Part shown: positions 1 to 64,000 of the stretch, in pieces | Position numbering within the stretch: position 1 is the first letter of the stretch | Layout: each line of letters begins with the position of its first letter | Source: Pelagibius sp. Alg239-R121 | Lineage (GTDB): Bacteria; Pseudomonadota; Alphaproteobacteria; Kiloniellales; Kiloniellaceae | Direction of reading: 5' to 3' | Length of the DNA stretch: 64,000 bases | Assembly: GCF_947331435.1 (NCBI RefSeq) | Contig: NZ_CAMZOF010000012.1 | Coordinates: 1 to 64,000 of the forward strand | Notes under the pieces: generated by a model | The model's database searches: none | What the model saw: the letters and a program-made list of their open reading frames with translations, nothing else | Told to the model about the DNA's origin: nothing | Position numbers and translations under genes: made by a program

Positions 1-333
1 CATCAATCTCCCAAATCAATGGGAAAATTGAATCAGAACTACAACTCTACTTCAACCGCGCCTTTTTCATCAAAATCGGCTCAAACCGGTCATTCATTCC
101 ATCTTGACGACTGGAGCGTTTTGGGTCGCTCCTATCTGCACTCGCGGCAGAAACCTGCGCGATCTGAGTAAGACCACAGTGAACTTGGACTTCATTCACG
201 CAGCGCTGTTCCGTCCCCCAAACCGCAGCCACGATGACAGCATCGGATGGAACGCCACTCTGTTTGAACCCTCTCCCGCAAGTCGCTAATCTCCCCCCAC
301 ACTCTTTGCCCCCTCCTTTTAAGAAAGCAATTT
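1..333. other. Upstream spacer, no supported gene
   Basis: These bases precede the FAD oxidoreductase. I see no convincing coding region: the short open frames have no family resemblance and no clear ribosome-binding site. A short inverted repeat (GGAGCG, 8-base loop, CGCTCC) lies near bases 112-131. A CAT at bases 1-3, preceded on the minus strand by GGGAG, could be the first codon of a leftward gene outside the window. Confidence 0.4.
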
Positions 334-1665
334 ATGGGCCCGAAACCAGATCCCTTTTCAGGCGACCAAACCCTCCCAACGCGCGCTTCCGTCGTCGTCA
401 TCGGCGGCGGCATCATCGGCACTTCGACGGCGTTGGAACTGGCCGAGCGCGGCGTCGATGTCGTGCTTTGCGAGAAAGGAATCATCGCGGGCGAGCAGTC
501 GAGTCGGAACTGGGGTTGGGTCCGGCAAATGGGACGTGACCCGCGGGAGATTCCGCTGATCCAGGAATCCATGCGGGCCTGGCGCGGCATGAACGAACGG
601 ATCGGGGCGGAGGCCGGTTATCGGGAGTGCGGCATCCTCTATCTCTGCGAAAGCGACGCCGACATGGCGGCGCGGGAGCAGTGGCTGGACGAGCACGCGC
701 GGCCACACCAACTTGCCTCGCGCATGATCGCGGCGGAGCGCACGGCGGAATTGGCGCCCGGCTCGACCATCAAGTGGAAAGGCGCGCTCTATACCGAGAA
801 CGACGGCCGCGCCGAACCGCAGAAGGCCGCCCCGGCCATCGCCGAAGCCGCCCGCAGGCACGGCGCGAAGATCTTCACCAACTGCGCGGTGCGCGGCATC
901 GAGAAGCAGGCCGGGCGGATCAGCGGCGTGGTCACCGAGAAGGGCCGGATCGACTGCGACGCGGTGGTCGTGGCCGGCGGCGCCTGGTCGCGGCGCTTCT
1001 GCACCAACGCCGAGGTCGAGCTGCAGGCCCTGAATGTGACCTCTTCCTGCCTGCGCACCGAGCCCCTGGAGACCGACCTGGAGGCTTCGGCGGCGGGCAA
1101 CGGTTTTGCCTACCGCAAGCGCCTGGACGGCGGCTACACCGTGGCCCACGGCGGGCTCAGCGTCGCGGATATCGTGCCCGACAGCTTCCGCCTCTTCTTT
1201 CCCTTCATTCCCAACCTGAAGGCCGAGTGGCCGCACCTCAAACTGCGCCTGGGCAAACGCTTCATCGAGGAAGCGACCATGGCGCGGCGCTGGGCGCTGG
1301 ATAGCGTTTCCCCCTTCGAGCAGGTGCGCGTCCTGGATCCGGAGCCGGTGTCCTCCATCATCGAGCACTCGATCCGCAATCTGAAAAAGGCCTACCCCGC
1401 CTTCGAAAAGATGAAGGTCGCCCAGACCTGGGCCGGCTGCATCGACGTGACGCCGGATGCCGTGCCGGTGATTTCCGAAGTCGAGGCGATCCCCGGCTTC
1501 TTCATCTCATCCGGCTTTTCCGGTCATGGCTTCGGCATCGGCCCTGGCGCCGGAAAACTGACCGCGGACCTGGTGACTGGCGCCCCGCCCTGCGTCGATC
1601 CAGCTCCCTTTCGCCACAGCCGCATGACCGACGGCTCGAAAGCGTCAATGATGGCCGAGGTATAG
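334..1665 (+). CDS. FAD-dependent oxidoreductase, DAO/DadA family
   Basis: A 443-residue flavoenzyme of the D-amino-acid-oxidase-like family, which oxidises amines or amino acids (for example sarcosine, D-amino acids or betaine derivatives) to imines using FAD. The dinucleotide-binding motif GGGIIG is at residues 24-29, after an N-terminal stretch of about 18 residues. The C-terminal GFFISSGFSGHGFGIGPGAG stretch is the typical second FAD-contacting segment of this family. Length is usual. The gene stands alone, convergent with the P450 gene, with about 20 bases between their stops. The exact substrate cannot be read from the sequence. The family call is secure. Confidence 0.9.
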   Translation: MGPKPDPFSGDQTLPTRASVVVIGGGIIGTSTALELAERGVDVVLCEKGIIAGEQSSRNWGWVRQMGRDPREIPLIQESMRAWRGMNERIGAEAGYRECGILYLCESDADMAAREQWLDEHARPHQLASRMIAAERTAELAPGSTIKWKGALYTENDGRAEPQKAAPAIAEAARRHGAKIFTNCAVRGIEKQAGRISGVVTEKGRIDCDAVVVAGGAWSRRFCTNAEVELQALNVTSSCLRTEPLETDLEASAAGNGFAYRKRLDGGYTVAHGGLSVADIVPDSFRLFFPFIPNLKAEWPHLKLRLGKRFIEEATMARRWALDSVSPFEQVRVLDPEPVSSIIEHSIRNLKKAYPAFEKMKVAQTWAGCIDVTPDAVPVISEVEAIPGFFISSGFSGHGFGIGPGAGKLTADLVTGAPPCVDPAPFRHSRMTDGSKASMMAEV

Positions 1666-1686
1666 CCTGCGCCTTCCTCCGACCGA

Positions 1687-3000
1687 CTACACGCACACCG
1701 AGTCCCAATTGAGCAATGGAACCCGCGCATTCTGGGATGGGCGATAGTGGAAATCCCTGGTCAGGGCATCAAGATCAATCTTCGACGCCAGCAACTGCAG
1801 TAGCGCCCCCTTGGTCATTGCAATTGCCATCTCGTTACCGGGGCACAGGTGTGCACCGGCACTGAAGGTAAAAACCACAGGATCAACGCGCCTGGGATTA
1901 AAATCTCCAGGGTCTGGGTTAACCTCTACGTCGCGATTGGCTGCCGCCAGAACCAGCAGGACAGCCTCGCCGGCTTTTATCTTTTCACCGGCAACCAGGC
2001 TGTCCACAGCGGCAAAGCGCCGTGTATTTTGGATTGGCGGATCGAAACGTGTGACTTCCCTGATGACGGCTTCGAGCAGGTCCGGATCGGTTCCGACCGC
2101 TTCCGCGAGCCCAGGCCTCCGCGCCAAGGCAACCAGACTATTACCGATCAATCCCGCCGTTGCCTCATAACTCTGAGACAAAAACCCGATCGCGTTGGCA
2201 ATGATCAAACCCTCGTCATGACCGAGGTGCCGACAGGCCGATCGCGCGAAACTGCTCAGGAGCCCTTGGTCCAAGGGTCGCCCAAGGGGATTCCGGTGGC
2301 AAGGAAACTGGGCCTGTTGAAGCAACTCATAGAAAAGATCCCATAGGGATTCCGCTGCTTGCCGGCCCTGCTCAACCTGTTGAGGGTTGCTTCCTGGTGC
2401 AAGACACCGTGCAAAGTCGTTCATCCAATGCACGGTTTGGGGCAAGTGGTCGCTGGGAACGCCGAGCAGGGAACCGACAGCATAGATCGGCAGGCGGAAA
2501 GTAATGTCAGGCGCGGTTTCATCCTGGCTTTCGACGATCGGCAACTGCAAAAGGTGGTGCGTCCAGTCTTCGCTGCGTGTCGTCAGATGCCTTAAATCGA
2601 CCGGAGTCAGAGCCTTGCAGATCGCTTGTTTCAGCGGACGCTGCGCGCCTCCATCCCTCATGCGCACCAGTCGCGCGAAGATATCCGCCGCCCGAGTCCC
2701 CTTGATCGCTGTCGGCACCGGCTCTTCCAGAGGGCGAACGGAAAAAGCACTGTCCTGGAGAATGGCCTCTACCACCCCTGCTCCGCTGGCGACCCAGAAT
2801 CCAAGCCGTTCATCGAAATAGAGCGGGTGGCGCCCGACAAGTTCCCTGTAAAAACGATAGGGTGCCGGGTCAGTAACTGCGGAAATTGGATCCCTTGTCG
2901 GTTGGCGCAAGCCACGCACTTTGGGTTCCGGGTGAAGAATCTGCGCGGATGCTCCGGGCAGGTTCATATTTTGTGCTGTTGTGACACTGGACATGCTCAA
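1687..3000 (-). CDS. Cytochrome P450
   Basis: A 437-residue soluble bacterial P450, a haem-thiolate monooxygenase. The haem-binding loop is FSAGAHLCPG with the proximal cysteine at about residue 386. The first glycine of the usual FGxGxHxCxG signature is a serine, but the FxxGxxxCxG core is intact. The K-helix ExxR is seen as EVTR, and the I-helix has SYEAT where A/G-G-x-D/E-T is usual. There is no membrane anchor, as expected for bacteria. No ferredoxin or ferredoxin reductase gene is adjacent, so electron partners must be elsewhere. It is divergent from the class II aldolase gene. Substrate unknown. Confidence 0.93.
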   Translation of the reverse strand: MSMSSVTTAQNMNLPGASAQILHPEPKVRGLRQPTRDPISAVTDPAPYRFYRELVGRHPLYFDERLGFWVASGAGVVEAILQDSAFSVRPLEEPVPTAIKGTRAADIFARLVRMRDGGAQRPLKQAICKALTPVDLRHLTTRSEDWTHHLLQLPIVESQDETAPDITFRLPIYAVGSLLGVPSDHLPQTVHWMNDFARCLAPGSNPQQVEQGRQAAESLWDLFYELLQQAQFPCHRNPLGRPLDQGLLSSFARSACRHLGHDEGLIIANAIGFLSQSYEATAGLIGNSLVALARRPGLAEAVGTDPDLLEAVIREVTRFDPPIQNTRRFAAVDSLVAGEKIKAGEAVLLVLAAANRDVEVNPDPGDFNPRRVDPVVFTFSAGAHLCPGNEMAIAMTKGALLQLLASKIDLDALTRDFHYRPSQNARVPLLNWDSVCV

Positions 3001-3232
3001 AAGACTACAGCAGTCGACAACATCTATGTTTCGGTACAGACCGTAGTATCATTTAATTTCGATACCCAACCCAGTCATAAGTAATCGTAATGATGCTTCC
3101 CACGAATTCCTCGTTTGTCCACGGAAACCAATCGTGGCAACCTATAACTCCAATAGAAACAGAGCGACCTCGGCTGGGGTTTTCCAGAGACGAGACGCGA
3201 CGTCTGACCGAAATATCAGCAAGGATCACATC

Positions 3233-3988
3233 ATGGCCGTCTCCGCCGTCAAACCGCTTCGCGATAACGGGGCTTATTTCGAGCAGCGCGTCGATCTCGC
3301 CTGCGCGTTTCGTTGGACCGCGAAGCTGAACATGCACGAGTCGGTTGCCAACCACTTCAGCTTGGCAGTGAATGACGATGGCACGCAGTTCCTGTTGAAC
3401 CCCAATGCCATGCATTTCTCTCGGATCCGTGCCAGCGACCTGATCCTGATCGATGCCAACGAGCCTAGCACCATGGATCAGCCCAATGCGCCTGAACGAA
3501 CAGCCTGGGCTCTGCATGGCGCCATTCACCGCAACAACCCTCAGGCCCGCTGCGTCCTGCATGCCCATTCGAAGTACGCGACGGTCCTCGCCTGCCTGGC
3601 CGACAGCACAATCCCGCCGATCGACCAGAACACCGCGCGGTTTTTCAATCGAATCGCCGTTGACGAAGGCTACGACGGCATGGCCCTGGACGACGAAGCG
3701 GAGCGTTGCTCACAACTGCTCGGCGACAAGAAGGTCATGGTGATGGGCAACCACGGCGTCCTCGTGACCGGCCAGAACGTGGCGGAGGCTTTCGACTGCC
3801 TTTATTACCTCGAACGTTCCGCCGAAACCCTGATCACCGCCTATATGACTGGCCGGCCTCTGCGCGTCCTGTCCGACGAGGTTGCTGAAAAGACCGCACA
3901 GCAATGGGAAGATGACGCCTTGGGGCAAAACCACTTCCGCGAACTGAAGATGATGCTGGATCAAGAGGCGCCAGACTACCGCACGTAA
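3233..3988 (+). CDS. Class II aldolase/adducin family protein
   Basis: A protein of about 251 residues from the fuculose-aldolase/adducin family, zinc enzymes that cleave or decarboxylate sugar-phosphate-like substrates. The metal-binding HAHSKYATVLACL and GNHGVLVTG segments are present. I place the start at 3233 (MAVSAVKP) because AAGGATC sits a suitable distance upstream and the resulting length matches the family; the open frame continues 33 codons further upstream without homology-like sequence. It is followed after 18 bases by the sulfatase, so the two are probably co-transcribed. The substrate cannot be deduced; many members are annotated only at family level. Confidence 0.85.
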   Translation: MAVSAVKPLRDNGAYFEQRVDLACAFRWTAKLNMHESVANHFSLAVNDDGTQFLLNPNAMHFSRIRASDLILIDANEPSTMDQPNAPERTAWALHGAIHRNNPQARCVLHAHSKYATVLACLADSTIPPIDQNTARFFNRIAVDEGYDGMALDDEAERCSQLLGDKKVMVMGNHGVLVTGQNVAEAFDCLYYLERSAETLITAYMTGRPLRVLSDEVAEKTAQQWEDDALGQNHFRELKMMLDQEAPDYRT

Positions 3989-4006
3989 GACCGCAGGTCC
4001 GCCGAC

Positions 4007-5440
4007 GTGGGTGCGCCAAACGTCCTGATCCTCTGTTCCGACGAACATGCGCGCTCTGCGGCCGGCTGCTATGGACATACCGTCGTCCAAACCCCGACCC
4101 TCGACAGGCTGGCGGCGCAGGGCACCCGTTTTACACGGGCCTACACGCCCTCCCCGATCTGCGTACCTGCGCGGGCAAGTCTTGCCACGGGATTGCACGT
4201 CCACGAAACCCGCTGCTGGTCTTCGGCCGAACCTTATCACGGACAGATCGAAAGCTGGATGCACCGTCTACGCGCCGGCGGTCAGACCGTCGTTTCCATC
4301 GGTAAGTTGCACTTCCGCTTAAGCGACGACGACAATGGCTTCAGCGAAGAAATTCTGCCGATGCATGTCACCAACGGCGGCATGGGTTGGCCGCAGGGAC
4401 TTCTCCGCAATCCCCTGCCCACCTTCGAGAGTGTGGCGGAACTTGCCGCCGAAACCGGGCCGGGTGAGAGCGATTATACCGAGTATGACAGGCGCGTCAC
4501 GCGCGAGGCCTGCAACTGGTTGCGGGGCAGACCGTTGGCGGATGCAAAGGCGCCTTGGTCGCTGTTCGTCTCCTTCGTCAGTCCGCATTATCCCCTGACG
4601 GCCCCCAAACCTTTTTTCGATCTCTATGACGGCTGCGAAATACCTGATCCCCTCGATCGCGAGACCGCGTCCTGCACCGGTCACCCTGTCCTCCGTGAGA
4701 TGGCCGGGTTCTGGGACTACGACAGCCATTTTGATCCGGACAAGCGTCGGCTCGCGCGCCGTTGTTACTACGGCCTCTGCAGCTTTCTAGACGATAATAT
4801 CCGTCAAGTTTTGGAGGCCCTGGAAGACTCGGAACAGGCACGCGACACCTTGATTCTCTATCTAAGCGATCACGGCGAAATGCTTGGAAACCATGGTTTT
4901 TGGACCAAGTCCTTGATGTACGAAGATTCAGTCGCAATCCCGTTCCTTCTGGCGGGCGCAGGCGTGCCGCGCAGCGTCAATCGGACGCCGATCTCGCTGA
5001 CCGATGTCGCCGCTACGGTCGAACAGGCAGCCGGTCTGTCGCCCAAACCCGCTGCCGAAGCTTGGCAGGGCCGTCCACTGCAGAGTTTTGTCGAGCAGCC
5101 CGAACCCGGGCGTTTCATCCTCAGCGAATACCACGACGGCGGCAGTCCGACCGGCTTTTTCATGCTCCGGCAAGGCGCTTGGAAATACGTCTACTACGCG
5201 GGCGGCTACCCGTCGCAACTCTTCAATCTCGAGGAAGATCCAAGGGAAACAAACGACCTCTCCTCAAGCGGCGCGGCAGAGGTTGCCCGCGAGGCATTGC
5301 ACAAACAACTGATCTCGATTCTCAATCCGGAAGCGGTCAACAGAGCCGCTTTCTCCGACCAGGCGAGCTTGTTGGCGCAGTACGGCGGCGCGGAGAAGGT
5401 CCTTGCCATGCAAAGCTTCAACCATACGCCAGTCGACTAG
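4007..5440 (+). CDS. Cysteine-type sulfatase
   Basis: A 477-residue sulfatase of the alkaline-phosphatase superfamily that hydrolyses sulfate esters. The formylglycine motif CxPxR is seen as CVPAR with the modifiable cysteine at residue 52, so the enzyme needs a formylglycine-generating enzyme, which is not in this window. Metal ligands are seen in the N-terminal CSDEH segment and in SDHGEMLGNHG. There is no signal peptide, which suggests a cytoplasmic enzyme such as choline-sulfatase or a sugar sulfatase. The start is GTG at 4007, 18 bases after the aldolase stop. An inverted repeat that could end transcription lies 45 bases downstream. Confidence 0.92.
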   Translation: MGAPNVLILCSDEHARSAAGCYGHTVVQTPTLDRLAAQGTRFTRAYTPSPICVPARASLATGLHVHETRCWSSAEPYHGQIESWMHRLRAGGQTVVSIGKLHFRLSDDDNGFSEEILPMHVTNGGMGWPQGLLRNPLPTFESVAELAAETGPGESDYTEYDRRVTREACNWLRGRPLADAKAPWSLFVSFVSPHYPLTAPKPFFDLYDGCEIPDPLDRETASCTGHPVLREMAGFWDYDSHFDPDKRRLARRCYYGLCSFLDDNIRQVLEALEDSEQARDTLILYLSDHGEMLGNHGFWTKSLMYEDSVAIPFLLAGAGVPRSVNRTPISLTDVAATVEQAAGLSPKPAAEAWQGRPLQSFVEQPEPGRFILSEYHDGGSPTGFFMLRQGAWKYVYYAGGYPSQLFNLEEDPRETNDLSSSGAAEVAREALHKQLISILNPEAVNRAAFSDQASLLAQYGGAEKVLAMQSFNHTPVD

Positions 5441-5484
5441 GCTTCTTGAGTCTGATTCTTATTGGGTACGAGCGAACCACGCTT

Positions 5485-5509
5485 GCATCCGGCCAGTCTT
5501 TCCGGATGC
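5485..5509 (+). terminator. Possible terminator after the sulfatase
   Basis: GCATCCGG (5485-5492) and CCGGATGC (5502-5509) form an 8-base-pair stem with a 9-base loop, followed by a moderately T-rich CGTCTTCTTGG. It lies between the sulfatase and the histidine phosphatase. The T tract is imperfect, so it may be only a weak terminator or an RNA-stabilising hairpin. Confidence 0.45.
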
Positions 5510-5577
5510 CGTCTTCTTGGTTGTCCGCTAAAATCTGATCCACGCTGTCTATTCAGCTTACGAGGAGTCACGCCAGT

Positions 5578-6177
5578 ATGCTCGCCAACACCGAGTTCTA
5601 TTTTCTCCGTCACGGGGAGACTGACTGGAATCTGCAAGGTTTGGCACAGGGATTAAAAGACGTCCCGCTGAATGAAAATGGCCGGACTCAGGCCTATGCG
5701 GCACGCGCTGCGACAGCCTCTATTTCCATCGGAACCATTTGCAGCAGCCCGCTTTCACGCGCCCTTGAAACAGCAAAAATTATACAAGAAGCAGCGGCTT
5801 GTCCGATCGAAGTTATTGACGATCTGAAGGAATGCAGCTGGGGAGATTTCGAAGGGCAAGGAAAGGGCGATTGGTTCGACAGTTGGAAACGCGGCTCCCT
5901 GCAGGCAACGGGCGTTGAACCCTACGATTTTTTTCTGAAGCGCGCGTTGCGTGGCATAAACAGGGCACTAGCCTATCCCGGTCCGGTGCTGATCGTCGCC
6001 CATGGCGGGGTCTATTGGGCGGTACAAAAATACGGCGCGTTGGGCGAGGAATTTGACCTGCCGAACGCGACACCCGTCAGGCACAGGCCGCCACGGGATG
6101 ACTTTCCCTGGTGGGAAACAACAGTTTTGCAGCCACAGCAAGCTGACTCGGATAACCGAGAGGGCATCGTTCCATGA
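5578..6177 (+). CDS. Histidine phosphatase family protein
   Basis: A 199-residue member of the phosphoglycerate-mutase-like histidine phosphatases. The catalytic FLRHGETDWN motif is near the N-terminus and the second histidine is in IVAHGGVYWA. The ribosome-binding site GAGGAG lies 10 bases before the ATG. The gene overlaps the DinB-like gene by 4 bases (ATGA), so the two are translationally coupled. The substrate is not evident; the family includes mutases, sugar phosphatases and cobalamin-pathway phosphatases. Confidence 0.87.
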   Translation: MLANTEFYFLRHGETDWNLQGLAQGLKDVPLNENGRTQAYAARAATASISIGTICSSPLSRALETAKIIQEAAACPIEVIDDLKECSWGDFEGQGKGDWFDSWKRGSLQATGVEPYDFFLKRALRGINRALAYPGPVLIVAHGGVYWAVQKYGALGEEFDLPNATPVRHRPPRDDFPWWETTVLQPQQADSDNREGIVP

Positions 6178-6728
6178 CTGAGTTTACCGACGCGCTGACG
6201 GCAATGGCCCGCAACTCCGCCTGGGCCAATCATCGGTTGTTAAGCGTCTGCTGCAAGTTGAGCCAAGACGAGTTTACTGCCGAACGAACGGGGTTCTTTC
6301 CGTCGCTTAAGGACACGCTTAATCACAATCTGCAGGTCGACTGCTTCTACATCGATGCCCTCGAGGGCAATCCCATGGGTCCGGCCGCGCGAGAGCTACC
6401 GCCGGAAGAAACCGCTCCAGCGCTCATGACCGCTCAATGCAAGTGGGATCAGCGTCTCATCGTCTTTTGCGAAGCACTGATGCCGCAGGATCTTCAGAGC
6501 GCAGTCCGGTTGGTCCGGGGCGCAGACGTCCAGGTCGACCGTGCCGATCGTGTTCTGCTCCACCTCTTCGAGCATCAAATTCATCATCGAGGTCAGGCTC
6601 ACGCCATGCTCTCGGCAACATCGGTTGCGCCACCTCAGCTCGACGAGTTTTTCCTTGCCGGCGACCTCCCGCTTCGCACCAAAGAGTTCAAGGCCATGGG
6701 TTGGGAGTCAGATAAGCTGTGGCCTTAG
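6174..6728 (+). CDS. DinB family protein
   Basis: A 184-residue four-helix-bundle protein of the DinB/YfiT superfamily, thought to bind a divalent metal through three histidines. The N-terminal histidine is in LNHNLQVDCFYID, and the pair is in FEHQIHHRGQAHAML. Some relatives act as thiol-dependent transferases or hydrolases; others have unknown roles. It overlaps the phosphatase gene by ATGA. No function is assigned beyond the family. Confidence 0.83.
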   Translation: MTEFTDALTAMARNSAWANHRLLSVCCKLSQDEFTAERTGFFPSLKDTLNHNLQVDCFYIDALEGNPMGPAARELPPEETAPALMTAQCKWDQRLIVFCEALMPQDLQSAVRLVRGADVQVDRADRVLLHLFEHQIHHRGQAHAMLSATSVAPPQLDEFFLAGDLPLRTKEFKAMGWESDKLWP

Positions 6729-6823
6729 ACTTCTAGGTTGGAACTCCTATTCCTTGATGGCCTCAACCTAGGCTTGGGCTGCAGAATTTAGACCGCAGTC
6801 CTGCAGTTTTAAGCAAGCGAAGG

Positions 6824-7027
6824 TTACCCAGTGCCTTCGTCCGCTTCCGGCGGACGGTTTGCGCGGGAATTGACGAAAGCCTCCAGATCTTTCTTGGCCA
6901 CACGCCAATCCCGGCCGAATTTTACGGCACGCAGGCTTTCGTCGTGAATCCACGCACGCACGGTACTTTCCTTGACTTTCAGCAGGTCAGCGACTTCGTG
7001 CAGGGTTAACATTGGTTGGCTTAGCAT
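6824..7027 (-). CDS. Small excisionase-type helix-turn-helix protein
   Basis: A 67-residue DNA-binding protein of the HTH_17/MerR-like excisionase family. The core LTLHEVADLLKVKESTVRAW is the winged helix-turn-helix, followed by the VKFGRDWRVAKKDLEAFV wing. Stand-alone proteins of this type often act as small regulators; phage Xis proteins share the fold, but no integrase or phage gene is near. It is divergent from nhaA across about 130 bases and could regulate it. A second ATG at codon 6 is an alternative start. Confidence 0.75.
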   Translation of the reverse strand: MLSQPMLTLHEVADLLKVKESTVRAWIHDESLRAVKFGRDWRVAKKDLEAFVNSRANRPPEADEGTG

Positions 7028-7156
7028 GCCTCATTATCTCGTAGATTAACGCAGAATTAAATAGTTTTTATCTGTTTGTTGAAGTTTATATAAGTTTCAC
7101 TATCTTCTTAAATGCTCTCTGGTCTTGCCAGTTTCTGGTCCTCGGAAGGGAAATGA

Positions 7157-8368
7157 ATGCGCAGTCTGCGGCAGCGAATTTCATCGCTTATGCATCATGA
7201 AGCTGCAGGCGGCGTCCTACTGATGGCAGCAGCCGCTGCGGCTCTGCTCCTCGACAACTCGCCGCTTAACTGGCTTTACGACGCAATCCTCTCCACTCCC
7301 GTGGTGGTGCAGATCGGCGCGCTCGCCATCGACAAACCACTGCTGCTATGGATCAACGACGGGCTGATGGCCGTGTTCTTTTTCCTGGTCGGGCTGGAAA
7401 TCAAACGGGAACTGCTTCAGGGACAACTTTTGAGCTGGAACGAGGCCGCTCTTCCCGCTGTTGCTGCCCTGGGTGGAATGCTGCTTCCGGCTTTGATCTA
7501 TGTGGCGTTCAATATGGGCGACCCATCGGCGCTGAACGGTTGGGCGATTCCGGCCGCCACGGATATTGCCTTTGCGCTTGGTGTGCTGGCTCTTCTGGGC
7601 AGTCGTGTCCCCGTTGCCCTGAAAATCTTCTTACTCGCTCTTGCAATCCTGGACGATCTGGGCGCCATCGTCATCATCGCGCTGTTCTACACGGCCGACC
7701 TGTCAGTCATGTCGTTGGCCATCGCAGGGATCTGCGTGGCCATTCTGCTCGGACTGAACTTTGTCGGCGTGCGGCGCATCGCGCCCTATATCATCGTGGG
7801 ATTGGTAATGTGGGTCTGTGTTCTAAAATCCGGCGTCCACGCCACACTTGCAGGCGTCGTCATAGCACTGACAATCCCACTGCGTGTGCCCGATACCGAG
7901 AAACCGGCGCCGTTGCTCCGGCTGGAGCATGAACTACACCCCTGGGTCGCCTTTTTCGTGATGCCTGTCTTCGCCTTCGCCAATGCAGGCGTTTCCCTCA
8001 CCGGGCTGTCGTTTGCCGATCTGCTCGCACCGATTCCCCTGGGGATTGCCCTTGGCCTCTTCTTCGGCAAGCAATTGGGCGTGTTCGGCTTCGCCTGGCT
8101 TGCGGCCCGCGCCGGCATTTGCCGCTTGCCTGAAGGGACCAACTGGTTGCAAATCTACGGCATCTCTCTTCTGGCAGGTATTGGCTTCACCATGAGTCTA
8201 TTCATCGGTACATTGGCATTTGCCGACCCAGAGCATGCCGCGGCTGTAAGGCTCGGTGTATTGTCCGGGTCAATCCTCTCTGCCCTGGCTGGATATACTG
8301 TATTGCGAATTGCTTCGATGCCCGCTGCATTGCAGCCTGCAAGCAATCCCCGGCCAGCGGGCGGTTAG
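7157..8368 (+). CDS. nhaA: Na+/H+ antiporter NhaA
   Basis: A 403-residue inner-membrane electrogenic antiporter that exports Na+ in exchange for protons, used in pH and sodium homeostasis. There are about twelve hydrophobic segments. The ion-binding aspartate pair is seen in [13 protein letters not shown] at residues 166-167, equivalent to D163/D164 of the E. coli protein. The [21 protein letters not shown] segment is a strong family hallmark. A GGAAGGGAA ribosome-binding site precedes the start. A beta carbonic anhydrase follows after 76 bases, which fits a pH and bicarbonate balance role. Confidence 0.96.
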
Positions 8369-8444
8369 AGGCCATTGAGGGGTGGAGCACGTGCGGGCGT
8401 GGTTCGAAAATTGAAACGATTAACTGACGAGGTAGAGAAACAGC

Positions 8445-9083
8445 ATGCGTGACGTATCGGAACTGGTGGAGGGCTACCACCGCTTTCTTACCGGCCGCTA
8501 TCCGGAAGAAGCCGAACTCTACCGGACACTGGCGGAATCGGGACAGTCACCCAAGACCATGATCATTGCCTGTTGCGACAGCCGTGTTGATCCGGCCGCG
8601 ATCTTCAGCGCCGGTCCGGGGCGTCTGTTCATCGTTCGAAACGTCGCCAACCTTGTGCCGCCTTTCGAGCCGCACGGCGACTATCACGGAACCAGCGCAG
8701 CACTCGAATTCGCGGTAACGGGCCTCGAAGTAGAAAACATTCTGGTCATGGGCCATGGCCGCTGTGGCGGGGTTAGCGCGTTTCTGGAAGGACTCTATGA
8801 ACGGTCTGACAAACGCGGCTTCATCGACCGCTGGATGTCGCTGTTAAACCCTGCACGGACGGAAGCTCTCCGCGACTGCGCTGGAGAGCCGATCGAAGTG
8901 CAACAACGCGCACTCGAGCATGCGTCGATCCGTCATTCGATCGAAAACCTGAAGACTTTTCCGTTCATCAAAGAGCGTCTGAACGACGGCCGGCTGCGTC
9001 TTCGCGGTGCCTTTTTCGATATCGCCGAAGGCAGGCTGCTCGCGCTGGACCCCGAAAGCGGACAATTCGAAGCGGTCGACTGA
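8445..9083 (+). CDS. Beta-class carbonic anhydrase
   Basis: A 212-residue zinc enzyme that interconverts CO2 and bicarbonate. Zinc ligands are visible: Cys43 with Asp45-x-Arg47 in CCDSRVDP, and His104 and Cys107 in GHGRCGG. Length is normal for the bacterial beta class. A GAGGTAGAG ribosome-binding site lies just upstream. It follows nhaA on the same strand and may be co-transcribed, linking proton export with bicarbonate supply. It is convergent with the LysR gene. Confidence 0.94.
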   Translation: MRDVSELVEGYHRFLTGRYPEEAELYRTLAESGQSPKTMIIACCDSRVDPAAIFSAGPGRLFIVRNVANLVPPFEPHGDYHGTSAALEFAVTGLEVENILVMGHGRCGGVSAFLEGLYERSDKRGFIDRWMSLLNPARTEALRDCAGEPIEVQQRALEHASIRHSIENLKTFPFIKERLNDGRLRLRGAFFDIAEGRLLALDPESGQFEAVD

Positions 9084-9146
9084 CATCGCGTCGTTTTGGT
9101 CAACGACCAACGCAGCAAGGCGCACTCAATCTATTGCACGACGGTG

Positions 9147-10094
9147 CTAGGCGCGCTTGTGGACAAGCTTGGATTCGGGGCTGTGAATACGGCGCAGACA
9201 ATCCAAAAACTCCTGGACCAGGCGCGATGGCTGCGGCGAGCGGCGTACGACCACCGAGTGACTGCTCCGATAGTGGTACTCTTCGGGACGCAGGCAGCGC
9301 ATGGAACCGGAATCAACAAATCTCTTGGCGTAATGGTCAGGCAAAAAGCCTAAATAACAGCCCGATAGAATGAGCACCGCCAAGGCTTCTTCGTCGTAGG
9401 CATCCGCACTACGTTTTAAGTTGAGGCGATGGCTCACTTCCATGTTAGGCGAATGGAATCCGATGCCGGCATATTTGTGCTGCCGCACGTCCTGCCGCGA
9501 AATCTCGGAATCGGCCCGCCCGAATAAAGGATGATTGGCGCCACAGTACAGGTACATCTCTTCCGAATAGACCGGATAGTAATTCAGGCTGCTGGATTGC
9601 CTGTGTGGCGGAATAATCGCAAGATGGAAGCGTCCTGACAGAACGCCGCTTTCGATCGCGTTGAATGGCTCGACGTGAATTTCGATCGTCGCCTTGGGTG
9701 CAATCTCGTCGAACGACCTGATGGTCTCGGGAAGGCGTGCGTCCGGATTTGTCACGGTTTTGTCGAACAGCGCGATGGATAGATGTCCTGTAAGCCGGAG
9801 GTGAACCTCGTCGATATCGGACTGAAAATTGTTAATCGCCGACAAAAGACGGGCCGACGCATCGAGAACCCGCTCCCCTTCCGAAGTAAGGGCAAAACCC
9901 GCCGGTCCGCGGTCGCACAGCTTGACGCCCAGCCGCATCTCAAGATCAGTCAGATGGCGACTGATCGTAGAGCGTCCAATATTGAGTTCGAGCTCAGCTG
10001 CCGACAGTCCACCACAGGCGACGACTGAGCGAAATACGCGCAGTAACCGTATGTCGACATCGCTCACTCGGCCAAGCAGTGCTTTTCGTGCCAT
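9147..10094 (-). CDS. LysR family transcriptional regulator
   Basis: A 315-residue LysR-type regulator. The N-terminal winged helix-turn-helix covers about residues 14-75, including the SAAELELNIGRSTISRHLTD recognition region. The rest is the periplasmic-binding-protein-like effector domain. It is divergent from the first TRAP operon across a 309-base gap, so it most likely controls that operon in response to the transported substrate. This is inferred from position only. Confidence 0.9.
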   Translation of the reverse strand: MARKALLGRVSDVDIRLLRVFRSVVACGGLSAAELELNIGRSTISRHLTDLEMRLGVKLCDRGPAGFALTSEGERVLDASARLLSAINNFQSDIDEVHLRLTGHLSIALFDKTVTNPDARLPETIRSFDEIAPKATIEIHVEPFNAIESGVLSGRFHLAIIPPHRQSSSLNYYPVYSEEMYLYCGANHPLFGRADSEISRQDVRQHKYAGIGFHSPNMEVSHRLNLKRSADAYDEEALAVLILSGCYLGFLPDHYAKRFVDSGSMRCLRPEEYHYRSSHSVVVRRSPQPSRLVQEFLDCLRRIHSPESKLVHKRA

Positions 10095-10403
10095 CTCTAA
10101 TGTTTCACAGTTATCAAACTATCCTTCCAGCTTCTACTATACATGAAACGTACATGTCATGGTAAAGTTGTGAATAAGGTCCGATAAATGGTAGCGTTAA
10201 CCATAAGAAGAGGTAGCGTGAACCATAAGGAGCGATAAACCGACGCAGCAAAGCCGGAAACCCCGCTTGCGAGCAGTCATCAACGGGACCACAGGGAGTG
10301 ATGGCTACCGTTCTTCGTAGCTTGCTCACTTGTTGGCCTAATCAAGCATTGGCCCAGCGGTTGTAACGACTGCCGGAATCAAATGCGTACTAAGGAGGTT
10401 CAA
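10095..10403. promoter_or_regulatory. Divergent control region, LysR / TRAP operon
   Basis: This spacer separates the divergent LysR gene and dctP. It holds a pair of 18-base direct repeats at 10190-10229 (listed separately). GTTT-N10-AAAC near 10101-10118 fits the loose T-N11-A rule for LysR boxes. ACATG-containing repeats lie near 10140-10160. No exact promoter hexamers stand out. Confidence 0.5.
10190..10229 (+). repeat. Tandem 18-base direct repeat, possible operator
   Basis: GGTAGCGTTAACCATAAG at 10190-10207 is repeated at 10212-10229 with a single T-to-G change, giving a period of 22 bases, about two helical turns. The pair lies about 175 bases before dctP in the divergent spacer and could be a regulator-binding site. 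Function is inferred only. Confidence 0.6.
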
Positions 10404-11420
10404 GTGAAATTTGCGGGAAAACTAGCCGCCACGGCCGGACTTGCCGTAGCATTGTTTCTCAATGCTGCTGAGGACGTCTCGGCTAAAAACTTCAAGATGG
10501 CAGTCGGTGACGCTCATGGCAGTGCCCAGCACGCTTTGGGCGAGAAGTTCGTTGAGCTCTTTGAAGCAAAAACCGGTGGCAAGCATACGGCCAAAATGTT
10601 CCTCAATGGCCAGCTTGGCAGTGAGCAGGACACCGTCAACGAGGCCGCCATTGGAACTCTCGACTTCTCCATTCTGGCAATCAACAACATCACCCCTTTC
10701 TCGCCGACCGTCGGCGTGTTCACGCTTCCCTACGTCATCCTGAGCCTGGAAGACGCCGAGAAGCTTACGCAGGGTGAAATTGGTCAGGAACTGGTCGACA
10801 ACACGCTGCGTGACGCAGGTGTGCGCATCGTCGGCTGGACCTACACGGGCTTCCGTGTCCTGACCAACTCCAAAAAGCCCATCAAGACTCTCGAGGATCT
10901 GGACGGCGTGGTCGTACGTGTCCCGAAAAACGAGATCATGATCGATACCTACAAGTCCTGGGGCATCAACCCAACGCCGATGGCGTGGTCTGAAACCTTT
11001 ACGGCCCTGCAGCAGAAGGTCGTCGACGGTCAGGACAACCCCTACCTGACGGTTCACTCGATGAAGTTCTACGAAGTCCAGAAGTATGTCACGGCGATCC
11101 GTTACATCTTCTCGATCGAGCCGCTGATCGTCAGTGAAGCCGTCTTCCAGGATATGGACGAAGACGTCCAGAAGGCCGTCATCGAAGCCGGCAAGGAAGC
11201 AACTTTGCACAGCGCAAATCATCTGCGTGAGTCTGAAGCTGCAATCCGGGAAGACCTGCTCGCGAAGGGTATGCAGATTGACGAGCCTGCAGACGGTGAA
11301 AAAGAGTGGATCGAAAAAGCCACGACCGCTGTCTGGCCCAAGTACTACGACTCCATCGGTGGCGTCGACAAGCTGAACACGGTTCTGACGTCTCTCGGCC
11401 GCGATCCGGTCAAAGAGTAA
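10404..11420 (+). CDS. dctP: TRAP transporter solute-binding protein (DctP family)
   Basis: The periplasmic binding subunit of a tripartite ATP-independent transporter, about 338 residues. I place the start at GTG 10404 because a strong AAGGAGG (10392-10398) is 5 bases upstream; an ATG 21 bases earlier would put that site inside the gene. The first 27 or so residues form a Sec signal peptide ending near DVSA-KNF. The conserved arginine of the family, which contacts a substrate carboxylate, is expected in GVVVRVPKNE, and DGQDNPYLTV is the usual downstream signature. The ligand is probably an organic acid or zwitterion. A hairpin follows the gene before dctQ. Confidence 0.93.
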   Translation: MKFAGKLAATAGLAVALFLNAAEDVSAKNFKMAVGDAHGSAQHALGEKFVELFEAKTGGKHTAKMFLNGQLGSEQDTVNEAAIGTLDFSILAINNITPFSPTVGVFTLPYVILSLEDAEKLTQGEIGQELVDNTLRDAGVRIVGWTYTGFRVLTNSKKPIKTLEDLDGVVVRVPKNEIMIDTYKSWGINPTPMAWSETFTALQQKVVDGQDNPYLTVHSMKFYEVQKYVTAIRYIFSIEPLIVSEAVFQDMDEDVQKAVIEAGKEATLHSANHLRESEAAIREDLLAKGMQIDEPADGEKEWIEKATTAVWPKYYDSIGGVDKLNTVLTSLGRDPVKE

Positions 11421-11435
11421 AAAAAGACCGTCGTG

Positions 11436-11462
11436 GAGTGGCGGCTGTAATGGCCGCCACTC
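11436..11462 (+). promoter_or_regulatory. Intra-operon hairpin after dctP
   Basis: GAGTGGCGGC (11436-11445) and GCCGCCACTC (11453-11462) form a perfect 10-base-pair stem with a 7-base loop. No T tract follows, and the operon continues on the same strand. This fits an attenuating or mRNA-stabilising hairpin that keeps the binding protein more abundant than the membrane subunits. Confidence 0.65.
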
Positions 11463-11586
11463 TTCGTCAGCTGCATATGTTTGCTAGCGGGAAACGACGT
11501 TTCCGTCCCGTAACCTCATTGAATTCAGACGTTACAGGCCGGTTTTAACGAGGCGTCTTTCATCTCGAATAACGGGGGTTCGAACA

Positions 11587-12120
11587 GTGGGTAATAAGGT
11601 TCTCAGTTTCTTCGACAATATCGAAAGCTACATTTGCCGAACCTTGCTTGCTTTGTTCGTGCTTCTGCTTTTTGCGCAGATTCTGTCGCGTGAAATTTTC
11701 GGTCACTCCTTCTCCTGGAGTGAAGAGCTTTCAACCTACATGTTCGTTTGGTTCGTTTTCTTCGGTGCCAGTTATGCCGCCAAAATGTCGGCCCATAACC
11801 GTGTTACCTTTCAGCTCAAGTTTCTATCGCCTAAAGGCGTCCAGATCGTCGAAGGCATAGCCGATCTCTTCTGGTTGGCCTTCAATGTCTATTTTATCTA
11901 CCTCAGCTACGACTTCGTCTTTAACAAGATGAACCTGTTCTGGAAGTCCCAAACCTTGGGCGTTCCCATGAAGTACATCTACATCATCCTGCCGCTCGCC
12001 TTCACGCTGATGACATTCCGGATCCTCCAGATCAACTATTTGAAGCTCGTAAAGGGCGTTGACATTCGGGATCCTGAAAAAGCGGAAGTCGAGAAAATGA
12101 TCAAAGAAGGCGGGCAGTAA
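11587..12120 (+). CDS. dctQ: TRAP transporter small permease (DctQ family)
   Basis: The 177-residue small membrane subunit with four hydrophobic segments. The family hallmark FSWSEELSTYMFVWFVFFGA is in the second segment. It joins DctM in the inner membrane to drive sodium-coupled uptake. The start is GTG at 11587 with a G-rich stretch just upstream. It sits between dctP and dctM, with 99 bases before dctM. Confidence 0.91.
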   Translation: MGNKVLSFFDNIESYICRTLLALFVLLLFAQILSREIFGHSFSWSEELSTYMFVWFVFFGASYAAKMSAHNRVTFQLKFLSPKGVQIVEGIADLFWLAFNVYFIYLSYDFVFNKMNLFWKSQTLGVPMKYIYIILPLAFTLMTFRILQINYLKLVKGVDIRDPEKAEVEKMIKEGGQ

Positions 12121-12219
12121 ACCACCCACCGGCACCGGCAATATGCCTGGTGCGCAGAGTAAGCCGAACGGCTTTGAGGGGACGCGACAGCAAGTTCGCG
12201 AGTTAGGGGAAGCAGTTTC

Positions 12220-13560
12220 ATGGAAACGACCATTGTCTTTATCCTGTTTGGGTCTTTCTTAGGTCTCCTGTTACTGGGAGCACCGATCACCGTTGCATTG
12301 GGCGTCTCTGCCCTGATCTCGTTTCTGTATCTGGACGAGAACCCAATCAAGTTTGTCCAGATCGCCTTCACTTCAGTTGGCTCCTTTCCACTCATGGCGT
12401 TGCCGGCCTTTATCCTGGCCGGTGCTTTAATGGAGGCAGCGGGGATTTCGAGACGATTGGTGAACGTCGCGGAGAGTTTCGCCGGGCCGTTCACAGGTGG
12501 TATTTCGGCCGCCACCGTCTTTGCCTGCCTCTTTTTCGGTGCAATCTCCGGCTCAGGTCCCGCGACCACAGCAGCCGTCGGCATGCTGATGATCCCTGCC
12601 ATGATCGATCGCGGCTACGACAAAGGTATCGCGTCTGCCATTACCGCCTCGTCCGGTAGCCTCGGAATCATTATTCCGCCCTCGATCCCCATGGTGATTT
12701 TCGGCATCTCCGCGCTTGGCCTGCAGCCGCCGCCCGAAGCAGTCGAGAAATTCGGTATCTTCCAGTCGGTCTCGATTCCCAAGCTTTTCATCGCCGGTGT
12801 ACTGCCAGGCCTGGTGATATCGGTCAGCTTGCTGATCATGAACTACATCGTCTGCAAGAAGAAGGGCTACAAAGGCTCAGCGGATGGCTTCTCAGCCCGC
12901 AATATTCTTTGCACGCTCTACAATGGTTTTTGGGCACTGCTGGCGCCGATCGTCATCCTGGGCGGTATTTACTCGGGTTTCTTTACACCGACTGAAGCCG
13001 CCATCGTCGCGATCTTCTATACCTTGATCGTGGGCTTCTTCATCTATCGCGAACTTGATTGGAGATCGCTTGCACGCTCGCTCGAAACCACAACCTGGCT
13101 GACCGGGCGCGTCCTGCTGATCCTATTCACTGCAACGGTCTTCGGCAGGCTTCTGGTAGAAAACCAGATTCCCGCAATCATCGCCGAAGCCATGCTGAGC
13201 GCAACGGACAATCTCTACCTGATCTGGGCCATGCTGATCCTCTTCCTGCTCTTTGTCGGAATGTTCATGGAAACTTTGGCAACGATCCTGATCCTGACTC
13301 CGGTGCTGCTGCCAATCACCTATAGCCTGGGGATCGATCCGGTCCATTTCGGTGTGGTGATGGTCTGTGCGCTGGGCATCGGTTTCCAGACACCACCTCT
13401 GGGCGAAAACCTCTTTATCGCCTCAGGTATTTCCAACGTGTCGATCGAGGAAATCTCCCTCAAAGCCCTGCCCTTCGCGGCGGTCAACACGATCGCGGTT
13501 TTCATCATCGCTTTCTTCCCGCAAATCGTGCTCTGGCTGCCACAGGCATTCGGATACTGA
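12220..13560 (+). CDS. dctM: TRAP transporter large permease (DctM family)
   Basis: The 446-residue large membrane subunit, the transport channel, with about twelve hydrophobic segments. Typical stretches are FFGAISGSGPATTAAVG, SGSLGIIIPPSIPMVIFG and GFFTPTEAAIVAIFY. The PTEAA motif is strongly conserved in the family. It follows dctQ and is followed after 31 bases by a universal stress protein gene. Confidence 0.95.
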   Translation: METTIVFILFGSFLGLLLLGAPITVALGVSALISFLYLDENPIKFVQIAFTSVGSFPLMALPAFILAGALMEAAGISRRLVNVAESFAGPFTGGISAATVFACLFFGAISGSGPATTAAVGMLMIPAMIDRGYDKGIASAITASSGSLGIIIPPSIPMVIFGISALGLQPPPEAVEKFGIFQSVSIPKLFIAGVLPGLVISVSLLIMNYIVCKKKGYKGSADGFSARNILCTLYNGFWALLAPIVILGGIYSGFFTPTEAAIVAIFYTLIVGFFIYRELDWRSLARSLETTTWLTGRVLLILFTATVFGRLLVENQIPAIIAEAMLSATDNLYLIWAMLILFLLFVGMFMETLATILILTPVLLPITYSLGIDPVHFGVVMVCALGIGFQTPPLGENLFIASGISNVSIEEISLKALPFAAVNTIAVFIIAFFPQIVLWLPQAFGY

Positions 13561-13591
13561 TAGGCGTTATTGAGCGACAAGGAACGAACAG

Positions 13592-14086
13592 ATGCAACAT
13601 GACGTAAAGAACGTGCTCTACAGCACCGATCTGTCGCAAAACTCCCACATCGCTTTTGGCTATGCGGCTTATCTCGCCAAGCTGACGGGGGCGGATATTC
13701 ATCTGCTTCACGTTCTGGAGAAGCTCAGAGACGACGTAGCTTTTACGATTCAAGCGTATGTTCTCGACGATAATAAACGTCACGAGATCATGGACCTCCG
13801 TGTCAAAAATGCGGAGAAGCTGTTGAAGGAAAGACAGGACAGCTTTTGGGCTTCGCAAAGTGCAGAGGATCAAAAGGTCCGGGATCAGATCAAATCGACA
13901 ACGGTATGCGAATCCTATCCGGCTGAGGAAATTCTACAGACAGCCAAGAAGCGCAATTGCGATCTCATCGTCATGGGTTCGCACGAACGTGGCATGAGCC
14001 ACACCTTTCTCGGCTCGGTCGCAAAGAGCGTCCTGCGCCGATCGCACGTTCCGACCCTGATCGTTCCCCTGGTGGACGCTGAGTAG
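13592..14086 (+). CDS. Universal stress protein (UspA family), TRAP-linked
   Basis: A 164-residue UspA-fold protein. The ATP-binding signature near the C-terminus reads GSHERGMSHTFLGSVAKSV, close to the G-2x-G-9x-G(S/T) pattern of ATP-binding members. It closes the dctPQM operon with AAGGA ahead of its ATG. The arrangement matches TeaABCD of Halomonas, where the UspA protein TeaD modulates the ectoine TRAP transporter; a similar regulatory role here is inference. Confidence 0.88.
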   Translation: MQHDVKNVLYSTDLSQNSHIAFGYAAYLAKLTGADIHLLHVLEKLRDDVAFTIQAYVLDDNKRHEIMDLRVKNAEKLLKERQDSFWASQSAEDQKVRDQIKSTTVCESYPAEEILQTAKKRNCDLIVMGSHERGMSHTFLGSVAKSVLRRSHVPTLIVPLVDAE

Positions 14087-14119
14087 CCCGCCATTGGGAA
14101 TGACTCCGGGCAGCTGGAC

Positions 14120-14236
14120 TTAGAGCACGATCGTTCTTGATCGAACCGACCAAGAACGTGAATCGTCCTCTAACCAAATGAATTAGAGGCTGATTCACGC
14201 TTCTCTTTGATTCAAAGAAAAACGATCAGTCTCTAG
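14120..14236 (-). repeat. Mosaic palindromic repeat, copy A
   Basis: A copy, in minus orientation, of a repeat also present at 33577-33686 and 37096-37206. It holds two imperfect hairpins: one built on CGTTCTTGA/TCAAGAACG-like arms and one on AGAAAAACG-like arms. Its reverse partner at 37157-37206 matches base for base over most of about 54 bases, including GATCGTTCTTGA and CAAGAACGTGAATCG. It fills the gap between the stress protein gene and the TauA-like gene and is extragenic. Confidence 0.8.
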
Positions 14237-14258
14237 CCGAACTGCTGGAGGCAGAAAT

Positions 14259-15251
14259 ATGAAGAGTTTTTTCGCTACGGTATTGGTGGCGGGTTCGGTC
14301 ATGGGCGCGGCGGTATCTTCCGCGTTTGCCGCCAGCCACGAAAAGGTGACCATCGCCTACTTCAAGGAATGGCCAACGGCCAACCAGGTTGCGCAAGCCG
14401 AAAAATGGTATGATGAAGCAATGGGTGTGGAGGTCGAATGGCGAGCCTTTAATACCGGCGTTGAAATGGCCGAAGCCATGGTTGCGGGCGACGTGCAAAT
14501 CTCGTTCTCCATGGGCATCGTCCCCTTTGCCCTTGCGGTGACCGATGGTGCACCGATCAAAGTGGTCGGAATGGCGGTCGATACCGGTGGTGCCGACAAC
14601 TGCGTGATCTATAAGAAAGAAGCGATCGACCGTGCCAATGCGCACGAATTGGAAGGCCGCAAGGTCGCCGTTCCCCTCAACACCGTGACCCACTACAAGA
14701 TGCTGCGCAGTCTGGTCTTTCTGGGCGTCGACATCGGCAAGCTGGATGTCGTGGATATGTCACCGCACGATATCGATGACGCTTTCATTGGGGGCGAACT
14801 GGCAATGGGCTGTTCCTGGGGCGGACCGCTCCGTCGCATGAAGGGGCATGGTTGGGAACTACTCTCTGCAAACGAACAGGATCGTCTCGGTATCCGCGCC
14901 TTCGACGTTATCGCAGTCACCAACGATTACGCCAGCGAGCATCCGGATCAGGTGGTCAAGTTTCTGGAAGTCACCGACCGCGCGATCAAACATCTGGATG
15001 ATGACCCCAAAGCCGCAGAGGCGGTGATCGCCGAGGCCGCAGGCCTTGAGCTGAAAGATTCGAATATCGTCCTTTCTCTCTTTGATTTTTATACCCGCGA
15101 AGATCAGCTTACGGAACGCTGGATGAAAGGCGGAATTCAAACCTTTATCAAAGAAGTGGCGGATTTCTTCGAACAACAAGGAAAAATCGGCAAGGCGTTG
15201 GACGACTATGCTCCAACTGTCGACGCGAGCTTTTACGAGAAAGCCCAATAG
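14259..15251 (+). CDS. TauA/SsuA-type ABC transporter substrate-binding protein
   Basis: A 330-residue periplasmic binding protein of the nitrate/sulfonate/taurine family. Residues 1-25 are a signal peptide ending SAFA-ASHEKV. The mature protein begins VTIAYFKEWPTANQVAQAE, typical of taurine-binding proteins. A GGAGG site precedes the start. No ATPase or permease gene of the TauBC type is adjacent, so it is an orphan here and would have to use a transporter encoded elsewhere. It is flanked by repeat copy A upstream and an inverted repeat downstream. The ligand is uncertain; taurine or another sulfonate or amine is only a guess from family. Confidence 0.87.
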   Translation: MKSFFATVLVAGSVMGAAVSSAFAASHEKVTIAYFKEWPTANQVAQAEKWYDEAMGVEVEWRAFNTGVEMAEAMVAGDVQISFSMGIVPFALAVTDGAPIKVVGMAVDTGGADNCVIYKKEAIDRANAHELEGRKVAVPLNTVTHYKMLRSLVFLGVDIGKLDVVDMSPHDIDDAFIGGELAMGCSWGGPLRRMKGHGWELLSANEQDRLGIRAFDVIAVTNDYASEHPDQVVKFLEVTDRAIKHLDDDPKAAEAVIAEAAGLELKDSNIVLSLFDFYTREDQLTERWMKGGIQTFIKEVADFFEQQGKIGKALDDYAPTVDASFYEKAQ

Positions 15252-15329
15252 CTCAGTTACTTTAACGCACGGCGTCCGCGCAGGTTAAACGCTCGGAGCC
15301 GGATCGGTTTTCACGAAGCTTCCGAAACA

Positions 15330-15372
15330 TGTGAGCCAGCCTCCAGTTCTAATGGATAGAGGCTGGCTCACA
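15330..15372. terminator. Inverted repeat between convergent genes
   Basis: TGTGAGCCAGCCTC (15330-15343) and GAGGCTGGCTCACA (15359-15372) form a perfect 14-base-pair stem with a 15-base loop. It lies between the stops of the TauA-like gene and the LysR gene, a good place for a bidirectional terminator, although neither side has a long T run. Its arms resemble the GTGAACCAGCCTC...GAGGCTGATTCAC part of the mosaic repeats at 14 and 37 kb, so it may be a relative of them. Confidence 0.6.
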
Positions 15373-15388
15373 CAGTTAATGGCATCCA

Positions 15389-16294
15389 TCAAGAAGGATC
15401 GCACGTTAGACGCGCCCGTAAAAAGTCTATGGTGGCACGCACCTTGTTGGGCAAAAACGAACGGCTGGGATAGAGCAACCATGCGCCCGTCTCAAAAGTC
15501 GTTGCTGCAACCGAATAGTTCGGGAAGAGGTCGACCAGCCGCCCCTCTGCAATATCCTGATCAATCAGCCAGTCAGCCAGCAAGGCAGGTCCCAGTCCCG
15601 CCAGCGCCGCATGCCTTAATGCCAGGGCATTGGATATCGCAATTTCACCGCTCACCGGAATCTCGCGTAGATGATCCTGCCGATCACGAAAAAGCCATCG
15701 CGACCGAAAAGCCGGAAAGGTGAATAGCAAACAGGAACATCCCGTCAGGTCGTTCGGCTCGCGAACAGGTCCACAGTTGTCCAAGTAACCTCTGCTTGCG
15801 CACACACGGTAACGTGTGGTCATCAGCTTGCTACCGATCACATCAGCACTGACGGAAGGCGCCAGACGGATCGCCAGATCGATACGCTCGGCAATAAGAT
15901 CGACGTTTTCGTCCGTCAGCAGAAGTTCGAGTTTAAGATCCGCGTGAGTCGCTCTTAAATCGGCAAGCAATGGAACGATGCAGCGCTGTCCAAAGGCCAC
16001 CGAAGTGCTTAAGCGGAGTGTCCCGTGCGGTATCGCGCTGACGGCCAGCGCCTCTTCACGTGCCCGGTCCATCTCCTCAACCAAGGGCTCGACCCGTTGC
16101 AGATAGAGCTCACCGGCTTCTGTAAGTGATAAATGCCTTGTTGTGCGCTGAAGCAGCCGGACACCGACTTCTTCTTCCATCGCGGCGACTGCTCGCGATA
16201 CCGAAGACGGATCCAGGTCATGATTACGCGCAGCCGCAGCAAAGCTGCCCTGGCGTACCACGTCTAAAAGTAGCTCGAGATTTTTCAATTCCAT
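15389..16294 (-). CDS. LysR family transcriptional regulator
   Basis: A 301-residue LysR-type regulator. The helix-turn-helix is in the first 65 residues (SFAAAARNHDLDPSSVSRAV), followed by the effector domain. It lies 92 bases downstream of the flavin reductase gene on the same strand, so it may be the last gene of that operon or have its own promoter. It probably controls the RidA/hydrolase/flavin reductase genes; this is positional inference. Confidence 0.88.
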   Translation of the reverse strand: MELKNLELLLDVVRQGSFAAAARNHDLDPSSVSRAVAAMEEEVGVRLLQRTTRHLSLTEAGELYLQRVEPLVEEMDRAREEALAVSAIPHGTLRLSTSVAFGQRCIVPLLADLRATHADLKLELLLTDENVDLIAERIDLAIRLAPSVSADVIGSKLMTTRYRVCASRGYLDNCGPVREPNDLTGCSCLLFTFPAFRSRWLFRDRQDHLREIPVSGEIAISNALALRHAALAGLGPALLADWLIDQDIAEGRLVDLFPNYSVAATTFETGAWLLYPSRSFLPNKVRATIDFLRARLTCDPS

Positions 16295-16386
16295 TCATGA
16301 AAATTTTGCATGAAAGGAGCAAATTTAAAAGCGATATCAGGTAAATCAACAGGAATATCCGCCGGGTGATAAACCGAAGAGTCAGA

Positions 16387-17361
16387 TCAAACGATGGATT
16401 TTTCGGGCGTTGAATCGACACGCCGGGTTTCACCCTGCTTCTCATCACCGAGATAGATCGCGAAGCGCCCTTGGCGCAGTTCGCTGACGTAACGCCGCAA
16501 CATAAAACGCATAGCCTCGTCTTCGATTTTCTCGAAGGGGATATCGTCTAACTCAAAGAACTGCATGCCCTCAGGCGCCTCTCCGGTCGCCGTTCCCCGA
16601 TAGTAGATCGAACAGTCACCGGTCGTGTTGTCGTCGTAGACAGACAGCAGAAAATCTATGGATAACTTGAGGCTCTGCGTCTCAAGAGCTCCCGAAAGAG
16701 CGTCAAGGTTTGCTTCAACACCCCATAGCCCCGTGTTTGGAACAGTAACAGGGCCGTCGTCACTCCCAGCCTGCAAAAGGACCCGCTGGCCCTGCGCGAG
16801 TACTGCACCGATCACGGTTCCGGAAGATCGGCCCGCTGCCTTTACCAGAGAGCGCTCCATTTCCAGAGTAAAGTAGCCGCCGTTCACGTAGCCAAGTGGT
16901 GGGTTTCGCCGGTAGGCATAGTCACTCACACGCCCGATAAGAATAACATGGTCACCGGCATCAACCACCGTTTCGCGACTGCATTCGAACCACGACAGCG
17001 TACCCGCAAGCAGCGGCATACCGCTTTTACCGCTGGTCCATTCGGTAACCTCGAACTTGTCCGGCCGCTGGGTGGCGAAGAGGCCGGAGAGGTCTTTCTG
17101 GTCTTCCCCCAGGATATTGACCGCGAAGCCGTGCCCCTCGCTAAAAACCGGCAAGCTGGCGGCAGACTTTCCGATACAAACAAGCAAAAGTGGTGGATCG
17201 AGTGAAACCGACGTAAAGGAATTCGCCGTGAATCCGCGCGGCGTCCCGGCTTCCTCACGGGTGGTAATCACCGTGACGCCCGTCGCAAAAGTTCCGAAGG
17301 CATTGCGCAGATCCCGTGGGTCAAAACGGGATGGAGTTTGGCTCTCCAGGGTATCGCTCAT
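16387..17361 (-). CDS. Flavin reductase with long C-terminal extension
   Basis: A 324-residue protein. Residues 1 to about 165 are a flavin reductase of the RutF/HpaC family that supplies reduced FMN or FAD to a separate monooxygenase; the FATGVTVITT, GFTANSFTSVSLDPPLLLVC and HGFAVNILGEDQ segments are typical. The C-terminal 150 residues are a second domain whose ELDDIPFEKIEDEAMRFMLR stretch resembles the helical end of Nudix-like domains, though no Nudix box is present. Stand-alone RutF-type proteins lack it. No monooxygenase gene is adjacent; the nearest candidate is the luciferase-like protein at 32.5 kb. It is third after RidA in its operon, following the PcaC-like gene. Confidence 0.85.
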   Translation of the reverse strand: MSDTLESQTPSRFDPRDLRNAFGTFATGVTVITTREEAGTPRGFTANSFTSVSLDPPLLLVCIGKSAASLPVFSEGHGFAVNILGEDQKDLSGLFATQRPDKFEVTEWTSGKSGMPLLAGTLSWFECSRETVVDAGDHVILIGRVSDYAYRRNPPLGYVNGGYFTLEMERSLVKAAGRSSGTVIGAVLAQGQRVLLQAGSDDGPVTVPNTGLWGVEANLDALSGALETQSLKLSIDFLLSVYDDNTTGDCSIYYRGTATGEAPEGMQFFELDDIPFEKIEDEAMRFMLRRYVSELRQGRFAIYLGDEKQGETRRVDSTPEKSIV

Positions 17362-17412
17362 CTATCACCCCTCAGTCTGAAGACGGGAAGTATCCACGTC
17401 GACGCAGGCGTT

Positions 17413-17793
17413 CTAAAGCCGTCCGGCCTCTTTCAGCACGGCGTGGGCCGCCTTGAAAGCCGCCAGACCGGCCGGAATGCCCGCGTAAATCGAGACCTGC
17501 TTCAAAGCTTCTTTGATTTCATCGTTGGAAAGGCCGTTATTGATCGCACCGCGCACGTGCAGTTTAAGTTCATCGGTCTTTCCCAGTGCCCCCAACATGC
17601 CGAGGTTCAAGAGGCTCCGATCGCGCCGTGACAGACCTTCTCCACCCCATCCGTCGCCCCAGCAGTAAGTCGTCACCTGCTCCTGGAACGCCATCATAAA
17701 ATCATCGGCACTCTCTAGAGAGCGCTCCACGTACTCGGCTCCCAGAACAGCCTTGCGAATCTCCAGACCCTTCTCAAACATCTCGTCAGCCAT
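17413..17793 (-). CDS. Carboxymuconolactone decarboxylase family protein (PcaC-like)
   Basis: A 126-residue protein that closely follows the 4-carboxymuconolactone decarboxylase pattern: GAEYVERSLESADDFMMAF, then YCWGDGWGGEGLSRRDRSLL and LHVRGAINNGLSNDEIKEAL. PcaC removes CO2 in the protocatechuate branch of the beta-ketoadipate pathway. Here it overlaps the alpha/beta hydrolase gene by 8 bases, as in pcaDC pairs, but other pca genes are missing and the neighbours are RidA and a flavin reductase. The true substrate may therefore be a ring-cleavage product of an N-heterocycle or aromatic compound; this is inference. Confidence 0.85.
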   Translation of the reverse strand: MADEMFEKGLEIRKAVLGAEYVERSLESADDFMMAFQEQVTTYCWGDGWGGEGLSRRDRSLLNLGMLGALGKTDELKLHVRGAINNGLSNDEIKEALKQVSIYAGIPAGLAAFKAAHAVLKEAGRL

Positions 17794-18592
17794 TGGCCAC
17801 TCCCTTCACCCGATCCAAAAAAGACAACAGTACAGTATTTACTTGGCCGGGATCTTCGACCATAGCCATATGCCTGAGGCCAGGCAGAATTTTGATCTGC
17901 GCACCGGAAATCTCTCCGGCAATTGCCTGCGACATCTCCGGTGAGTTCCCGAAATCCTCATCTCCCGTCATGACCAGCGTCGGACAGGAAATGGCCGGAT
18001 CTGGCGCGACCAGCTCGTCGACACCGTCAGCCAGCACCTGATAGATGCTGGGATACACCTGTTTGCTGTTGGCCATCACCCACCGCCGCACGAGTCCGGT
18101 CCTATCTTGATCCGACTTTCTGAAGCCTTCCGTGAACCAGCGGTCCAAGGCAGCCTCGACCGTGGCGGACGGCCCATCCTGCCTCGCCTGCGCGACGCGT
18201 TTAAGGATCGCATCCTGGGCAGCCGCTTTACGCTTGTGCGGCGAGTGCAGGATTCCGAGTGCCGAGACGCGCCCTGGATGATCCATCGCAAAACGCCTGC
18301 AAATCATTCCCCCGAGCGAAAAACCCAGAACGGCACAGGATTCGATATCGTTCTCGTCAAGCAGCTTCAGAAGTTGCGTCGAAAAAAGCGTGAGATCGGG
18401 CGTAGACGGCGGCGTCTGGCTGTCGCCGTGCCCATAAAGATCGTAGGTCAGTACACGATAACTCTGTGCGAGCACCGGAACTTGCCACTGCCACATGGCC
18501 TTATTGAGACCCAGGCCATGAATGAGAACGACGACGGAACCAGAATCTCCATGCCACTCGAAACTCGTACCATCCACCGCCATGAGCGCCAT
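17786..18592 (-). CDS. Alpha/beta hydrolase (PcaD/RutD-like)
   Basis: A hydrolase of about 268 residues resembling 3-oxoadipate enol-lactonase and RutD. The nucleophile elbow is GFSLGG, the acid is in MTGDEDFG and the histidine is in LRHMAMVEDP; HGLGLNKAMW is the oxyanion segment. I use the ATG at 18592, which overlaps the RidA stop (TGATG); a TTG one codon upstream is less likely. It probably opens a lactone or amide ring, or removes a toxic intermediate, in the pathway encoded by this operon. Confidence 0.88.
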   Translation of the reverse strand: MALMAVDGTSFEWHGDSGSVVVLIHGLGLNKAMWQWQVPVLAQSYRVLTYDLYGHGDSQTPPSTPDLTLFSTQLLKLLDENDIESCAVLGFSLGGMICRRFAMDHPGRVSALGILHSPHKRKAAAQDAILKRVAQARQDGPSATVEAALDRWFTEGFRKSDQDRTGLVRRWVMANSKQVYPSIYQVLADGVDELVAPDPAISCPTLVMTGDEDFGNSPEMSQAIAGEISGAQIKILPGLRHMAMVEDPGQVNTVLLSFLDRVKGVANG

Positions 18593-19008
18593 CAAACCTG
18601 TTCCGGCTTCAAGGGTTTGTACGCAACCACTTCGACCTCGACACGTGCATCCACCAACAGGTCGTTGACCACAGCGGACCGGGTTGGAGGCTCGTCCGGA
18701 AAGTACTCGCCATAGACAGCATTGAAACCAGGAAAGTCAGCGCGATCCGTCAACCAAACCATGGCCTTGACCACATCCTCCAGCGCACATCCAGCCAGCG
18801 CCAGGGTTGCTTCGATATCGTCGAGCACGGCACGGGTCTGCTCTTCAATCGTCCCATCGGTCATCGGCACGCCATCCTTGAATGGGACCTGCCCGGTCAG
18901 AAAAACGAAATCACCGGCCCTGATGGCGCGCGATAACGTCAGCGTTCGCCCGCCGATAACAAGGGGTTCGCCGATAACCTGCTTTTTTTGGGCTCGTATG
19001 TCGTTCAT
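18592..19008 (-). CDS. RidA/YjgF family protein (RutC-like)
   Basis: A 138-residue RidA-fold protein. The family deaminates reactive enamines and imines; RutC-type members act on aminoacrylate-like compounds. FLTGQVPFKDGVPMTDGTIE and the C-terminal ARVEVEVVAYKPL strand are typical, and the position of the usual catalytic arginine is occupied in LLVDARVEVE. It is the first gene of a reverse operon and lies across a 218-base divergent region from the aldehyde dehydrogenase. Confidence 0.88.
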   Translation of the reverse strand: MNDIRAQKKQVIGEPLVIGGRTLTLSRAIRAGDFVFLTGQVPFKDGVPMTDGTIEEQTRAVLDDIEATLALAGCALEDVVKAMVWLTDRADFPGFNAVYGEYFPDEPPTRSAVVNDLLVDARVEVEVVAYKPLKPEQV

Positions 19009-19050
19009 CCCGTCCTCCGCTGGCTAAAACCTACAGTGCAAAATCCATCC

Positions 19051-19083
19051 TTCGACACCGATTATTCGCCTAGTAGTGTCGAA
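19051..19083. promoter_or_regulatory. Spaced inverted repeat, RidA / ALDH promoter
   Basis: TTCGACAC (19051-19058) and GTGTCGAA (19076-19083) are perfect 8-base inverted arms separated by 17 bases, in the divergent spacer between ridA and the aldehyde dehydrogenase gene. The half-site core TCGACA is the same as in the palindromes at 29534-29551 and 33742-33759. ATTATTCGCC in the spacer (19061-19070) also recurs beside the 29.5 kb site. It probably binds a regulator; which one is unknown. Confidence 0.6.
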
Positions 19084-19226
19084 AAATCTGGGTTATGCCA
19101 GAGATATCGCGACACAATTGAAGTTGAAGAACTCACGGTCGCAAAAATGCGTCCCTGCCAGTCCATAAAGTCCAGTTTGGACGAGGCCCAGGTCGGAAGA
19201 GACCCAAGTCGAAAGAGGAATGAATC

Positions 19227-20711
19227 ATGACGGATCTTGTCCGCTATCAAATGCTCATCAACGGCGAGTGGGTCGATGCAGAAGACGGAAAAAGCTTTGC
19301 CAGCGTGAACCCGGCCACTCAGCAGGCCTGGGCGGACATTCCGGAAGCAACAGCAAACGACGTCGATCGTGCGGTCAAAACAGCTCACCAGGCCTTTTTG
19401 GAGGGCCCTTGGGCAGCCTGCACAGCGACCGAACGCGGTAAATATCTGCGCAGGCTGGCGGACCTGCTTGCCGAAAAATCAGAGGAACTGGGCCGAACTG
19501 AATCCGTCGACACAGGCAAGATGCTGAAAGAGACTCGCTGGCAGGCTAAGTACATCGCTGAGTTCTTCCATTACTACGCCGGCTGTGCCGACAAGATCCA
19601 CGGCGAGACGCTGCCCATTGACAAGCCGGATATGCTGACCTTCACCTCGCGGGAGCCTTTGGGTGTCGTGGCGGCCGTCGTCCCCTGGAATTCCCAGTTG
19701 TTTCTTGTCGCGGTCAAAATCGGCCCAGCCCTCGCTGCGGGCAACACGGTCGTTCTAAAAGCCTCAGAGCATGCGTCCGCCGCGATGCTTGAATTCGGCC
19801 GTTTGATCGAGGCCGCAGGCTTCCCGCCAGGCGTGGTCAATATCGTCACCGGCCACGGTGACCCCTGCGGCAAAGCCCTGACGTCGCATCCGTTGGTGCA
19901 GCGCATCAGCTTTACCGGTGGTCCGGGCGCGGCAAAGCACGTCCTCTACAACTCCGCGGAAAACTTTGCTGAGGTTTCCTTAGAACTCGGCGGAAAGTCG
20001 CCTTTCATCGTTTTCGAAGATGCCAACATTGAAAGCGCAGTGAACGGCTCCATCGCCGGCATCTTCGGCGCGACCGGCCAAAGCTGCGTCGCCGGTTCCC
20101 GCCTCTATCTGCAAGAGAAGATTGCCGACGCCTTCCTTGAGCGCATGGTCGGACTCGCAGGTCAGATCCGGATCGGCGATCCACTCGCCGAAGAAACCCA
20201 GATGGGTCCGCTTTGCACACAAGGACAGATGGACTGTATCGAGCGCGAAGTTGCCTTTGCTCTCGAGGAAGGCGGCAAGCTGCTGTGCGGCGGCAAGCGG
20301 CCGGCAGACCGCAACGATGGACTATTCTATGAACCTACGATCATCGAGTGCCAAAGTCAGAATCAGCGCATCGTCGATACAGAACTGTTCGGTCCGGTCC
20401 TCAGCGTACAGCGCTTCAAAGACGAGGCTGAAGTGATCCGCCTCGCGAACGATACCAAACATGGACTTGCAGCCGGAATTTTCACGACTGACAGTGCCCG
20501 CTCCATGCGCGTGGCCAAGGCCGTGCGCGCGGGCATCGTCTGGGTCAACACCTACCGGGTCGTCTCACCCATCGCAGAATTCGGCGGTTTCAAGGGCTCC
20601 GGTTACGGACGGGAATCCGGCTTTCAGGCCATGTACGACTATACGCGGCCGAAGACCGTTTGGGTCAATACTTCCAGCGAACCCATGGCAAACCCCTTCG
20701 TGATGCGTTAG
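19227..20711 (+). CDS. NAD(P)+-dependent aldehyde dehydrogenase
   Basis: A 494-residue aldehyde dehydrogenase. The catalytic glutamate is in EVSLELGGKSP and the catalytic cysteine is in GATGQSCVAGSR. The cofactor-binding PWNSQL segment and the C-terminal FGGFKGSGYGRE segment are present. Length is standard. It oxidises an aldehyde to an acid; its place opposite the RidA operon, with a shared control region, suggests the aldehyde is an intermediate of that pathway. It is convergent with the GFA-family gene, with 15 bases between. Confidence 0.93.
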   Translation: MTDLVRYQMLINGEWVDAEDGKSFASVNPATQQAWADIPEATANDVDRAVKTAHQAFLEGPWAACTATERGKYLRRLADLLAEKSEELGRTESVDTGKMLKETRWQAKYIAEFFHYYAGCADKIHGETLPIDKPDMLTFTSREPLGVVAAVVPWNSQLFLVAVKIGPALAAGNTVVLKASEHASAAMLEFGRLIEAAGFPPGVVNIVTGHGDPCGKALTSHPLVQRISFTGGPGAAKHVLYNSAENFAEVSLELGGKSPFIVFEDANIESAVNGSIAGIFGATGQSCVAGSRLYLQEKIADAFLERMVGLAGQIRIGDPLAEETQMGPLCTQGQMDCIEREVAFALEEGGKLLCGGKRPADRNDGLFYEPTIIECQSQNQRIVDTELFGPVLSVQRFKDEAEVIRLANDTKHGLAAGIFTTDSARSMRVAKAVRAGIVWVNTYRVVSPIAEFGGFKGSGYGRESGFQAMYDYTRPKTVWVNTSSEPMANPFVMR

Positions 20712-20726
20712 GGGATTCAGGGCCTT

Positions 20727-21218
20727 TTAATTTCGAAGCGCATGGAACCGCTCAAGACTTTCCGGCGGCCAGTAGGCCTTGCGGTCATAGTATTCTTCGA
20801 CCGCAGGGATATCTGTTGATAGAGGTAACCAGGGCTGTTTTGAACCCGTGAAGATGTGGATATCGGGCGATAGTCTGCGTGGTTCATCGAGCGTCCCGCT
20901 GCGCAGGAACAAGACCTTGTCTCCAACAGCCATCGCATAATGGCTCCACAAGGCGATCTGGCAGTTCGGACAGCGGAAAAACTTTTGTCCCTCGCCGCTC
21001 TGTGAGGGCGCGCCCACCTGTATCGGCTTTTCCTTCAGCAGCATCACCCGGTCACTCTCGATAATCGCATTCAAGGCGAAGGCCGAGCCGCTTTCCCGCT
21101 GACACCACAGGCAATGACAGCAGTGAACGAACATGGGAGCCGTCAGCATGCGATAGCGCACGGCTCCACAACCGCAGCCACCGTCGAGGTGATAACCTGC
21201 GTCGACTTTTTCAGACAT
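20727..21218 (-). CDS. GFA family (CENP-V/GFA domain) protein
   Basis: A 163-residue zinc-binding protein of the glutathione-dependent formaldehyde-activating-like family. Cysteine clusters GGCGCGAVRY, HCCHCLWCQRESG and FFRCPNCQIALW supply the metal ligands. Catalytic roles in this family are poorly established; a link to formaldehyde or thiol adducts is possible, as demethylation of betaines releases formaldehyde. It is 85 bases downstream of the acyl-CoA ligase gene on the same strand and may be the last gene of that operon. Confidence 0.86.
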   Translation of the reverse strand: MSEKVDAGYHLDGGCGCGAVRYRMLTAPMFVHCCHCLWCQRESGSAFALNAIIESDRVMLLKEKPIQVGAPSQSGEGQKFFRCPNCQIALWSHYAMAVGDKVLFLRSGTLDEPRRLSPDIHIFTGSKQPWLPLSTDIPAVEEYYDRKAYWPPESLERFHALRN

Positions 21219-21303
21219 TTAATGGTTCCGGCTCAGATAAACAGAATGAAAGCGTAACGGCGTGACTGAGACGCGGCAAGTGCGGTCGGAATGACCCACA
21301 TAT

Positions 21304-23403
21304 TTACGACGGTTCATCCCACAGGTGCATCAGAACATCAACTGCACAAACCCTATCCGGCAGCACAAACAGTGGGTTGATTTCCAACTCGGCGATCCGA
21401 CAGGACTGCAATTGTACGTATTTCGCGAGCCTCGACAGATCGCCTGCCAACCGCGTTACATCAGTAGCTGGCTGTCCGCGAAACCCGTTGAGGAGGCGCG
21501 ACACCTTAAGCCGGCAAAGAGCATTGAATACATCCTGCTCACTCGACGGTAACAGCAGGGTCACCGCGTCACCGACAAGCTCAACGAGCACGCCGCCGCT
21601 CGCCAAGGTCATAGCAAGACCGAATTGGGCATCGCTGCGGATGCTAACCAAGAGTTCGGCAATGCTTCCCTCGACCATCTGCTCGACCAAAAAACGATCG
21701 CTGACGGCCTCCGGCTTGCCGTTCATCACGTCCCGGCTCATCTCCTCGAGGGCACTCTCCAGAGCCGATGCCGAACACAGATTAAGCCGGACCGCTCCGA
21801 CGTCCGTTTTATGCGCCAATTGCGGGCTGACCATTTTCAGCGCAACCGGATAGCCAATCTCGCTTGCGGCGCTTGCAGCGTCTCCAGGCACCACACAGCG
21901 ACCGTTGGGAATCGGGAAATTACCCGCCTTCAGCAATGACTTGCCGGACCATTCGTCGAGCAGAAACGTTTGCTCGTTCTTGCAGGCAGACAGCAGCGGT
22001 TCAGGCTCTTGTTTCAGGATTTCCGTGCGGCGTTTTCCGTACCAGGCGGCAACCTTAATTGCATTCAGAGCCTCATGGATACCCTGCAGAGGCGCGATCC
22101 CCTCTCGCACCAAAAAGTCGCGTGTTTCCAAGTCCATGTTTTCCGGCAGACTGCTGCAAACGGCCGCCGGCACTCCCGCCTCTTTTACTGCGGCGATAAA
22201 GGCTCTTGTGTCGTTGAGGTAAAGCGGCTTGGTTTCATCAAGTCCCGGAAAGGGGAAATCCTGCACAATGACTGCAGCATCACAGTCATCCTGGCAAGCC
22301 GTCCTGAACACCGGAAGGACGCGCTCGAACACACCCCAGATCGGCGTGGTGTAATCGAGAGGATTGGATACTGTCGCGATATCCGGTAATTGGGTCTTCA
22401 AAATCGCCGCCGTTGCCTGCTCCGGCTGGGGAAACTTCAATCCGATCGTTTCTCCGTAGTCGGCCAGCATCGTCGCGCCACCGCCCGAGCAGGTGAAGCC
22501 AAGCAACCGGTCACTCTTCGGGACACCCGAAATGGCGAGGAACTTCAGTGTTTCCAGCATCTGCGCAGGATTGTGAACCCGGATGATTCCCAGTCTGTCG
22601 AACAGCGCCTGATAGAGATCGTCCGCCCCGGACAAGGATCCGGTATGGCTGACCGTCAATCGAGCACCAACCTCTGAGCTTCCCGTTTTCAAGGCGATGA
22701 GCGGCTTACCAAGCCGAAGTGCCTTCATGGCGGCATCGACAAAGCGCCCGATATCCCGCAAACCTTCGATATGAAGCCCAATGGCGCGCACTTCGTCTTG
22801 CTCACAGAGTACGTCGACGAAATCTTCCAGCTGCAGAACAGCCTGATTACCGGCTGAAATCATATGAGTGAATGGCACGGAGCGTTGGCTCATGATCAGA
22901 TCAGAAGAGATCATTCCGCTTTGGGTGATAACTGCGGCGCCGTATCCCGGGCAAGAGCCACCATGTGCAAAGGGCCAGAGTGCAACCTGATCCAGATAGT
23001 TGATCATGCCATAACAATTCGGCCCGATCAGCGCCATGTCTCCCGCCGCCTCGATCAGGGCCTTCTGGGCGCTCCGCCCGTCTTCGCCGGCTTCAGCAAA
23101 GCCGGCCGTGTAGCAAACAACACCGCCCGCGCCAAGGCGCCGCAAATCGGCGATCACCTCGACTGCGCCGGCGACTGGGATTGCCAGGAACACCGCATCT
23201 GGCGGTTCGGGCAGATCCAGGACAGACGCAAAACACGGGAAACCGCCAAGAGTTTCGCGTTTCGGATTAACCGGCCAGATAGCCCCTGAGTACCCGATCC
23301 TGCCGCATTCCATAATGGCAGTGGCCGCATCTCGTCCACCAACGACGGCGACGTGCCGCGGTTTCAGAAGTCGCTGCAGGTTCTGCCGTTGCTTCGGTGT
23401 CAC
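21304..23403 (-). CDS. NDP-forming acyl-CoA synthetase, probable gamma-butyrobetainyl-CoA synthetase
   Basis: A 699-residue single-chain ADP-forming acyl-CoA ligase. The order is an N-terminal CoA-binding Rossmann domain (LLKPRHVAVVGG), a succinyl-CoA-ligase-like domain with the phosphorylated histidine at residue 253 in SHTGSLSG, and a C-terminal ATP-grasp domain from about residue 470 (ALKMVSPQLAHKTDVGAVRL). It overlaps the acyl-CoA dehydrogenase gene by 4 bases. In this context it would activate gamma-butyrobetaine or crotonobetaine to the CoA thioester; the family call is firm, the substrate is inferred. Confidence 0.86.
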   Translation of the reverse strand: MTPKQRQNLQRLLKPRHVAVVGGRDAATAIMECGRIGYSGAIWPVNPKRETLGGFPCFASVLDLPEPPDAVFLAIPVAGAVEVIADLRRLGAGGVVCYTAGFAEAGEDGRSAQKALIEAAGDMALIGPNCYGMINYLDQVALWPFAHGGSCPGYGAAVITQSGMISSDLIMSQRSVPFTHMISAGNQAVLQLEDFVDVLCEQDEVRAIGLHIEGLRDIGRFVDAAMKALRLGKPLIALKTGSSEVGARLTVSHTGSLSGADDLYQALFDRLGIIRVHNPAQMLETLKFLAISGVPKSDRLLGFTCSGGGATMLADYGETIGLKFPQPEQATAAILKTQLPDIATVSNPLDYTTPIWGVFERVLPVFRTACQDDCDAAVIVQDFPFPGLDETKPLYLNDTRAFIAAVKEAGVPAAVCSSLPENMDLETRDFLVREGIAPLQGIHEALNAIKVAAWYGKRRTEILKQEPEPLLSACKNEQTFLLDEWSGKSLLKAGNFPIPNGRCVVPGDAASAASEIGYPVALKMVSPQLAHKTDVGAVRLNLCSASALESALEEMSRDVMNGKPEAVSDRFLVEQMVEGSIAELLVSIRSDAQFGLAMTLASGGVLVELVGDAVTLLLPSSEQDVFNALCRLKVSRLLNGFRGQPATDVTRLAGDLSRLAKYVQLQSCRIAELEINPLFVLPDRVCAVDVLMHLWDEPS

Positions 23404-24560
23404 GCGCCAAGCGGCCTTAAGATGGAGCGGGTGATGATGTGGCGCTGGATCTCAGATGTACCGTCCCAGATCCGCTCAAGCCGTGAATCACGCCAGAGGC
23501 GTTGGATCGGCAGTTCCTCCATCAAACCCATGCCGCCATAGATCTGCACGGCATCATCAGCCACCCTGTTCAGCATCTCCGAGCAGTAGACCTTGACCAT
23601 CGCCGCATCGGCATCCTGCATGATGCCCTGATCCGCCTTGGCAACCGCGTCCATCACCAGGAGGTCTGCAGTTTTCAATCCGATGGTCATGTCAGCGAGA
23701 CGAAAGCCCGTCGCCTGAAACTGGCCGATGGGCTTGCCAAACTGCTTTCTGGTCGCCGCCCAGTCGATCGCCAGGTCCCGAATACGTTCAGCCTTTCCGC
23801 AGCAGGTTGCGCCAACCCAGACCCGTCCCATACCCAGCCATTTGCCGGAAAGCTCCAGACCACGCCCCTCTTCACCCAGGATCTGATCGGGCCCGAGCCG
23901 AACATCCGAAAAACTGAGCGCAAAATTCTGATAACCTCGATAGCTGACACACTTGTTGCCCTCGCGAATATCAAAGCCGGGCAAACCGACATCGACTAAG
24001 AAGGCCGTCACCCGCTTACGCGGACCACGCGATGTTTCATCGATACCCGTCGCCGCAAAGACAATCGCAAAATCCGGCATGCAGGGCCCGGAGATGAAGT
24101 GTTTCGATCCGTTCAGGATCCAATCATCTCCATCACGCCTCGCATTGGTTTTCATACCCATAACGTCAGAACCCGCTTCCGGTTCAGTCAGCGCGAAAAG
24201 CTCGCGCTTTTCCGCCCGCACGCAGGGCATCAGGTAGCGATCGACCTGATCACCCGCGCAGGCCATCAGCAGTTCTGTCGGACGGCCGATCCAGGAATGC
24301 AGTGCATGAGAGGTCTTGCCATATTCGCGTTCCATGATCGCCATAGCCGTATAGTCGAGCCCGCCACCACCGACGGCCTCGGGCAAATTGGCCGCATAGA
24401 GGCCGGTCTCGATGGCGCGTTTCTCGATCTGTTTTCCCAGCTCGGGCGGAACTTCGCCGTTACGGTCCACCTCTTCCTCGTGAGGGTAGATTTCCGCCTC
24501 CATAAAGGCGCGCACCGTTTGCAGCAAAAGCTCATTTTCGTGGCTTAGCGTGATGTCCAT
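23400..24560 (-). CDS. Acyl-CoA dehydrogenase, probable gamma-butyrobetainyl-CoA dehydrogenase
   Basis: A 386-residue FAD enzyme that introduces a 2,3 double bond in an acyl-CoA. FALTEPEAGSDVMGMKT and the VQIYGGMGLMEELPIQR segment are standard. At the usual catalytic glutamate of MCAD-type enzymes (YEGT) this protein has aspartate, in RIWDGTSEIQ. Its neighbours are an acyl-CoA ligase, a betaine-type ABC transporter and BKACE, and a CaiD hydratase is nearby, so gamma-butyrobetainyl-CoA to crotonobetainyl-CoA is the likely reaction. Start ATG 24560 follows the permease stop by 16 bases. Confidence 0.88.
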   Translation of the reverse strand: MDITLSHENELLLQTVRAFMEAEIYPHEEEVDRNGEVPPELGKQIEKRAIETGLYAANLPEAVGGGGLDYTAMAIMEREYGKTSHALHSWIGRPTELLMACAGDQVDRYLMPCVRAEKRELFALTEPEAGSDVMGMKTNARRDGDDWILNGSKHFISGPCMPDFAIVFAATGIDETSRGPRKRVTAFLVDVGLPGFDIREGNKCVSYRGYQNFALSFSDVRLGPDQILGEEGRGLELSGKWLGMGRVWVGATCCGKAERIRDLAIDWAATRKQFGKPIGQFQATGFRLADMTIGLKTADLLVMDAVAKADQGIMQDADAAMVKVYCSEMLNRVADDAVQIYGGMGLMEELPIQRLWRDSRLERIWDGTSEIQRHIITRSILRPLGA

Positions 24561-24576
24561 AACAGACTCCGAAAAC

Positions 24577-25389
24577 TCAGGTTTCTTTGGTTTCAGCCGC
24601 AGGCGCCCGCCCGCGGGAGAGCAGCACCGACAGCAGCAGCGCAGTGAGAGTCACCACGATCAGCACCACTGCGGCGGCGGCCACGGTGGGGTCGGTGTTC
24701 TCGCGGATGCCGTCCCACATGCGCCGCGGCAAGGTGAAGACCCGGAACTTCGCGATAAAGAGAGTGACCACGATTTCGTCCCAAGAAAGGATGAAGGCAA
24801 ATACGGCGCCGGCCAGAATGCCTGGTCTGATTGAAGGAAAAATCACCCGGCGTAAGGTGGTTGGCAGAGCCGCACCAAGATTGCGCGACGCCTGCTCCAG
24901 CTTGGGATCAAAATTCGCCAGGGCGGCCGACACGGTGATCAGCACCATGGGCGCAGCCAGGATCGCATGCGCGATGATCATACCCAGGTAACTGTCCAGT
25001 AAACCCAGTTTGACCCAGACCCGATAGAAGGCCATGGCCGAAATAATCGGCGGGATAATCAACGGCAACAGCAGTAACGCCCGGATGGCCTCGGAAAAGC
25101 GGGTCGAGATCCGCCACAGGCCGATCGCGCAGAGCGTGCCCAGAACCGTCGCCAGGATGGCGGCACCACACGCGATAACCAGGCTTTGGAAGATACTTGA
25201 GATCCATTCGTCGCTGCTGAAGAGATTGGCGTAATGGCGCAGCGACATACTGTCTTTCGGCACGGAAAGATAGCGTTCCGGAGTCAAGGACACGGGAAGT
25301 GCGATCAGGGCAGGCAAGACCAAAAACAAAAGCACCAGCCAGGCCCCTGCCCTGCCGAAACACCAACCCATGGAAGACCTGCCGTTCAT
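24577..25389 (-). CDS. ABC transporter permease (PotC type)
   Basis: A membrane subunit of about 270 residues with six hydrophobic segments. The EAA loop contacting the ATPase is seen in EQASRNLGAALPTTLRRVIFP. The start ATG 25389 overlaps the upstream permease stop (ATGA); an in-frame extension of 36 codons runs inside that gene and is rejected. It is paired with the PotB-type permease, SBP and ATPase of the same operon, a spermidine/putrescine-type importer that probably carries a quaternary amine. Confidence 0.91.
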   Translation of the reverse strand: MNGRSSMGWCFGRAGAWLVLLFLVLPALIALPVSLTPERYLSVPKDSMSLRHYANLFSSDEWISSIFQSLVIACGAAILATVLGTLCAIGLWRISTRFSEAIRALLLLPLIIPPIISAMAFYRVWVKLGLLDSYLGMIIAHAILAAPMVLITVSAALANFDPKLEQASRNLGAALPTTLRRVIFPSIRPGILAGAVFAFILSWDEIVVTLFIAKFRVFTLPRRMWDGIRENTDPTVAAAAVVLIVVTLTALLLSVLLSRGRAPAAETKET

Positions 25390-26216
25390 GCCTTGGCTCC
25401 GAAGACTTCGCTCAGTTTCATGAAGCGCGAAAGGGTGAACATCAGCGCCAGGACACCTCCGAGCATTAGGGTGGCCAGCATGGAGGCCGTACCCCACTGC
25501 AGCGTCACCAGAACCTGCACGGAGATGTATTCGGCGGCCATCAGAACCCGGCCGCCGCCTAATATCGCAGGTGTCACGTAAAAGCCGAGGGAGATAACAA
25601 AGACCAGGATCGAAGCAGCAAAGATGCCGGGCATCGTCAGCGGAAGGTAGATCCGTCGGAAAGTCACCAAAGGACCTGCCCCCAGACTGCGCGATGCAGA
25701 CATCACACGGCCATCGAGCCCCTGCATATTGGCCAGCAGCGGCAGGACGGCATAGGGAATCATGTAGTGGATCATGCCGATCAAAACGCCCAGTTCGTTT
25801 CGGACGAAAGTAATCGGTTCATCAGTAAGCCCACTTGAAATCAGAGCCCCGTTTAGCAACCCGTTCCGTCCCAACAGAGTCAACCAGGCGAAGGCCCGGA
25901 CCAGGACAGAAACCCAGAACGAGACCAGCACGAAAGTCAGCATCCAGGATCGTTCGCCGCTTGCCAGATGAGCCATCATGTAGGCGACGAGATAGCCCGC
26001 CAGAACCGCACCGAAGGTCGTCAAAAGACAAACTCGCAGCGTTGTCCACAAAATCCGCGCCAACGACGAGCTCGCGAACAGCTTTTCGTAATTCTGCAAG
26101 CCCGCTTGCGGCTCCGTGACGCTGAGCCAGAGAATGTTGATCACCGGCCAGGCATAGAGCGCCATTACGAGCAGGAGCAGCGGCGCCACCAGCAGCCAGT
26201 AATTGTTCAGTCTCAT
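25386..26216 (-). CDS. ABC transporter permease (PotB type)
   Basis: A membrane subunit of about 276 residues with six hydrophobic segments and an EAA loop in SASRSLGAGPLVTFRRIYLP. I prefer ATG 26216 (MRLNNYWLLV), which has GGGAA upstream and starts right before the first membrane helix; ATG 26237 seven codons earlier is possible but has no ribosome-binding site. It is preceded on the strand by the SBP gene and a hairpin at 26262-26301. Confidence 0.9.
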   Translation of the reverse strand: MRLNNYWLLVAPLLLLVMALYAWPVINILWLSVTEPQAGLQNYEKLFASSSLARILWTTLRVCLLTTFGAVLAGYLVAYMMAHLASGERSWMLTFVLVSFWVSVLVRAFAWLTLLGRNGLLNGALISSGLTDEPITFVRNELGVLIGMIHYMIPYAVLPLLANMQGLDGRVMSASRSLGAGPLVTFRRIYLPLTMPGIFAASILVFVISLGFYVTPAILGGGRVLMAAEYISVQVLVTLQWGTASMLATLMLGGVLALMFTLSRFMKLSEVFGAKA

Positions 26217-26261
26217 GTGTGCGGTTCCCGCAGGCATGGAAAAAGATGGTTCGGAATGACG

Positions 26262-26301
26262 GGCTGCCCGCCCAACAGCAGAGGCTTTCAGGCGGGCAGC
26301 C
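26262..26301 (-). promoter_or_regulatory. Intra-operon hairpin after the ABC binding-protein gene
   Basis: GGCTGCCCGCC (26262-26272) and GGCGGGCAGCC (26291-26301) form a perfect 11-base-pair stem with an 18-base loop, between the substrate-binding protein stop and the permease start. No T tract follows. It resembles the hairpins downstream of both dctP genes and probably protects the binding-protein mRNA or lowers read-through. Confidence 0.65.
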
Positions 26302-26308
26302 TCGTCAA

Positions 26309-27418
26309 TCAGCCGATGGCATCCAGATACCTGTTCAAGGTGTCACCGCCATTTTCTGCCCACCAGGCCGGGTCATTGAAGACGACCTTGTCGATGTTCT
26401 CTGCCGAGGTCACCGCAAAGCGCTTCAGATCGTCGGGTATCATCGCGAAGGCTTCCGGATTGGCCGGCGTCATCCCATGACAGGACAGCATGTTAATCTG
26501 GCGCTCCGGAGTCTGGCAGGACGCCAGGAACTTCATAACATTCTCGCGGCCTGCGGGATTGCCCTTGGGCACAATGTAGGCGCCCGGCATGGCGATCGCT
26601 TCATTCATGACCAGCTTGAAACGTCCCTTGGTGTCTGCCTCGACAGCCTTTGCCCGATTGATCCAGACCATGCCCATAGTCACTTCACCGTCAATGATCA
26701 TCTGCGAGGCTTCGGCTCCCGATCCCCAATAGATTGAGTCGTCTTTGATCGACTGAATCTTGCTGATCGCCCGGTCGACATCGCAAGGATAGAGGTCCGC
26801 CTTGGCCACGCCATCGGCCAGCAAAGCCCCTTCAATCGCGCCGTTCGCCCATTTGTAGAGCGAACGCTTGCCGGCAAATTTATTTGTATCGAAGAAGTCG
26901 GCCCAGGTGCTCGGCGGGTTATCTCCGAACTTCTCACTGTCATACATGAAGCCGTAACCGTAAAAGATGGCCGAGAAGCCGTGGTCCCAGGCAAAACCCT
27001 CCAAGACTTTTTTCTTGTCGACCACGGAATAATCGATGGCTTCAAGATGTCCCGACTTGCCCAGGGCAATAGCATCGAAAGCATCGGCGTCGGCAACATC
27101 GGCCGTGATATTGCCGGAATCGACCATCTCCTTCACCTTGCCCTGCAGTGGGCCGGAGGTATCGACCTTAAAGCCCAGGCCACTATCGGTGGAAAAGGGA
27201 GACCCGAAGGAATCGGTGTGGCACTTCACGGCATCGCCGCCCCAATTCCAGAACACGATCTCATCGGCAGCGGCCTGTGCGTCGCCAATAGAAACAGCGT
27301 AGGTGGCAACACCCGCCACGGCACAAAGACCCAGAAAATCCCGCCGATCCATACGGCCCGCTTTGAAGTCTTCAGCGCTCTTGGTCAAAAGTTCTTTAAA
27401 AAAGTTCTTGTCTTGCAT
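26309..27418 (-). CDS. ABC transporter substrate-binding protein (PotD type)
   Basis: A periplasmic binding protein of about 369 residues in the spermidine/putrescine-like family 1/8 group. The start ATG 27418 has a strong AAGGAGG site four to five bases upstream; a 48-codon in-frame extension before it has no support. The N-terminus has about 20 polar residues and then RMDRRDFLGL with a hydrophobic run ending DAQA-AADEI, a twin-arginine signal with an unusually long n-region. DEIVFWNWGG begins the mature protein. The ligand is probably gamma-butyrobetaine, carnitine or a related betaine; this is inferred from the operon. Confidence 0.89.
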   Translation of the reverse strand: MQDKNFFKELLTKSAEDFKAGRMDRRDFLGLCAVAGVATYAVSIGDAQAAADEIVFWNWGGDAVKCHTDSFGSPFSTDSGLGFKVDTSGPLQGKVKEMVDSGNITADVADADAFDAIALGKSGHLEAIDYSVVDKKKVLEGFAWDHGFSAIFYGYGFMYDSEKFGDNPPSTWADFFDTNKFAGKRSLYKWANGAIEGALLADGVAKADLYPCDVDRAISKIQSIKDDSIYWGSGAEASQMIIDGEVTMGMVWINRAKAVEADTKGRFKLVMNEAIAMPGAYIVPKGNPAGRENVMKFLASCQTPERQINMLSCHGMTPANPEAFAMIPDDLKRFAVTSAENIDKVVFNDPAWWAENGGDTLNRYLDAIG

Positions 27419-27485
27419 CTTTTCCTCCTTCCGCCCCCCTGTGGAGCTCTCGTGAATAAGCGCGGTTTTCTGAATTTTTGATCCG

Positions 27486-28592
27486 CTAGCTTTCAGTACC
27501 TTCCGAAACCAGGACCGTGGCATCTTCCTGCCACGATAAATCGACCGTTTGTCCTGTTTCAAAGCGATGCGGGTTGCGCCACGCGCCGACTTCGGCGGTG
27601 ACAGATCCGAAGCCCGCGACTTCGGTTGTGACGGTGAAATTCGATCCGTAGTAAGTCAGGCTGGAGACTGTGCCTTGCAGTCCGTTCGACAACGGGGCAT
27701 CGCCCAACGGCGCCACGTCTATCTTCTCCGGGCGCAGAGCAAGCGTGACCAGTTCCCCGACACCGGGCGCGGCTCCATTGCATCTGTGATGAACGTCCGC
27801 TCCCGCGACGACACAGGACAGGGTCTGCCCATTGGCGGCGGTGACCGAGCCTCGCAGGAAATTGCTTTTCCCCAGGAAATTGGCCGCAAACACCGTCTCC
27901 GGCCGTTCATAGAGATCATTGGGCGCGCCGACCTGAACGACCTTGCCATGATTCATAATCACCACACGGTCGGACATGGAGAGGGCTTCTTCCTGATCGT
28001 GCGTCACATAGATGAAGGTCGCGCCCACCCGTCGATGAAGGTCCTTAAGCTGTTCCTGAACGTCCGTTCGAAGCTTCTTATCGAGTGCGCCAAGTGGTTC
28101 ATCCAACAACAGTATCTGTGGATTGAAGCTGAGGGCCCGTGCCAGGGCGACCCGTTGTTGCTGACCGCCGGACAGTTGCCGGGGAAGCCGATCGCTGAAC
28201 TCTGTCAACTGCACTAGGTCCAGCATTTCCTGAACGCGCGACTGTATCTGCGCCCGTGGCTGTTTTCGCACCTCCAAAGGATAAGCGATGTTCTGCCAGA
28301 CGCTCATATGGGGAAAGAGCGCATAGCCCTGAAACACCATACCGAAGTTTCGTTTTTCGGCCGGCAGTCGGATGATCGATTGACCGTCGAGTGCGATATC
28401 CCCGTCACTGGGATCCAGAAAACCAGCGATCATCATCAACAGGCTGGTTTTCCCCGAACCCGATGGCCCGAGCAGGGTCAGGAACTCTCCCCGGCGAACG
28501 TCAAGACAGACATCTGTCACAGCCTCGAATGAGCCGAAGCGTTTTGACAGGCCTTTCAGTGTGAGGCCGTCTGACGAGGCGGGATCCGGCAT
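27486..28592 (-). CDS. ABC transporter ATP-binding protein (PotA type)
   Basis: A 368-residue ATPase. Walker A is GPSGSGKTS at residues 42-50, the signature is LSGGQQQRVALARAL and Walker B is ILLLDEPLGALD; a C-terminal TOBE-like regulatory domain covers about residues 280-360. It begins 6 bases after the BKACE stop and energises the two permeases and the binding protein that follow. The gene order ATPase, SBP, permease, permease is common for opine and betaine-type importers. Confidence 0.93.
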   Translation of the reverse strand: MPDPASSDGLTLKGLSKRFGSFEAVTDVCLDVRRGEFLTLLGPSGSGKTSLLMMIAGFLDPSDGDIALDGQSIIRLPAEKRNFGMVFQGYALFPHMSVWQNIAYPLEVRKQPRAQIQSRVQEMLDLVQLTEFSDRLPRQLSGGQQQRVALARALSFNPQILLLDEPLGALDKKLRTDVQEQLKDLHRRVGATFIYVTHDQEEALSMSDRVVIMNHGKVVQVGAPNDLYERPETVFAANFLGKSNFLRGSVTAANGQTLSCVVAGADVHHRCNGAAPGVGELVTLALRPEKIDVAPLGDAPLSNGLQGTVSSLTYYGSNFTVTTEVAGFGSVTAEVGAWRNPHRFETGQTVDLSWQEDATVLVSEGTES

Positions 28593-28598
28593 TGTCGG

Positions 28599-29483
28599 TC
28601 AGGCTCCGCGCAGGTTGAGTTTTTGACGCGCCTCTGCCGGCGAAACCGCCCGTGCGCCCAGGCGTTCGATAATCTCTACGGCTCGTTCGACAAGCTGACC
28701 GTTGGATGCAAGGACACCACGGTCGAGGTAGAGGTTGTCCTCCAAGCCGACGCGTACATTCCCGCCCATAACCACCGCAGCAGCCGCCATCGGCATCTGC
28801 ATTCGGGAGATCCCGAAACCACCCCATGCGGCATTGAGCGGCAGTGCATCCTTCATGGCCTTCATGGTGTCGACGCTTTGATCCGCACCCCAGGGAATGC
28901 CCAGACAGATCTGAAACATCGGCGGTTCGGCAATCAGGCCCTCCGCGATCATCTGCTTTGCAAAACGGACGTGGCCGAGCTCGAAGACTTCCAGTTCCGG
29001 CTTGACGCCCCATTCCTTGGTCAGTGCCGCCATCTTGCGAAGAGTCGGCGGGGTCGAGATGTAGATTTCGTCGCCATCGCCGAAGTTCAAAGTCCCGCAG
29101 TCAAGACTGCAGATTTCGGGCAGCAGCGCCTCGACATGCGCCAGTCGTTCCAGCGGCCCAATCATGTCGGTTCCAGGTCCGGGCATGGCAGGATTTTCAC
29201 CGTCTGGAACCCAGTCTCCCCCCATGCCGGCGGTCAGGTTGATCACCACATCGGTGTCGCTGTCGCGCACCCGATCAACCACCTCTTTGAAGAGTTCCGG
29301 GTCACGCGAACCTCGACCGGTTTCCGGATCACGGACGTGTATGTGAGCGATAGCCGCACCGGCTTTTGCAGCTTCGATCGCCGCCTCGGCGATTGCCTCT
29401 GGCGTCACCGGCACTCCCGGATGTCGTTTTGTCGTATCGCCGGCTCCGGTCACCGCGCAACTCACTATGACGTCGTAATTCAA
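28599..29483 (-). CDS. cdhC: BKACE family enzyme, dehydrocarnitine cleavage (CdhC-like)
   Basis: A beta-keto acid cleavage enzyme (DUF849) of about 294 residues. It condenses a 3-keto acid with acetyl-CoA; the CdhC type turns 3-dehydrocarnitine and acetyl-CoA into betainyl-CoA and acetoacetate. Zinc ligands are His47 and His49 in HIHVRD. The stretches [22 protein letters not shown] and [19 protein letters not shown] agree with my memory of Pseudomonas CdhC. I place the start at TTG 29483, six or so bases after GGGAGGA; the longer open frame upstream crosses the control region and is rejected. It is divergent from the GlxA/AraC regulator, as in the Pseudomonas carnitine locus. Confidence 0.88.
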
Positions 29484-29533
29484 GATGGTTCCTCCCGTTC
29501 TTCTGCTTATTTTGCGGTCAGTTTTTTTGATTT

Positions 29534-29551
29534 TTGTCGATTTCTCGACAA
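29534..29551. promoter_or_regulatory. TTGTCGATTTCTCGACAA palindrome, cdhC / regulator promoter
   Basis: A perfect 18-base palindrome (7-base arms, 4-base spacer) in the 126-base spacer between cdhC and the divergent AraC-type regulator. A copy with 15 of 18 matches is at 33742-33759, upstream of the second carnitine operon, and the half-site TCGACA is repeated at 19 kb. It is the likely operator of this regulon. Confidence 0.7.
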
Positions 29552-29609
29552 TGAAGCGCATTATTCGCCGTAGATTGAGAGTGCCTGGTGATTTGAGGAG
29601 GAGGCAGAT

Positions 29610-30677
29610 ATGGCGACGGATATGACGTCCTTTGCCGGTCGTGAGTTTTCGAAAATCGCGTTCGTGCTTATTCCGCGGTTCAACATGATGACCTTGATGA
29701 CCACCATCGAGCCGATGCGGATCGCCAACTATCTGTCGCCGCAATCCCTCTTCGAATGGACGTATCTGTCGTTCGAAGGCGAGGAAATCAGTGCCAACAA
29801 CGGGATGCGGGTCCGCTGCGAAACCCCGCACAACGACTCGAAATTCGACATTGTTTTCGTGGTCGGCAGTTGGGGATGCGAACGCTATGTCAGTCCGAGT
29901 GTGATCAACTGGATCCGTCGACAGGAACGAAAGGGTTCCGTCATCTGTGCCTTCGAGCTGGGTGTCTATGTGCTTGCGCAGGCCGGTTTGCTATCCGGCC
30001 GATTGGCAACAACCCACTGGTCCTGCATGGCAGGCTTCGCCGAGCAGTTCCCCATGATCGATTTGCGCGAGCAACTCTTCACTATCGACCGGAATCTGAT
30101 CACCTGCGCCGGCGGCACGACCGGCATCGATCTCATGCTGCACCTGATCGCGACCTGCCATAATGAGCAGCTGGCATCGGAGGTTGCCGATCAGATCATG
30201 CATCATCCTGTCAGAAAGGGGGACGCGGTTCAGCGGCATACGCTGGGCGGCACGACCGACATGATCCACCCCGATGTGGCAGCGGCGGTCAAGATCATCG
30301 AAGACAACGTTTCCAGCCCCTTAAGCGTGCCCGAGGTCGCCCAGGAGATCGGACTTTCGCAACGGCAGCTTGAACGTTACTTCAAACGCTACATGGGCTG
30401 CTCTGTTGTTCAGTTCAGCCAGTTGATGCGTTTGCAGTACGCCCGCGTCCTGCTGACCACGACACGCCTTTCCATCCGCGAGGTCTCGGTCGCCAGCGGC
30501 TTCAACTCCATGTCGCACTTCTCGCATGCTTTCCTGAAGTGCTTCGGCAAGAAACCGAGTCAGTACCGTCAGGCCTGGCCAGACAACGAAACCGCGCCGA
30601 CCTGGCGCGGCACGGTCTATTCCCTGGTCGAAGCCTCGCGACTGAACGCGCAGCGCAAAGCACAGGTGATCAAGTAA
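29610..30677 (+). CDS. GlxA family AraC-type regulator (CdhR-like)
   Basis: A 355-residue regulator. The first 190 or so residues form a DJ-1/PfpI-like amidotransferase-fold domain ([20 protein letters not shown]); residues about 225-325 hold two AraC helix-turn-helix motifs ([20 protein letters not shown] and [20 protein letters not shown]). Pseudomonas carnitine and betaine regulators CdhR and GbdR have this architecture. GAGGAGG precedes the ATG. Position between the two halves of the carnitine cluster makes it their likely activator. Confidence 0.9.
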
Positions 30678-30714
30678 TCAAGCATGATACGGCGAGGGTA
30701 TGCACTCCAGCGTA

Positions 30715-31668
30715 TCAGGCTCTGGCCGCACGCACGCCTTTCAACACGGCGACGATGCCGCGGTCTCGTTCGGCAGCAAGCTCCTCGAAGCGGCGTCCGG
30801 CAGCCATTTCATCGCAACCATAAACCATACGATCGCGTAGCGCCTTGGTCAGCTCGGGCGCTTCGAGGCGGGTCCAGGGGAGTTTCAGTGCAGGGCCGAA
30901 CTGATCCAGATTTGTCGCCATACCGCCTTCCCCGCAGGCGATATGAAAGGCCATGCACTGGCCGAACATCGCCATACGTGGAGCCGGGCCATTGATCAGA
31001 GCCGTATCGATCTGCTCTGCAGTCGCCTCGCCGTTGGCGACCATATGCAGTGCCTCGCGCCATAAGGCCTCCTGCAGGCGGGTCGCAATGAATCCGGGAA
31101 TTTCCTTGTTGAGCACAAGTGGCGCCTTACCGGCAACCTGATAGAAATCCCGCGCCCAGGAAATCGCGTCTCGCGAGGTCTTGTCACCGCCGACGATTTC
31201 GACGAGAGGTAAGAGATAAGGCGGGTTGAAAGGATGCCCGACCACCGTTCTTTCCGGCGTCGCACAGTCCGCCTGTATTTCCGTCATCGTCAATCCCGAG
31301 GTGGATGACGAAATCACGACAGTTTCCGGCACAAGGTTGCCCAGTTGCTTGTAGAGGGCCTGTTTCAGGCCAAGATTCTCAGGTGCGCTTTCCTGAACGA
31401 ACTCGGCCATTTCGACGGCCTGCGCCAAATCGGAAGTAATGGTAAGACGATCACGCGACGCCCCCTTTTCCAATCCAAGTGCTTCCAGGCTGATCCAGGC
31501 CGTATCGACAATTTCACGAAAGGCATCCGCTTCGGCAGGATCATGCAGGTAGCTGACGACGTCGTAGCCACGGGCTAGAAAATGCGCAGTCCAGCCGCCA
31601 CCGATTGGCCCGCCGCCGATGCTGGCGATGCGGGTAATCGCCTCAGGGTTTTTAAAGACCACGGTCAA
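30715..31668 (-). CDS. cdhA: L-carnitine dehydrogenase (3-hydroxyacyl-CoA dehydrogenase fold)
   Basis: A 317-residue NAD+-dependent enzyme oxidising L-carnitine to 3-dehydrocarnitine. The NAD motif GGGPIG is at residues 18-23. EFVQESAPENL, ISSSTSGL, VGHPFNPPYLLPLVEIVGG, the KEIPGFIATRLQEALWREAL stretch and FGPALKLPWTRLEAPELT follow the carnitine dehydrogenase subfamily as I remember it, closer than fatty-acid HADs. It lacks the C-terminal thioesterase fusion found in some rhizobial versions. The start is TTG 31668, overlapping the caiD stop; GTG two codons later is possible. It is convergent with the regulator. Confidence 0.88.
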   Translation of the reverse strand: MTVVFKNPEAITRIASIGGGPIGGGWTAHFLARGYDVVSYLHDPAEADAFREIVDTAWISLEALGLEKGASRDRLTITSDLAQAVEMAEFVQESAPENLGLKQALYKQLGNLVPETVVISSSTSGLTMTEIQADCATPERTVVGHPFNPPYLLPLVEIVGGDKTSRDAISWARDFYQVAGKAPLVLNKEIPGFIATRLQEALWREALHMVANGEATAEQIDTALINGPAPRMAMFGQCMAFHIACGEGGMATNLDQFGPALKLPWTRLEAPELTKALRDRMVYGCDEMAAGRRFEELAAERDRGIVAVLKGVRAARA

Positions 31669-32468
31669 CGCCCTTTGAATACGGGCTGTCGCTTTTCCAC
31701 AAAGGCCCGGACTCCCTCTTCCGCATCTTCCGACTTCAGCATGGCACGGTAGGTCGGCAAATCGCCCGTCCGCATAGTCTCGAAAGCCCCTTCAAGCGGC
31801 ACGCATTCAATCGAGCGCAGGACCTCTTTGACGGTTTGCAGAGCGAGTGGCGCCGCTGCTGCAAGCTGCGCGGCCCAGGCGCGTGCTTCGTCCATCAGCT
31901 TATCGTAGCTGACGACCTTATTAATCAGCCCGTAGTGTGCTGCCTCCGACGCGGTCATGCGCCGCCCCATCAGGAACATTTCCATGGCAATGTTATAGGG
32001 GATACGGCGCGGCAGGCGTTGAATTGCACCGGCGTCAGGCACCATTCCCAGCGGCATTTCCGGTAAACCGAATTCAACGTGGTCCGCGGCGATCAGCAGG
32101 TCACACCCCATAGCCAACTCAAATCCGCCGCCGATCACCAGTCCGTTCAGAGCCGCAATGACCGGCTTGTTCAGATTCCAGTTTTCGGTCAAGCCGGCAA
32201 ATCCGCCGTCGCCGTAGTCGGCATCTTCCCACCAGTTGTCGAGTTTGGTGTCCCCCGAATTAAGCGCCTTGAGATCCCAGCCTGCAGAAAAGATCTTGCT
32301 TCCCTCAGCCGTCAGGATGCCAACCCGCAGTTCCGGATCGTCACGAAGCTGGGCGAAGGCGGCACCCAGCTCCTGGCTCATCTTGATGTCGATGGCATTG
32401 ACCTTGGGCTTGTTGAGTTTGACCTCGAGAACGTGACCGTTGCGGACGACTTCGACAAAGTCAGTCAC
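31665..32468 (-). CDS. caiD: Crotonobetainyl-CoA hydratase (CaiD)
   Basis: A 267-residue enoyl-CoA hydratase. It matches the E. coli CaiD pattern as I recall it: FSAGWDLKALN, then DADYGDGGFAGLTENWNL and KPVIAALNGLVIGGGFELA, VPDAGAIQRLP, GRRMTASEA, and a C-terminus RQPVFKGR. CaiD hydrates crotonobetainyl-CoA to L-carnitinyl-CoA. The start is GTG 32468 with GGGGAG upstream. It overlaps cdhA by 4 bases, an arrangement that joins hydration directly to carnitine oxidation. A thioesterase or CoA transferase to free carnitine is not seen in the window. Confidence 0.9.
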   Translation of the reverse strand: MTDFVEVVRNGHVLEVKLNKPKVNAIDIKMSQELGAAFAQLRDDPELRVGILTAEGSKIFSAGWDLKALNSGDTKLDNWWEDADYGDGGFAGLTENWNLNKPVIAALNGLVIGGGFELAMGCDLLIAADHVEFGLPEMPLGMVPDAGAIQRLPRRIPYNIAMEMFLMGRRMTASEAAHYGLINKVVSYDKLMDEARAWAAQLAAAAPLALQTVKEVLRSIECVPLEGAFETMRTGDLPTYRAMLKSEDAEEGVRAFVEKRQPVFKGR

Positions 32469-32509
32469 AGGTTTTCTCCCCTATTATTGCTTATCTAAAC
32501 GCTTGGCTT

Positions 32510-33547
32510 TTATGAAAATTCCGGGATGACCTCTTTACAGAAGAGTTCCAGGGATCGCTTTTGTTCCTCGAGCCCCAGGCCCATACTCGCATAGTAAATG
32601 AACTCATCCACGCCGAGGGCCTCATAGAGTTTCAGCTTGGAAATGACTTCATCCGGTGTCCCGAATATCAAATTCTCATGCAGCATCTCGGGATCATATT
32701 CGGCCCGGTTCTCCAACTCTGAAAACTCAACAGTCTTGGGGAAACCGTTCTCGACGTCTCCCAAGTTCTTGAACAGGTTTTCAAACTGTCCGAGCTGACG
32801 CTGTGCGGCATGGATCGGCACGCTGCGTTCGCTCTGGGTATCGTAGAGCGCGGTATGGCGCATGATCGCGAAAACCGGCCGCGGACATCCGGGGTTATTT
32901 GTCACGGCTTCATCGAGGCGTTCTTTATAGAGCTCGACTTCGCTCATGGGGCGGGTCAACGGCCAGGACATGATGTTGCAGTTGTTCTTAACCGAATAGT
33001 CGAAGGTGATCGGTGCCCGCGCAGCGACCCAGATCGGCGGATGGGGTTTCTGTAGCGGTTTCGGGACCGAAGTTGATTTCGGAAAGGACCAAAATTCGCC
33101 CTCGTGTTCGTAGTCGCCAGCCCAAAGCGCCTTCAAGGCCGGCAGCATTTCCTGCATGTAGCGGTAAGCATCCGACTGTTTAAGGCCAGGTGCCATGCGA
33201 TCGAATTCACGCTGATAAGCGCCTGAGCCAATTCCGAATTCCAGACGGCCACCGCTGATCAGATCGGTAAAAGCGGCTTCGCCCGCCAGATTGATCGGAT
33301 GCCAGTAAGCCGCGACCGCCACCGCGGTGCCCAGGCGGATCCTGTTTGTGTGCGTCGCCCACCAGGTGAGGATCTGAAAGGGATTGGGGGCAATCGTCAT
33401 TTCCAGCGCATGATGCTCTGCGGCCCAGACAATGTTGAAACCGCCTTCATCGGCCATCTGCACCATGTCGAGCGTGTGCCGGGACACATCGCGCATGTCG
33501 CGGGTTTCATCCATGCGCTCAAGATTAATCGCCAATTGAAATTTCAT
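32510..33547 (-). CDS. LLM class flavin-dependent monooxygenase
   Basis: A 345-residue bacterial-luciferase-like TIM-barrel protein that uses reduced flavin from a separate reductase. VWAAEHHALEMTIAPNPFQI, RIRLGTAVAVAAYWHPINLA and GGRLEFGIGSGAYQREFDRM are class signatures. It is the first gene of the LLM-caiD-cdhA operon, with GGAGG ahead of the ATG. No flavin reductase is adjacent; the only one in the window is at 16.4 kb. The substrate is unknown; a quaternary amine or a ring N-compound that feeds this pathway is possible. Confidence 0.9.
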   Translation of the reverse strand: MKFQLAINLERMDETRDMRDVSRHTLDMVQMADEGGFNIVWAAEHHALEMTIAPNPFQILTWWATHTNRIRLGTAVAVAAYWHPINLAGEAAFTDLISGGRLEFGIGSGAYQREFDRMAPGLKQSDAYRYMQEMLPALKALWAGDYEHEGEFWSFPKSTSVPKPLQKPHPPIWVAARAPITFDYSVKNNCNIMSWPLTRPMSEVELYKERLDEAVTNNPGCPRPVFAIMRHTALYDTQSERSVPIHAAQRQLGQFENLFKNLGDVENGFPKTVEFSELENRAEYDPEMLHENLIFGTPDEVISKLKLYEALGVDEFIYYASMGLGLEEQKRSLELFCKEVIPEFS

Positions 33548-33576
33548 GTCCGGCCTCCATAACGGCAGAGTGTTCA

Positions 33577-33686
33577 GAGTCTGGTCGTGTTCACGCAGTC
33601 GGTGAAAACTCGAACCAGCCTCTTCATCCTGTTGTTAGAGGGCGATTCACGATCCTTGCCGTTGCCGTCAAGAACGATCGCACTCA
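33577..33686 (+). repeat. Mosaic palindromic repeat, copy C
   Basis: Same order of blocks as copy B at 37096-37206: GAGTCTG, then GAACCAGCCTCTTC, then GTTAGAGGGCGATTCACG, then GTCAAGAACGATCGCACTC. Its hairpins are more decayed than those of copy B. It lies between the LLM gene start and the TCGACA site at 33742, inside the leader of that operon. Confidence 0.78.
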
Positions 33687-33741
33687 AGTGCCGCAACTTT
33701 TGGCTAGAAATCGACGAACTTCTAGCGTCCGTTCGCACAAA

Positions 33742-33759
33742 TTATCGATTTTTCGACAG
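33742..33759. promoter_or_regulatory. TTATCGATTTTTCGACAG site upstream of the LLM-caiD-cdhA operon
   Basis: It matches 15 of 18 bases of the perfect palindrome at 29534-29551. It lies about 195 bases before the LLM start, beyond repeat copy C. The match suggests a common regulator for both carnitine operons. Confidence 0.6.
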
Positions 33760-34136
33760 ATCGAAAGAATCGATCCAGGGCAGGCTGCAAAAACTCGAAA
33801 GGCCTTGGCAAGCCGGTTTTAGCGAGGCGTGCAGTCGCAGGTTCTTTTCGAACCTCAAATCAGAGATTCACGCATTTGAAAACCAGGGGGCAGACGCAAC
33901 ATTCAGCGTTCACACAAGCTTAACCGAAGCCGGCATGCCTCCGTCTATTCTCTAATCCGGTTATCCGATGCAGTTGTGTAAGCTCTCAACGCCGCTGATG
34001 ACCCCAGACCCCCACATCGGATCAGACTCCAATACAAAAGGTTAGAATTGCGATCGCTCTTGACCGATTCCATCAATGGCGATTGCATTCCAGTCAGTCG
34101 AGTTGCTTAAAACTGGACCGCTTAGGCGGCATTGCT
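33760..34136. other. Spacer without a supported gene
   Basis: No convincing gene. It contains, at 34042-34092, a decayed relative of the mosaic repeat. A forward open frame across 33587-33955 starts inside repeat copy C and has no family resemblance. Confidence 0.45.
34042..34092 (-). repeat. Degenerate mosaic repeat fragment, copy E
   Basis: TTAGAATTGCGATCGCTCTTGACCGATTCCATCAATGGCGATTGC-like sequence follows the reverse of copy B (TAGAGTGCGATCGTTCTTGACG...) with many substitutions and no strong stem left. It is probably an old, decayed copy. Confidence 0.45.
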
Positions 34137-34319
34137 TCAGGGGTACCGTGTGGATGGCGGTCGGCTGACTCTCTTGGCAGATCTACCGGTCTTTAGCACA
34201 CTGGCTAAAATCGGCTTGGAGCCGCATTTCGGACAGACAACAGGTTCCCTCCCAAGGTCATAATACTTGATCGCGCACTCTGGGCAGGTGTGTTTGGCGC
34301 CTCGGTTTAATGTCGTCAT
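34137..34319 (-). CDS. Small zinc-ribbon protein, FYDLN-like
   Basis: A 60-residue protein with two CxxC pairs, CPEC and CPKC, around a central KYYDLGREPVVC stretch. This resembles the N-terminal zinc-ribbon of the FYDLN_acid family (TIGR02300, common in alphaproteobacteria) but lacks its acidic tail. GGGAGAG lies about 10 bases before the ATG. Function unknown. Confidence 0.65.
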   Translation of the reverse strand: MTTLNRGAKHTCPECAIKYYDLGREPVVCPKCGSKPILASVLKTGRSAKRVSRPPSTRYP

Positions 34320-34440
34320 ACTTTCAGATCTCTCCCGTTTTTTTTGCTAGAAAACGCGTTGCAATCGCGAAAGGCCTAGTCGCGAGGCGGCTCTAACCTA
34401 ACTGCCAGCATTACAAAAACTTCAAGTCCGCGTGGCTGTC

Positions 34441-34638
34441 CTAACCATTCTTGCCCGAAGGACGCGCTATCAATGGCGCTCCATTCCGCCACGCGGTCGT
34501 GCTCTTACAGCGGGTGCAGATGCGCTCGCCAGACCATTCACTCTCGAAAGCCGCGCTGCATCTCAAGCATTCGCGTGTTTTGACCTCACTTCTTTCGCAT
34601 AAATCTCCAAGTGCATTTGTCGCCTGAGACTCTGTCAT
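34441..34638 (-). CDS. Small zinc-ribbon protein of unknown function
   Basis: A 65-residue protein with two CxxC pairs: CLRC and CTRC, separated by AAFESEWSGERI, a compact zinc ribbon. AAGGAG lies 6 bases before the ATG, and the start overlaps the end of the 103-residue gene (ATGA), so the two are translationally coupled. It could bind nucleic acid or protein; nothing more can be said. Confidence 0.65.
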   Translation of the reverse strand: MTESQATNALGDLCERSEVKTRECLRCSAAFESEWSGERICTRCKSTTAWRNGAPLIARPSGKNG

Positions 34639-34946
34639 GAAGGCTCCTTTTCAAGGTCACATAAACGGACGAGGTCCCCCAGGGTCTGGGCAACAAGCTC
34701 TTTTCGCTTGGGCTCCTGAGCTTCGGGCAACGCGGCGAAGGCCTGCAAAAGGTATTGCGCCTTCGCTGCTGCCTCTGACCAAGTCTTTGCCGGGCCGGCG
34801 TCGAGGAGCTCCATCAACTTCTCATGGCGACCGTGCATTGCACTCTGATCGACCTCAAACTCGTGAAGACGGTGGCGCCGAATTTCGATCATCTTCTGAG
34901 CGGTCAAGCTGCGATGTTCGTCCAGATCAACAGTATCGTCCGTCAT
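34635..34946 (-). CDS. Hypothetical protein, 103 residues
   Basis: An acidic, mostly helical protein (MTDDTVDLDEHRSLTAQKMI at the start) with no recognised domain. It carries a SEAAAKAQYLLQAFAALPEA helix. It is coupled to the zinc-ribbon gene by a 4-base overlap, which supports it being translated. The overlapping forward frame is a shadow. Confidence 0.6.
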   Translation of the reverse strand: MTDDTVDLDEHRSLTAQKMIEIRRHRLHEFEVDQSAMHGRHEKLMELLDAGPAKTWSEAAAKAQYLLQAFAALPEAQEPKRKELVAQTLGDLVRLCDLEKEPS

Positions 34947-35013
34947 GATCGCCAGCCTTTTTCGGATCCCATTGCAGCTCCAGAGTTCAAGTCACTCCGA
35001 GCGCCTGCGCCGG

Positions 35014-35826
35014 TTACTTCGCAGCGAGAACACAACGACCCTGCTGTTTTCGATAAGGCCGGTCGCAATCCCAACCATGCCCAGAGAAATTAATGTGAGC
35101 GTTTTCCGGCACCTTGACCGCCGCACAGGATTCGCCAACCGCCAGATAGCCACGACTGCATTCCCAGCCGGCGCCATAGGAGGAACCAGCTAGATATCCG
35201 TTGGTGGGTACCTTCACCACAACGCAGGCCTCACCGATCGCACGGTATCCCCGTTCGCACTCCCATCCGACGCCGTAATTAGATTCAACTAGATAGCCGT
35301 TTTCCGGTACCTTGATCGCAATACAGCGCTCCCCGTCCGCCTGGTACCCACGCTCACATTCCCAGCCGTCACCATAGGAGGAATCGACGAAGTATCCATT
35401 CTCCGGCACATTTACAGCGATGCAAGCGTCCCCTGTCTCGCGGTAACCCCGGTCACATGTCCAACCGTCGCCAGACGTATCCAGATAACCATTCTCAGGC
35501 ACTACAATGATTGCGCAGGCTTCGGCGGCCTCCCGATAGCCCCGCTTACACTTCCAGCCCAACCCGAACGAGGTGTTGGTCGAATAAGCATTCGCGGGCA
35601 CTTCGACCGCACTACAGGCATTGTCGGCTTTTCGAAAGCCTCGCTCACATTCCCATCTGCTGCCGTAACTCCTCGCAACGGCGTTCTCTGGAATGGCTGA
35701 TAAAGTCCCCTGAGCGACGGCATCCTGAGCGAAGGCGGTGCCGAGGCTGACTGCTACAATTGCAAGGGCCAGTTTCAGAGCCATTGCATGAATAGAACCA
35801 CGACGTAAGCGCCGCACACTCGTCAT
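35014..35826 (-). CDS. Secreted cysteine-rich protein with seven tandem repeats
   Basis: A 270-residue protein with an N-terminal signal peptide (hydrophobic ALKLALAIVAVSLGTAFA, cut near AQD or AVAQ). The rest is seven repeats of 31-33 residues with the pattern P-x-N-(A/G)-(Y/H/V), then GWxCxRG(Y/F), then a cysteine five residues on, then hydrophobic residues. Each repeat has two cysteines, 14 in all, so seven disulfides are likely in the periplasm or outside the cell. No lipobox or membrane anchor is seen. Function unknown. The DNA of the repeats is diverged, so the array is not recent. Confidence 0.78.
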   Translation of the reverse strand: MTSVRRLRRGSIHAMALKLALAIVAVSLGTAFAQDAVAQGTLSAIPENAVARSYGSRWECERGFRKADNACSAVEVPANAYSTNTSFGLGWKCKRGYREAAEACAIIVVPENGYLDTSGDGWTCDRGYRETGDACIAVNVPENGYFVDSSYGDGWECERGYQADGERCIAIKVPENGYLVESNYGVGWECERGYRAIGEACVVVKVPTNGYLAGSSYGAGWECSRGYLAVGESCAAVKVPENAHINFSGHGWDCDRPYRKQQGRCVLAAK

Positions 35827-36264
35827 ACATCACGCCTTGTGTTGGATCCTGAGGAACCGCCAGCAATTGTTCGCCAGCTCACTCAAGTCTGATCAGTAGG
35901 TACCCCTCCATGACCTTCAGGCTCATGGGTTCGGGTTCGGAGGACACTCCGGTTTTAGCAAAAAAGCATAACCACCTGTGTATACGTGGTGATAGTATAG
36001 TATTTTTTCAATAATGCACTTGTTATTATTTTTTTTCTGGAAAAAAATTTCCAAATATACATCATAACTATATTATTTTTTTTGATACGATACAGGAATT
36101 TTATTTAACATTTCCAAATACAGACCCGAGCAATAAGCGTCAACACGCCAATAGAGTCGTGCAATCAATAACGGCCTTAGTGAAGGTTCGATCGATCTGA
36201 TAAACACGAACGTACGCACTGCAGACTGTCTAAAGATGATACCGGCGGTCCGAGACAAGCAGTT
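35827..36264. other. Spacer with AT-rich block
   Basis: No supported gene in about 440 bases. From about 35985 to 36120 the sequence is unusually rich in A and T for this window, with several runs of T and of A. It is upstream of the repeat-protein gene on the minus strand and downstream of the GntR gene. It may be a promoter-active region or foreign DNA. Confidence 0.5.
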
Positions 36265-37005
36265 TTATGAGCCTTCACTCTCGTCATCCATGACGCTTCT
36301 ACGCGCGGAATCACGGCGTACGAGCTGCAGGGCGACTTGTCGTTCGACATAGAGAAGATGTGCCTCCATCGCCGCCTCGGCTTTATCCGGGTCGCGGGCG
36401 GCAATCGCTTCAAATATCGCCTTGTGCTGATGATAAGCGCGCTCGTCGCTCCCGACTTCGCTCACAGTCACTCGGCGATTGTCGATTAACCATTCGAGCA
36501 CGGCGTCGATGACAGTCGGTGTAATGGGGTTGCCGCTCATACGCGCAATCGCGGCATGAAATGCAGTGTCGGTCTCCCAGAATTTCTGGAGGTAGCCAAG
36601 GGCCTGCCGGTTTGCCTCGAGCCTGGATTTTAGCTCAGCGATCTGAGTGTCTGTCGCTTCGACCGCAGCTTTACGGGCAAGTGCAGACTCTAGGAGCCGC
36701 CTGATTTCCATCAAATGGACAATGTTCTCGGGGCTGTTGAGAACCTGGCGGACAATGAGATTGAGTTCCCGCAGTACAACATTGAACGAAGGCTGAAGCA
36801 CGCGCGGCCGCCGGCCGCTTCCGGCTTCGATCAATCCTCGCCGGGATAACGAAAAAAGAGCCTCGCGCACTGACGGACGCCCAACATCGAAACGCTCCAT
36901 CAACTCTCGCTCGGTCGGCAGGGCGTCGCCCGGCTGGTAGACGCCATTCGCGATTTCCTCCGCAAGTGTTTCTTCAACCTGCTCATAGAGCTTGATTTGT
37001 TTCAT
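36265..37005 (-). CDS. GntR family regulator with FCD domain
   Basis: A regulator of about 246 residues. The N-terminal winged helix includes GDALPTERELMERFDVGRPS and VREALFSLSRRGLIE; the C-terminal all-helical FCD domain carries metal-binding histidines in TDTAFHAAIARMSGNP and KAEAAMEAHLLY. I start at ATG 37005 (MKQIKLYEQV); 30 more in-frame codons upstream run into the mosaic repeat and are not protein-like. It is divergent from the second TRAP operon and is the best candidate to bind the 17-base motif at 37248 and 43986. Confidence 0.88.
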   Translation of the reverse strand: MKQIKLYEQVEETLAEEIANGVYQPGDALPTERELMERFDVGRPSVREALFSLSRRGLIEAGSGRRPRVLQPSFNVVLRELNLIVRQVLNSPENIVHLMEIRRLLESALARKAAVEATDTQIAELKSRLEANRQALGYLQKFWETDTAFHAAIARMSGNPITPTVIDAVLEWLIDNRRVTVSEVGSDERAYHQHKAIFEAIAARDPDKAEAAMEAHLLYVERQVALQLVRRDSARRSVMDDESEGS

Positions 37006-37047
37006 ACTCGCCAGTCGCCCGCCTATCGAATCCAATTTCAACCCAGG

Positions 37048-37206
37048 GGCTGATTCGCGTTCTTGAGCGGTTCCGTCAAGAACGATCGCACTCAAGAGTC
37101 TGATCGTTTTTCACTGAACCAGCGAAAAACGTGAACCAGCCTCTTCGCTTTTGGTTAGAGGGCGATTCACGTTCTTGAGCGGTTCCGTCAAGAACGATCG
37201 CACTCT
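37048..37206 (+). repeat. Mosaic palindromic repeat, copy B with extra half unit
   Basis: A half unit (37048-37095) followed by a full unit (37096-37206). Perfect stems are CGTTCTTGA/TCAAGAACG at 37058-37066/37076-37084 and again at 37170-37178/37188-37196, and CGTTTTTC/GAAAAACG at 37105-37112/37124-37131. It lies in the divergent spacer between the GntR gene and the TRAP operon. This is the best-preserved copy of the family. Confidence 0.85.
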
Positions 37207-37247
37207 AGCACTTCGCTTTGAACCGTTCCACAGAGAGCGCTTGCCAT

Positions 37248-37266
37248 TTTGGTATAATCTTTATAC
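37248..37266 (+). promoter_or_regulatory. TTTGGTATAATCTTTAT motif, TRAP operon promoter
   Basis: This 17-base sequence (37248-37264) occurs exactly once more, reversed, at 43986-44002. Here GTATAATCTTTATAC (37252-37266) is a perfect palindrome with 6-base arms. It contains TATAAT at 37253-37258, which is well placed as a -10 element for dctP at 37334. An operator overlapping a -10 box would suit repression by the GntR protein. Confidence 0.7.
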
Positions 37267-37333
37267 TTTACGATTTATGGAATAGATCGCAACAAAGCGA
37301 TCGGGCATTAAGACCTACAAAAGGGAGGCTTAA

Positions 37334-38305
37334 ATGAAGAAACTCGCGTGCATGTTTGCGCTCGCCATGGGAACCGTCGTTGCCGCGACTGCGAACGCAG
37401 CCGAAACGCTTAAGCTCGCGCACCCCTATGAACCGAGCACCGCTCATCACAAGTGGGCTGTTTGGATCTCTTCGGAAATCGAAAAGCGGACCGAAGGCCG
37501 CTACAAAATCGATGTTTTTCCGTCGGGTCAGTTGGGCAACGAGCGCGACATCGAAGAGGCGCTGATCCTCGGGACGGTCGATATCGGCACTGTCGGCCCT
37601 GGGCACATGGCGCAACGCTATAAGCCGATTTCCATCCACTTGGCGGCGTTTCTTTGGCGCGACCTTGATCATTTCCTCAAGTACCCGACCAGCAATACCT
37701 ACAAGGAACTGACTTCAGAGTATGAGAAGGTTTCCGGCAGTAAAATTATGTCTCTTACCTACTACGGTCAGCGGCATGTTACGGCGAATGAGCCGCTGCT
37801 GACACCTGCCGACTTCAAAGGTGTGAAAATGCGGGTTCCGCCCGTCCCGATCTACATGGTGTTCCCCGAAGCGGTCGATGCAAATGCAACGCCAATCAAT
37901 TTCTCAGAGCTCTACATCGCGCTCCAGCAAGGTGTCGTGGTCGCCCAGGAAAACCCCTTGCCGACTATTCAAGGCAAAAAATTCTACGAAGTCCAAAGCG
38001 ATATTATGCTGACCGGGCATATGACGGACGGATACTTTACCCTTGTGGGCGGCCCGACCTGGAACAAATTGTCGGAGAGCGATCAAGGGATTTTCCAGGC
38101 TGTCATCAAGGAAGGTGCCGCAGGCGCATCTGCAGACATCATCCAGTCGGAGAAAGATCTGGTTCAGTGGTTCCGGGACAAGGGCATCAAGGTTCACGAA
38201 GTTGACCGCGCCAAGTTTCAGGCAATCGTCAAACCTAAGATTCTGACCGACGACTGGCCCTGGAAACCTGAGCAAATTCAGGAGCTTCTAACACTCGGTC
38301 AATAA
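37334..38305 (+). CDS. dctP: TRAP transporter solute-binding protein (DctP family)
   Basis: A 323-residue periplasmic binding protein. Residues 1-22 are a signal peptide ending ATANA-AETLKL. The conserved arginine lies in FKGVKMRVPPVPIY and the ALQQGVVVAQENPLPTI stretch is the DctP hallmark. AAGGGAGG lies six bases before the ATG. It is about 40 residues and many substitutions away from the first DctP in this window, so the ligands probably differ. The nearby kinase, ADH and aldolase suggest a polyol, sugar or sugar acid. Confidence 0.93.
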   Translation: MKKLACMFALAMGTVVAATANAAETLKLAHPYEPSTAHHKWAVWISSEIEKRTEGRYKIDVFPSGQLGNERDIEEALILGTVDIGTVGPGHMAQRYKPISIHLAAFLWRDLDHFLKYPTSNTYKELTSEYEKVSGSKIMSLTYYGQRHVTANEPLLTPADFKGVKMRVPPVPIYMVFPEAVDANATPINFSELYIALQQGVVVAQENPLPTIQGKKFYEVQSDIMLTGHMTDGYFTLVGGPTWNKLSESDQGIFQAVIKEGAAGASADIIQSEKDLVQWFRDKGIKVHEVDRAKFQAIVKPKILTDDWPWKPEQIQELLTLGQ

Positions 38306-38324
38306 ATTTTATTACTATGTTACC

Positions 38325-38359
38325 GTCGGCGCTCCTGCTTCCCTGCCGGGGGCGCCGAC
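38325..38359 (+). promoter_or_regulatory. Intra-operon hairpin after the second dctP
   Basis: GTCGGCGCTCC (38325-38335) pairs with GGGGCGCCGAC (38349-38359) over 11 positions with one G-T pair; the loop is 13 bases. A short CTGTTTTGGGG follows. It sits between dctP and dctQ, as in the first TRAP operon. Confidence 0.65.
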
Positions 38360-38386
38360 TCTGTTTTGGGGATCTGATTGTATCTC

Positions 38387-38875
38387 ATGAAAAGTGTCTT
38401 TCATTGGGTGTCGCGTTTGGAAGACGCCGCGCTGACCATCGTCCTCTGGGTGCTTTTCGTGGTCGTTGGATTGCAATTCTTCACCCGCTACATTCTGAAC
38501 AACTCCCTCGGTTGGACTGAAGAAATCGCCCGCATGATTTTGATCGTCCTCTGCTATACGGGTGCGATCGTTTGCGCCCGTAACCGTTCTCACATCAGCG
38601 TCGAACTGCTGACGCTGTTATTGCCCGCTTCCTTTCGTTCGTCGTTCCGTCGGGTGATGGATTTCGTCTGCATGCTTCTGTTTGGCTTACTGGCATCGAC
38701 AGCCGGCCGCTTCGCCATGACAACACAGCAGAGTATGTCGAGCGTGGATGTTCCCAAAAGCATCATCTACTGGATCTGCGCTCTCTCTCTGGGGCTGATG
38801 GCGATCCACTATCTTGTCCATCTGCTCTTTCCTCAGGCTGAACCTGAACAGCCTCCCGAGCCCAAAGGATTGTAG
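38387..38875 (+). CDS. dctQ: TRAP transporter small permease (DctQ family)
   Basis: A small membrane subunit of about 162 residues with four hydrophobic segments and the family motif SLGWTEEIARMILIVLCYTG. I use ATG 38387; a TTG three codons upstream (38378) is closer to the GGGGAT site and is a real alternative. The dctM gene starts 5 bases after its stop. Confidence 0.9.
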   Translation: MKSVFHWVSRLEDAALTIVLWVLFVVVGLQFFTRYILNNSLGWTEEIARMILIVLCYTGAIVCARNRSHISVELLTLLLPASFRSSFRRVMDFVCMLLFGLLASTAGRFAMTTQQSMSSVDVPKSIIYWICALSLGLMAIHYLVHLLFPQAEPEQPPEPKGL

Positions 38876-38880
38876 AGGCA

Positions 38881-40158
38881 ATGGCTGCCACTCTTCTCAT
38901 CATCGCCGTTACGATCATGATCGTTATCGGCGTGCCAGTTGCCGCATCCCTCGCACTAGGATCGCTGGTTTTCGTTCTGTTTCAGGGCTTGCCTGACTTC
39001 GTCGTCATCCATCGTATGGTCAGCGGCGTCGATAGCTTTCCCCTGCTGGCAATTCCGTTTTTCATTTTTGCCGGCAATCTGATGAACTCGTCGGCTATCA
39101 CGGATCGGATCTTCCTGTTCGCGTCCGCGTTGCTCGGCTGGGCGCGCGGCGGTCTTTGCTACGTCAATGTCGGCGCGAGCGTGATATTCGCAGGCATGAG
39201 CGGCGCGGCGGTTGCCGACGCCGGCGGCCTCGGTGCGATCGAGATCAAGGCAATGCGCGATCGGGGTTACGGCGACCGTCTTTCCGTCGGTGTTACGGCT
39301 GCGAGTTCGATTATCGGTCCACTGATCCCGCCGTCTCTGCCAATGATCATTGTCGGGTTTGTCGGCAACATCTCAATCGGAAAGCTGTTTGTAGCCGGGT
39401 TCATGCCGGGGCTTTTGATGGCAGTTTGCCTTTCGGCGATGATCTACTTCATTGCGAAACGCAACAACCTGCCGCGCGACGGTGCCTTTTCATTTTCAGG
39501 CGTAAGATCGTCTTTTAACCGGGCCTTCCTGTCCCTTCTGACCCCCATCATCATTGTCGGCGGTATATTGGGGGGCCTGTTTACACCGACCGAAGCGGCC
39601 ATCGCCGCCTCGGCCTATGCCATACTCCTTGGGCTTGTGGTCTACCGGACCCTCGACCTTTCCGGTCTCTGGCGCGCATCGCGCGAGACCGCGGAGATGA
39701 CCGCCTCGATCCTCTTCATCGTCAGCGCAGCCTCAATCTTCGCCTGGATCCTGACCAGTGAGCGCATTGCCGAGCAGTTTTCAGTTTTTGTTTTCGGATT
39801 TACCGAAGACCCACTGATCATACTGCTGCTGATCAACCTGTTGCTTCTACTTGTCGGCTGTTTCCTGGAAACTATTGCAGCGATTTCCATCCTGACACCG
39901 GTTCTGCTCCCCATCGCGGTTCAAGCTGGAATTGATCCGGTCCAGTTCGGCGTTATGATGGTGCTCAACCTGATGATTGGACTGCTGACCCCGCCCTTGG
40001 GCATGGTGCTCTATGTGCTAAGCGCGGTCAGCGGCATTTCACTGCAGGACACGATCAAGGGCACGGTGCCCTTTCTCATTCCCCTGCTCGCCACCTTGCT
40101 GCTGGTCACCTTCATACCAGCCGTTTCGCTGTGGCTTCCCGCGCTCTTGGGCTTCTAA
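38881..40158 (+). CDS. dctM: TRAP transporter large permease (DctM family)
   Basis: The 425-residue channel subunit with about twelve hydrophobic segments. Signatures are AGMSGAAVADAGGLGAIEI, ASSIIGPLIPPSLPMIIVG and GGLFTPTEAAIAASAYA. Length is standard. It is convergent with the PFK-like gene; the 104-base spacer has an imperfect inverted repeat (GATTCAGCGG / CCGTTGAATC). Confidence 0.95.
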   Translation: MAATLLIIAVTIMIVIGVPVAASLALGSLVFVLFQGLPDFVVIHRMVSGVDSFPLLAIPFFIFAGNLMNSSAITDRIFLFASALLGWARGGLCYVNVGASVIFAGMSGAAVADAGGLGAIEIKAMRDRGYGDRLSVGVTAASSIIGPLIPPSLPMIIVGFVGNISIGKLFVAGFMPGLLMAVCLSAMIYFIAKRNNLPRDGAFSFSGVRSSFNRAFLSLLTPIIIVGGILGGLFTPTEAAIAASAYAILLGLVVYRTLDLSGLWRASRETAEMTASILFIVSAASIFAWILTSERIAEQFSVFVFGFTEDPLIILLLINLLLLLVGCFLETIAAISILTPVLLPIAVQAGIDPVQFGVMMVLNLMIGLLTPPLGMVLYVLSAVSGISLQDTIKGTVPFLIPLLATLLLVTFIPAVSLWLPALLGF

Positions 40159-40262
40159 TCTAGCGTCGACTAATTTGTCCGTTTAAGCGGTGAAGTTGCC
40201 TGTCTATAGATTCAGCGGGAGAGCAGATCATGTAATGCGATTCCGTTGAATCCTGATCTAAT

Positions 40263-41441
40263 CTAAATGCCTGCCGCTAAGGGTTCGACATCACCGATAA
40301 GCGGTTGGGCATAGGAGCGGAAATCTTCCGCAATGCCAAATGGATCAATCGCAAGGAATTCAGCCGGAAGCGACCTGCTTCCCTGACTGTCACTTAGGGG
40401 CTGCAAGGCAAACCCGAGCTGCGCATCAATCGTAACCATCTGCCCTGCGCCATTGCCCTCGGCAACTGCTGCCAGCGCTTCCACACCGACCTGCCTTGCG
40501 AGCTCACGATCCGGTTCCGAGACACAGAACGACATCGCCCGGCCAAGATTACCGGGCCTGAGGCAGCGGGTCTGCAATCCGAGTTCGCTCCAAATCCTCT
40601 GTGCCAGATAATTCCCAGTGCCCAGCGAGAGCGAATACATACGTCTGCCAAGGCTGTCACAGGGTCCGTTCTGGAACGCCTCACCGATCAGACCTCCGTT
40701 CAAGTCATGCAGCATCTCGTTGACGACGATAAAGACGTGCCCGCGGTGCACATGTTGCCTACGCACTTCCGCTAGCAGTTCGGTCTCGTCGACCGGCCGT
40801 TCTGGGACAAGAACGATATGCGGGGGATCATGATCGCACTGCTTCAACAGCACGGAGGCTGCAGCAAGCCAGCCGCTGTTGCGCCCCATAGTCTCCAGAA
40901 TCGTGACGTCATCGAAGCTCGACATGGCACGGAAATCATAGCCGTAGTCACGGGTCGCGAGAGCGACGAAACGGGCGGCGCTGCCGTAACCCGGCGCCAC
41001 ATGGACACCCGGCAGGTCGTTGTCGACCGTCTTGGGCACGCCGCTCACAACAATTTCGTGTCCTACATCCCGGGCATGGTCGGCCATCATCTGCAGGGTC
41101 GCCATCGTTCCGTTCCCCCCGATGCCAATCAAGGTGTCGGCACCCTTCTGCTGCATCAAGCGCAGGACACGCGCAAAGTCGTCCGCACTGGTCTTTTTAC
41201 GGCTCGACCCGAGGGCAGCCCCCGGCGTGGACGCAAGCCGGTTCAGTCCGGTCGTCGCATCCCCGCCCCTCAGAAAATGTGAAAGATCGATTGTTTGCCG
41301 TCCGTCCGCACCTTCCAGGCTGTGGGGCAAGCCGATCACGCTTTCGAAATGTGGCTTGGCAGCTTCAAGAACACCCGCGAGCGTCGCATTGATGACCGCG
41401 GTCGGACCACCGCCTTGAAAGACGAACAGACTGCGAGACAT
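40263..41441 (-). CDS. Phosphofructokinase-family sugar-phosphate kinase
   Basis: A 392-residue PFK-A-superfamily enzyme. The start has GGGPTAVIN in place of GGDxxGxN. The nucleotide-site motif is GGNGT at residues 108-112 and the catalytic motif is PKTVDND at 136-142; ETMGRNSGWLA is the sugar-phosphate segment. The lysine of PKTVDND is typical of pyrophosphate-dependent forms, while the glycine of GGNG is typical of ATP-dependent forms, so the phosphate donor is unclear. It closes the aldolase-ADH-kinase operon and probably makes a ketose bisphosphate for the aldolase. Confidence 0.85.
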   Translation of the reverse strand: MSRSLFVFQGGGPTAVINATLAGVLEAAKPHFESVIGLPHSLEGADGRQTIDLSHFLRGGDATTGLNRLASTPGAALGSSRKKTSADDFARVLRLMQQKGADTLIGIGGNGTMATLQMMADHARDVGHEIVVSGVPKTVDNDLPGVHVAPGYGSAARFVALATRDYGYDFRAMSSFDDVTILETMGRNSGWLAAASVLLKQCDHDPPHIVLVPERPVDETELLAEVRRQHVHRGHVFIVVNEMLHDLNGGLIGEAFQNGPCDSLGRRMYSLSLGTGNYLAQRIWSELGLQTRCLRPGNLGRAMSFCVSEPDRELARQVGVEALAAVAEGNGAGQMVTIDAQLGFALQPLSDSQGSRSLPAEFLAIDPFGIAEDFRSYAQPLIGDVEPLAAGI

Positions 41442-41446
41442 GATCT

Positions 41447-42481
41447 CTATTCCGGCTTTATGAGAACCTTGCCGCTTTCGCGGCCGTCTGCAACGTCCGA
41501 GACAGTCTTTCCAAGGTCTTCCAAGCCACGGACCGCCGTGACAATCCTGGTGAAATCAACCGCCTTGCGGCGAAAAATGTCATGCAGAAGGAAAAGAGTG
41601 TCGCGAAATTCGGTGAGCGGGTAGACCCGGCTGCCGATAAATTCCAACTCCTTGATGATGCCTCGCGTAACGTTATAGGGCGCAAAATTCTCAGACGGAA
41701 ATCCCAGAGAGGCAATCCGGCCGCGTACTGCGGCTGCCTCTATCGCACAATTTATCCCGGCACCAACGCCGGAGGTCTCAATCACAACGTCGTAGCCTTT
41801 GCCATCGCTTACTTTTTTGAGATCGGCAAGGCAGGCGTCGTTTGCGGGATCAAAAGCGGCAAAGCCGAAGCCTTCGGCAAGCGCCCGGCGATCCGGCCGG
41901 GTTTCGCATACGACGACATCACCAGCACCCAATTCGCGCGCTGTGATAGCTGCATAGAGACCGATCGGGCCCGCACCGATGATGAGCACCGCCTCCCCCT
42001 TGTTCAGTCGAGCGCGACTGCAGGCGTGATAGCCAACCGCAAAAGGTTCGGTCAGGGTCGCGATCTCGTCAGGCATGTCGTCGGGCACCGCGATCAGCTT
42101 CTCGGCCGGCACCCGGACAAATTCGGCGAAACCGCCGTCCCGGTTAACGCCAATCACAACGAGCTTTTCGCAGACATGCGGCAATCCCTTTTTACAGGGA
42201 CTGCAGAGCCCGCAGGAGACGAGCGGTTGAACAACGACACGGCCACCTGCCGCTATCCCCTCAGGCAATGCGCCGAGAGCTTCCACAAGCTGACCCGTGA
42301 ACTCATGACCCTGGATCACCGGCGTTCTGGCAATGGGGTTGTTGCCGTTAAAGATGTGAGCGTCAGACCCGCAGACGCCGGCATAGGAGACGCGTAGCAA
42401 GGCATCGCCGCCCTCGAGGACTGGCGGCTCCACCTGACGGGTTACGATGTGACGCCAGTCTTCCAGTACGGCGGCTTTCAT
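41447..42481 (-). CDS. Zinc-dependent alcohol/polyol dehydrogenase (MDR family)
   Basis: A 344-residue medium-chain dehydrogenase of the sorbitol/threonine dehydrogenase type. The catalytic zinc site includes Cys37 and His59-Glu60 (GHE); the structural zinc cysteines are 90, 93, 96 and 104. The cofactor motif is GAGPIGLYAA. It probably oxidises a polyol or sugar acid to a keto compound with NAD+. It lies 14 bases downstream of the aldolase gene and 5 bases upstream of the kinase gene. Confidence 0.91.
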   Translation of the reverse strand: MKAAVLEDWRHIVTRQVEPPVLEGGDALLRVSYAGVCGSDAHIFNGNNPIARTPVIQGHEFTGQLVEALGALPEGIAAGGRVVVQPLVSCGLCSPCKKGLPHVCEKLVVIGVNRDGGFAEFVRVPAEKLIAVPDDMPDEIATLTEPFAVGYHACSRARLNKGEAVLIIGAGPIGLYAAITARELGAGDVVVCETRPDRRALAEGFGFAAFDPANDACLADLKKVSDGKGYDVVIETSGVGAGINCAIEAAAVRGRIASLGFPSENFAPYNVTRGIIKELEFIGSRVYPLTEFRDTLFLLHDIFRRKAVDFTRIVTAVRGLEDLGKTVSDVADGRESGKVLIKPE

Positions 42482-42495
42482 GTCCTTTGTCTCCG

Positions 42496-43938
42496 TTAGC
42501 TGGCGAGGTCTTTTATCGCGATTTCATCATGATCGTTGCAGTCCGTCTGGTCTGCTGGAGGAATCCAGTCGACAGGCTCGTGTGCGATGATGCCGTTCAC
42601 GAGGTCCCGTGTTTCATCGACGCGCAACGCCGAGAAATAGCTGCGGGCAAGTGTTCGTACACCACTGCGCACGGCATCGTGACACGCCTCTTCGTCCCAC
42701 CAGGTTTGTTTGAAGGGACCGATGGGATACCGCCTGGCGTGATGCAAAAACTGAGCTTCAGACCAGTCTGCCCTCCATTCCTGCGCAAATTTCTGCTTTG
42801 CCCATTCATCCGCGTCCCTAACCCGGGCAGCCGGCAATGTCTCATAGACGACATTCAGAAAGGCAGCGGCAAGATGCACCTCCACACAGCGATATTCAGG
42901 AAGCTGGGCTATCTTTTCCATTGGCAGCAGCGACGCACCATGCTGCACGCATCCGGCCAAGCCAAAGCCATTGCGACAGGTACCGCTGAGGCCATCAATA
43001 AGTGCGAAATCAATCGGCATATCACCGAAGGAACCATCAGCTAGCACGTTGCCCCCGTGCCGAGTGCCGGACTGGATGGAGAGTTTTGTGAGTCCTGGCA
43101 CTTCCGCGGGCATGGAAGCGGTGACGCCGTCGAGATAGGCCTGCACCTCTTCGGCTGTAGAGTTATGCTCGCCGACTTCGCCGATCTCACCGCCGAGTGA
43201 AATTGTCACGTGATCCGGCTCAATGTCGCGCGTATGCCACGCCAGGATCGCGGTCAGTTCGAAATTCGGCCGCTGTTGTTCCCGCACTGAAGATTGCGAC
43301 AGATCGACCAAGGTTGAGGTGTCGACATCGATGTTAAAGAACCCAGCCCCCACAGCTTCGCTGATAAGCGCAGCCACCGCCGAAACCTCGGGCACCGGGT
43401 CCTCGGCAAAGCGCGATGCGGAAATCTGGAAATGGTCGCCTTGTAGGAACACTGGCCCTCGATGCCCTTCGGCGATAGCGGCGCAGAAAATGGACGTCGC
43501 ATATTCCCGCGGACGCTGAGCGGTGAAACCGATCTCGCCGCGCGATAGTTCGAAAATGACCGCCCCGGCTTCGACGTCCTTCATCGCGCTGAACACTCCG
43601 CGCGCCGACTGAAATGCGATTGCTCTCACATTTATCGCAGGCACTGTGAACCGCCGGTCGATTTCTCCCCGGCCAATCGCCCTGTAAAGAGCATCGATAG
43701 AAGCCGGAAAAATACCAAGTGAATTGGCGATTTCCCAGGCGACTCGATGTGCGTGGCGCCTGGCATCCGAAGAACCAAAAGCGCCAATTCGCGCAAGGTT
43801 CCCAATTGAACGCCGCAAGGTGGCATCATCCTCAACCGCAATTCGGCCTTCGGTCACCGAAAGGCATGAGAAAAGCTCGGTGAGGTCGGCAGCAGCATCT
43901 CCTCCAACCAGCTCTTCCATGGCGGTTTCAACTGACAT
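42496..43938 (-). CDS. Class II fructose/tagatose-bisphosphate aldolase-like protein
   Basis: A 480-residue TIM-barrel aldolase homologue. FTVPAINVRAIAFQSARGVF and VFLQGDHFQ, with Asp168 and His169 as likely catalytic acid and zinc ligand, follow class II FBP aldolases; QSGTRHGGNVLADGSF has the later zinc-ligand histidine. It is about 120 residues longer than a typical FbaA and carries an N-terminal domain of about 95 residues and a long C-terminal tail. It is the first gene of the operon with ADH and the PFK-like kinase and is preceded by the 17-base motif. Confidence 0.82.
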   Translation of the reverse strand: MSVETAMEELVGGDAAADLTELFSCLSVTEGRIAVEDDATLRRSIGNLARIGAFGSSDARRHAHRVAWEIANSLGIFPASIDALYRAIGRGEIDRRFTVPAINVRAIAFQSARGVFSAMKDVEAGAVIFELSRGEIGFTAQRPREYATSIFCAAIAEGHRGPVFLQGDHFQISASRFAEDPVPEVSAVAALISEAVGAGFFNIDVDTSTLVDLSQSSVREQQRPNFELTAILAWHTRDIEPDHVTISLGGEIGEVGEHNSTAEEVQAYLDGVTASMPAEVPGLTKLSIQSGTRHGGNVLADGSFGDMPIDFALIDGLSGTCRNGFGLAGCVQHGASLLPMEKIAQLPEYRCVEVHLAAAFLNVVYETLPAARVRDADEWAKQKFAQEWRADWSEAQFLHHARRYPIGPFKQTWWDEEACHDAVRSGVRTLARSYFSALRVDETRDLVNGIIAHEPVDWIPPADQTDCNDHDEIAIKDLAS

Positions 43939-43980
43939 TGCGCCCCCTCGTCATCATTACTGAGTGTTAGAATATTATTT

Positions 43981-44010
43981 TTGACATAAAGATTATACCA
44001 AATCAATTAT
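43981..44010. promoter_or_regulatory. TTTGGTATAATCTTTAT motif, aldolase / SDR promoter
   Basis: The reverse complement of 43986-44002 is identical over 17 bases to 37248-37264. Read on the minus strand it includes TATAAT as a good -10 element for the aldolase operon (start 43938). On the plus strand TTGACA (43981-43986) could serve as a -35 box for the divergent SDR gene. Its orientation relative to the downstream operon is the same as at the TRAP promoter. Confidence 0.7.
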
Positions 44011-44163
44011 CTTTGGTCGATTGAGGACTGGGATCTTCGCCCTGACAGTCGTATTCCAGTCAAGGAGCCTCCCTTAACCAGTGAATTTGATGGAGAAAGC
44101 GATCTTGATTTAGCCCCGGCGTTCATGCCGTATTGGGGGTAACTGCGGAAAAAGAGGGGATGC

Positions 44164-44907
44164 ATGAACAAGATTGATTTGGACGGGCATATTGCCATCG
44201 TCACCGGCGGCGCCCAGGGCATTGGTTTTGCGGTGGCCGAACGGCTTGCCGAGAGTGGTGCACAGGTCGCAAGCTGGGACCTTGCGGAGAGCAATGAAGC
44301 GGCTATGGAGAAACTCGGGTCGTCAGGCCTTGCAGTTTCCTGCGACATCACCGACTGGAACTCCGTCACGCAGGCCTTGGCGCAAACCCGAGATGCCCTC
44401 GACACACCGAACATCCTGGTCAACTCCGCGGGCATTGCCGGCCCCAACGCGCTGGTCGAAGATTACGCCCTGGACGACTGGCAACGGGTTATCCAGATCA
44501 ATCTGACGGGAACCTTCCACGTGAACCGCGCAGTCCTCCCCGAGATGAAGTCAGCCAACTACGGGCGTATCGTCAACATCGCTTCGATTGCCGGTAAGGA
44601 AGGCAACCCCAACGCCTCAGCCTACAGTGCGTCGAAAGCGGCAGTGATCGCCCTGACCAAGTCACTCGGCAAGGAAACCGCCGGTCACGATATCGCCGTC
44701 AACGCCGTCACCCCTGCCGCTGCCCGTACCAGGATTTTCGACCAGATGAGCCAGGAGCATATTGACTACATGCTTTCCAAGATCCCAAGGAACCGTTTCC
44801 TGCAGGTCGAGGAAGCAGCCGGTATGATCGCATGGCTCGTCTCGCCGGAAAATTCCTTCACGACAGGCGCTGTGTTCGACCTGTCGGGCGGGCGGGCGAC
44901 CTATTAA
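44164..44907 (+). CDS. Short-chain dehydrogenase/reductase
   Basis: A 247-residue SDR. The cofactor motif is TGGAQGIG at residues 14-21, the structural motif is NSAG and the catalytic set includes Ser141, Tyr154 and Lys158. It is divergent from the aldolase operon across a 225-base control region and probably oxidises or reduces an intermediate of the same polyol or sugar pathway. An inverted repeat TGAGAGG (44922-44928)/CCTCTCA (44941-44947) follows its stop. Confidence 0.92.
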   Translation: MNKIDLDGHIAIVTGGAQGIGFAVAERLAESGAQVASWDLAESNEAAMEKLGSSGLAVSCDITDWNSVTQALAQTRDALDTPNILVNSAGIAGPNALVEDYALDDWQRVIQINLTGTFHVNRAVLPEMKSANYGRIVNIASIAGKEGNPNASAYSASKAAVIALTKSLGKETAGHDIAVNAVTPAAARTRIFDQMSQEHIDYMLSKIPRNRFLQVEEAAGMIAWLVSPENSFTTGAVFDLSGGRATY

Positions 44908-44982
44908 GGAGGCCACCGATTTGAGAGGACCGCAGGCGCGCCTCTCAGGATCGCTAGAATACCAAATTGGGTGCACATGGCA

Positions 44983-45498
44983 TCAACGCCAGGCCGACGG
45001 GAGCGACGCAGCGACGGAGGTAATCGACCCCTTGGCGATGCGAAACTTGTAGCCTCTTGCAACACATTCGAAGGTTTCGTCGTGAAAGGTAAAGATAAAG
45101 TGGCGCAAATTTGCAAACATCTCAGGGCTATGATTTGGGTGCACCGCGTTCATGCGTTCCAGAGAACGAACCCATGAAGAGTGAAGGATCTCAAAGACAG
45201 CGTAATGGCTGAGCCCCCGGCGGGCGAGCGGATGCCCTGCCAGAGCTTCATCGTTGGGTGGGCCGAGCATATGGGCCCAAGTGGCGTCGAACCGGATGCA
45301 GGCGATCTTTGCGCGCTCAGTATCCGGCGACACCATGGTTGCGGTACTCCCATCCCAATTCGGGTCGGGCTCGTCGAGCAGATAGATTAGGTCAAGTCCG
45401 TCTTCATTCGTGACCAATTTTGGCAGAGGCGCGCCAGATTCCATCCGCGGGATATCCGTTAACTCGACAACCCTGTCGTGCATATCGATCTGGTACAC
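44983..45498 (-). CDS. Hypothetical protein, 171 residues
   Basis: I do not recognise the family. The start is GTG 45498 (VYQIDMHDRV), supported by TTAGGAG five bases upstream; the open frame runs another 20 codons without a site. There is no signal peptide or membrane segment. GLDLIYLLDEPDPNWDGS and FRIAKGSITS are the most distinctive stretches, with many aromatic and histidine residues in the second half. It is convergent with the SDR gene. Confidence 0.6.
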   Translation of the reverse strand: MYQIDMHDRVVELTDIPRMESGAPLPKLVTNEDGLDLIYLLDEPDPNWDGSTATMVSPDTERAKIACIRFDATWAHMLGPPNDEALAGHPLARRGLSHYAVFEILHSSWVRSLERMNAVHPNHSPEMFANLRHFIFTFHDETFECVARGYKFRIAKGSITSVAASLPSAWR

Positions 45499-45610
45499 CT
45501 GTGCTCCTAACCTGCATTCCCGCTGCCATAAACAGCACCGCACCGATCCGCAAATCAACAGAACTTCGCTAAACTACCGCGCCGTTCGTGCGAAAGACAT
45601 CAGCACAGAG

Positions 45611-46255
45611 TCAAAAGCTTCTTCGGCCGAAAAGCTCATCGAATGGCACCATGACATGATCACGGTAGGCTTGGCTTTTCTGCAAACGGGTGTACCAGGC
45701 CTCGATGTTGGGCAAAGACGGGCGAAGGATTTCCATCTCAAAGTAGCGGTACAGCGTCGTACCTGCGGGAATGTCTGACAACGACAGAGAATCTCCGACC
45801 AGGTATTCGCGCCCAGCGATCAGTTTGTCGAGCAGTTGGAAATCGCTGTTGGTACGCTCGAGAGCGCTCTTGACAAAAGCAGGATCGCGCTCGGGTTCCG
45901 GCGTGCGGTAGTAACCCCAAAAGAGGTCCATGAAACTGCGCTGGAGGCCGGTTTGCGTCCATTCGATCCACTGGTCCGACTGAGCGCGTAGCGCGGGATC
46001 CGCTGGCCAGAATCGGCCGTCGCCTGAAGCTGCCGCCAGATAACGCAGGATCGCGTGGGATTCCCAAACGACCGTTTCTCCGTCTTCAAGAACCGGTATG
46101 CGGCCGTGGGGATTCAGTTGCCGGAACTCAGGTGTATCCAGGCCACCGAATTTCCCGCCGGCATCTATGCGCTCATGCTCCAAACCCAGTTCGGCGACCA
46201 GCCACATGACCTTTTGGACATTGGACGAGGTCCGTCGCCCCCAAATCTTCAGCAT
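45611..46255 (-). CDS. Glutathione S-transferase family protein
   Basis: A GST of about 214 residues. The N-terminal thioredoxin fold has MLKIWGRRTSSNVQKVMWL with a serine at the glutathione-activating position, PHGRIPVLED with the cis-proline, and ESHAILRYLA; the C-terminal helical domain has the GDSLSLSDIPAG N-capping motif. I start at ATG 46255 instead of the 46-codon-longer frame, which overlaps the gamma-glutamyltransferase gene. The two genes are 26 bases apart and probably form a glutathione-conjugate processing unit. Confidence 0.9.
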   Translation of the reverse strand: MLKIWGRRTSSNVQKVMWLVAELGLEHERIDAGGKFGGLDTPEFRQLNPHGRIPVLEDGETVVWESHAILRYLAAASGDGRFWPADPALRAQSDQWIEWTQTGLQRSFMDLFWGYYRTPEPERDPAFVKSALERTNSDFQLLDKLIAGREYLVGDSLSLSDIPAGTTLYRYFEMEILRPSLPNIEAWYTRLQKSQAYRDHVMVPFDELFGRRSF

Positions 46256-46281
46256 GCGTCCGGCTCCTTGTTCAGGTTGGG

Positions 46282-47874
46282 CTACAAGCCCAAGGCACAG
46301 CCATCCTTGCGCGGATCGGAACCGCCGATCAAGACCCCTCGCGCATGATCGATCCAGATTGCCTGTCCACCACCGATCGCCCGGTCGGCCCAAACCACTT
46401 GATGCCCGCGTGCGGCCAATCCCTGATACACGCTGTCGTCGTATCCGACTTCAATTTTCAGGGCACCGTCAGAGGCAAAGCTGCGCGGCCACTCAAGGGC
46501 CTGTTGCACGTTCACGCCCTCATCGAAGACTCGCGACAGAAAATTGGCATGACCGGTCGCTTGATAGTGACCTCCCATCACGCCAAACGGCATCACCGCC
46601 CTGCCCTCGCGCATTACCATGCCGGGAATGATCGTATGGAGAGGGCGTTTGCCCGGCGCGATGCCGTTGGGGTGATCGTTCGAAACCCGGAAACTGGCTC
46701 CGCGATTGTGCAGCATTACACCCGACTTCGGCGCGAGCCGCGTACTGCCGAAGGCTTCGAATATGGAGTTGATGAAGGAGATCGCATTACCGTCCCGGTC
46801 AACCACGGTCAGATATACGGTATCTTTATGCTCCGGCAGACCCGTGTCCGGCGTGTCGAGGGCGCTATCAGTCTTGATCTGCTGCCGCAGTTTGTCAGCG
46901 TAAGCTTCCGACAGCAATTGTTCGACCGGCACGTCGACCTTGGCGGGATCCGCGAGGAAACAATCCCGGCTGGCATAGCCAAGCTTGGTCGCCTCGGCAA
47001 GCAGATGCACCCGGTCGAGCTCCGATAGCTCGCCGTCGAAACCGAGACCGGACAGCTGGTTCAGAATCATCAAAGCAATCAGGCCCTGACCGTTCGGCGG
47101 ACATTCGTACACTTCGTAGCCCCGGTAAGCGGTTTTTATCGGTTCAACGAACTCGCTGGTCTGGTTTACGAAATCTTCCAGTCTGTGAAATCCACCGAGG
47201 CCGCGCAGCGTATCAACAATGTCTTCGGCGACAGCGCCTTCGTAGAACGCGCTTCTGCCTTTTGCTGCGATACCGCGCAGGGTCGCAGCCAGCGCAGGCT
47301 GCGCGTGACGATCACCGGCCAGCGGCGCTGTACCGCCTGGCAGAAACGTCGCCGTGGCGTTGGCATCTTTCATCAGACGCTCAACGTTGTCCGCCCAGTC
47401 GAGCGCGATGCGCGGCAGAACCCGGTAACCGTTTTCGCCCAGTCCAATGGCGCGGGCGAAGATGGTGTCGAGAGGCCGGGAACCGTAGGTTTCATGCAGC
47501 TTACACCAGGCGTCGATGGCCCCCGGCACCGTGACCGCGTGAGCGCTTTGATAATCAATTTCCGTAATCCCTTGCGCCAGCAGGGCGTCGGACGTCATAG
47601 CCGATGGAGCGCGTCCCGAACCGTTAAGCGCAATGACCTGATTTGCTTTGGGGCCGCTGGCGGGGCAATAGAGGACAAAACAGTCGCCGCCCACACCGGT
47701 CATATGCGGTTCAACGACACAAAGCGTGGAAACGGCGGCTAAAGCGGCATCAACCGCATTTCCGCCGGCGCGCAACTGTTCCAGAGCCGCGAGAGACGCT
47801 TCCGGATGCGATGTCGCCACCATCCCCGTTTCGCCAAAAGCCGCCGAGCGCCCGCCCGCCTGAAAATCCCGCAT
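46282..47874 (-). CDS. Gamma-glutamyltransferase, YwrD type
   Basis: A proenzyme of about 530 residues that cleaves itself before a threonine and then hydrolyses or transfers the gamma-glutamyl group of glutathione. The cleavage region is KDTVYLTVVDRDGNAISFIN, where the Thr before VYL is the expected nucleophile; PEASLAALEQLRAGGNAVDA is the conserved N-terminal helix. No signal peptide is seen, so it may work in the cytoplasm. I use ATG 47874, with GGGAG eight or so bases upstream. The tRNA-like scrap at 47887 ends 13 bases before this start. Confidence 0.91.
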   Translation of the reverse strand: MRDFQAGGRSAAFGETGMVATSHPEASLAALEQLRAGGNAVDAALAAVSTLCVVEPHMTGVGGDCFVLYCPASGPKANQVIALNGSGRAPSAMTSDALLAQGITEIDYQSAHAVTVPGAIDAWCKLHETYGSRPLDTIFARAIGLGENGYRVLPRIALDWADNVERLMKDANATATFLPGGTAPLAGDRHAQPALAATLRGIAAKGRSAFYEGAVAEDIVDTLRGLGGFHRLEDFVNQTSEFVEPIKTAYRGYEVYECPPNGQGLIALMILNQLSGLGFDGELSELDRVHLLAEATKLGYASRDCFLADPAKVDVPVEQLLSEAYADKLRQQIKTDSALDTPDTGLPEHKDTVYLTVVDRDGNAISFINSIFEAFGSTRLAPKSGVMLHNRGASFRVSNDHPNGIAPGKRPLHTIIPGMVMREGRAVMPFGVMGGHYQATGHANFLSRVFDEGVNVQQALEWPRSFASDGALKIEVGYDDSVYQGLAARGHQVVWADRAIGGGQAIWIDHARGVLIGGSDPRKDGCALGL

Positions 47875-47886
47875 CAATTATCTCCC

Positions 47887-47920
47887 TGGTGGGCGAGCGG
47901 AGGATTTGAACCGACCGCCG
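47887..47920 (-). other. tRNA 3'-end-like fragment
   Basis: Read on the minus strand, GGTTCAAATCC (47902-47912) is a consensus T-loop and its 3' stem strand, and 15 bases later the sequence ends CGCCCACCA, like an acceptor end with encoded CCA. The T-stem does not pair well and I could not find D or anticodon arms in the 60 bases upstream, although GGGCGCG near 47945 could pair with the acceptor strand. It looks like a decayed tRNA or a tRNA 3' end left by an integration event, not a working gene. Confidence 0.4.
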
Positions 47921-48160
47921 CCTCATTATTTTCTAACGGACGCCCTCGCGCCCTCCACGCACTCAACAGCGCAAAGTGGCGATAAGCGCCGAACCTGCCA
48001 GCTCAATACATGTGGTAGGTATTTAGCCGTCGCGCTGGTTCCCTTGTCTCAGGGCAGAAAACCTATGTCTTGGAAGTAGATTAATCCAGGGAGTGTTTCA
48101 GCTGTTCCACGATGCGGAAAAGATCACGGTTTGCCTTGGCATCAGACTTTTGCTGATTTG

Positions 48161-49588
48161 TCAGCTCGCGTCGCGGAACCCATTGTCATCGTAGCACCAA
48201 ACCTGGGTTTCGCCAGCGCTTTCCGTCTTCAATGCAACCGGCCGCCCCCAAAGGCGATGGACATGCGCCAAGCTATGCTCGGCGTAACCGGGATGAAGAT
48301 TGCGGCCGTCATGCTCATGCGCGAGCAGCAGCGTGCCATTTTGATCGTAATCGGCATCCTCAACCTTGATCACAGGCATCGACGCAGTCCCGACGGAACG
48401 CAGCAGGGTTTCGCGGATGGTCTTCCACTCGCCCTCGTCAGGCGTTTCAGTAACCACCAGAGCACCGTCTTGCGACTGAAACTCGAACAATCCAAGCTCG
48501 CCACAGAGATCTTCGGTCAAAAATCGCCGCAGGAAAGAGGAATCACGGTCGGTTTCACGCAATGCAAACATAGCCTCATTGCCGGTCATAACCGGTTTAC
48601 CGTCTCGTGCGATTTCGTCGTCCGTCGGCTCGTCATAACGCCGTTTGATATCATCCCAAACCTTCAATCCCACATGGTAGGGATTGATATCGCCCGCAAT
48701 CGGCTGGACCACCTGATTGTGACGCACCAGGAATTCCAGATAGATGTCCTGGGGCAGATCCAGGCTGTTCATGATCTCCCGATGCCAAAAAGTCGCCCAG
48801 CCTTCATTCATGATCTTGGTTTCCATCTGGGGAATGAAGTATTGAGCTTCCTGATGCACGATCGTCAGCAGATCCCGCTCCCAGTCTGAAAGCCTAGGCT
48901 GGTGATCACGAATGAAGAGTAGAATATCTTCGTCCGGCTCCAGAGGAACCTTGCTCAGATCCGGTTCGATATAGTCTGGCCGTTTGTGAATCTTGCTGTA
49001 TTCATCGGCCGGCGGTTGGGCCGCCGCCAGTGCGCGCTGTTTCTGTTCATCCTGGGACAATTTCCGGATCGCCGGATTGCGGCTGCACTGCATGGAAAGT
49101 GCATGGGCGGCATCAAGAACCGGCTCGACCTTGCTCATCCCGATAGAGGGATCTTCCATATAGTCCCGCACCCGGTCGGCCCGCGCCTTAAAGGCCGGAA
49201 TCACGTTGTCGGCCTGGGTGAATTTAAAGGTTGCGTTGTTACGGAAAAAGTCGTTGTGCGCGTAGACGTGCGCGATGGTGAGGATCTGCAGGCAAAGCGA
49301 GTTCTTACTCATGAGATAGGCAAGGCTCGGCGAGGCATTGATGACCATTTCGTAGGGCAGACCCGCCGCACCATGATTGTAAAGCGTCGACTGGCGCTCA
49401 AAGGCTTTGCCGTAGGACCAGTGTGGATAATGGGCCGGCATACCGTGATAGGCCATGGCGCCTAGCATCTGGGTGTGGTCGCAGAGTTCGAATTCTTGAT
49501 CGTAGCAGGTCAGGCCGAATTCCTCGACCTTCACGCGGATCTTCTCGTCCCACGCCTCAAGATCACTGGTTTCGTAGATCCGTTCCAT
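48161..49588 (-). CDS. spoVR: SpoVR family protein
   Basis: A protein of about 475 residues of the SpoVR/YcgB family. In Gram-negative bacteria it is expressed with PrkA and the DUF444 protein under starvation and stress; its biochemical role is unsettled. ELCDHTQMLGAMAYHGMPAH, HWSYGKAFERQ and NEGWATFWHREIMNSL are typical. I start at ATG 49588; 49 in-frame codons upstream are not conserved-looking. It is the last gene of the prkA-yeaH-spoVR operon. Confidence 0.93.
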   Translation of the reverse strand: MERIYETSDLEAWDEKIRVKVEEFGLTCYDQEFELCDHTQMLGAMAYHGMPAHYPHWSYGKAFERQSTLYNHGAAGLPYEMVINASPSLAYLMSKNSLCLQILTIAHVYAHNDFFRNNATFKFTQADNVIPAFKARADRVRDYMEDPSIGMSKVEPVLDAAHALSMQCSRNPAIRKLSQDEQKQRALAAAQPPADEYSKIHKRPDYIEPDLSKVPLEPDEDILLFIRDHQPRLSDWERDLLTIVHQEAQYFIPQMETKIMNEGWATFWHREIMNSLDLPQDIYLEFLVRHNQVVQPIAGDINPYHVGLKVWDDIKRRYDEPTDDEIARDGKPVMTGNEAMFALRETDRDSSFLRRFLTEDLCGELGLFEFQSQDGALVVTETPDEGEWKTIRETLLRSVGTASMPVIKVEDADYDQNGTLLLAHEHDGRNLHPGYAEHSLAHVHRLWGRPVALKTESAGETQVWCYDDNGFRDAS

Positions 49589-49652
49589 ACGATTATCCGC
49601 TCCGTCGGTTGCTTTAGCTAAGAGACTTGAGCCCACCAAGCTGTTCGGAAAA

Positions 49653-50891
49653 CTAGCCCGTGCCCTCCTTCTGGGGATCGACACGCTCCTTCGAAAGTAC
49701 GGCTTTGAGGCTCGGCCAGACGTCTTCACGATCATCGATCACCACAGCGTGGAAATTGTCAGCCTTTAGGCGCTCGAACACCTTGCGCATCGAGGTTGCA
49801 CCGAAATACTCGGCCTCGGATTTGATCTCGCCGTACCCGAAGAGATTACAGACATCGCAAAGATCCTGTGCAGCGTTACAGGCCTCTGTATTGTCGCTGC
49901 TGAAATTCTCGCCGTCCGAACAGTGGAAGGCATAGATATTCCAAAGCGAGGGATGATAGCGGTCCTGAATGATCTCGAGCGCTTTGCGGTATCCCGAGGA
50001 GATCATGGTGCCGCCGGACTCTCCCTTACTGAAAAATTCTTCTTCATCGACTTCGCGCGCCTGAGTGTGATGAGCGACAAAGACGAGTTCCGTGGTCTGG
50101 TAACGGGTCCGCACGAACTGGTAGAGCAAGAAGAAAAAGCTGCGCGCCAGATACTTCTTCATGACATCCATGGAGCCTGAGGTATCCATGATGCAGATCA
50201 CCACAGCATTGGATTCAGGCCGCACGTCAGGCACACGCCGCCGATAGCGCAGGTCTTCCTTGTGGAAAGGAAAGCGCGGTTTTTCCGCGCCCGCTGCCGG
50301 ATCCTGCAGCGACGCCGACGGCAATTCTTCCACTGGACCGGCGCTGCCGGTTGCCACACGGCGGCGGATCTTGGATTTCAACGTGCGTTTTTTGTCCAGA
50401 TGCACACGAATACCGCTGCGGCGATAGCCGAGCCGTTTGGTGCCGTGATCCACCTCGATCTCGCGCAGATGCTTACGCTCCATATCCGGGAGCTGAAGAT
50501 CCTCGAACAGCAGGTCGACCAACTCGTCGATCGTCACGTCGGTTTCGTAGTAGTCAACGCCGGGCCGGTCGCCGCCGGGGCCACGGCCAGTGCCTTCGCC
50601 CTCTTGCTCGTCCTGGCCGATGACCTGGCCTTTCTTGACCTCACCCTGGCCCGAGGAGGCAACCCGGGGCGAGCCGTCGCCATACACGAAACGGTATTCT
50701 TTGATGCCCCGGATCGGCACCTTGACGATGCGATCGGAACCGCGGGTCAAGATCGACTCCTCGGCCACGATCTCGGCAATGTTTTCCTTGAGTGCTTCGC
50801 GAATTTTCTGCCGATGCCGGAGACGATCTCCCGCGCTCCGGTCCGAGCGAAGAGCATCTGACGCGGAATAGGGCCGAAAAACGGTGGTCAT
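49653..50891 (-). CDS. yeaH: DUF444 family protein YeaH
   Basis: A 412-residue protein of the YeaH/YhbH family with a von Willebrand factor A-like metal site, DTSGSMDVMKKYLARS. A basic N-terminal half and a glycine-rich GEGTGRGPGGDRPG linker are normal for the family. A strong GGAGGTGAT site precedes the ATG. It sits between prkA and spoVR, 64 bases before the latter. It is thought to work with the PrkA kinase in nutrient-stress responses. Confidence 0.93.
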   Translation of the reverse strand: MTTVFRPYSASDALRSDRSAGDRLRHRQKIREALKENIAEIVAEESILTRGSDRIVKVPIRGIKEYRFVYGDGSPRVASSGQGEVKKGQVIGQDEQEGEGTGRGPGGDRPGVDYYETDVTIDELVDLLFEDLQLPDMERKHLREIEVDHGTKRLGYRRSGIRVHLDKKRTLKSKIRRRVATGSAGPVEELPSASLQDPAAGAEKPRFPFHKEDLRYRRRVPDVRPESNAVVICIMDTSGSMDVMKKYLARSFFFLLYQFVRTRYQTTELVFVAHHTQAREVDEEEFFSKGESGGTMISSGYRKALEIIQDRYHPSLWNIYAFHCSDGENFSSDNTEACNAAQDLCDVCNLFGYGEIKSEAEYFGATSMRKVFERLKADNFHAVVIDDREDVWPSLKAVLSKERVDPQKEGTG

Positions 50892-51012
50892 ACGATCACC
50901 TCCGGAGAAGGATTGGGGTAAGGCGGCCGCTGATCTGTCGTCAGCTTTCCAAAACAGTCTCGGCCAGGGGTGCCGCCTCTCATCATCGGGTCCTCATTCT
51001 CCCGTTTCCTGG

Positions 51013-52944
51013 TCAGTCCTTCCAAAGATTGTTTGCCGCATACTTCAGAACAATCTCAGCGGAAAACTCGTTGTAGCCACGATCCAACAGATTTTTGACC
51101 AGCGCGTCGTACTTTTCGCCCTGCTCTTCGTCGCGTGTCCGGGCTTTGGTAATGATCCGGCTGATCTCACGCACCGAGCTGGTCAGTTTCTTCTCGATAG
51201 CTTCCTTCAAAGGTTCGTAACTGTTGAAGCTGATCTTTTCATTCCGCCGGCTCGCCGCCCAAAGATAGGCGATGACTTCCTGCCGGAAACCGTCGGCAGC
51301 CGCACCGACGATGGCAATCTGCTCCTCGATCGACTGCAGGAAGGCCATATCGGGCTCCAGCTCCTCGCGGGTATCTTGATCCTTGACCGAAGTTTTGGTC
51401 ACGTAGGCTTCGGCATGATCCAGGTAGTTCTGGAACAGAGAATCGGCCTGTTCCTCGTACGCAAAGACGAAAGCACGTGTTATTTCTTTCTCCAGGATCT
51501 CAAGATAGGCCTTGTGAATGGTGTCCTGCAGGAACTCGAGATAGCGCTTACGGGTGTCGTCAGGAAAATCCGCTTCCTTGACCATGTTGATCAAGGCTTC
51601 ACGGACATGGATCGGCGTCAGACCATCCGAGCTTTCGGACAACGCATTGTCCACGGCCTTCATGATGAAACGCGGTGAGATCCCGTTCATGCCTTCAAAA
51701 GGCGCTTCTTCACGCAGCTCGTCGACATCGACCTTTTTCGCCCGGCCCTTCTCGACGATTTTTTCTCCATCGTAGATCTTCAGCTTGGTCATAAGATCGC
51801 ATTTATTCGATGGCTGCAGCCGCGACAGAACGGCAAACATCGAAGTGATCTCGAGCGTATGTGGTGCGATATGGGCGCGGAAGCCGGAAGACTTCAGCAT
51901 CTTGTCGACGATCTTCACTTCTTCGGAAACGCGTAGATTATACGGCACCTTCACCGTCACAATGCGGTCCAGGATCGCTTCGTTGGTCGGATCCGCCTTG
52001 AAACGTTGCCACTCGGCTTCATTCGAGTGCGCAACGATCGCGGTGTCCACATAGACGGTACCGTGCCGCCCGGGCGCCGGGACGAATTTTTCCTGCGTTG
52101 CCGTAATAATGGTGTGCAGGTATTCGGTCTCGTTCTTAAAGACTTCGATGAATTCGACCATGCCGCGGTTGCCGACGTTAAAGGCACCATTGAGGTCCAG
52201 AACGCGCGGATCACCTTCCGAATAACGGTCAAGCTTGGAGATGTCTTCCGACCCGATAAGAACAGAGGTGTCCTGATTGTTCGGATCGACTGGCGGCACG
52301 ATCGCCATACCGCGTCGCGCGGCCTTGGAAAAGCGGACGGTCGTCACCGGGAATTTTTCGTAGTGACCGTCGAACTCATGCTCCAAGCGATAACGGCAGA
52401 GCGGACAGAGTTCGCCGATGATGCTGACATCCAACATCTTTTCGAATTCGCGCCGCAAATGGTTTGGAATAAGATGCAGAGGTTCTTCCTGAACCGGGCA
52501 GCCTTCAATGGCAAAGAAAGGCTCCGATGCTTCAAGACCTTTACGCAGCTTCTCGGCGAGAGACGACTTGCCAGCGCCGACCGGCCCCATGAGATAGAGA
52601 ACCTGCCGGCTCTCTTCACCCTTGAGCGATGCAGAGTGGAGATAGCGGACGATCTGCGAGATAACCCGCTCCACGCCGAAGAACTCGTCTTTGAAAAAGC
52701 TGTATAGCTTGGGGGGATCGTCCCCAAACAGGCGCTTGACCTTCGGATCATCACCGCTGGAGAGCAATTCAGCGCCATCTTTGACGACGGCTTCGTAGAG
52801 TCTGGCGTGCGCCAGCTTGCAAAGATCCGGGTCGGTTTTGAGTTTGTCGAGATAGTCGAGGAGCGTGCCTTCCCACCGCGCTTCAGCATTCGCTGCGCGG
52901 TCGTTTTCGATCAGGCTTTTAAAGTCGCTCGCAGGCTTTACCAT
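51013..52944 (-). CDS. prkA: Serine protein kinase PrkA
   Basis: A kinase/AAA+ protein of about 643 residues. The P-loop GPVGAGKSS is at residues 120-128 within the N-terminal AAA+ domain, and the C-terminal PrkA kinase-like domain follows (FIMKAVDNALSESSDGLTPI region). The start ATG 52944 has GAGG seven bases upstream; 20 codons of in-frame extension are rejected. It heads the prkA-yeaH-spoVR operon, which in E. coli (yeaG) is induced by nitrogen starvation and stationary phase. Confidence 0.95.
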   Translation of the reverse strand: MVKPASDFKSLIENDRAANAEARWEGTLLDYLDKLKTDPDLCKLAHARLYEAVVKDGAELLSSGDDPKVKRLFGDDPPKLYSFFKDEFFGVERVISQIVRYLHSASLKGEESRQVLYLMGPVGAGKSSLAEKLRKGLEASEPFFAIEGCPVQEEPLHLIPNHLRREFEKMLDVSIIGELCPLCRYRLEHEFDGHYEKFPVTTVRFSKAARRGMAIVPPVDPNNQDTSVLIGSEDISKLDRYSEGDPRVLDLNGAFNVGNRGMVEFIEVFKNETEYLHTIITATQEKFVPAPGRHGTVYVDTAIVAHSNEAEWQRFKADPTNEAILDRIVTVKVPYNLRVSEEVKIVDKMLKSSGFRAHIAPHTLEITSMFAVLSRLQPSNKCDLMTKLKIYDGEKIVEKGRAKKVDVDELREEAPFEGMNGISPRFIMKAVDNALSESSDGLTPIHVREALINMVKEADFPDDTRKRYLEFLQDTIHKAYLEILEKEITRAFVFAYEEQADSLFQNYLDHAEAYVTKTSVKDQDTREELEPDMAFLQSIEEQIAIVGAAADGFRQEVIAYLWAASRRNEKISFNSYEPLKEAIEKKLTSSVREISRIITKARTRDEEQGEKYDALVKNLLDRGYNEFSAEIVLKYAANNLWKD

Positions 52945-53826
52945 AGTTGAACCTCTTTCGCTTTGGGTGGCGGAAAGGCATCCCGCCAAACCGGCAGGGG
53001 TCACTCAACTTTTCTCTGCGTCTACTATGAGATTTGGACGCCAAAGATGGCGAAATCAAGATCTTATCGTTCACTTCCACGTCAAAATCTCGGTCGGGTC
53101 GTGTTCGAAAAGGTCGTTTTGCAGGTGTTATTTTAGACCGCAAGAAACGTCGATGCGTCACCCATTACGACCAATTTGCGAGGCTTTTGCCCGCGGGATC
53201 CGAGAGCGCTTTCGGCTGACGGATTCACAACCTGAACTGACCATCATTTTGTACGCAAACTTATTAAAATTGTATGTATTTTTCGGCCTTGCCTTCGATT
53301 GTGATCGAGGGCATCAGCAGAACCGGCGGTTTTCTCCTGCTTACAGGCACATTTCCGCCGCCATGTTTCGAACTTTATTTCTGCATTGGAGCCGCGACAC
53401 CCGAGTCGCAATGGCAATTTTACAACCGAAGTTCGTCCAGTTTGCTCAATAGCCGCTCTATTTATCCTCGATACTTCCGCTAGGATGAGTTGACCTTGCG
53501 CGGCTGTTCCTCATCGAAAAGTTAAAATTTCACGATAAGCGAGTTGACCTGTCCGGCCCCAGGCACGAGACTTTAAGGCTGAGCCCGTACCAAGGTTCAC
53601 TGATAATGACTCATCGAAGCTTCGCATTCCGCCCGCTAGGCCGGATGAACGGGTTTTCTGTGAGGCATCGTCAGTGAAGCTTGATATTACACTTTCATCG
53701 CATGTCGAGGTGGGCACCGGACGTGCTATGAAGGATATGCAGCGGATAACCCAGGTCGCCAGGCTACTAAAATCGGCGATTTCATCTTGGGACTCCGGAA
53801 CAGTGGATTTAAGACAGGAGGAAAAC
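52945..53826. other. Long divergent control region, prkA / coxS
   Basis: No convincing gene in 880 bases; the open frames on both strands lack family resemblance. It must hold promoters for prkA (minus) and coxS (plus). An AT-rich stretch, TTATTAAAATTGTATGTATT, is at about 53261-53280. TCGATTGTGATCGA near 53295-53308 is a short palindrome. I cannot assign sigma-factor boxes with confidence. Confidence 0.45.
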
Positions 53827-54294
53827 ATGCCCAACGTCTCAATGACGGTTAACGGTAAGGCAGTGTCGGCTGAGGTGGAGCCGCGCACACTGCTTGTGCA
53901 GTTTCTCAGAGAGAAGCTCTCGTTGACCGGAACCCATGTGGGTTGCGATACCAGCCAATGCGGCGCCTGCGTCGTGCACGTCAACGGCAAAAGCGTTAAA
54001 GCCTGCACCACTCTGGCCGTCCAGCATGAGGGTGCCGATGTGACAACCATCGAAGGCCTGGCTCAGAACGGCGAATTGCATCCAATGCAGGAAGCCTTCA
54101 AAGAGCACCATGGTCTGCAGTGCGGATTCTGCACGCCGGGCATGGTGATGAGCGCTATCGATCTGGTGAAGACTCATCCCAATCCTGATGAGAAAACCAT
54201 CCGCGAAGGCCTGGAAGGTAACATTTGCCGCTGCACCGGCTACCACAATATCGTCAAGGCGGTGAAAGCTGCCGCCGACAACATGGGGGGTTGA
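53827..54294 (+). CDS. coxS: CO dehydrogenase-type small subunit, [2Fe-2S] protein
   Basis: A 155-residue iron-sulfur subunit of the xanthine oxidase/CO dehydrogenase family. The plant-type cluster is held by cysteines in [18 protein letters not shown] and VKAC, the second cluster by CGFCTPG and CRCTGY. The start ATG 53827 has AGGAGG upstream; an upstream ATG at 53674 would add 51 unrelated residues. It is first in an S-L-M order, typical of form II clusters, and the coxL start is 2 bases after its stop. Confidence 0.94.
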
Positions 54295-54296
54295 GC

Positions 54297-56663
54297 ATGA
54301 CCAGCGAAACAGGCGTGGGCGCCTCGGTAAAGCGTAAGGAAGATAAGCGTTTTCTCACCGGCAAAGGCCGCTATCTCGACGACATCAACCGCCCGGGACA
54401 GGCATATGGCGCGTTCCTCCGCTCGCCACATGCTTTTGCCAAGATCAAATCCATCGACACGGCAGCGGCCAGTGCGGCCCCCGGTGTCGTTGCCATCTAC
54501 ACTGGCGCGGACGTTGCGGCCGACGGCGTCGGCGGTCTGATCTGCGGCTGGGCCATCACCTCGAAAGACGGTGAGCCTCATAAAGCGCCTGCCCATCCCG
54601 CGATCGCAGTCGATACCGTGCGCCATGTGGGCGATCAGGTTGCTTTTGTAATCGCGGACACTCTTGCGCAGGCCAAAGACGCCGCCGAGTTGATCGAGGT
54701 CGATTATGAGGAGATGACCCCGGTGGTTGACGGCGCGGCTGCGGTCGCAGCCGGTGCGCCACAGGTGCACGACGATGTGCCGGGCAACCTCTGTTATGAC
54801 TGGGAACTGGGTGATCAGGCTGCAGTCGACGCGGCATTCGCTTCGGCGGCCCATGTCACTACGCTCGATATCTATAATAACCGCCTCGTTCCCAACGCCA
54901 TGGAGCCCCGGGCAGCCATTGGCGACTACGATAGCGGCAACGATGAAATCCTGCTCTATACCACGAGCCAGAACCCGCATGTGGCACGCCTGGTGCTCTC
55001 CGCCTTTGTCGGTATTGCACCGGAACACAAACTGCGGGTGATCGCCCCCGATGTCGGTGGCGGCTTTGGCTCCAAGATCTTCATCTACGCCGAGGAGACG
55101 ATCTGTGCCTGGGCGGCTAAAAAGCTCGACCGGGCTGTCAAATGGACTGCCGAACGTTCGGAATCCTTCCTTTCGGACGCTCACGGCCGTGACCACCACA
55201 CCACCGCTGAACTGGCGATGGATGCGAACGGGAAGTTCCTGGGTCTGCGGGTCAACACCATCGCCAACATGGGGGCCTACCTATCCACCTTCGCGACATC
55301 GGTGCCCAGCTATCTCTATGCAACTCTGCTGGCCGGGCAGTACACTACGCCCGCGATCTACGCGAACGTAAAAGCGGTCTTCACCAATACCGCGCCCGTT
55401 GATGCCTACCGGGGCGCCGGCCGGCCCGAAGCCACCTATGTGGTTGAGCGCATCGTGGAGCGCGCAGCCAGGGATCTGGGGATTTCGCCGGTGGAACTGC
55501 GCAAACGCAATTTCATCGCACCGGACGCTTATCCTTACGAGACGCCGGTCATCATGACCTACGATTCCGGCAACTACCCACTCAACCTCGATACCGCCCT
55601 CAAGTTGATCGATTACGACGGCTTTGCGGCACGTCGGGCAGAGTCGGAAAGCCGCGGCAAGAAACGCGGCATCGGCCTGTCGTCTTTCATCGAAGCCTGC
55701 GGTATCGCTCCGTCAGCAGCAGTTGGCTCCCTGGGCGCCGGTGTCGGCCTCTGGGAATCGGCGCAGGTCCGCTTCAACCCAACTGGGGGCGTCACGGTCT
55801 TTACCGGCAGTCATTCGCACGGTCAGGGTCACGAGACGACCTTTGCGCAGTTGATCTCCGAACATCTGGGCGTGCCGATCGAGAACGTCGAGGTTTCGCA
55901 TGGCGATACGGGCAAAGTGCCCTTCGGTATGGGGACCTACGGTTCGCGTTCGCTTGCCGTAGGTGGCTCGGCCATCATGCGGGCCGTCGACAAGATCGTC
56001 GAGAAAGGCAAAAAGGTGGCTGCCCACCTGATGGAAGCCTCCGCCGAAGATATCGAGCATGCGAATGGCGTGTTCAAGGTCGCCGGTACGGACAAACAGG
56101 TGACCATGGCCGAAGTGGCCTTTGCCGCCTATGTGCCGCACAACTATCCGCCGGATCTAGAGCCCGGCATGGATGAAACGGCCTTCTATGATCCGACCAA
56201 CTTTACCTTCCCTGCCGGCACGCACATTGCAGAGGTCGAGGTGGATCCGGATACCGGTGCCGTTGAAGTCGTCGACTGGGCGGCTTCGGACGACTTCGGA
56301 AACGTCATCAACCCGATGATTGTCGAAGGCCAGATCCATGGTGGTGTGGCACAAGGCATTGGTCAGGCGCTGCTGGAGAACGCAGTCTATGATCCGGACA
56401 CCGGGCAGCTGTTGAGCGGTTCCTACATGGATTACACCATGCCGCGTGCAGATGATCTGCCGAGCTTCAAAATCGAAACCACCAACACCCCCTGCCCCGG
56501 CAATCCGCTCGGTGTGAAGGGTTGCGGTGAAGCCGGTGCCATTGCCGCACCCGCGGCCTTGATGAACGCCATCACCGATGCCATCGGCGTCGAGATCGAT
56601 ATGCCGGCAACCCGTGAAAAAGTCTGGCGCGCGGCGCAATCCGCGCAACAGGCCGCCGAGTAA
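54297..56663 (+). CDS. coxL: Form II CO dehydrogenase-type molybdenum large subunit
   Basis: A molybdopterin-cytosine-dinucleotide-binding catalytic subunit of about 788 residues. The active-site loop is AYRGAGR, the form II signature, instead of AYXCSFR of proven CO-oxidising form I enzymes. GGGFGSK, the [20 protein letters not shown] stretch and [19 protein letters not shown] are standard. The ATG 54297 follows coxS directly. The physiological substrate of form II enzymes is disputed, so CO oxidation should not be assumed; an aldehyde or N-heterocycle hydroxylase is equally possible. Confidence 0.93.
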
Positions 56664-56676
56664 GGAGGAAATATCA

Positions 56677-57468
56677 ATGTACGAATTTAATTATCATCGT
56701 CCTGGCTCGGTGGACGAAGCGGTTGGCTTGATCAGCGAAGACGCCAAAATCCTCGCTGGTGGACAATCGTTGCTGCCGACCATGAAGCTTCGGTTGGCTC
56801 AGCCATCCGACATGATCGATCTGGCCGGCATTCCGGGTCTTTCGGATATCTCCGTCGACGGCTCGACCGTGACGATTGGGGCCACGGCCACCCATGCTTC
56901 GGTTGCCGCTTCCTCCGCTGTCGCCGGTGCGATCCCGGCCCTGGCGAAACTGGCCTCAGGTATAGGCGATGCGCAGGTGCGCAACATGGGCACCATGGGC
57001 GGTTCGGTCGCAAACGCCGATCCGGCAGCGGATTATCCTGCTGCACTGGTCGGTCTGGGCGCGACCGTCCACACAAACAGCCGGACCGTAGCCGCCGACG
57101 ATTTCTTCACCGGGATCTTTGAGACGGATCTGGCGGAGAACGAGATCGTCACCAAGGTCAGCTTTCCGGTACCTCAGGCCGCGGCTTATGTGAAGTTCGC
57201 CAATCCGGCTTCGCGCTACGCAATTGTCGGTGTCTTCGTGGCCAAAACGGCGGACGGTGTCCGGGTGGCGGTTACGGGTGCCGGCGGCAGCGTATTTCGT
57301 GCAAGCGATATGGAAGCAGCCTTGAACGGCAACTTCTCGGCTTCGTCGCTGGACGGCATCGCAGTTGCCTCGGATGACCTGAACAGCGATCTGCATGCCT
57401 CGGCCGATTACCGGGCACACTTGGTTTCGGTGATGGCCAAACGCGCGGTCCAGGCCGCCGGCGGCTGA
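56677..57468 (+). CDS. coxM: CO dehydrogenase-type medium subunit, FAD protein
   Basis: A 263-residue FAD-binding subunit that passes electrons from the iron-sulfur subunit to the respiratory chain. The FAD motifs AGGQSLLP and TMGGSVANADPAADYPAA are present. AAGGAGGAAATATCA directly precedes the ATG at 56677; the longer frame inside coxL is rejected. At 263 residues it is slightly shorter than typical CoxM (about 285). A strong terminator follows. Confidence 0.93.
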   Translation: MYEFNYHRPGSVDEAVGLISEDAKILAGGQSLLPTMKLRLAQPSDMIDLAGIPGLSDISVDGSTVTIGATATHASVAASSAVAGAIPALAKLASGIGDAQVRNMGTMGGSVANADPAADYPAALVGLGATVHTNSRTVAADDFFTGIFETDLAENEIVTKVSFPVPQAAAYVKFANPASRYAIVGVFVAKTADGVRVAVTGAGGSVFRASDMEAALNGNFSASSLDGIAVASDDLNSDLHASADYRAHLVSVMAKRAVQAAGG

Positions 57469-57490
57469 CGGAGCCTCATGGGCTAACAAG

Positions 57491-57523
57491 CAAGGGGAGG
57501 CCTAGCCTCCCCTTGTTCTTTTT
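57491..57523 (+). terminator. Rho-independent terminator after coxM
   Basis: CAAGGGGAGGC (57491-57501) and GCCTCCCCTTG (57505-57515) form a perfect 11-base-pair stem with a 3-base CTA loop, followed by TTCTTTTT. This is the clearest terminator in the window. It separates the structural coxSLM genes from the accessory genes that start at 57579, so those either have their own promoter or are fed by partial read-through. Confidence 0.9.
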
Positions 57524-57578
57524 GATCTAATCGCCTTCACCTTCAAAGCCCCCGATTACCAAGGATTAACCGCGTTCC

Positions 57579-58502
57579 ATGGCCACTGAGCTTCCGACCT
57601 CCATCGATCACGTCGCCGAACTTCTGGGTCAGGCTGACTATGTTGCCGACCGCAGCCTGGCAACAGTTCTATATCTCAGCCTCAAAATGGGGCGCCCCCT
57701 GTTCTTGGAAGGCGAGGCCGGCGTTGGTAAAACCGAAATTGCCAAAGTCTTGGCTTCGACTTTGGATCGACCTTTGGTTCGTCTGCAATGCTACGAAGGT
57801 CTCGACGTGGGTTCAGCGGTCTACGAGTGGAATTACGCCCGGCAGATGATTGAGATTCGGCTTGCCGAAGCGACCGGTGGTGCCGACCGGCAACAACTCG
57901 GGAAAGACATCTTTTCGCAGGACTTTTTGGTTAAACGCCCCTTGATGACGGCGCTCGAGGCCTCACCGCGCGGCGCACCGGTGCTGCTGATCGACGAGTT
58001 GGACCGTACTGACGAGCCTTTCGAAGCCTACCTGCTCGAGGTTCTCTCGGATTTTCAGATCACCATTCCCGAGATCGGCACGATCAAGGCCGAAGAACCG
58101 CCTATCGTCATCGTGACATCAAATCGGACCCGCGAAATTCACGATGCGCTGAAACGGCGCTGTCTCTATCACTGGGTCGACTATCCCGATGCCGAACGCG
58201 AACTTCAAATCCTGCGTCTAAAGGCGCCTGGCGCCGCTGAACGGCTCAGCCAGGAAATCGTCGCTTTCATTCAGAAACTGCGCAAAGATGCGGAGCTCTT
58301 TAAACTGCCGGGCATTGCCGAGACCATCGACTGGACTCAGGCCCTCACCCAATTGGATGTCATGTCTCTGGATCCCGGCGTGATCAACGACACTCTTGGA
58401 GTCTTGCTGAAATACCAGGACGATATCGCCAAAATTCAGGGATCGGAGGCCGCGACCCTCTTGGGTGAGGTTCAGGCCGAAATGGCTGCCGCACCGCAAT
58501 GA
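57579..58502 (+). CDS. coxD: MoxR-family AAA+ ATPase CoxD
   Basis: A 307-residue AAA+ chaperone. Walker A is GEAGVGKTE, Walker B is PVLLIDELDRTDE, and the sensor region has VTSNRTREIHDALKRRCLYHW. CoxD is needed to insert sulfur into the Cu/Mo or Mo centre of CO-dehydrogenase-type enzymes. It overlaps coxE by 4 bases, a standard ATPase-VWA pair. Confidence 0.92.
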   Translation: MATELPTSIDHVAELLGQADYVADRSLATVLYLSLKMGRPLFLEGEAGVGKTEIAKVLASTLDRPLVRLQCYEGLDVGSAVYEWNYARQMIEIRLAEATGGADRQQLGKDIFSQDFLVKRPLMTALEASPRGAPVLLIDELDRTDEPFEAYLLEVLSDFQITIPEIGTIKAEEPPIVIVTSNRTREIHDALKRRCLYHWVDYPDAERELQILRLKAPGAAERLSQEIVAFIQKLRKDAELFKLPGIAETIDWTQALTQLDVMSLDPGVINDTLGVLLKYQDDIAKIQGSEAATLLGEVQAEMAAAPQ

Positions 58503-59770
58503 CGGGCGGACGCGACATAGGGCCTGATGGTTCGCTCCCCGAAGCAAATGGCGGAAAATTCGCCGAAAATATCATGCATTTTGCCCGCGTACTGCGGCGC
58601 GCCGGGCTGCCTGTCGGTCCCAGTAAGGTAGTCGAAGCTTTGCGGGCAGTGGAAATCGCCGGCTTGCAGAGGCGTGACGACTTTTACTGGACGTTGCACG
58701 CAATCTTCGTGAACCGCCGTGACCAGCGCGAGCTGTTCGATCAGACCTTTCACATCTTCTGGCGCAATCCCGAACTGCTTGAAAAGATGATGTCGATGAT
58801 GCTGCCCACAACATTTTTGGAGGACGGCCCGGAACAGGAGCGGGAGAAGGCCAGCCGGCGTGTGTCCGATGCCATGGCGCCTGAGAGCGAGAGCATGCCT
58901 TCGTCCAGGGGCGAAGAAGAAGGCGAGACGATCGAGATTGATGCCACTCTGACGTATTCCGACCAAGAAAACCTGCGCAGTATGGATTTTGAATCCATGT
59001 CGGCGGAAGAAGTCGCGCTGGCTAAGAAGGCGATCGCTGGGCTGCGACTGCCCATTGTCGCTGTACCAACCCGCCGTTTTAAACCCGACGCGCGCGGGCA
59101 GAAGATCGATATGCGCCGGTCTCTGCGGGCTTCCCTGCGTTCAGGTGGCGACAGCATCCCCTTGCGCCGCCGCGCACGGGTCCATCGGCATCCGCCTCTG
59201 GTCGTGCTTTGCGATATTTCCGGTTCCATGAGTCAGTACAGCCGCATGTTCCTGCACTTCCTGCATGCGATCACAAACGACCGCGACCGGGTCCATACTT
59301 TTCTGTTCGGCACCCGCCTGACCAACGTGACACGCTACCTGCGAACCAGAGACGTCGATGTAGCACTGGAAAAGATCGGTGAATCGGTTGAGGATTGGTC
59401 CGGCGGCACGCGAATTGGGCAAACCCTGTCAGAATTTAATGTCAATTGGTCACGCCGGGTTCTGGGACAGGGCGCGCTGGTGCTGTTTATCTCCGACGGC
59501 CTGGACCGTGACGCCGGAACCGGTCTGAGCGAAGAAATGGAGCGCCTACATAAATCCTGCCGACGACTTATTTGGCTGAACCCGCTCTTGCGTTACGATG
59601 GCTTCGAACCAAAATCGAAAGGCATCCGGGCAATCCTGCCGCACGTCGACGATTTTCGCTCGGTGCACAGCTTAAACTCCCTGGACGAGCTTGCGGGCGT
59701 CCTTAGTCGGCCGCCCAGCCGCGTCCAGGAGGGTCACGTTTCGATTCAGGAAGGGAATTTTGCCGCATGA
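58499..59770 (+). CDS. coxE: VWA domain-containing protein CoxE
   Basis: A 423-residue protein with a C-terminal von Willebrand factor A domain. The MIDAS motif DISGSMSQYS starts at Asp239; the N-terminal half is helical with an acidic middle section. CoxE works with CoxD in maturation of the molybdenum hydroxylase. It overlaps coxD and the following XdhC-like gene by 4 bases each. Confidence 0.9.
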   Translation: MTGGRDIGPDGSLPEANGGKFAENIMHFARVLRRAGLPVGPSKVVEALRAVEIAGLQRRDDFYWTLHAIFVNRRDQRELFDQTFHIFWRNPELLEKMMSMMLPTTFLEDGPEQEREKASRRVSDAMAPESESMPSSRGEEEGETIEIDATLTYSDQENLRSMDFESMSAEEVALAKKAIAGLRLPIVAVPTRRFKPDARGQKIDMRRSLRASLRSGGDSIPLRRRARVHRHPPLVVLCDISGSMSQYSRMFLHFLHAITNDRDRVHTFLFGTRLTNVTRYLRTRDVDVALEKIGESVEDWSGGTRIGQTLSEFNVNWSRRVLGQGALVLFISDGLDRDAGTGLSEEMERLHKSCRRLIWLNPLLRYDGFEPKSKGIRAILPHVDDFRSVHSLNSLDELAGVLSRPPSRVQEGHVSIQEGNFAA

Positions 59771-60108
59771 CAGAGTCACCTCTCGTTCAACAGGAAGAAG
59801 CCGACATCCTGCGTCAAGCCGCTGCCTGGAAGGCCGAAGGTCGGGATGTTGCCATCGCAACGGTTGTCTCGACCTGGGGCTCTGCCCCCCGCCCCGCCGG
59901 CAGCCAACTGGTGGTCGACGGAGCAATGAACATGATCGGATCGGTTAGCGGCGGGTGCGTTGAAAGCGCCGTCGTGCAGGAGGCCCTCGATATCATGGAG
60001 AGCGGTACGCCAAAGCTGCTGGAGTTCGGCGTCAGCAACAGCCAGGCCTGGGACGTGGGATTGGCCTGCGGCGGCAAGATCCAGGTGTTTGTCGAGCGGC
60101 TTAACTGA
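59767..60108 (+). CDS. XdhC/CoxI N-terminal domain protein
   Basis: A 113-residue protein equal to the XdhC_CoxI domain alone (VVSTWGSAPRPAGSQLVVD and GSVSGGCVESAVVQEALDIM). XdhC proteins bind and sulfurylate the molybdenum cofactor before insertion. Here the Rossmann half is encoded by the next gene, overlapping by one base (TGATG), so the usual single protein is split in two. Confidence 0.88.
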   Translation: MTESPLVQQEEADILRQAAAWKAEGRDVAIATVVSTWGSAPRPAGSQLVVDGAMNMIGSVSGGCVESAVVQEALDIMESGTPKLLEFGVSNSQAWDVGLACGGKIQVFVERLN

Positions 60109-60860
60109 TGAAGAGCGATACTCTTGGGCAGATTCAGTCAGATAGAGACGGCAAAAAACCAGTCGTACGCGCGCTCGACCTGGCAACCGGCGACGAGCAT
60201 CTGATTCACCCTTTTCAAGGCAACTCGAACGATCCTTTGATTGAAGCGGCACAGACTGCCGCTCTCGCCGACAAAAGCCAGGTGTTCGAGGCTGACGGCA
60301 AACGCATCTTCCTACAGGTGTTCAATCCACCCCTGCGTATGATCGTGGTCGGTGCGGTTCATATCTCACAGGCTTTGGTTCCGATGGCTCAAATTGCCGG
60401 TTATGACGTGACGGTGGTCGATCCACGCCGCGCTTTCGGCAGCGATTTGCGCTTTCCTGGCGTCACACTCTCCAACGACTGGCCGGATACCGCCCTGGAG
60501 ACCCTAACCCCGGACCGGCGGACCGCCATCGTCACCCTGACTCACGATCCGAAGATCGACGACCCGGCACTGAACGCCGCTCTCAAATCGACAGCCTTTT
60601 ACATCGGCTCACTGGGCAGTCGGAAAACCCATGCCGCACGACTCGCCCGTCTTAGCGCCGCAGGCTTCGACGAAGCGGCGCAGGCGCGCATCGACGGACC
60701 GATCGGGCTTGCCATAGGTGCTAAGTCGCCTGCCGAGATTGCCGTCTCAATCCTCGCAAAGATTACCCAGACGCTGCGTCAAGGCGCGACCGAGGCCAAG
60801 ACGGCATCTGTGACGAGACCAGATAAAGCCGAGGCGTCCGCAATGAGTCCCACTGCATGA
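60108..60860 (+). CDS. XdhC family protein, Rossmann half
   Basis: A 250-residue protein carrying the XdhC C-terminal Rossmann-like domain (NPPLRMIVVGAVHISQALVP, VVDPRRAFGSDLRFPG, FYIGSLGSRKTHAARLARL). The short N-terminal region is not the XdhC_CoxI domain, which is on the preceding gene. The two presumably act together on the molybdenum cofactor. It overlaps the next gene by 4 bases. Confidence 0.88.
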   Translation: MKSDTLGQIQSDRDGKKPVVRALDLATGDEHLIHPFQGNSNDPLIEAAQTAALADKSQVFEADGKRIFLQVFNPPLRMIVVGAVHISQALVPMAQIAGYDVTVVDPRRAFGSDLRFPGVTLSNDWPDTALETLTPDRRTAIVTLTHDPKIDDPALNAALKSTAFYIGSLGSRKTHAARLARLSAAGFDEAAQARIDGPIGLAIGAKSPAEIAVSILAKITQTLRQGATEAKTASVTRPDKAEASAMSPTA

Positions 60861-62509
60861 AGTTCGGCCGCATAGCGCCAAGCGAAGCCGAGGGCACCGT
60901 GCTCGGCCATTCGGTGCTGGCTGGCACGCGTAAATTCAAGAAGGGCCACCGCCTGTCGGTGGAAGATGTCGACGCGCTTCTGGCCGCAGGCGTAACGGAA
61001 GTGATGGCGGCCAGGCTCGAACCCGACGACATTCCCGAGGATGCCGCCGCAGCCCAAGTGGCGAAGGCCTCGGCCGGCGACGGAGTCGAGGTCGCCGCCC
61101 CCTTCACCGGCCGCTGCAACCTCTATGCAAAAGTTCAGGGTGTTGCCGTAATTGAAACGGAGGCAGTAACGCGTCTGAACCGTATCGATGAAGCCATGAC
61201 CATCGCGACGCTTTCGCCCTATGAACGTGTCACGACGGGGCAAATGTTGGCGACCATCAAGGTCATTCCCTTATCGGCACCGGCGACCGTGGTTGAATCA
61301 GCCTCGCACATCGCCTCGGGTGCTCACCCGCTGGTGCGCGTTGCTGCTTTCGAGTCACGGAATGTGGGTCTTGTTCTGACACGCCTTCCCGACACGCGGA
61401 CTAAGGTGCTGGATAAAACGGTGGAAGTCATCCGGACCCGGCTGGAAAGCCTTGGGAGTCGTCTCGCCGAGCGCCGAACGGTACCGCATCATGAAACCGA
61501 TGTGGCCGCCGCAGTGTCTGAATTGCTCGCGGCAGATTGCGGCTTGGTTCTGGTATTCGGAGCTTCTGCAATCACGGACCGGCGCGATGTGGTTCCCTCT
61601 GGCATTGTCGCGGCTGGCGGCACGATTGAGCACTTCGGGATGCCGGTCGACCCAGGAAACCTGATGCTGCTCGCCCAGCATGGAGAGGTGCCCGTCATCG
61701 GTCTTCCCGGCTGCGCGCGTTCGCCCAAGATGAACGGTTTCGACTGGGTGCTCGAGCGGTTGCTGGCCGGTTTAAGGGTCACACGGGACGACATCACAGC
61801 CATGGGCGCCGGAGGTTTACTCAAGGAGATTCCAAGCCGGCCTCAACCCCGAGAAGGCGACAGCCCACTGCACGACGGCATTCCGAGGATTCCAAGAATT
61901 GCAGCACTGGTGCTGGCCGCGGGACAATCCAGGCGTATGGGCGTTGCCAATAAGCTGCTGGCCGAGATTGACGGAAAGGCCATGCTGGCGCGAGTACTGG
62001 AAACCGCTGCTGAGAGTCAGTGCGTCAAGACGATCCTGGTCACTGGCCACGAAGCCGACAGCGTAGGGTTGCTAGCAGACCATTACGGTGTGCCTCATGT
62101 TCACAATCCGGACTACGACCAAGGCCTAAGTACGTCGCTGAAGGCCGGCCTCGCTGCTCTCGGCGAAGACATCGATGGCGTCATTGTCTGTTTGGGCGAT
62201 ATGCCACGCCTGAAAGCTAAGACTCTCAACGGTCTGATCGCGGCCTTCAATCCTATCGAAAGCCGGGCGATCTGCGTTCCGACCCACGAAGGCAAGCGCG
62301 GTAATCCCGTCCTTTGGGGCCGCCGGTTTTTTGCGGCGATGCGAGCGCTTGCCGGTGATGTCGGCGCTAAACACCTGATCGGCGAGTTTGCTGAACTGGT
62401 TTGCGAAGTCCCCATGGACGGCGCCGAGATCTTTCTGGACATCGACACACCGGAGGCACTGGCTCTGCTGAGGGGAACAACGTCCGACGATCAGGAAAAA
62501 TCGGCGTGA
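60857..62509 (+). CDS. Molybdopterin-binding / MobA-like nucleotidyltransferase fusion
   Basis: A 550-residue fusion. Residues 1 to about 340 form a MoeA/MogA-like molybdopterin-binding part (VLVFGASAITDRRDVVPSG, PVIGLPGCARSPKMNGFDWV). From about 345 a MobA/MocA-like nucleotidyltransferase begins with LVLAAGQSRRMG and contains VCLGDMPRL and FLDIDTPEAL. MocA-type enzymes add CMP to the molybdenum cofactor, which is the form used by coxL-type subunits. It overlaps the following scaffold gene by 4 bases. Confidence 0.9.
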   Translation: MKFGRIAPSEAEGTVLGHSVLAGTRKFKKGHRLSVEDVDALLAAGVTEVMAARLEPDDIPEDAAAAQVAKASAGDGVEVAAPFTGRCNLYAKVQGVAVIETEAVTRLNRIDEAMTIATLSPYERVTTGQMLATIKVIPLSAPATVVESASHIASGAHPLVRVAAFESRNVGLVLTRLPDTRTKVLDKTVEVIRTRLESLGSRLAERRTVPHHETDVAAAVSELLAADCGLVLVFGASAITDRRDVVPSGIVAAGGTIEHFGMPVDPGNLMLLAQHGEVPVIGLPGCARSPKMNGFDWVLERLLAGLRVTRDDITAMGAGGLLKEIPSRPQPREGDSPLHDGIPRIPRIAALVLAAGQSRRMGVANKLLAEIDGKAMLARVLETAAESQCVKTILVTGHEADSVGLLADHYGVPHVHNPDYDQGLSTSLKAGLAALGEDIDGVIVCLGDMPRLKAKTLNGLIAAFNPIESRAICVPTHEGKRGNPVLWGRRFFAAMRALAGDVGAKHLIGEFAELVCEVPMDGAEIFLDIDTPEALALLRGTTSDDQEKSA

Positions 62510-62919
62510 GTGAAGACCTGTATCATAAAACCCTGCTTGATCTGGCAGGTCTGCCCGAACAGCGTTTGGAAAAGCCCGACCTCAGCACGACCGTCGACAA
62601 TCCGCTCTGCGGCGACCGCGTGACCATTGACGTAGCGCTGGACGGTGGAAAGGTCGCCGGTATCGGCCGCGAAGTCCGTGCTTGCCTGATCTGTCAGGCG
62701 TCTGCTGCGGTACTCAGCCGTACGGCCATCGGTCAAAACGCCGAGCAAGTCGCCGCCGCCGCCCAGTCTATACGGGAAATGTTGAAGTCCGGCGGCTCGG
62801 CGCCCGACGGCGATTGGTCGGAGATGGCCAACTTTCAGCCGGTTGCCGACTACCGCAGCCGCCACGGTTGCGTTTTGCTGCCGTTCGACGCCCTGAAAAA
62901 AGCCTTATCGGAGATATAG
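62506..62919 (+). CDS. IscU/SufU-like iron-sulfur scaffold protein
   Basis: A 137-residue NifU-N-type scaffold. Likely cluster ligands are Cys35 with Asp37 (NPLCGD), Cys60 (in ACLICQAS) and Cys122 (HGCVLLPF). The GTG start at 62506 overlaps the previous stop (GTGA). The longer frame upstream reads through the fusion gene and is rejected. As last gene of the cox accessory operon it probably supplies [2Fe-2S] clusters to CoxS, a job inferred from context. Confidence 0.85.
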   Translation: MSEDLYHKTLLDLAGLPEQRLEKPDLSTTVDNPLCGDRVTIDVALDGGKVAGIGREVRACLICQASAAVLSRTAIGQNAEQVAAAAQSIREMLKSGGSAPDGDWSEMANFQPVADYRSRHGCVLLPFDALKKALSEI

Positions 62920-63012
62920 GCGTTATTTCATTTGTAGTCTAACGACTTTTCATTCCGCTTCGCGTTGTGCTAATCTGCTCATTTGCAGTGAGGCAATCTG
63001 AGCGCGGTTCCT

Positions 63013-64000
63013 ATGGAAGAGCCAGGCATTGGTTTTTGGCTTCTGCGCATCGCCGCAAGCATCGCGGGGGTGCTGCTGATTTACGCCGCTGCCTTCACCT
63101 ACCCCCAAGAGCGAGAAGGCTTACACAGTAAACTCGAAGACTGGTGGCTTCAGCTATACGAAGCAGGTGATGAAGCTTTGAAGCGTCACGTGGCTTTCAT
63201 TCAGAAAACTGCGGCCACCGCCAAGAATGGTTTTGACTGGCTGTTCGGGCCGCCGCTTTCGACAAGATTCTTTGTTGTCTCCGGCTTCCTCTCCATGGGC
63301 ACCTTCGCCATCGGCATGCTGAGCTTTGGCGATTACGGCTGGGCAGTGCCGACAGGAATTGTGCTTTTCACTATTGGGATCTTTGTATTTGCCCTCCTGA
63401 TCGGGCGACAACAGGACAAGCTAGCTGCAGAGTTAGAGGAAACATCGCTAAAAACGCTACGCAAGTACACCGACGAACCCTTCAATCTTCCCCGCGTCGA
63501 TGTTCACAAGGCTCTGTTTGCCGACAAGCCGGGATTTGGACGCAGTGCACAGCAATGGCGAGATCTACAGGACGCCCTTTCAGACGATCCACTTTACCGG
63601 CAGAAAAAGCCCTGGTGGCAAGACGCGATCTCTTCGGACAACACCTCGAATTTTATCATGCCGGTCGTAATTGCGACCCTGGCATTTTCCTCGACCGGTC
63701 TGGTCTTCGCCGGCGCGCAGGACAAGGGCGTCGGCGAAGGCGTCTTCATGATGTCTCTCATAACCGCGTTTATCTGCGATGCGGTCTGCGTCCTGATTAC
63801 CGTTTTTTTTCTCGAGAAAATTAGTAAAGCCAAGAGCGCGGTTGCGGCAGCAACCTATTTCCTGATCGACGCCGTCGTTGCGGGCGCCATGTTGGCTGTA
63901 CCCTGGATGCTGTTCGCCTGGGTCGCAGATCAGGATACGACTTTCGCGCACTACCTGGTTTTTGTTGCTGCCGCCAATCTTTCCACCGCAATCCCCAGCG
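63013..64000 (+). CDS. Membrane protein of unknown function (3' end outside window)
   Basis: An open frame from ATG 63013 (MEEPGIGFWLLRIAASIAGV) runs 329 codons to the window edge without a stop. I translated it by eye. Hydrophobic segments lie at about residues 8-27, 80-100 and 108-130; a soluble middle part (about 135-215) is followed by three more segments (from IMPVVIATLAFSSTGLVFAG on). It is rich in Trp and Phe. I do not recognise the family. It starts about 90 bases after the cox scaffold gene and may or may not belong to that operon. Confidence 0.7.
   Translation, partial: MEEPGIGFWLLRIAASIAGVLLIYAAAFTYPQEREGLHSKLEDWWLQLYEAGDEALKRHVAFIQKTAATAKNGFDWLFGPPLSTRFFVVSGFLSMGTFAIGMLSFGDYGWAVPTGIVLFTIGIFVFALLIGRQQDKLAAELEETSLKTLRKYTDEPFNLPRVDVHKALFADKPGFGRSAQQWRDLQDALSDDPLYRQKKPWWQDAISSDNTSNFIMPVVIATLAFSSTGLVFAGAQDKGVGEGVFMMSLITAFICDAVCVLITVFFLEKISKAKSAVAAATYFLIDAVVAGAMLAVPWMLFAWVADQDTTFAHYLVFVAAANLSTAIPS

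Follow-up and report, generated by a model that had tools for sequence, protein, structure and literature searches.

Which acid is degraded by a cluster of betaine genes in Pelagibius sp. Alg239-R121, and is this cluster the gamma-butyrobetaine pathway of the genome? The window, that is, the whole stretch of DNA analysed, comprises 64,000 nt (assembly GCF_947331435.1, contig NZ_CAMZOF010000012.1, positions 1-64,000). The betaine genes of the cluster are referred to as the window set, C1 and C5 are other contigs of the same genome, and L-numbers designate compared loci. Every gene named in an earlier note on this DNA was found at its position, with open frames and families in agreement, and the acyl-CoA ligase listed there (21304-23403) can now be typed as an ADP-forming relative of DddX. 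Left unnamed were a luciferase-like (LLM) monooxygenase inside the range described and an adjoining aldehyde dehydrogenase, RidA protein and hydrolase just outside it. The genes are as follows.

16387-17361, minus strand: flavin reductase, possible LLM partner (PF01613, 139 bits; relative in L005)
17786-18595, minus strand: alpha/beta hydrolase (PF00561)
18592-19008, minus strand: RidA-family protein (PF01042)
19227-20711, plus strand: betaine-aldehyde-type aldehyde dehydrogenase (TIGR01804, 491, below the cut-off of 669)
21304-23403, minus strand: ADP-forming acyl-CoA ligase, proposed betaine:CoA ligase (GTG start; PF13549, PF13607, PF13380)
23400-24560, minus strand: acyl-CoA dehydrogenase, ACAD (PF00441/PF02770/PF02771)
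24577-25389, minus strand: PotC-type permease (ATG at 25389; longest frame reaches 25497)
25386-26237, minus strand: PotB-type permease (NCBIfam family match)
26309-27418, minus strand: PotD-type substrate-binding protein (PF13416; ATG at 27418; longest frame reaches 27562)
27486-28592, minus strand: PotA-type ATPase (TIGR01187, 373 bits, above the cut-off of 356)
28599-29483, minus strand: BKACE (PF05853, 334 bits; TTG start behind a GGAGG-like site)
29610-30677, plus strand: AraC/DJ-1 regulator of the GbdR/CdhR type (PF12833, PF01965)
30715-31668, minus strand: L-carnitine-dehydrogenase-like enzyme without a thioesterase domain (TTG start; PF02737, PF00725)
31665-32468, minus strand: CaiD-like enoyl-CoA hydratase (GTG start; PF00378; top NCBIfam model CaiD)
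32510-33547, minus strand: LLM flavin monooxygenase (PF00296, Bac_luciferase, 169 bits; included by co-occurrence)

The four importer genes together span 24577-28592. Four-base overlaps were found between the ligase and ACAD genes and between the carnitine-dehydrogenase-like and hydratase genes, and together with the short gaps between genes they suggest operon organisation. The clustering exceeds chance: in other genomes, too, members of these families are repeatedly found side by side. A promoter scan of positions 29300-34200 was uninformative (0 sigma-70-like sites, with 2.4 expected in shuffles). The GFA protein at 20727-21218 was considered as a member of the system and rejected, as it has no relative among the compared loci.

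From protein families and gene context we infer both a substrate and an order of reactions. The cluster is probably responsible for importing a betaine acid with the carnitine skeleton and degrading it by CoA-dependent beta-oxidation; gamma-butyrobetaine or a very similar onium analogue is the likeliest such acid. The betaine would be imported by the PotABCD-type system and converted to its CoA ester by the ADP-forming ligase, after which the acyl-CoA dehydrogenase would introduce a 2,3 double bond and the CaiD-like hydratase would add water. CoA may then be taken off in trans by the dehydrogenase-thioesterase fusion encoded on C1, or by the ligase in reverse. The carnitine-dehydrogenase-like enzyme would oxidize the 3-hydroxyl, and BKACE with acetyl-CoA would yield acetoacetate and betainyl-CoA or its analogue.

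This succession of CoA activation, dehydrogenation, hydration, 3-oxidation and BKACE cleavage had already been proposed in the earlier note, and homologous operons support it. In other genomes, a single operon was found to hold BKACE, a fused carnitine dehydrogenase-thioesterase, ACAD, ligase and a CaiD-like hydratase. ACAD, ligase and hydratase genes all lie beside 10 of 19 fused dehydrogenase-thioesterase loci, and adjoin the fused gene at all six further fused loci. The L143 fused enzyme, the sole fusion of those operons that was scored, passes both NCBIfam carnitine cut-offs (601 against 592). Like such a standard operon, of which L143 is an example, the window combines BKACE with a dehydrogenase, an ACAD, an ADP-forming ligase and a hydratase. 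The fused operons and the L143 score both speak for the proposed pathway.

Judged by sequence, the specific names of the dehydrogenase, hydratase, ACAD and regulator hold at family level only. The carnitine-dehydrogenase-like protein scores below both of its models (NF005471, 308 against a cut-off of 414; NF005716, 265 against 592), as do the hydratase for CaiD (NF002936, 315 against 500), the ACAD for crotonobetainyl-CoA dehydrogenase (175 against 540) and the regulator for GbdR (268 against 480). These shortfalls weigh against the proposed pathway. The CaiD cut-off is strict, since the L143 hydratase, which comes from a standard operon, also falls below it (378). The BKACE passes PF05853 well above the gathering score of 24.8 and carries HIH and VRVGLED motifs; HIH...E is presumably the metal site. 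Among solved structures, the binding proteins nearest the PotD-type protein have GABA or polyamine-like ligands, judged by title, and a GABA sensor is among its closest relatives (177-187 bits). The importer type also differs among the compared loci, and both observations tell against the proposed pathway. In its favour, a choline/betaine-type permease gene (265, below the cut-off of 363) lies near the window-type locus L074.

Several described systems resemble parts of the cluster. Carnitine catabolism, in the cited parts of the literature, consists of carnitine dehydrogenase, BKACE and betainyl-CoA hydrolysis, with caiX-cdhCAB-hocS in Pseudomonas aeruginosa and a dual-function dehydrogenase in Sinorhizobium meliloti (PMC5806209, PMC12482172). 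The window has in common with these systems the 3-oxidation of a carnitine skeleton, BKACE cleavage and a GATase1-AraC regulator; relative to those accounts, it adds the ligase, ACAD, hydratase and LLM module, uses a Pot-type importer and lacks a thioesterase. Conversion of gamma-butyrobetaine to carnitine by a route resembling fatty acid degradation, with carnitine dehydrogenase downstream as proposed for the window, is already outlined for the Rhizobium-like industrial strain HK4, the likeness being one of description rather than sequence (PMC2131755, in part). The Escherichia coli cai operon (CaiC ligase, CaiA, CaiB, CaiD) shares the CoA-ester chemistry of gamma-butyrobetaine, crotonobetaine and carnitine. 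However, the window ligase is ADP-forming and the window set ends in BKACE, whereas the cai pathway is reductive and anaerobic in the cited sections of PMC2131755 and PMC12482172. In a SAR11 region, gamma-butyrobetaine-related genes accompany carnitine dehydrogenase and BKACE, as in the window, but according to the cited part of that work a dioxygenase takes the place of the ligase, ACAD and hydratase (PMC12421898).

The claim that the cluster is the genome's gamma-butyrobetaine pathway found no support in that form: standard-type enzymes of the same genome were found on C1 and C5, and several of the window enzymes form clades apart from them. The C1 enzyme is a fused carnitine dehydrogenase-thioesterase (681, above the cut-off of 592). 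Comparison of the sequences showed the window set to be paralogous to, and distinct from, the C1/C5 set. As the genome holds the standard pathway elsewhere, the window set is a second, divergent copy and, with standard-type enzymes already present, need not act on the same acid; the presence of the standard set also counts against the proposed pathway. Separation into window and standard clades is clearest for the carnitine-type dehydrogenase and ACAD, and less firm for the hydratase and ligase. In the BKACE tree the two sets are not cleanly split. With the C1 BKACE, which lies beside the fused carnitine dehydrogenase, the window BKACE shares 62% identity, against 27-39% with the other paralogues; this likeness to C1 speaks for the proposed pathway. 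Of the BKACE columns conserved in both groups, one in 75 differs, nine intermediate or misplaced loci (L065, L066, L067, L070, L078, L079, L080, L082 and L006) having been left out of the column comparison; an earlier comparison with fewer sequences had given two group-specific residues. Both versions are also carried by six other genomes. Annotation would give the standard operon and the parallel set one name, and calling the second set a carnitine pathway could mask that quaternary or other onium compounds have a route of their own; the analysis sets them apart, and their presence in one genome permits a direct deletion test.

The absence of a thioesterase from the cluster, reported in the earlier note, was borne out: no match to the fused-domain thioesterase family was found within the window, and none was found beside the window-type dehydrogenase at any of 16 loci (the window and 15 others, some on short contigs). 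This absence is a point against the proposed pathway. The genome encodes the fused enzyme elsewhere, on C1. Since the fused group was selected by length, a Fisher test on the thioesterase is circular for that group and was set aside. It is quite possible, at somewhat less than an even chance, that the window set duplicates the gamma-butyrobetaine/carnitine pathway under separate regulation, served in trans by the C1 fusion thioesterase. The near invariance of BKACE between the sets favours redundancy, as does the finding that, of 15 genomes with a window-type set, 7 encode the fused enzyme at another site; in the other eight, two of them about 70% complete, no fused enzyme was seen, which argues against redundancy and against the proposed pathway alike. 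Moreover, the six further genomes with both sets are hard to explain by one substrate, and the separate clades and the LLM link of the window-type set also stand against redundancy.

This link was found in two samples, with counts uncorrected for kinship: in the class sample, the LLM monooxygenase occurs in 7/7 genomes of the window-type clade and in 22/385 overall (p 7e-10), and in the order sample in 4/4 and 11/61, respectively. Its gene lies at 6 of 16 window-type loci and at none of 19 fused loci. It also occurs apart from the core genes, an observation counted against the proposed pathway. Relatives of the aldehyde dehydrogenase (72-81% identical) lie beside window-type genes in L005, L073, L074, L075 and L076, those of RidA (73-77% identical) in L073, L074 and L076, and those of the alpha/beta hydrolase in L005 and L073. 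Our guess is that the LLM monooxygenase, together with the flavin reductase, the aldehyde dehydrogenase, RidA and the hydrolase, probably catalyses steps ahead of the core, in which a precursor is converted via an aldehyde to the starting acid of the core.

We give a lesser, tentative weight to a reading in which the window set serves a different onium acid through a parallel pathway, and the LLM monooxygenase and aldehyde dehydrogenase produce that acid from a precursor. This reading is favoured by the two sets within one genome, by the LLM distribution and by position 395 of the ligase, which aligns with the onium contact Phe435 of DddX and holds Tyr in window-type enzymes and Trp in standard-type ones. 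However, the LLM enzyme is a putative upstream enzyme with no substrate assigned, BKACE barely differs, and only 4 of the 101 ligase columns conserved in both types differ between them. In its general form, the idea that some Alphaproteobacteria combine the standard gamma-butyrobetaine/carnitine pathway with a second BKACE pathway for another onium acid, supplied by a two-component LLM monooxygenase and a betaine-aldehyde-type dehydrogenase and lacking a dedicated thioesterase, is advanced with similar reserve. There, the ADP-forming ligase would return the CoA, or the BKACE product would be consumed as its CoA ester, making a thioesterase dispensable.

It is unlikely that the substrate lacks an onium group, being for example an aminated or N-heterocycle-derived acid that the LLM enzyme opens. 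A molybdenum-hydroxylase-type enzyme adjoins L002 and L006, and the LLM enzyme, flavin reductase, aldehyde dehydrogenase, hydrolase and RidA resemble what we take to be a ring- or C-N-opening set; yet BKACE and gene order agree with carnitine operons and the regulator is of the GbdR type. Trigonelline-like ring opening, which would involve an LLM enzyme, flavin reductase, aldehyde dehydrogenase and hydrolase, was considered and rejected, a literature search having given no usable comparison. Homarine and gonyol were likewise set aside, as none of the results spoke for either. A Rut-like pyrimidine pathway was rejected, as RutC (54 against 169), RutD (85 against 238) and RutF (90 against 255) all scored far below cut-off; RutA was absent among the best 25 of 31 families listed for the LLM protein. 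In L005, a CoA_transf_3 protein fused to flavin reductase raised the idea that a CoA-transferase stands in for the ligase; this was discarded, as the same genome has the ligase on another contig (L179).

The proposed oxidation of a carnitine-skeleton betaine is also favoured by the ligase, which retains a phosphohistidine motif and has aromatic residues at or adjacent to the aligned DddX onium contacts. With DddX, an ATP-dependent DMSP lyase, it shares the ADP-forming superfamily and this motif. A role of the cluster in DMSP breakdown, with the ligase acting as a lyase like DddX, is very improbable: the similarity to DddX spans the full ligase length (232 bits), but among solved structures the match to 4-hydroxybutyrate-CoA ligase is equally high (236 bits), and Glu432, the catalytic base of DddX according to the cited section of PMC8163506, aligns to Lys392 in a gapped, unconserved stretch. 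Lyase activity would be unexpected, since this glutamate is not kept in the alignment. The ligase family nevertheless ties betaine activation to DddX.

Every gene that the earlier note had named was found in the window, and the same gene families recur in clusters in other genomes. The layout is as follows.

33547-32510, minus strand, luciferase-like flavin monooxygenase (LLM), first in transcription order
32468-31665, minus strand, CaiD-like hydratase
31668-30715, minus strand, carnitine-dehydrogenase-like protein
29610-30677, plus strand, regulator
29483-28599, minus strand, BKACE (PF05853 enzyme, proposed to cleave a dehydrocarnitine-like keto acid), TTG start
19227-20711, aldehyde dehydrogenase
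18592-19008, RidA
17786-18595, alpha/beta hydrolase
16387-17361, flavin reductase

The hydratase and carnitine-dehydrogenase-like genes overlap by 4 bases, and the regulator lies between the latter and BKACE. PotA-, PotD-, PotB- and PotC-type genes follow on the minus strand 3' of BKACE, then the acyl-CoA dehydrogenase (ACAD) and ligase genes, which also overlap by 4 bases. The LLM gene starts exactly where the earlier note's range ends (33547) and is absent from its text; the last four genes listed lie just outside that range. A taurine-type substrate-binding protein (14259-15251; 141 under 304 bits) is encoded upstream of the flavin reductase. Translations inspected by eye also gave an aerobic CO-dehydrogenase-type-looking cluster with an AYRGAGR motif (53674-62509) and an open frame (4007-5440) whose CVPAR signature looks sulfatase-like and which may encode an enzyme of the choline-sulfatase type.

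The pathway logic proposed from these genes, gamma-butyrobetaine to betainyl-CoA, holds. Elsewhere in the order, genomes have an operon that combines a fused dehydrogenase-thioesterase gene with BKACE, ACAD, an ADP-forming ligase and a CaiD-like hydratase (the standard-type set). The enzyme of one such operon, L143, the sole fused enzyme outside the window's genome (G000) scored on carnitine models, exceeds both cut-offs (601 over 592, 429 over 414). All three upstream genes (ligase, ACAD, hydratase) were found at 10 of 19 loci with a checked fusion, seven of these being from one genus and so not independent; the others have ligase and ACAD (1/19, short contig), ACAD and hydratase (2/19), ACAD alone (1/19) or none (5/19). 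From these recurrent operons, the genes fit a CoA-dependent beta-oxidation of gamma-butyrobetaine to glycine betaine, a kind of route known in the Rhizobium-like strain HK4 (PMC2131755). A literature search, with most subscription papers outside its reach, found no description of this gene set.

What the first interpretation lacked is that the window set is a second copy, beside a standard-type set in the same genome (8.0 Mb, 48 contigs). G000 encodes a fused enzyme (C1:1502519-1503985, 681 bits) adjoining a BKACE gene (C1:1504040-1504906), as well as an ACAD-ligase-hydratase set of standard type near C5:343-347 kb, which is shared with a congener (L171, L172). In each of the three congeners searched, a single dehydrogenase match reached E <= 1e-60; it is 43-44% identical and lies within a fused gene. 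Both versions occur in six more genomes (G138, G360, G441-G444), with standard-type operons at L173-L178 and window-type sets at L072, L074, L001, L002, L003 and L005 with L179; L001 and L002 have no ACAD in the stretch read. Two further dehydrogenase-BKACE pairs in G000, L022 (C1:1446475-1449175) and L023 (C7:120701-121833), are 34-40% alike to the window's, and the L023 BKACE match is short with an internal stop.

In trees from short searches with SH-aLRT support only, on labels assigned beforehand from dehydrogenase similarity, the window-type dehydrogenase (16 rows, support 100), ACAD (10 rows, 100) and hydratase (14 rows, 93) each formed a clade, as did 11 of 12 ligases (100; L006 was placed elsewhere). 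BKACE gave no clean split between the sets. The most economical statement is that the window encodes a second, divergent carnitine-type betaine pathway, of which the substrate, the sequence of reactions, the release of CoA and the part played by the LLM module are inferred.

A search for a thioesterase of the fused-domain family found none in the window, in line with the earlier note, and none beside the dehydrogenase at the 15 other window-type loci, some on short contigs. L065, L066 and L067, which branch just outside the clade, have it as a separate neighbouring gene. It was not seen at L068, L069, L070, L078 and L079 either, so a missing thioesterase does not set the clade apart. A fused enzyme is encoded elsewhere in 7 of 15 genomes carrying a window-type set and could supply the thioesterase in trans. 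No fused enzyme was found in the other eight, two of them (G029, G030) about 70% complete; in six of the eight, the thioesterase domain has stand-alone relatives that are more distant (best 32-37% identical). A beta-lactamase-type serine hydrolase family, which could be an esterase or thioesterase, recurs near the core genes (L003:20346-20927, L071:4554-5801, L073:11270-12448; Pfam assignment for L073 only).

The dehydrogenase also co-occurs with the LLM. Among 385 genomes of the class, the dehydrogenase (E <= 1e-100) was found in 9, the LLM (E <= 1e-90) in 22 and both in 8 (hypergeometric p 2.5e-10; 1.7e-8 without G006, whose LLM is just 42% identical). Two of the nine, G006 and G207, fall outside the window-type clade; inside it, 7 of 7 have the LLM (p 7e-10), counts that ignore ancestry, four of the seven being from one family. 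The order sample gave 4/4 clade genomes against 11/61. The gene itself lies in 6 of 16 window-type loci versus 0 of 19 fused loci (Fisher p 0.005). Counting against a tight tie, 16 of 18 further LLM loci have no core gene at >=50% identity in the stretch read, the exceptions being BKACE in L130 and a piece of CaiD in L131. Among these 16 is a second G000 copy (C1:362805-363836, L122; 82% identical), without carnitine-type core, which neighbours an aldehyde dehydrogenase, a hydrolase, an AA_synth-like protein and a thiamine-dependent enzyme relative. The 18 loci include an aldehyde dehydrogenase relative in 10 and a hydrolase in 15, and at some an AA_synth protein, a CMD protein or a thiamine-dependent enzyme (best model sulfoacetaldehyde acetyltransferase, 420 under 620). 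Given how frequently the LLM occurs with an aldehyde dehydrogenase, the simplest guess is that the LLM acts in an upstream aldehyde-forming step. Near aldehyde dehydrogenase and LLM genes, L005:3629-5335 joins class III CoA-transferase and flavin reductase domains in one open frame. A xanthine-dehydrogenase-type molybdenum hydroxylase adjoins the ligase at L002:14027-17705 (by families), L006:3108-6733 (one subunit) and L001:14082-17673 (gene sizes and similarity).

By sequence, the names BKACE, ADP-forming ligase and LLM are secure as family names. Carnitine dehydrogenase, CaiD, crotonobetainyl-CoA dehydrogenase and GbdR are not secure names, since the window proteins all fall below the curated cut-offs. 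Among solved structures, the ligase is closest to 4-hydroxybutyrate-CoA ligase and to DddX, a DMSP lyase. For DddX, docking and mutants indicate that Trp391 and Phe435 contact the sulfonium group and that Glu432 is the base (PMC8163506). In an alignment gapped in this region, the window ligase has Tyr351 one column ahead of Trp391, while Tyr395 aligns with Phe435 and Lys392 with Glu432, residues that would fit an onium-acid ligase without cleavage of that acid. As the substrate, gamma-butyrobetaine and an analogue of it are about equally likely. The nearly invariant BKACE (1 of 75 shared conserved columns differs between sets) favours the same keto acid for both; the presence of both sets in one genome, the association with the LLM and the ligase's Tyr/Trp change favour a different acid for the window set.
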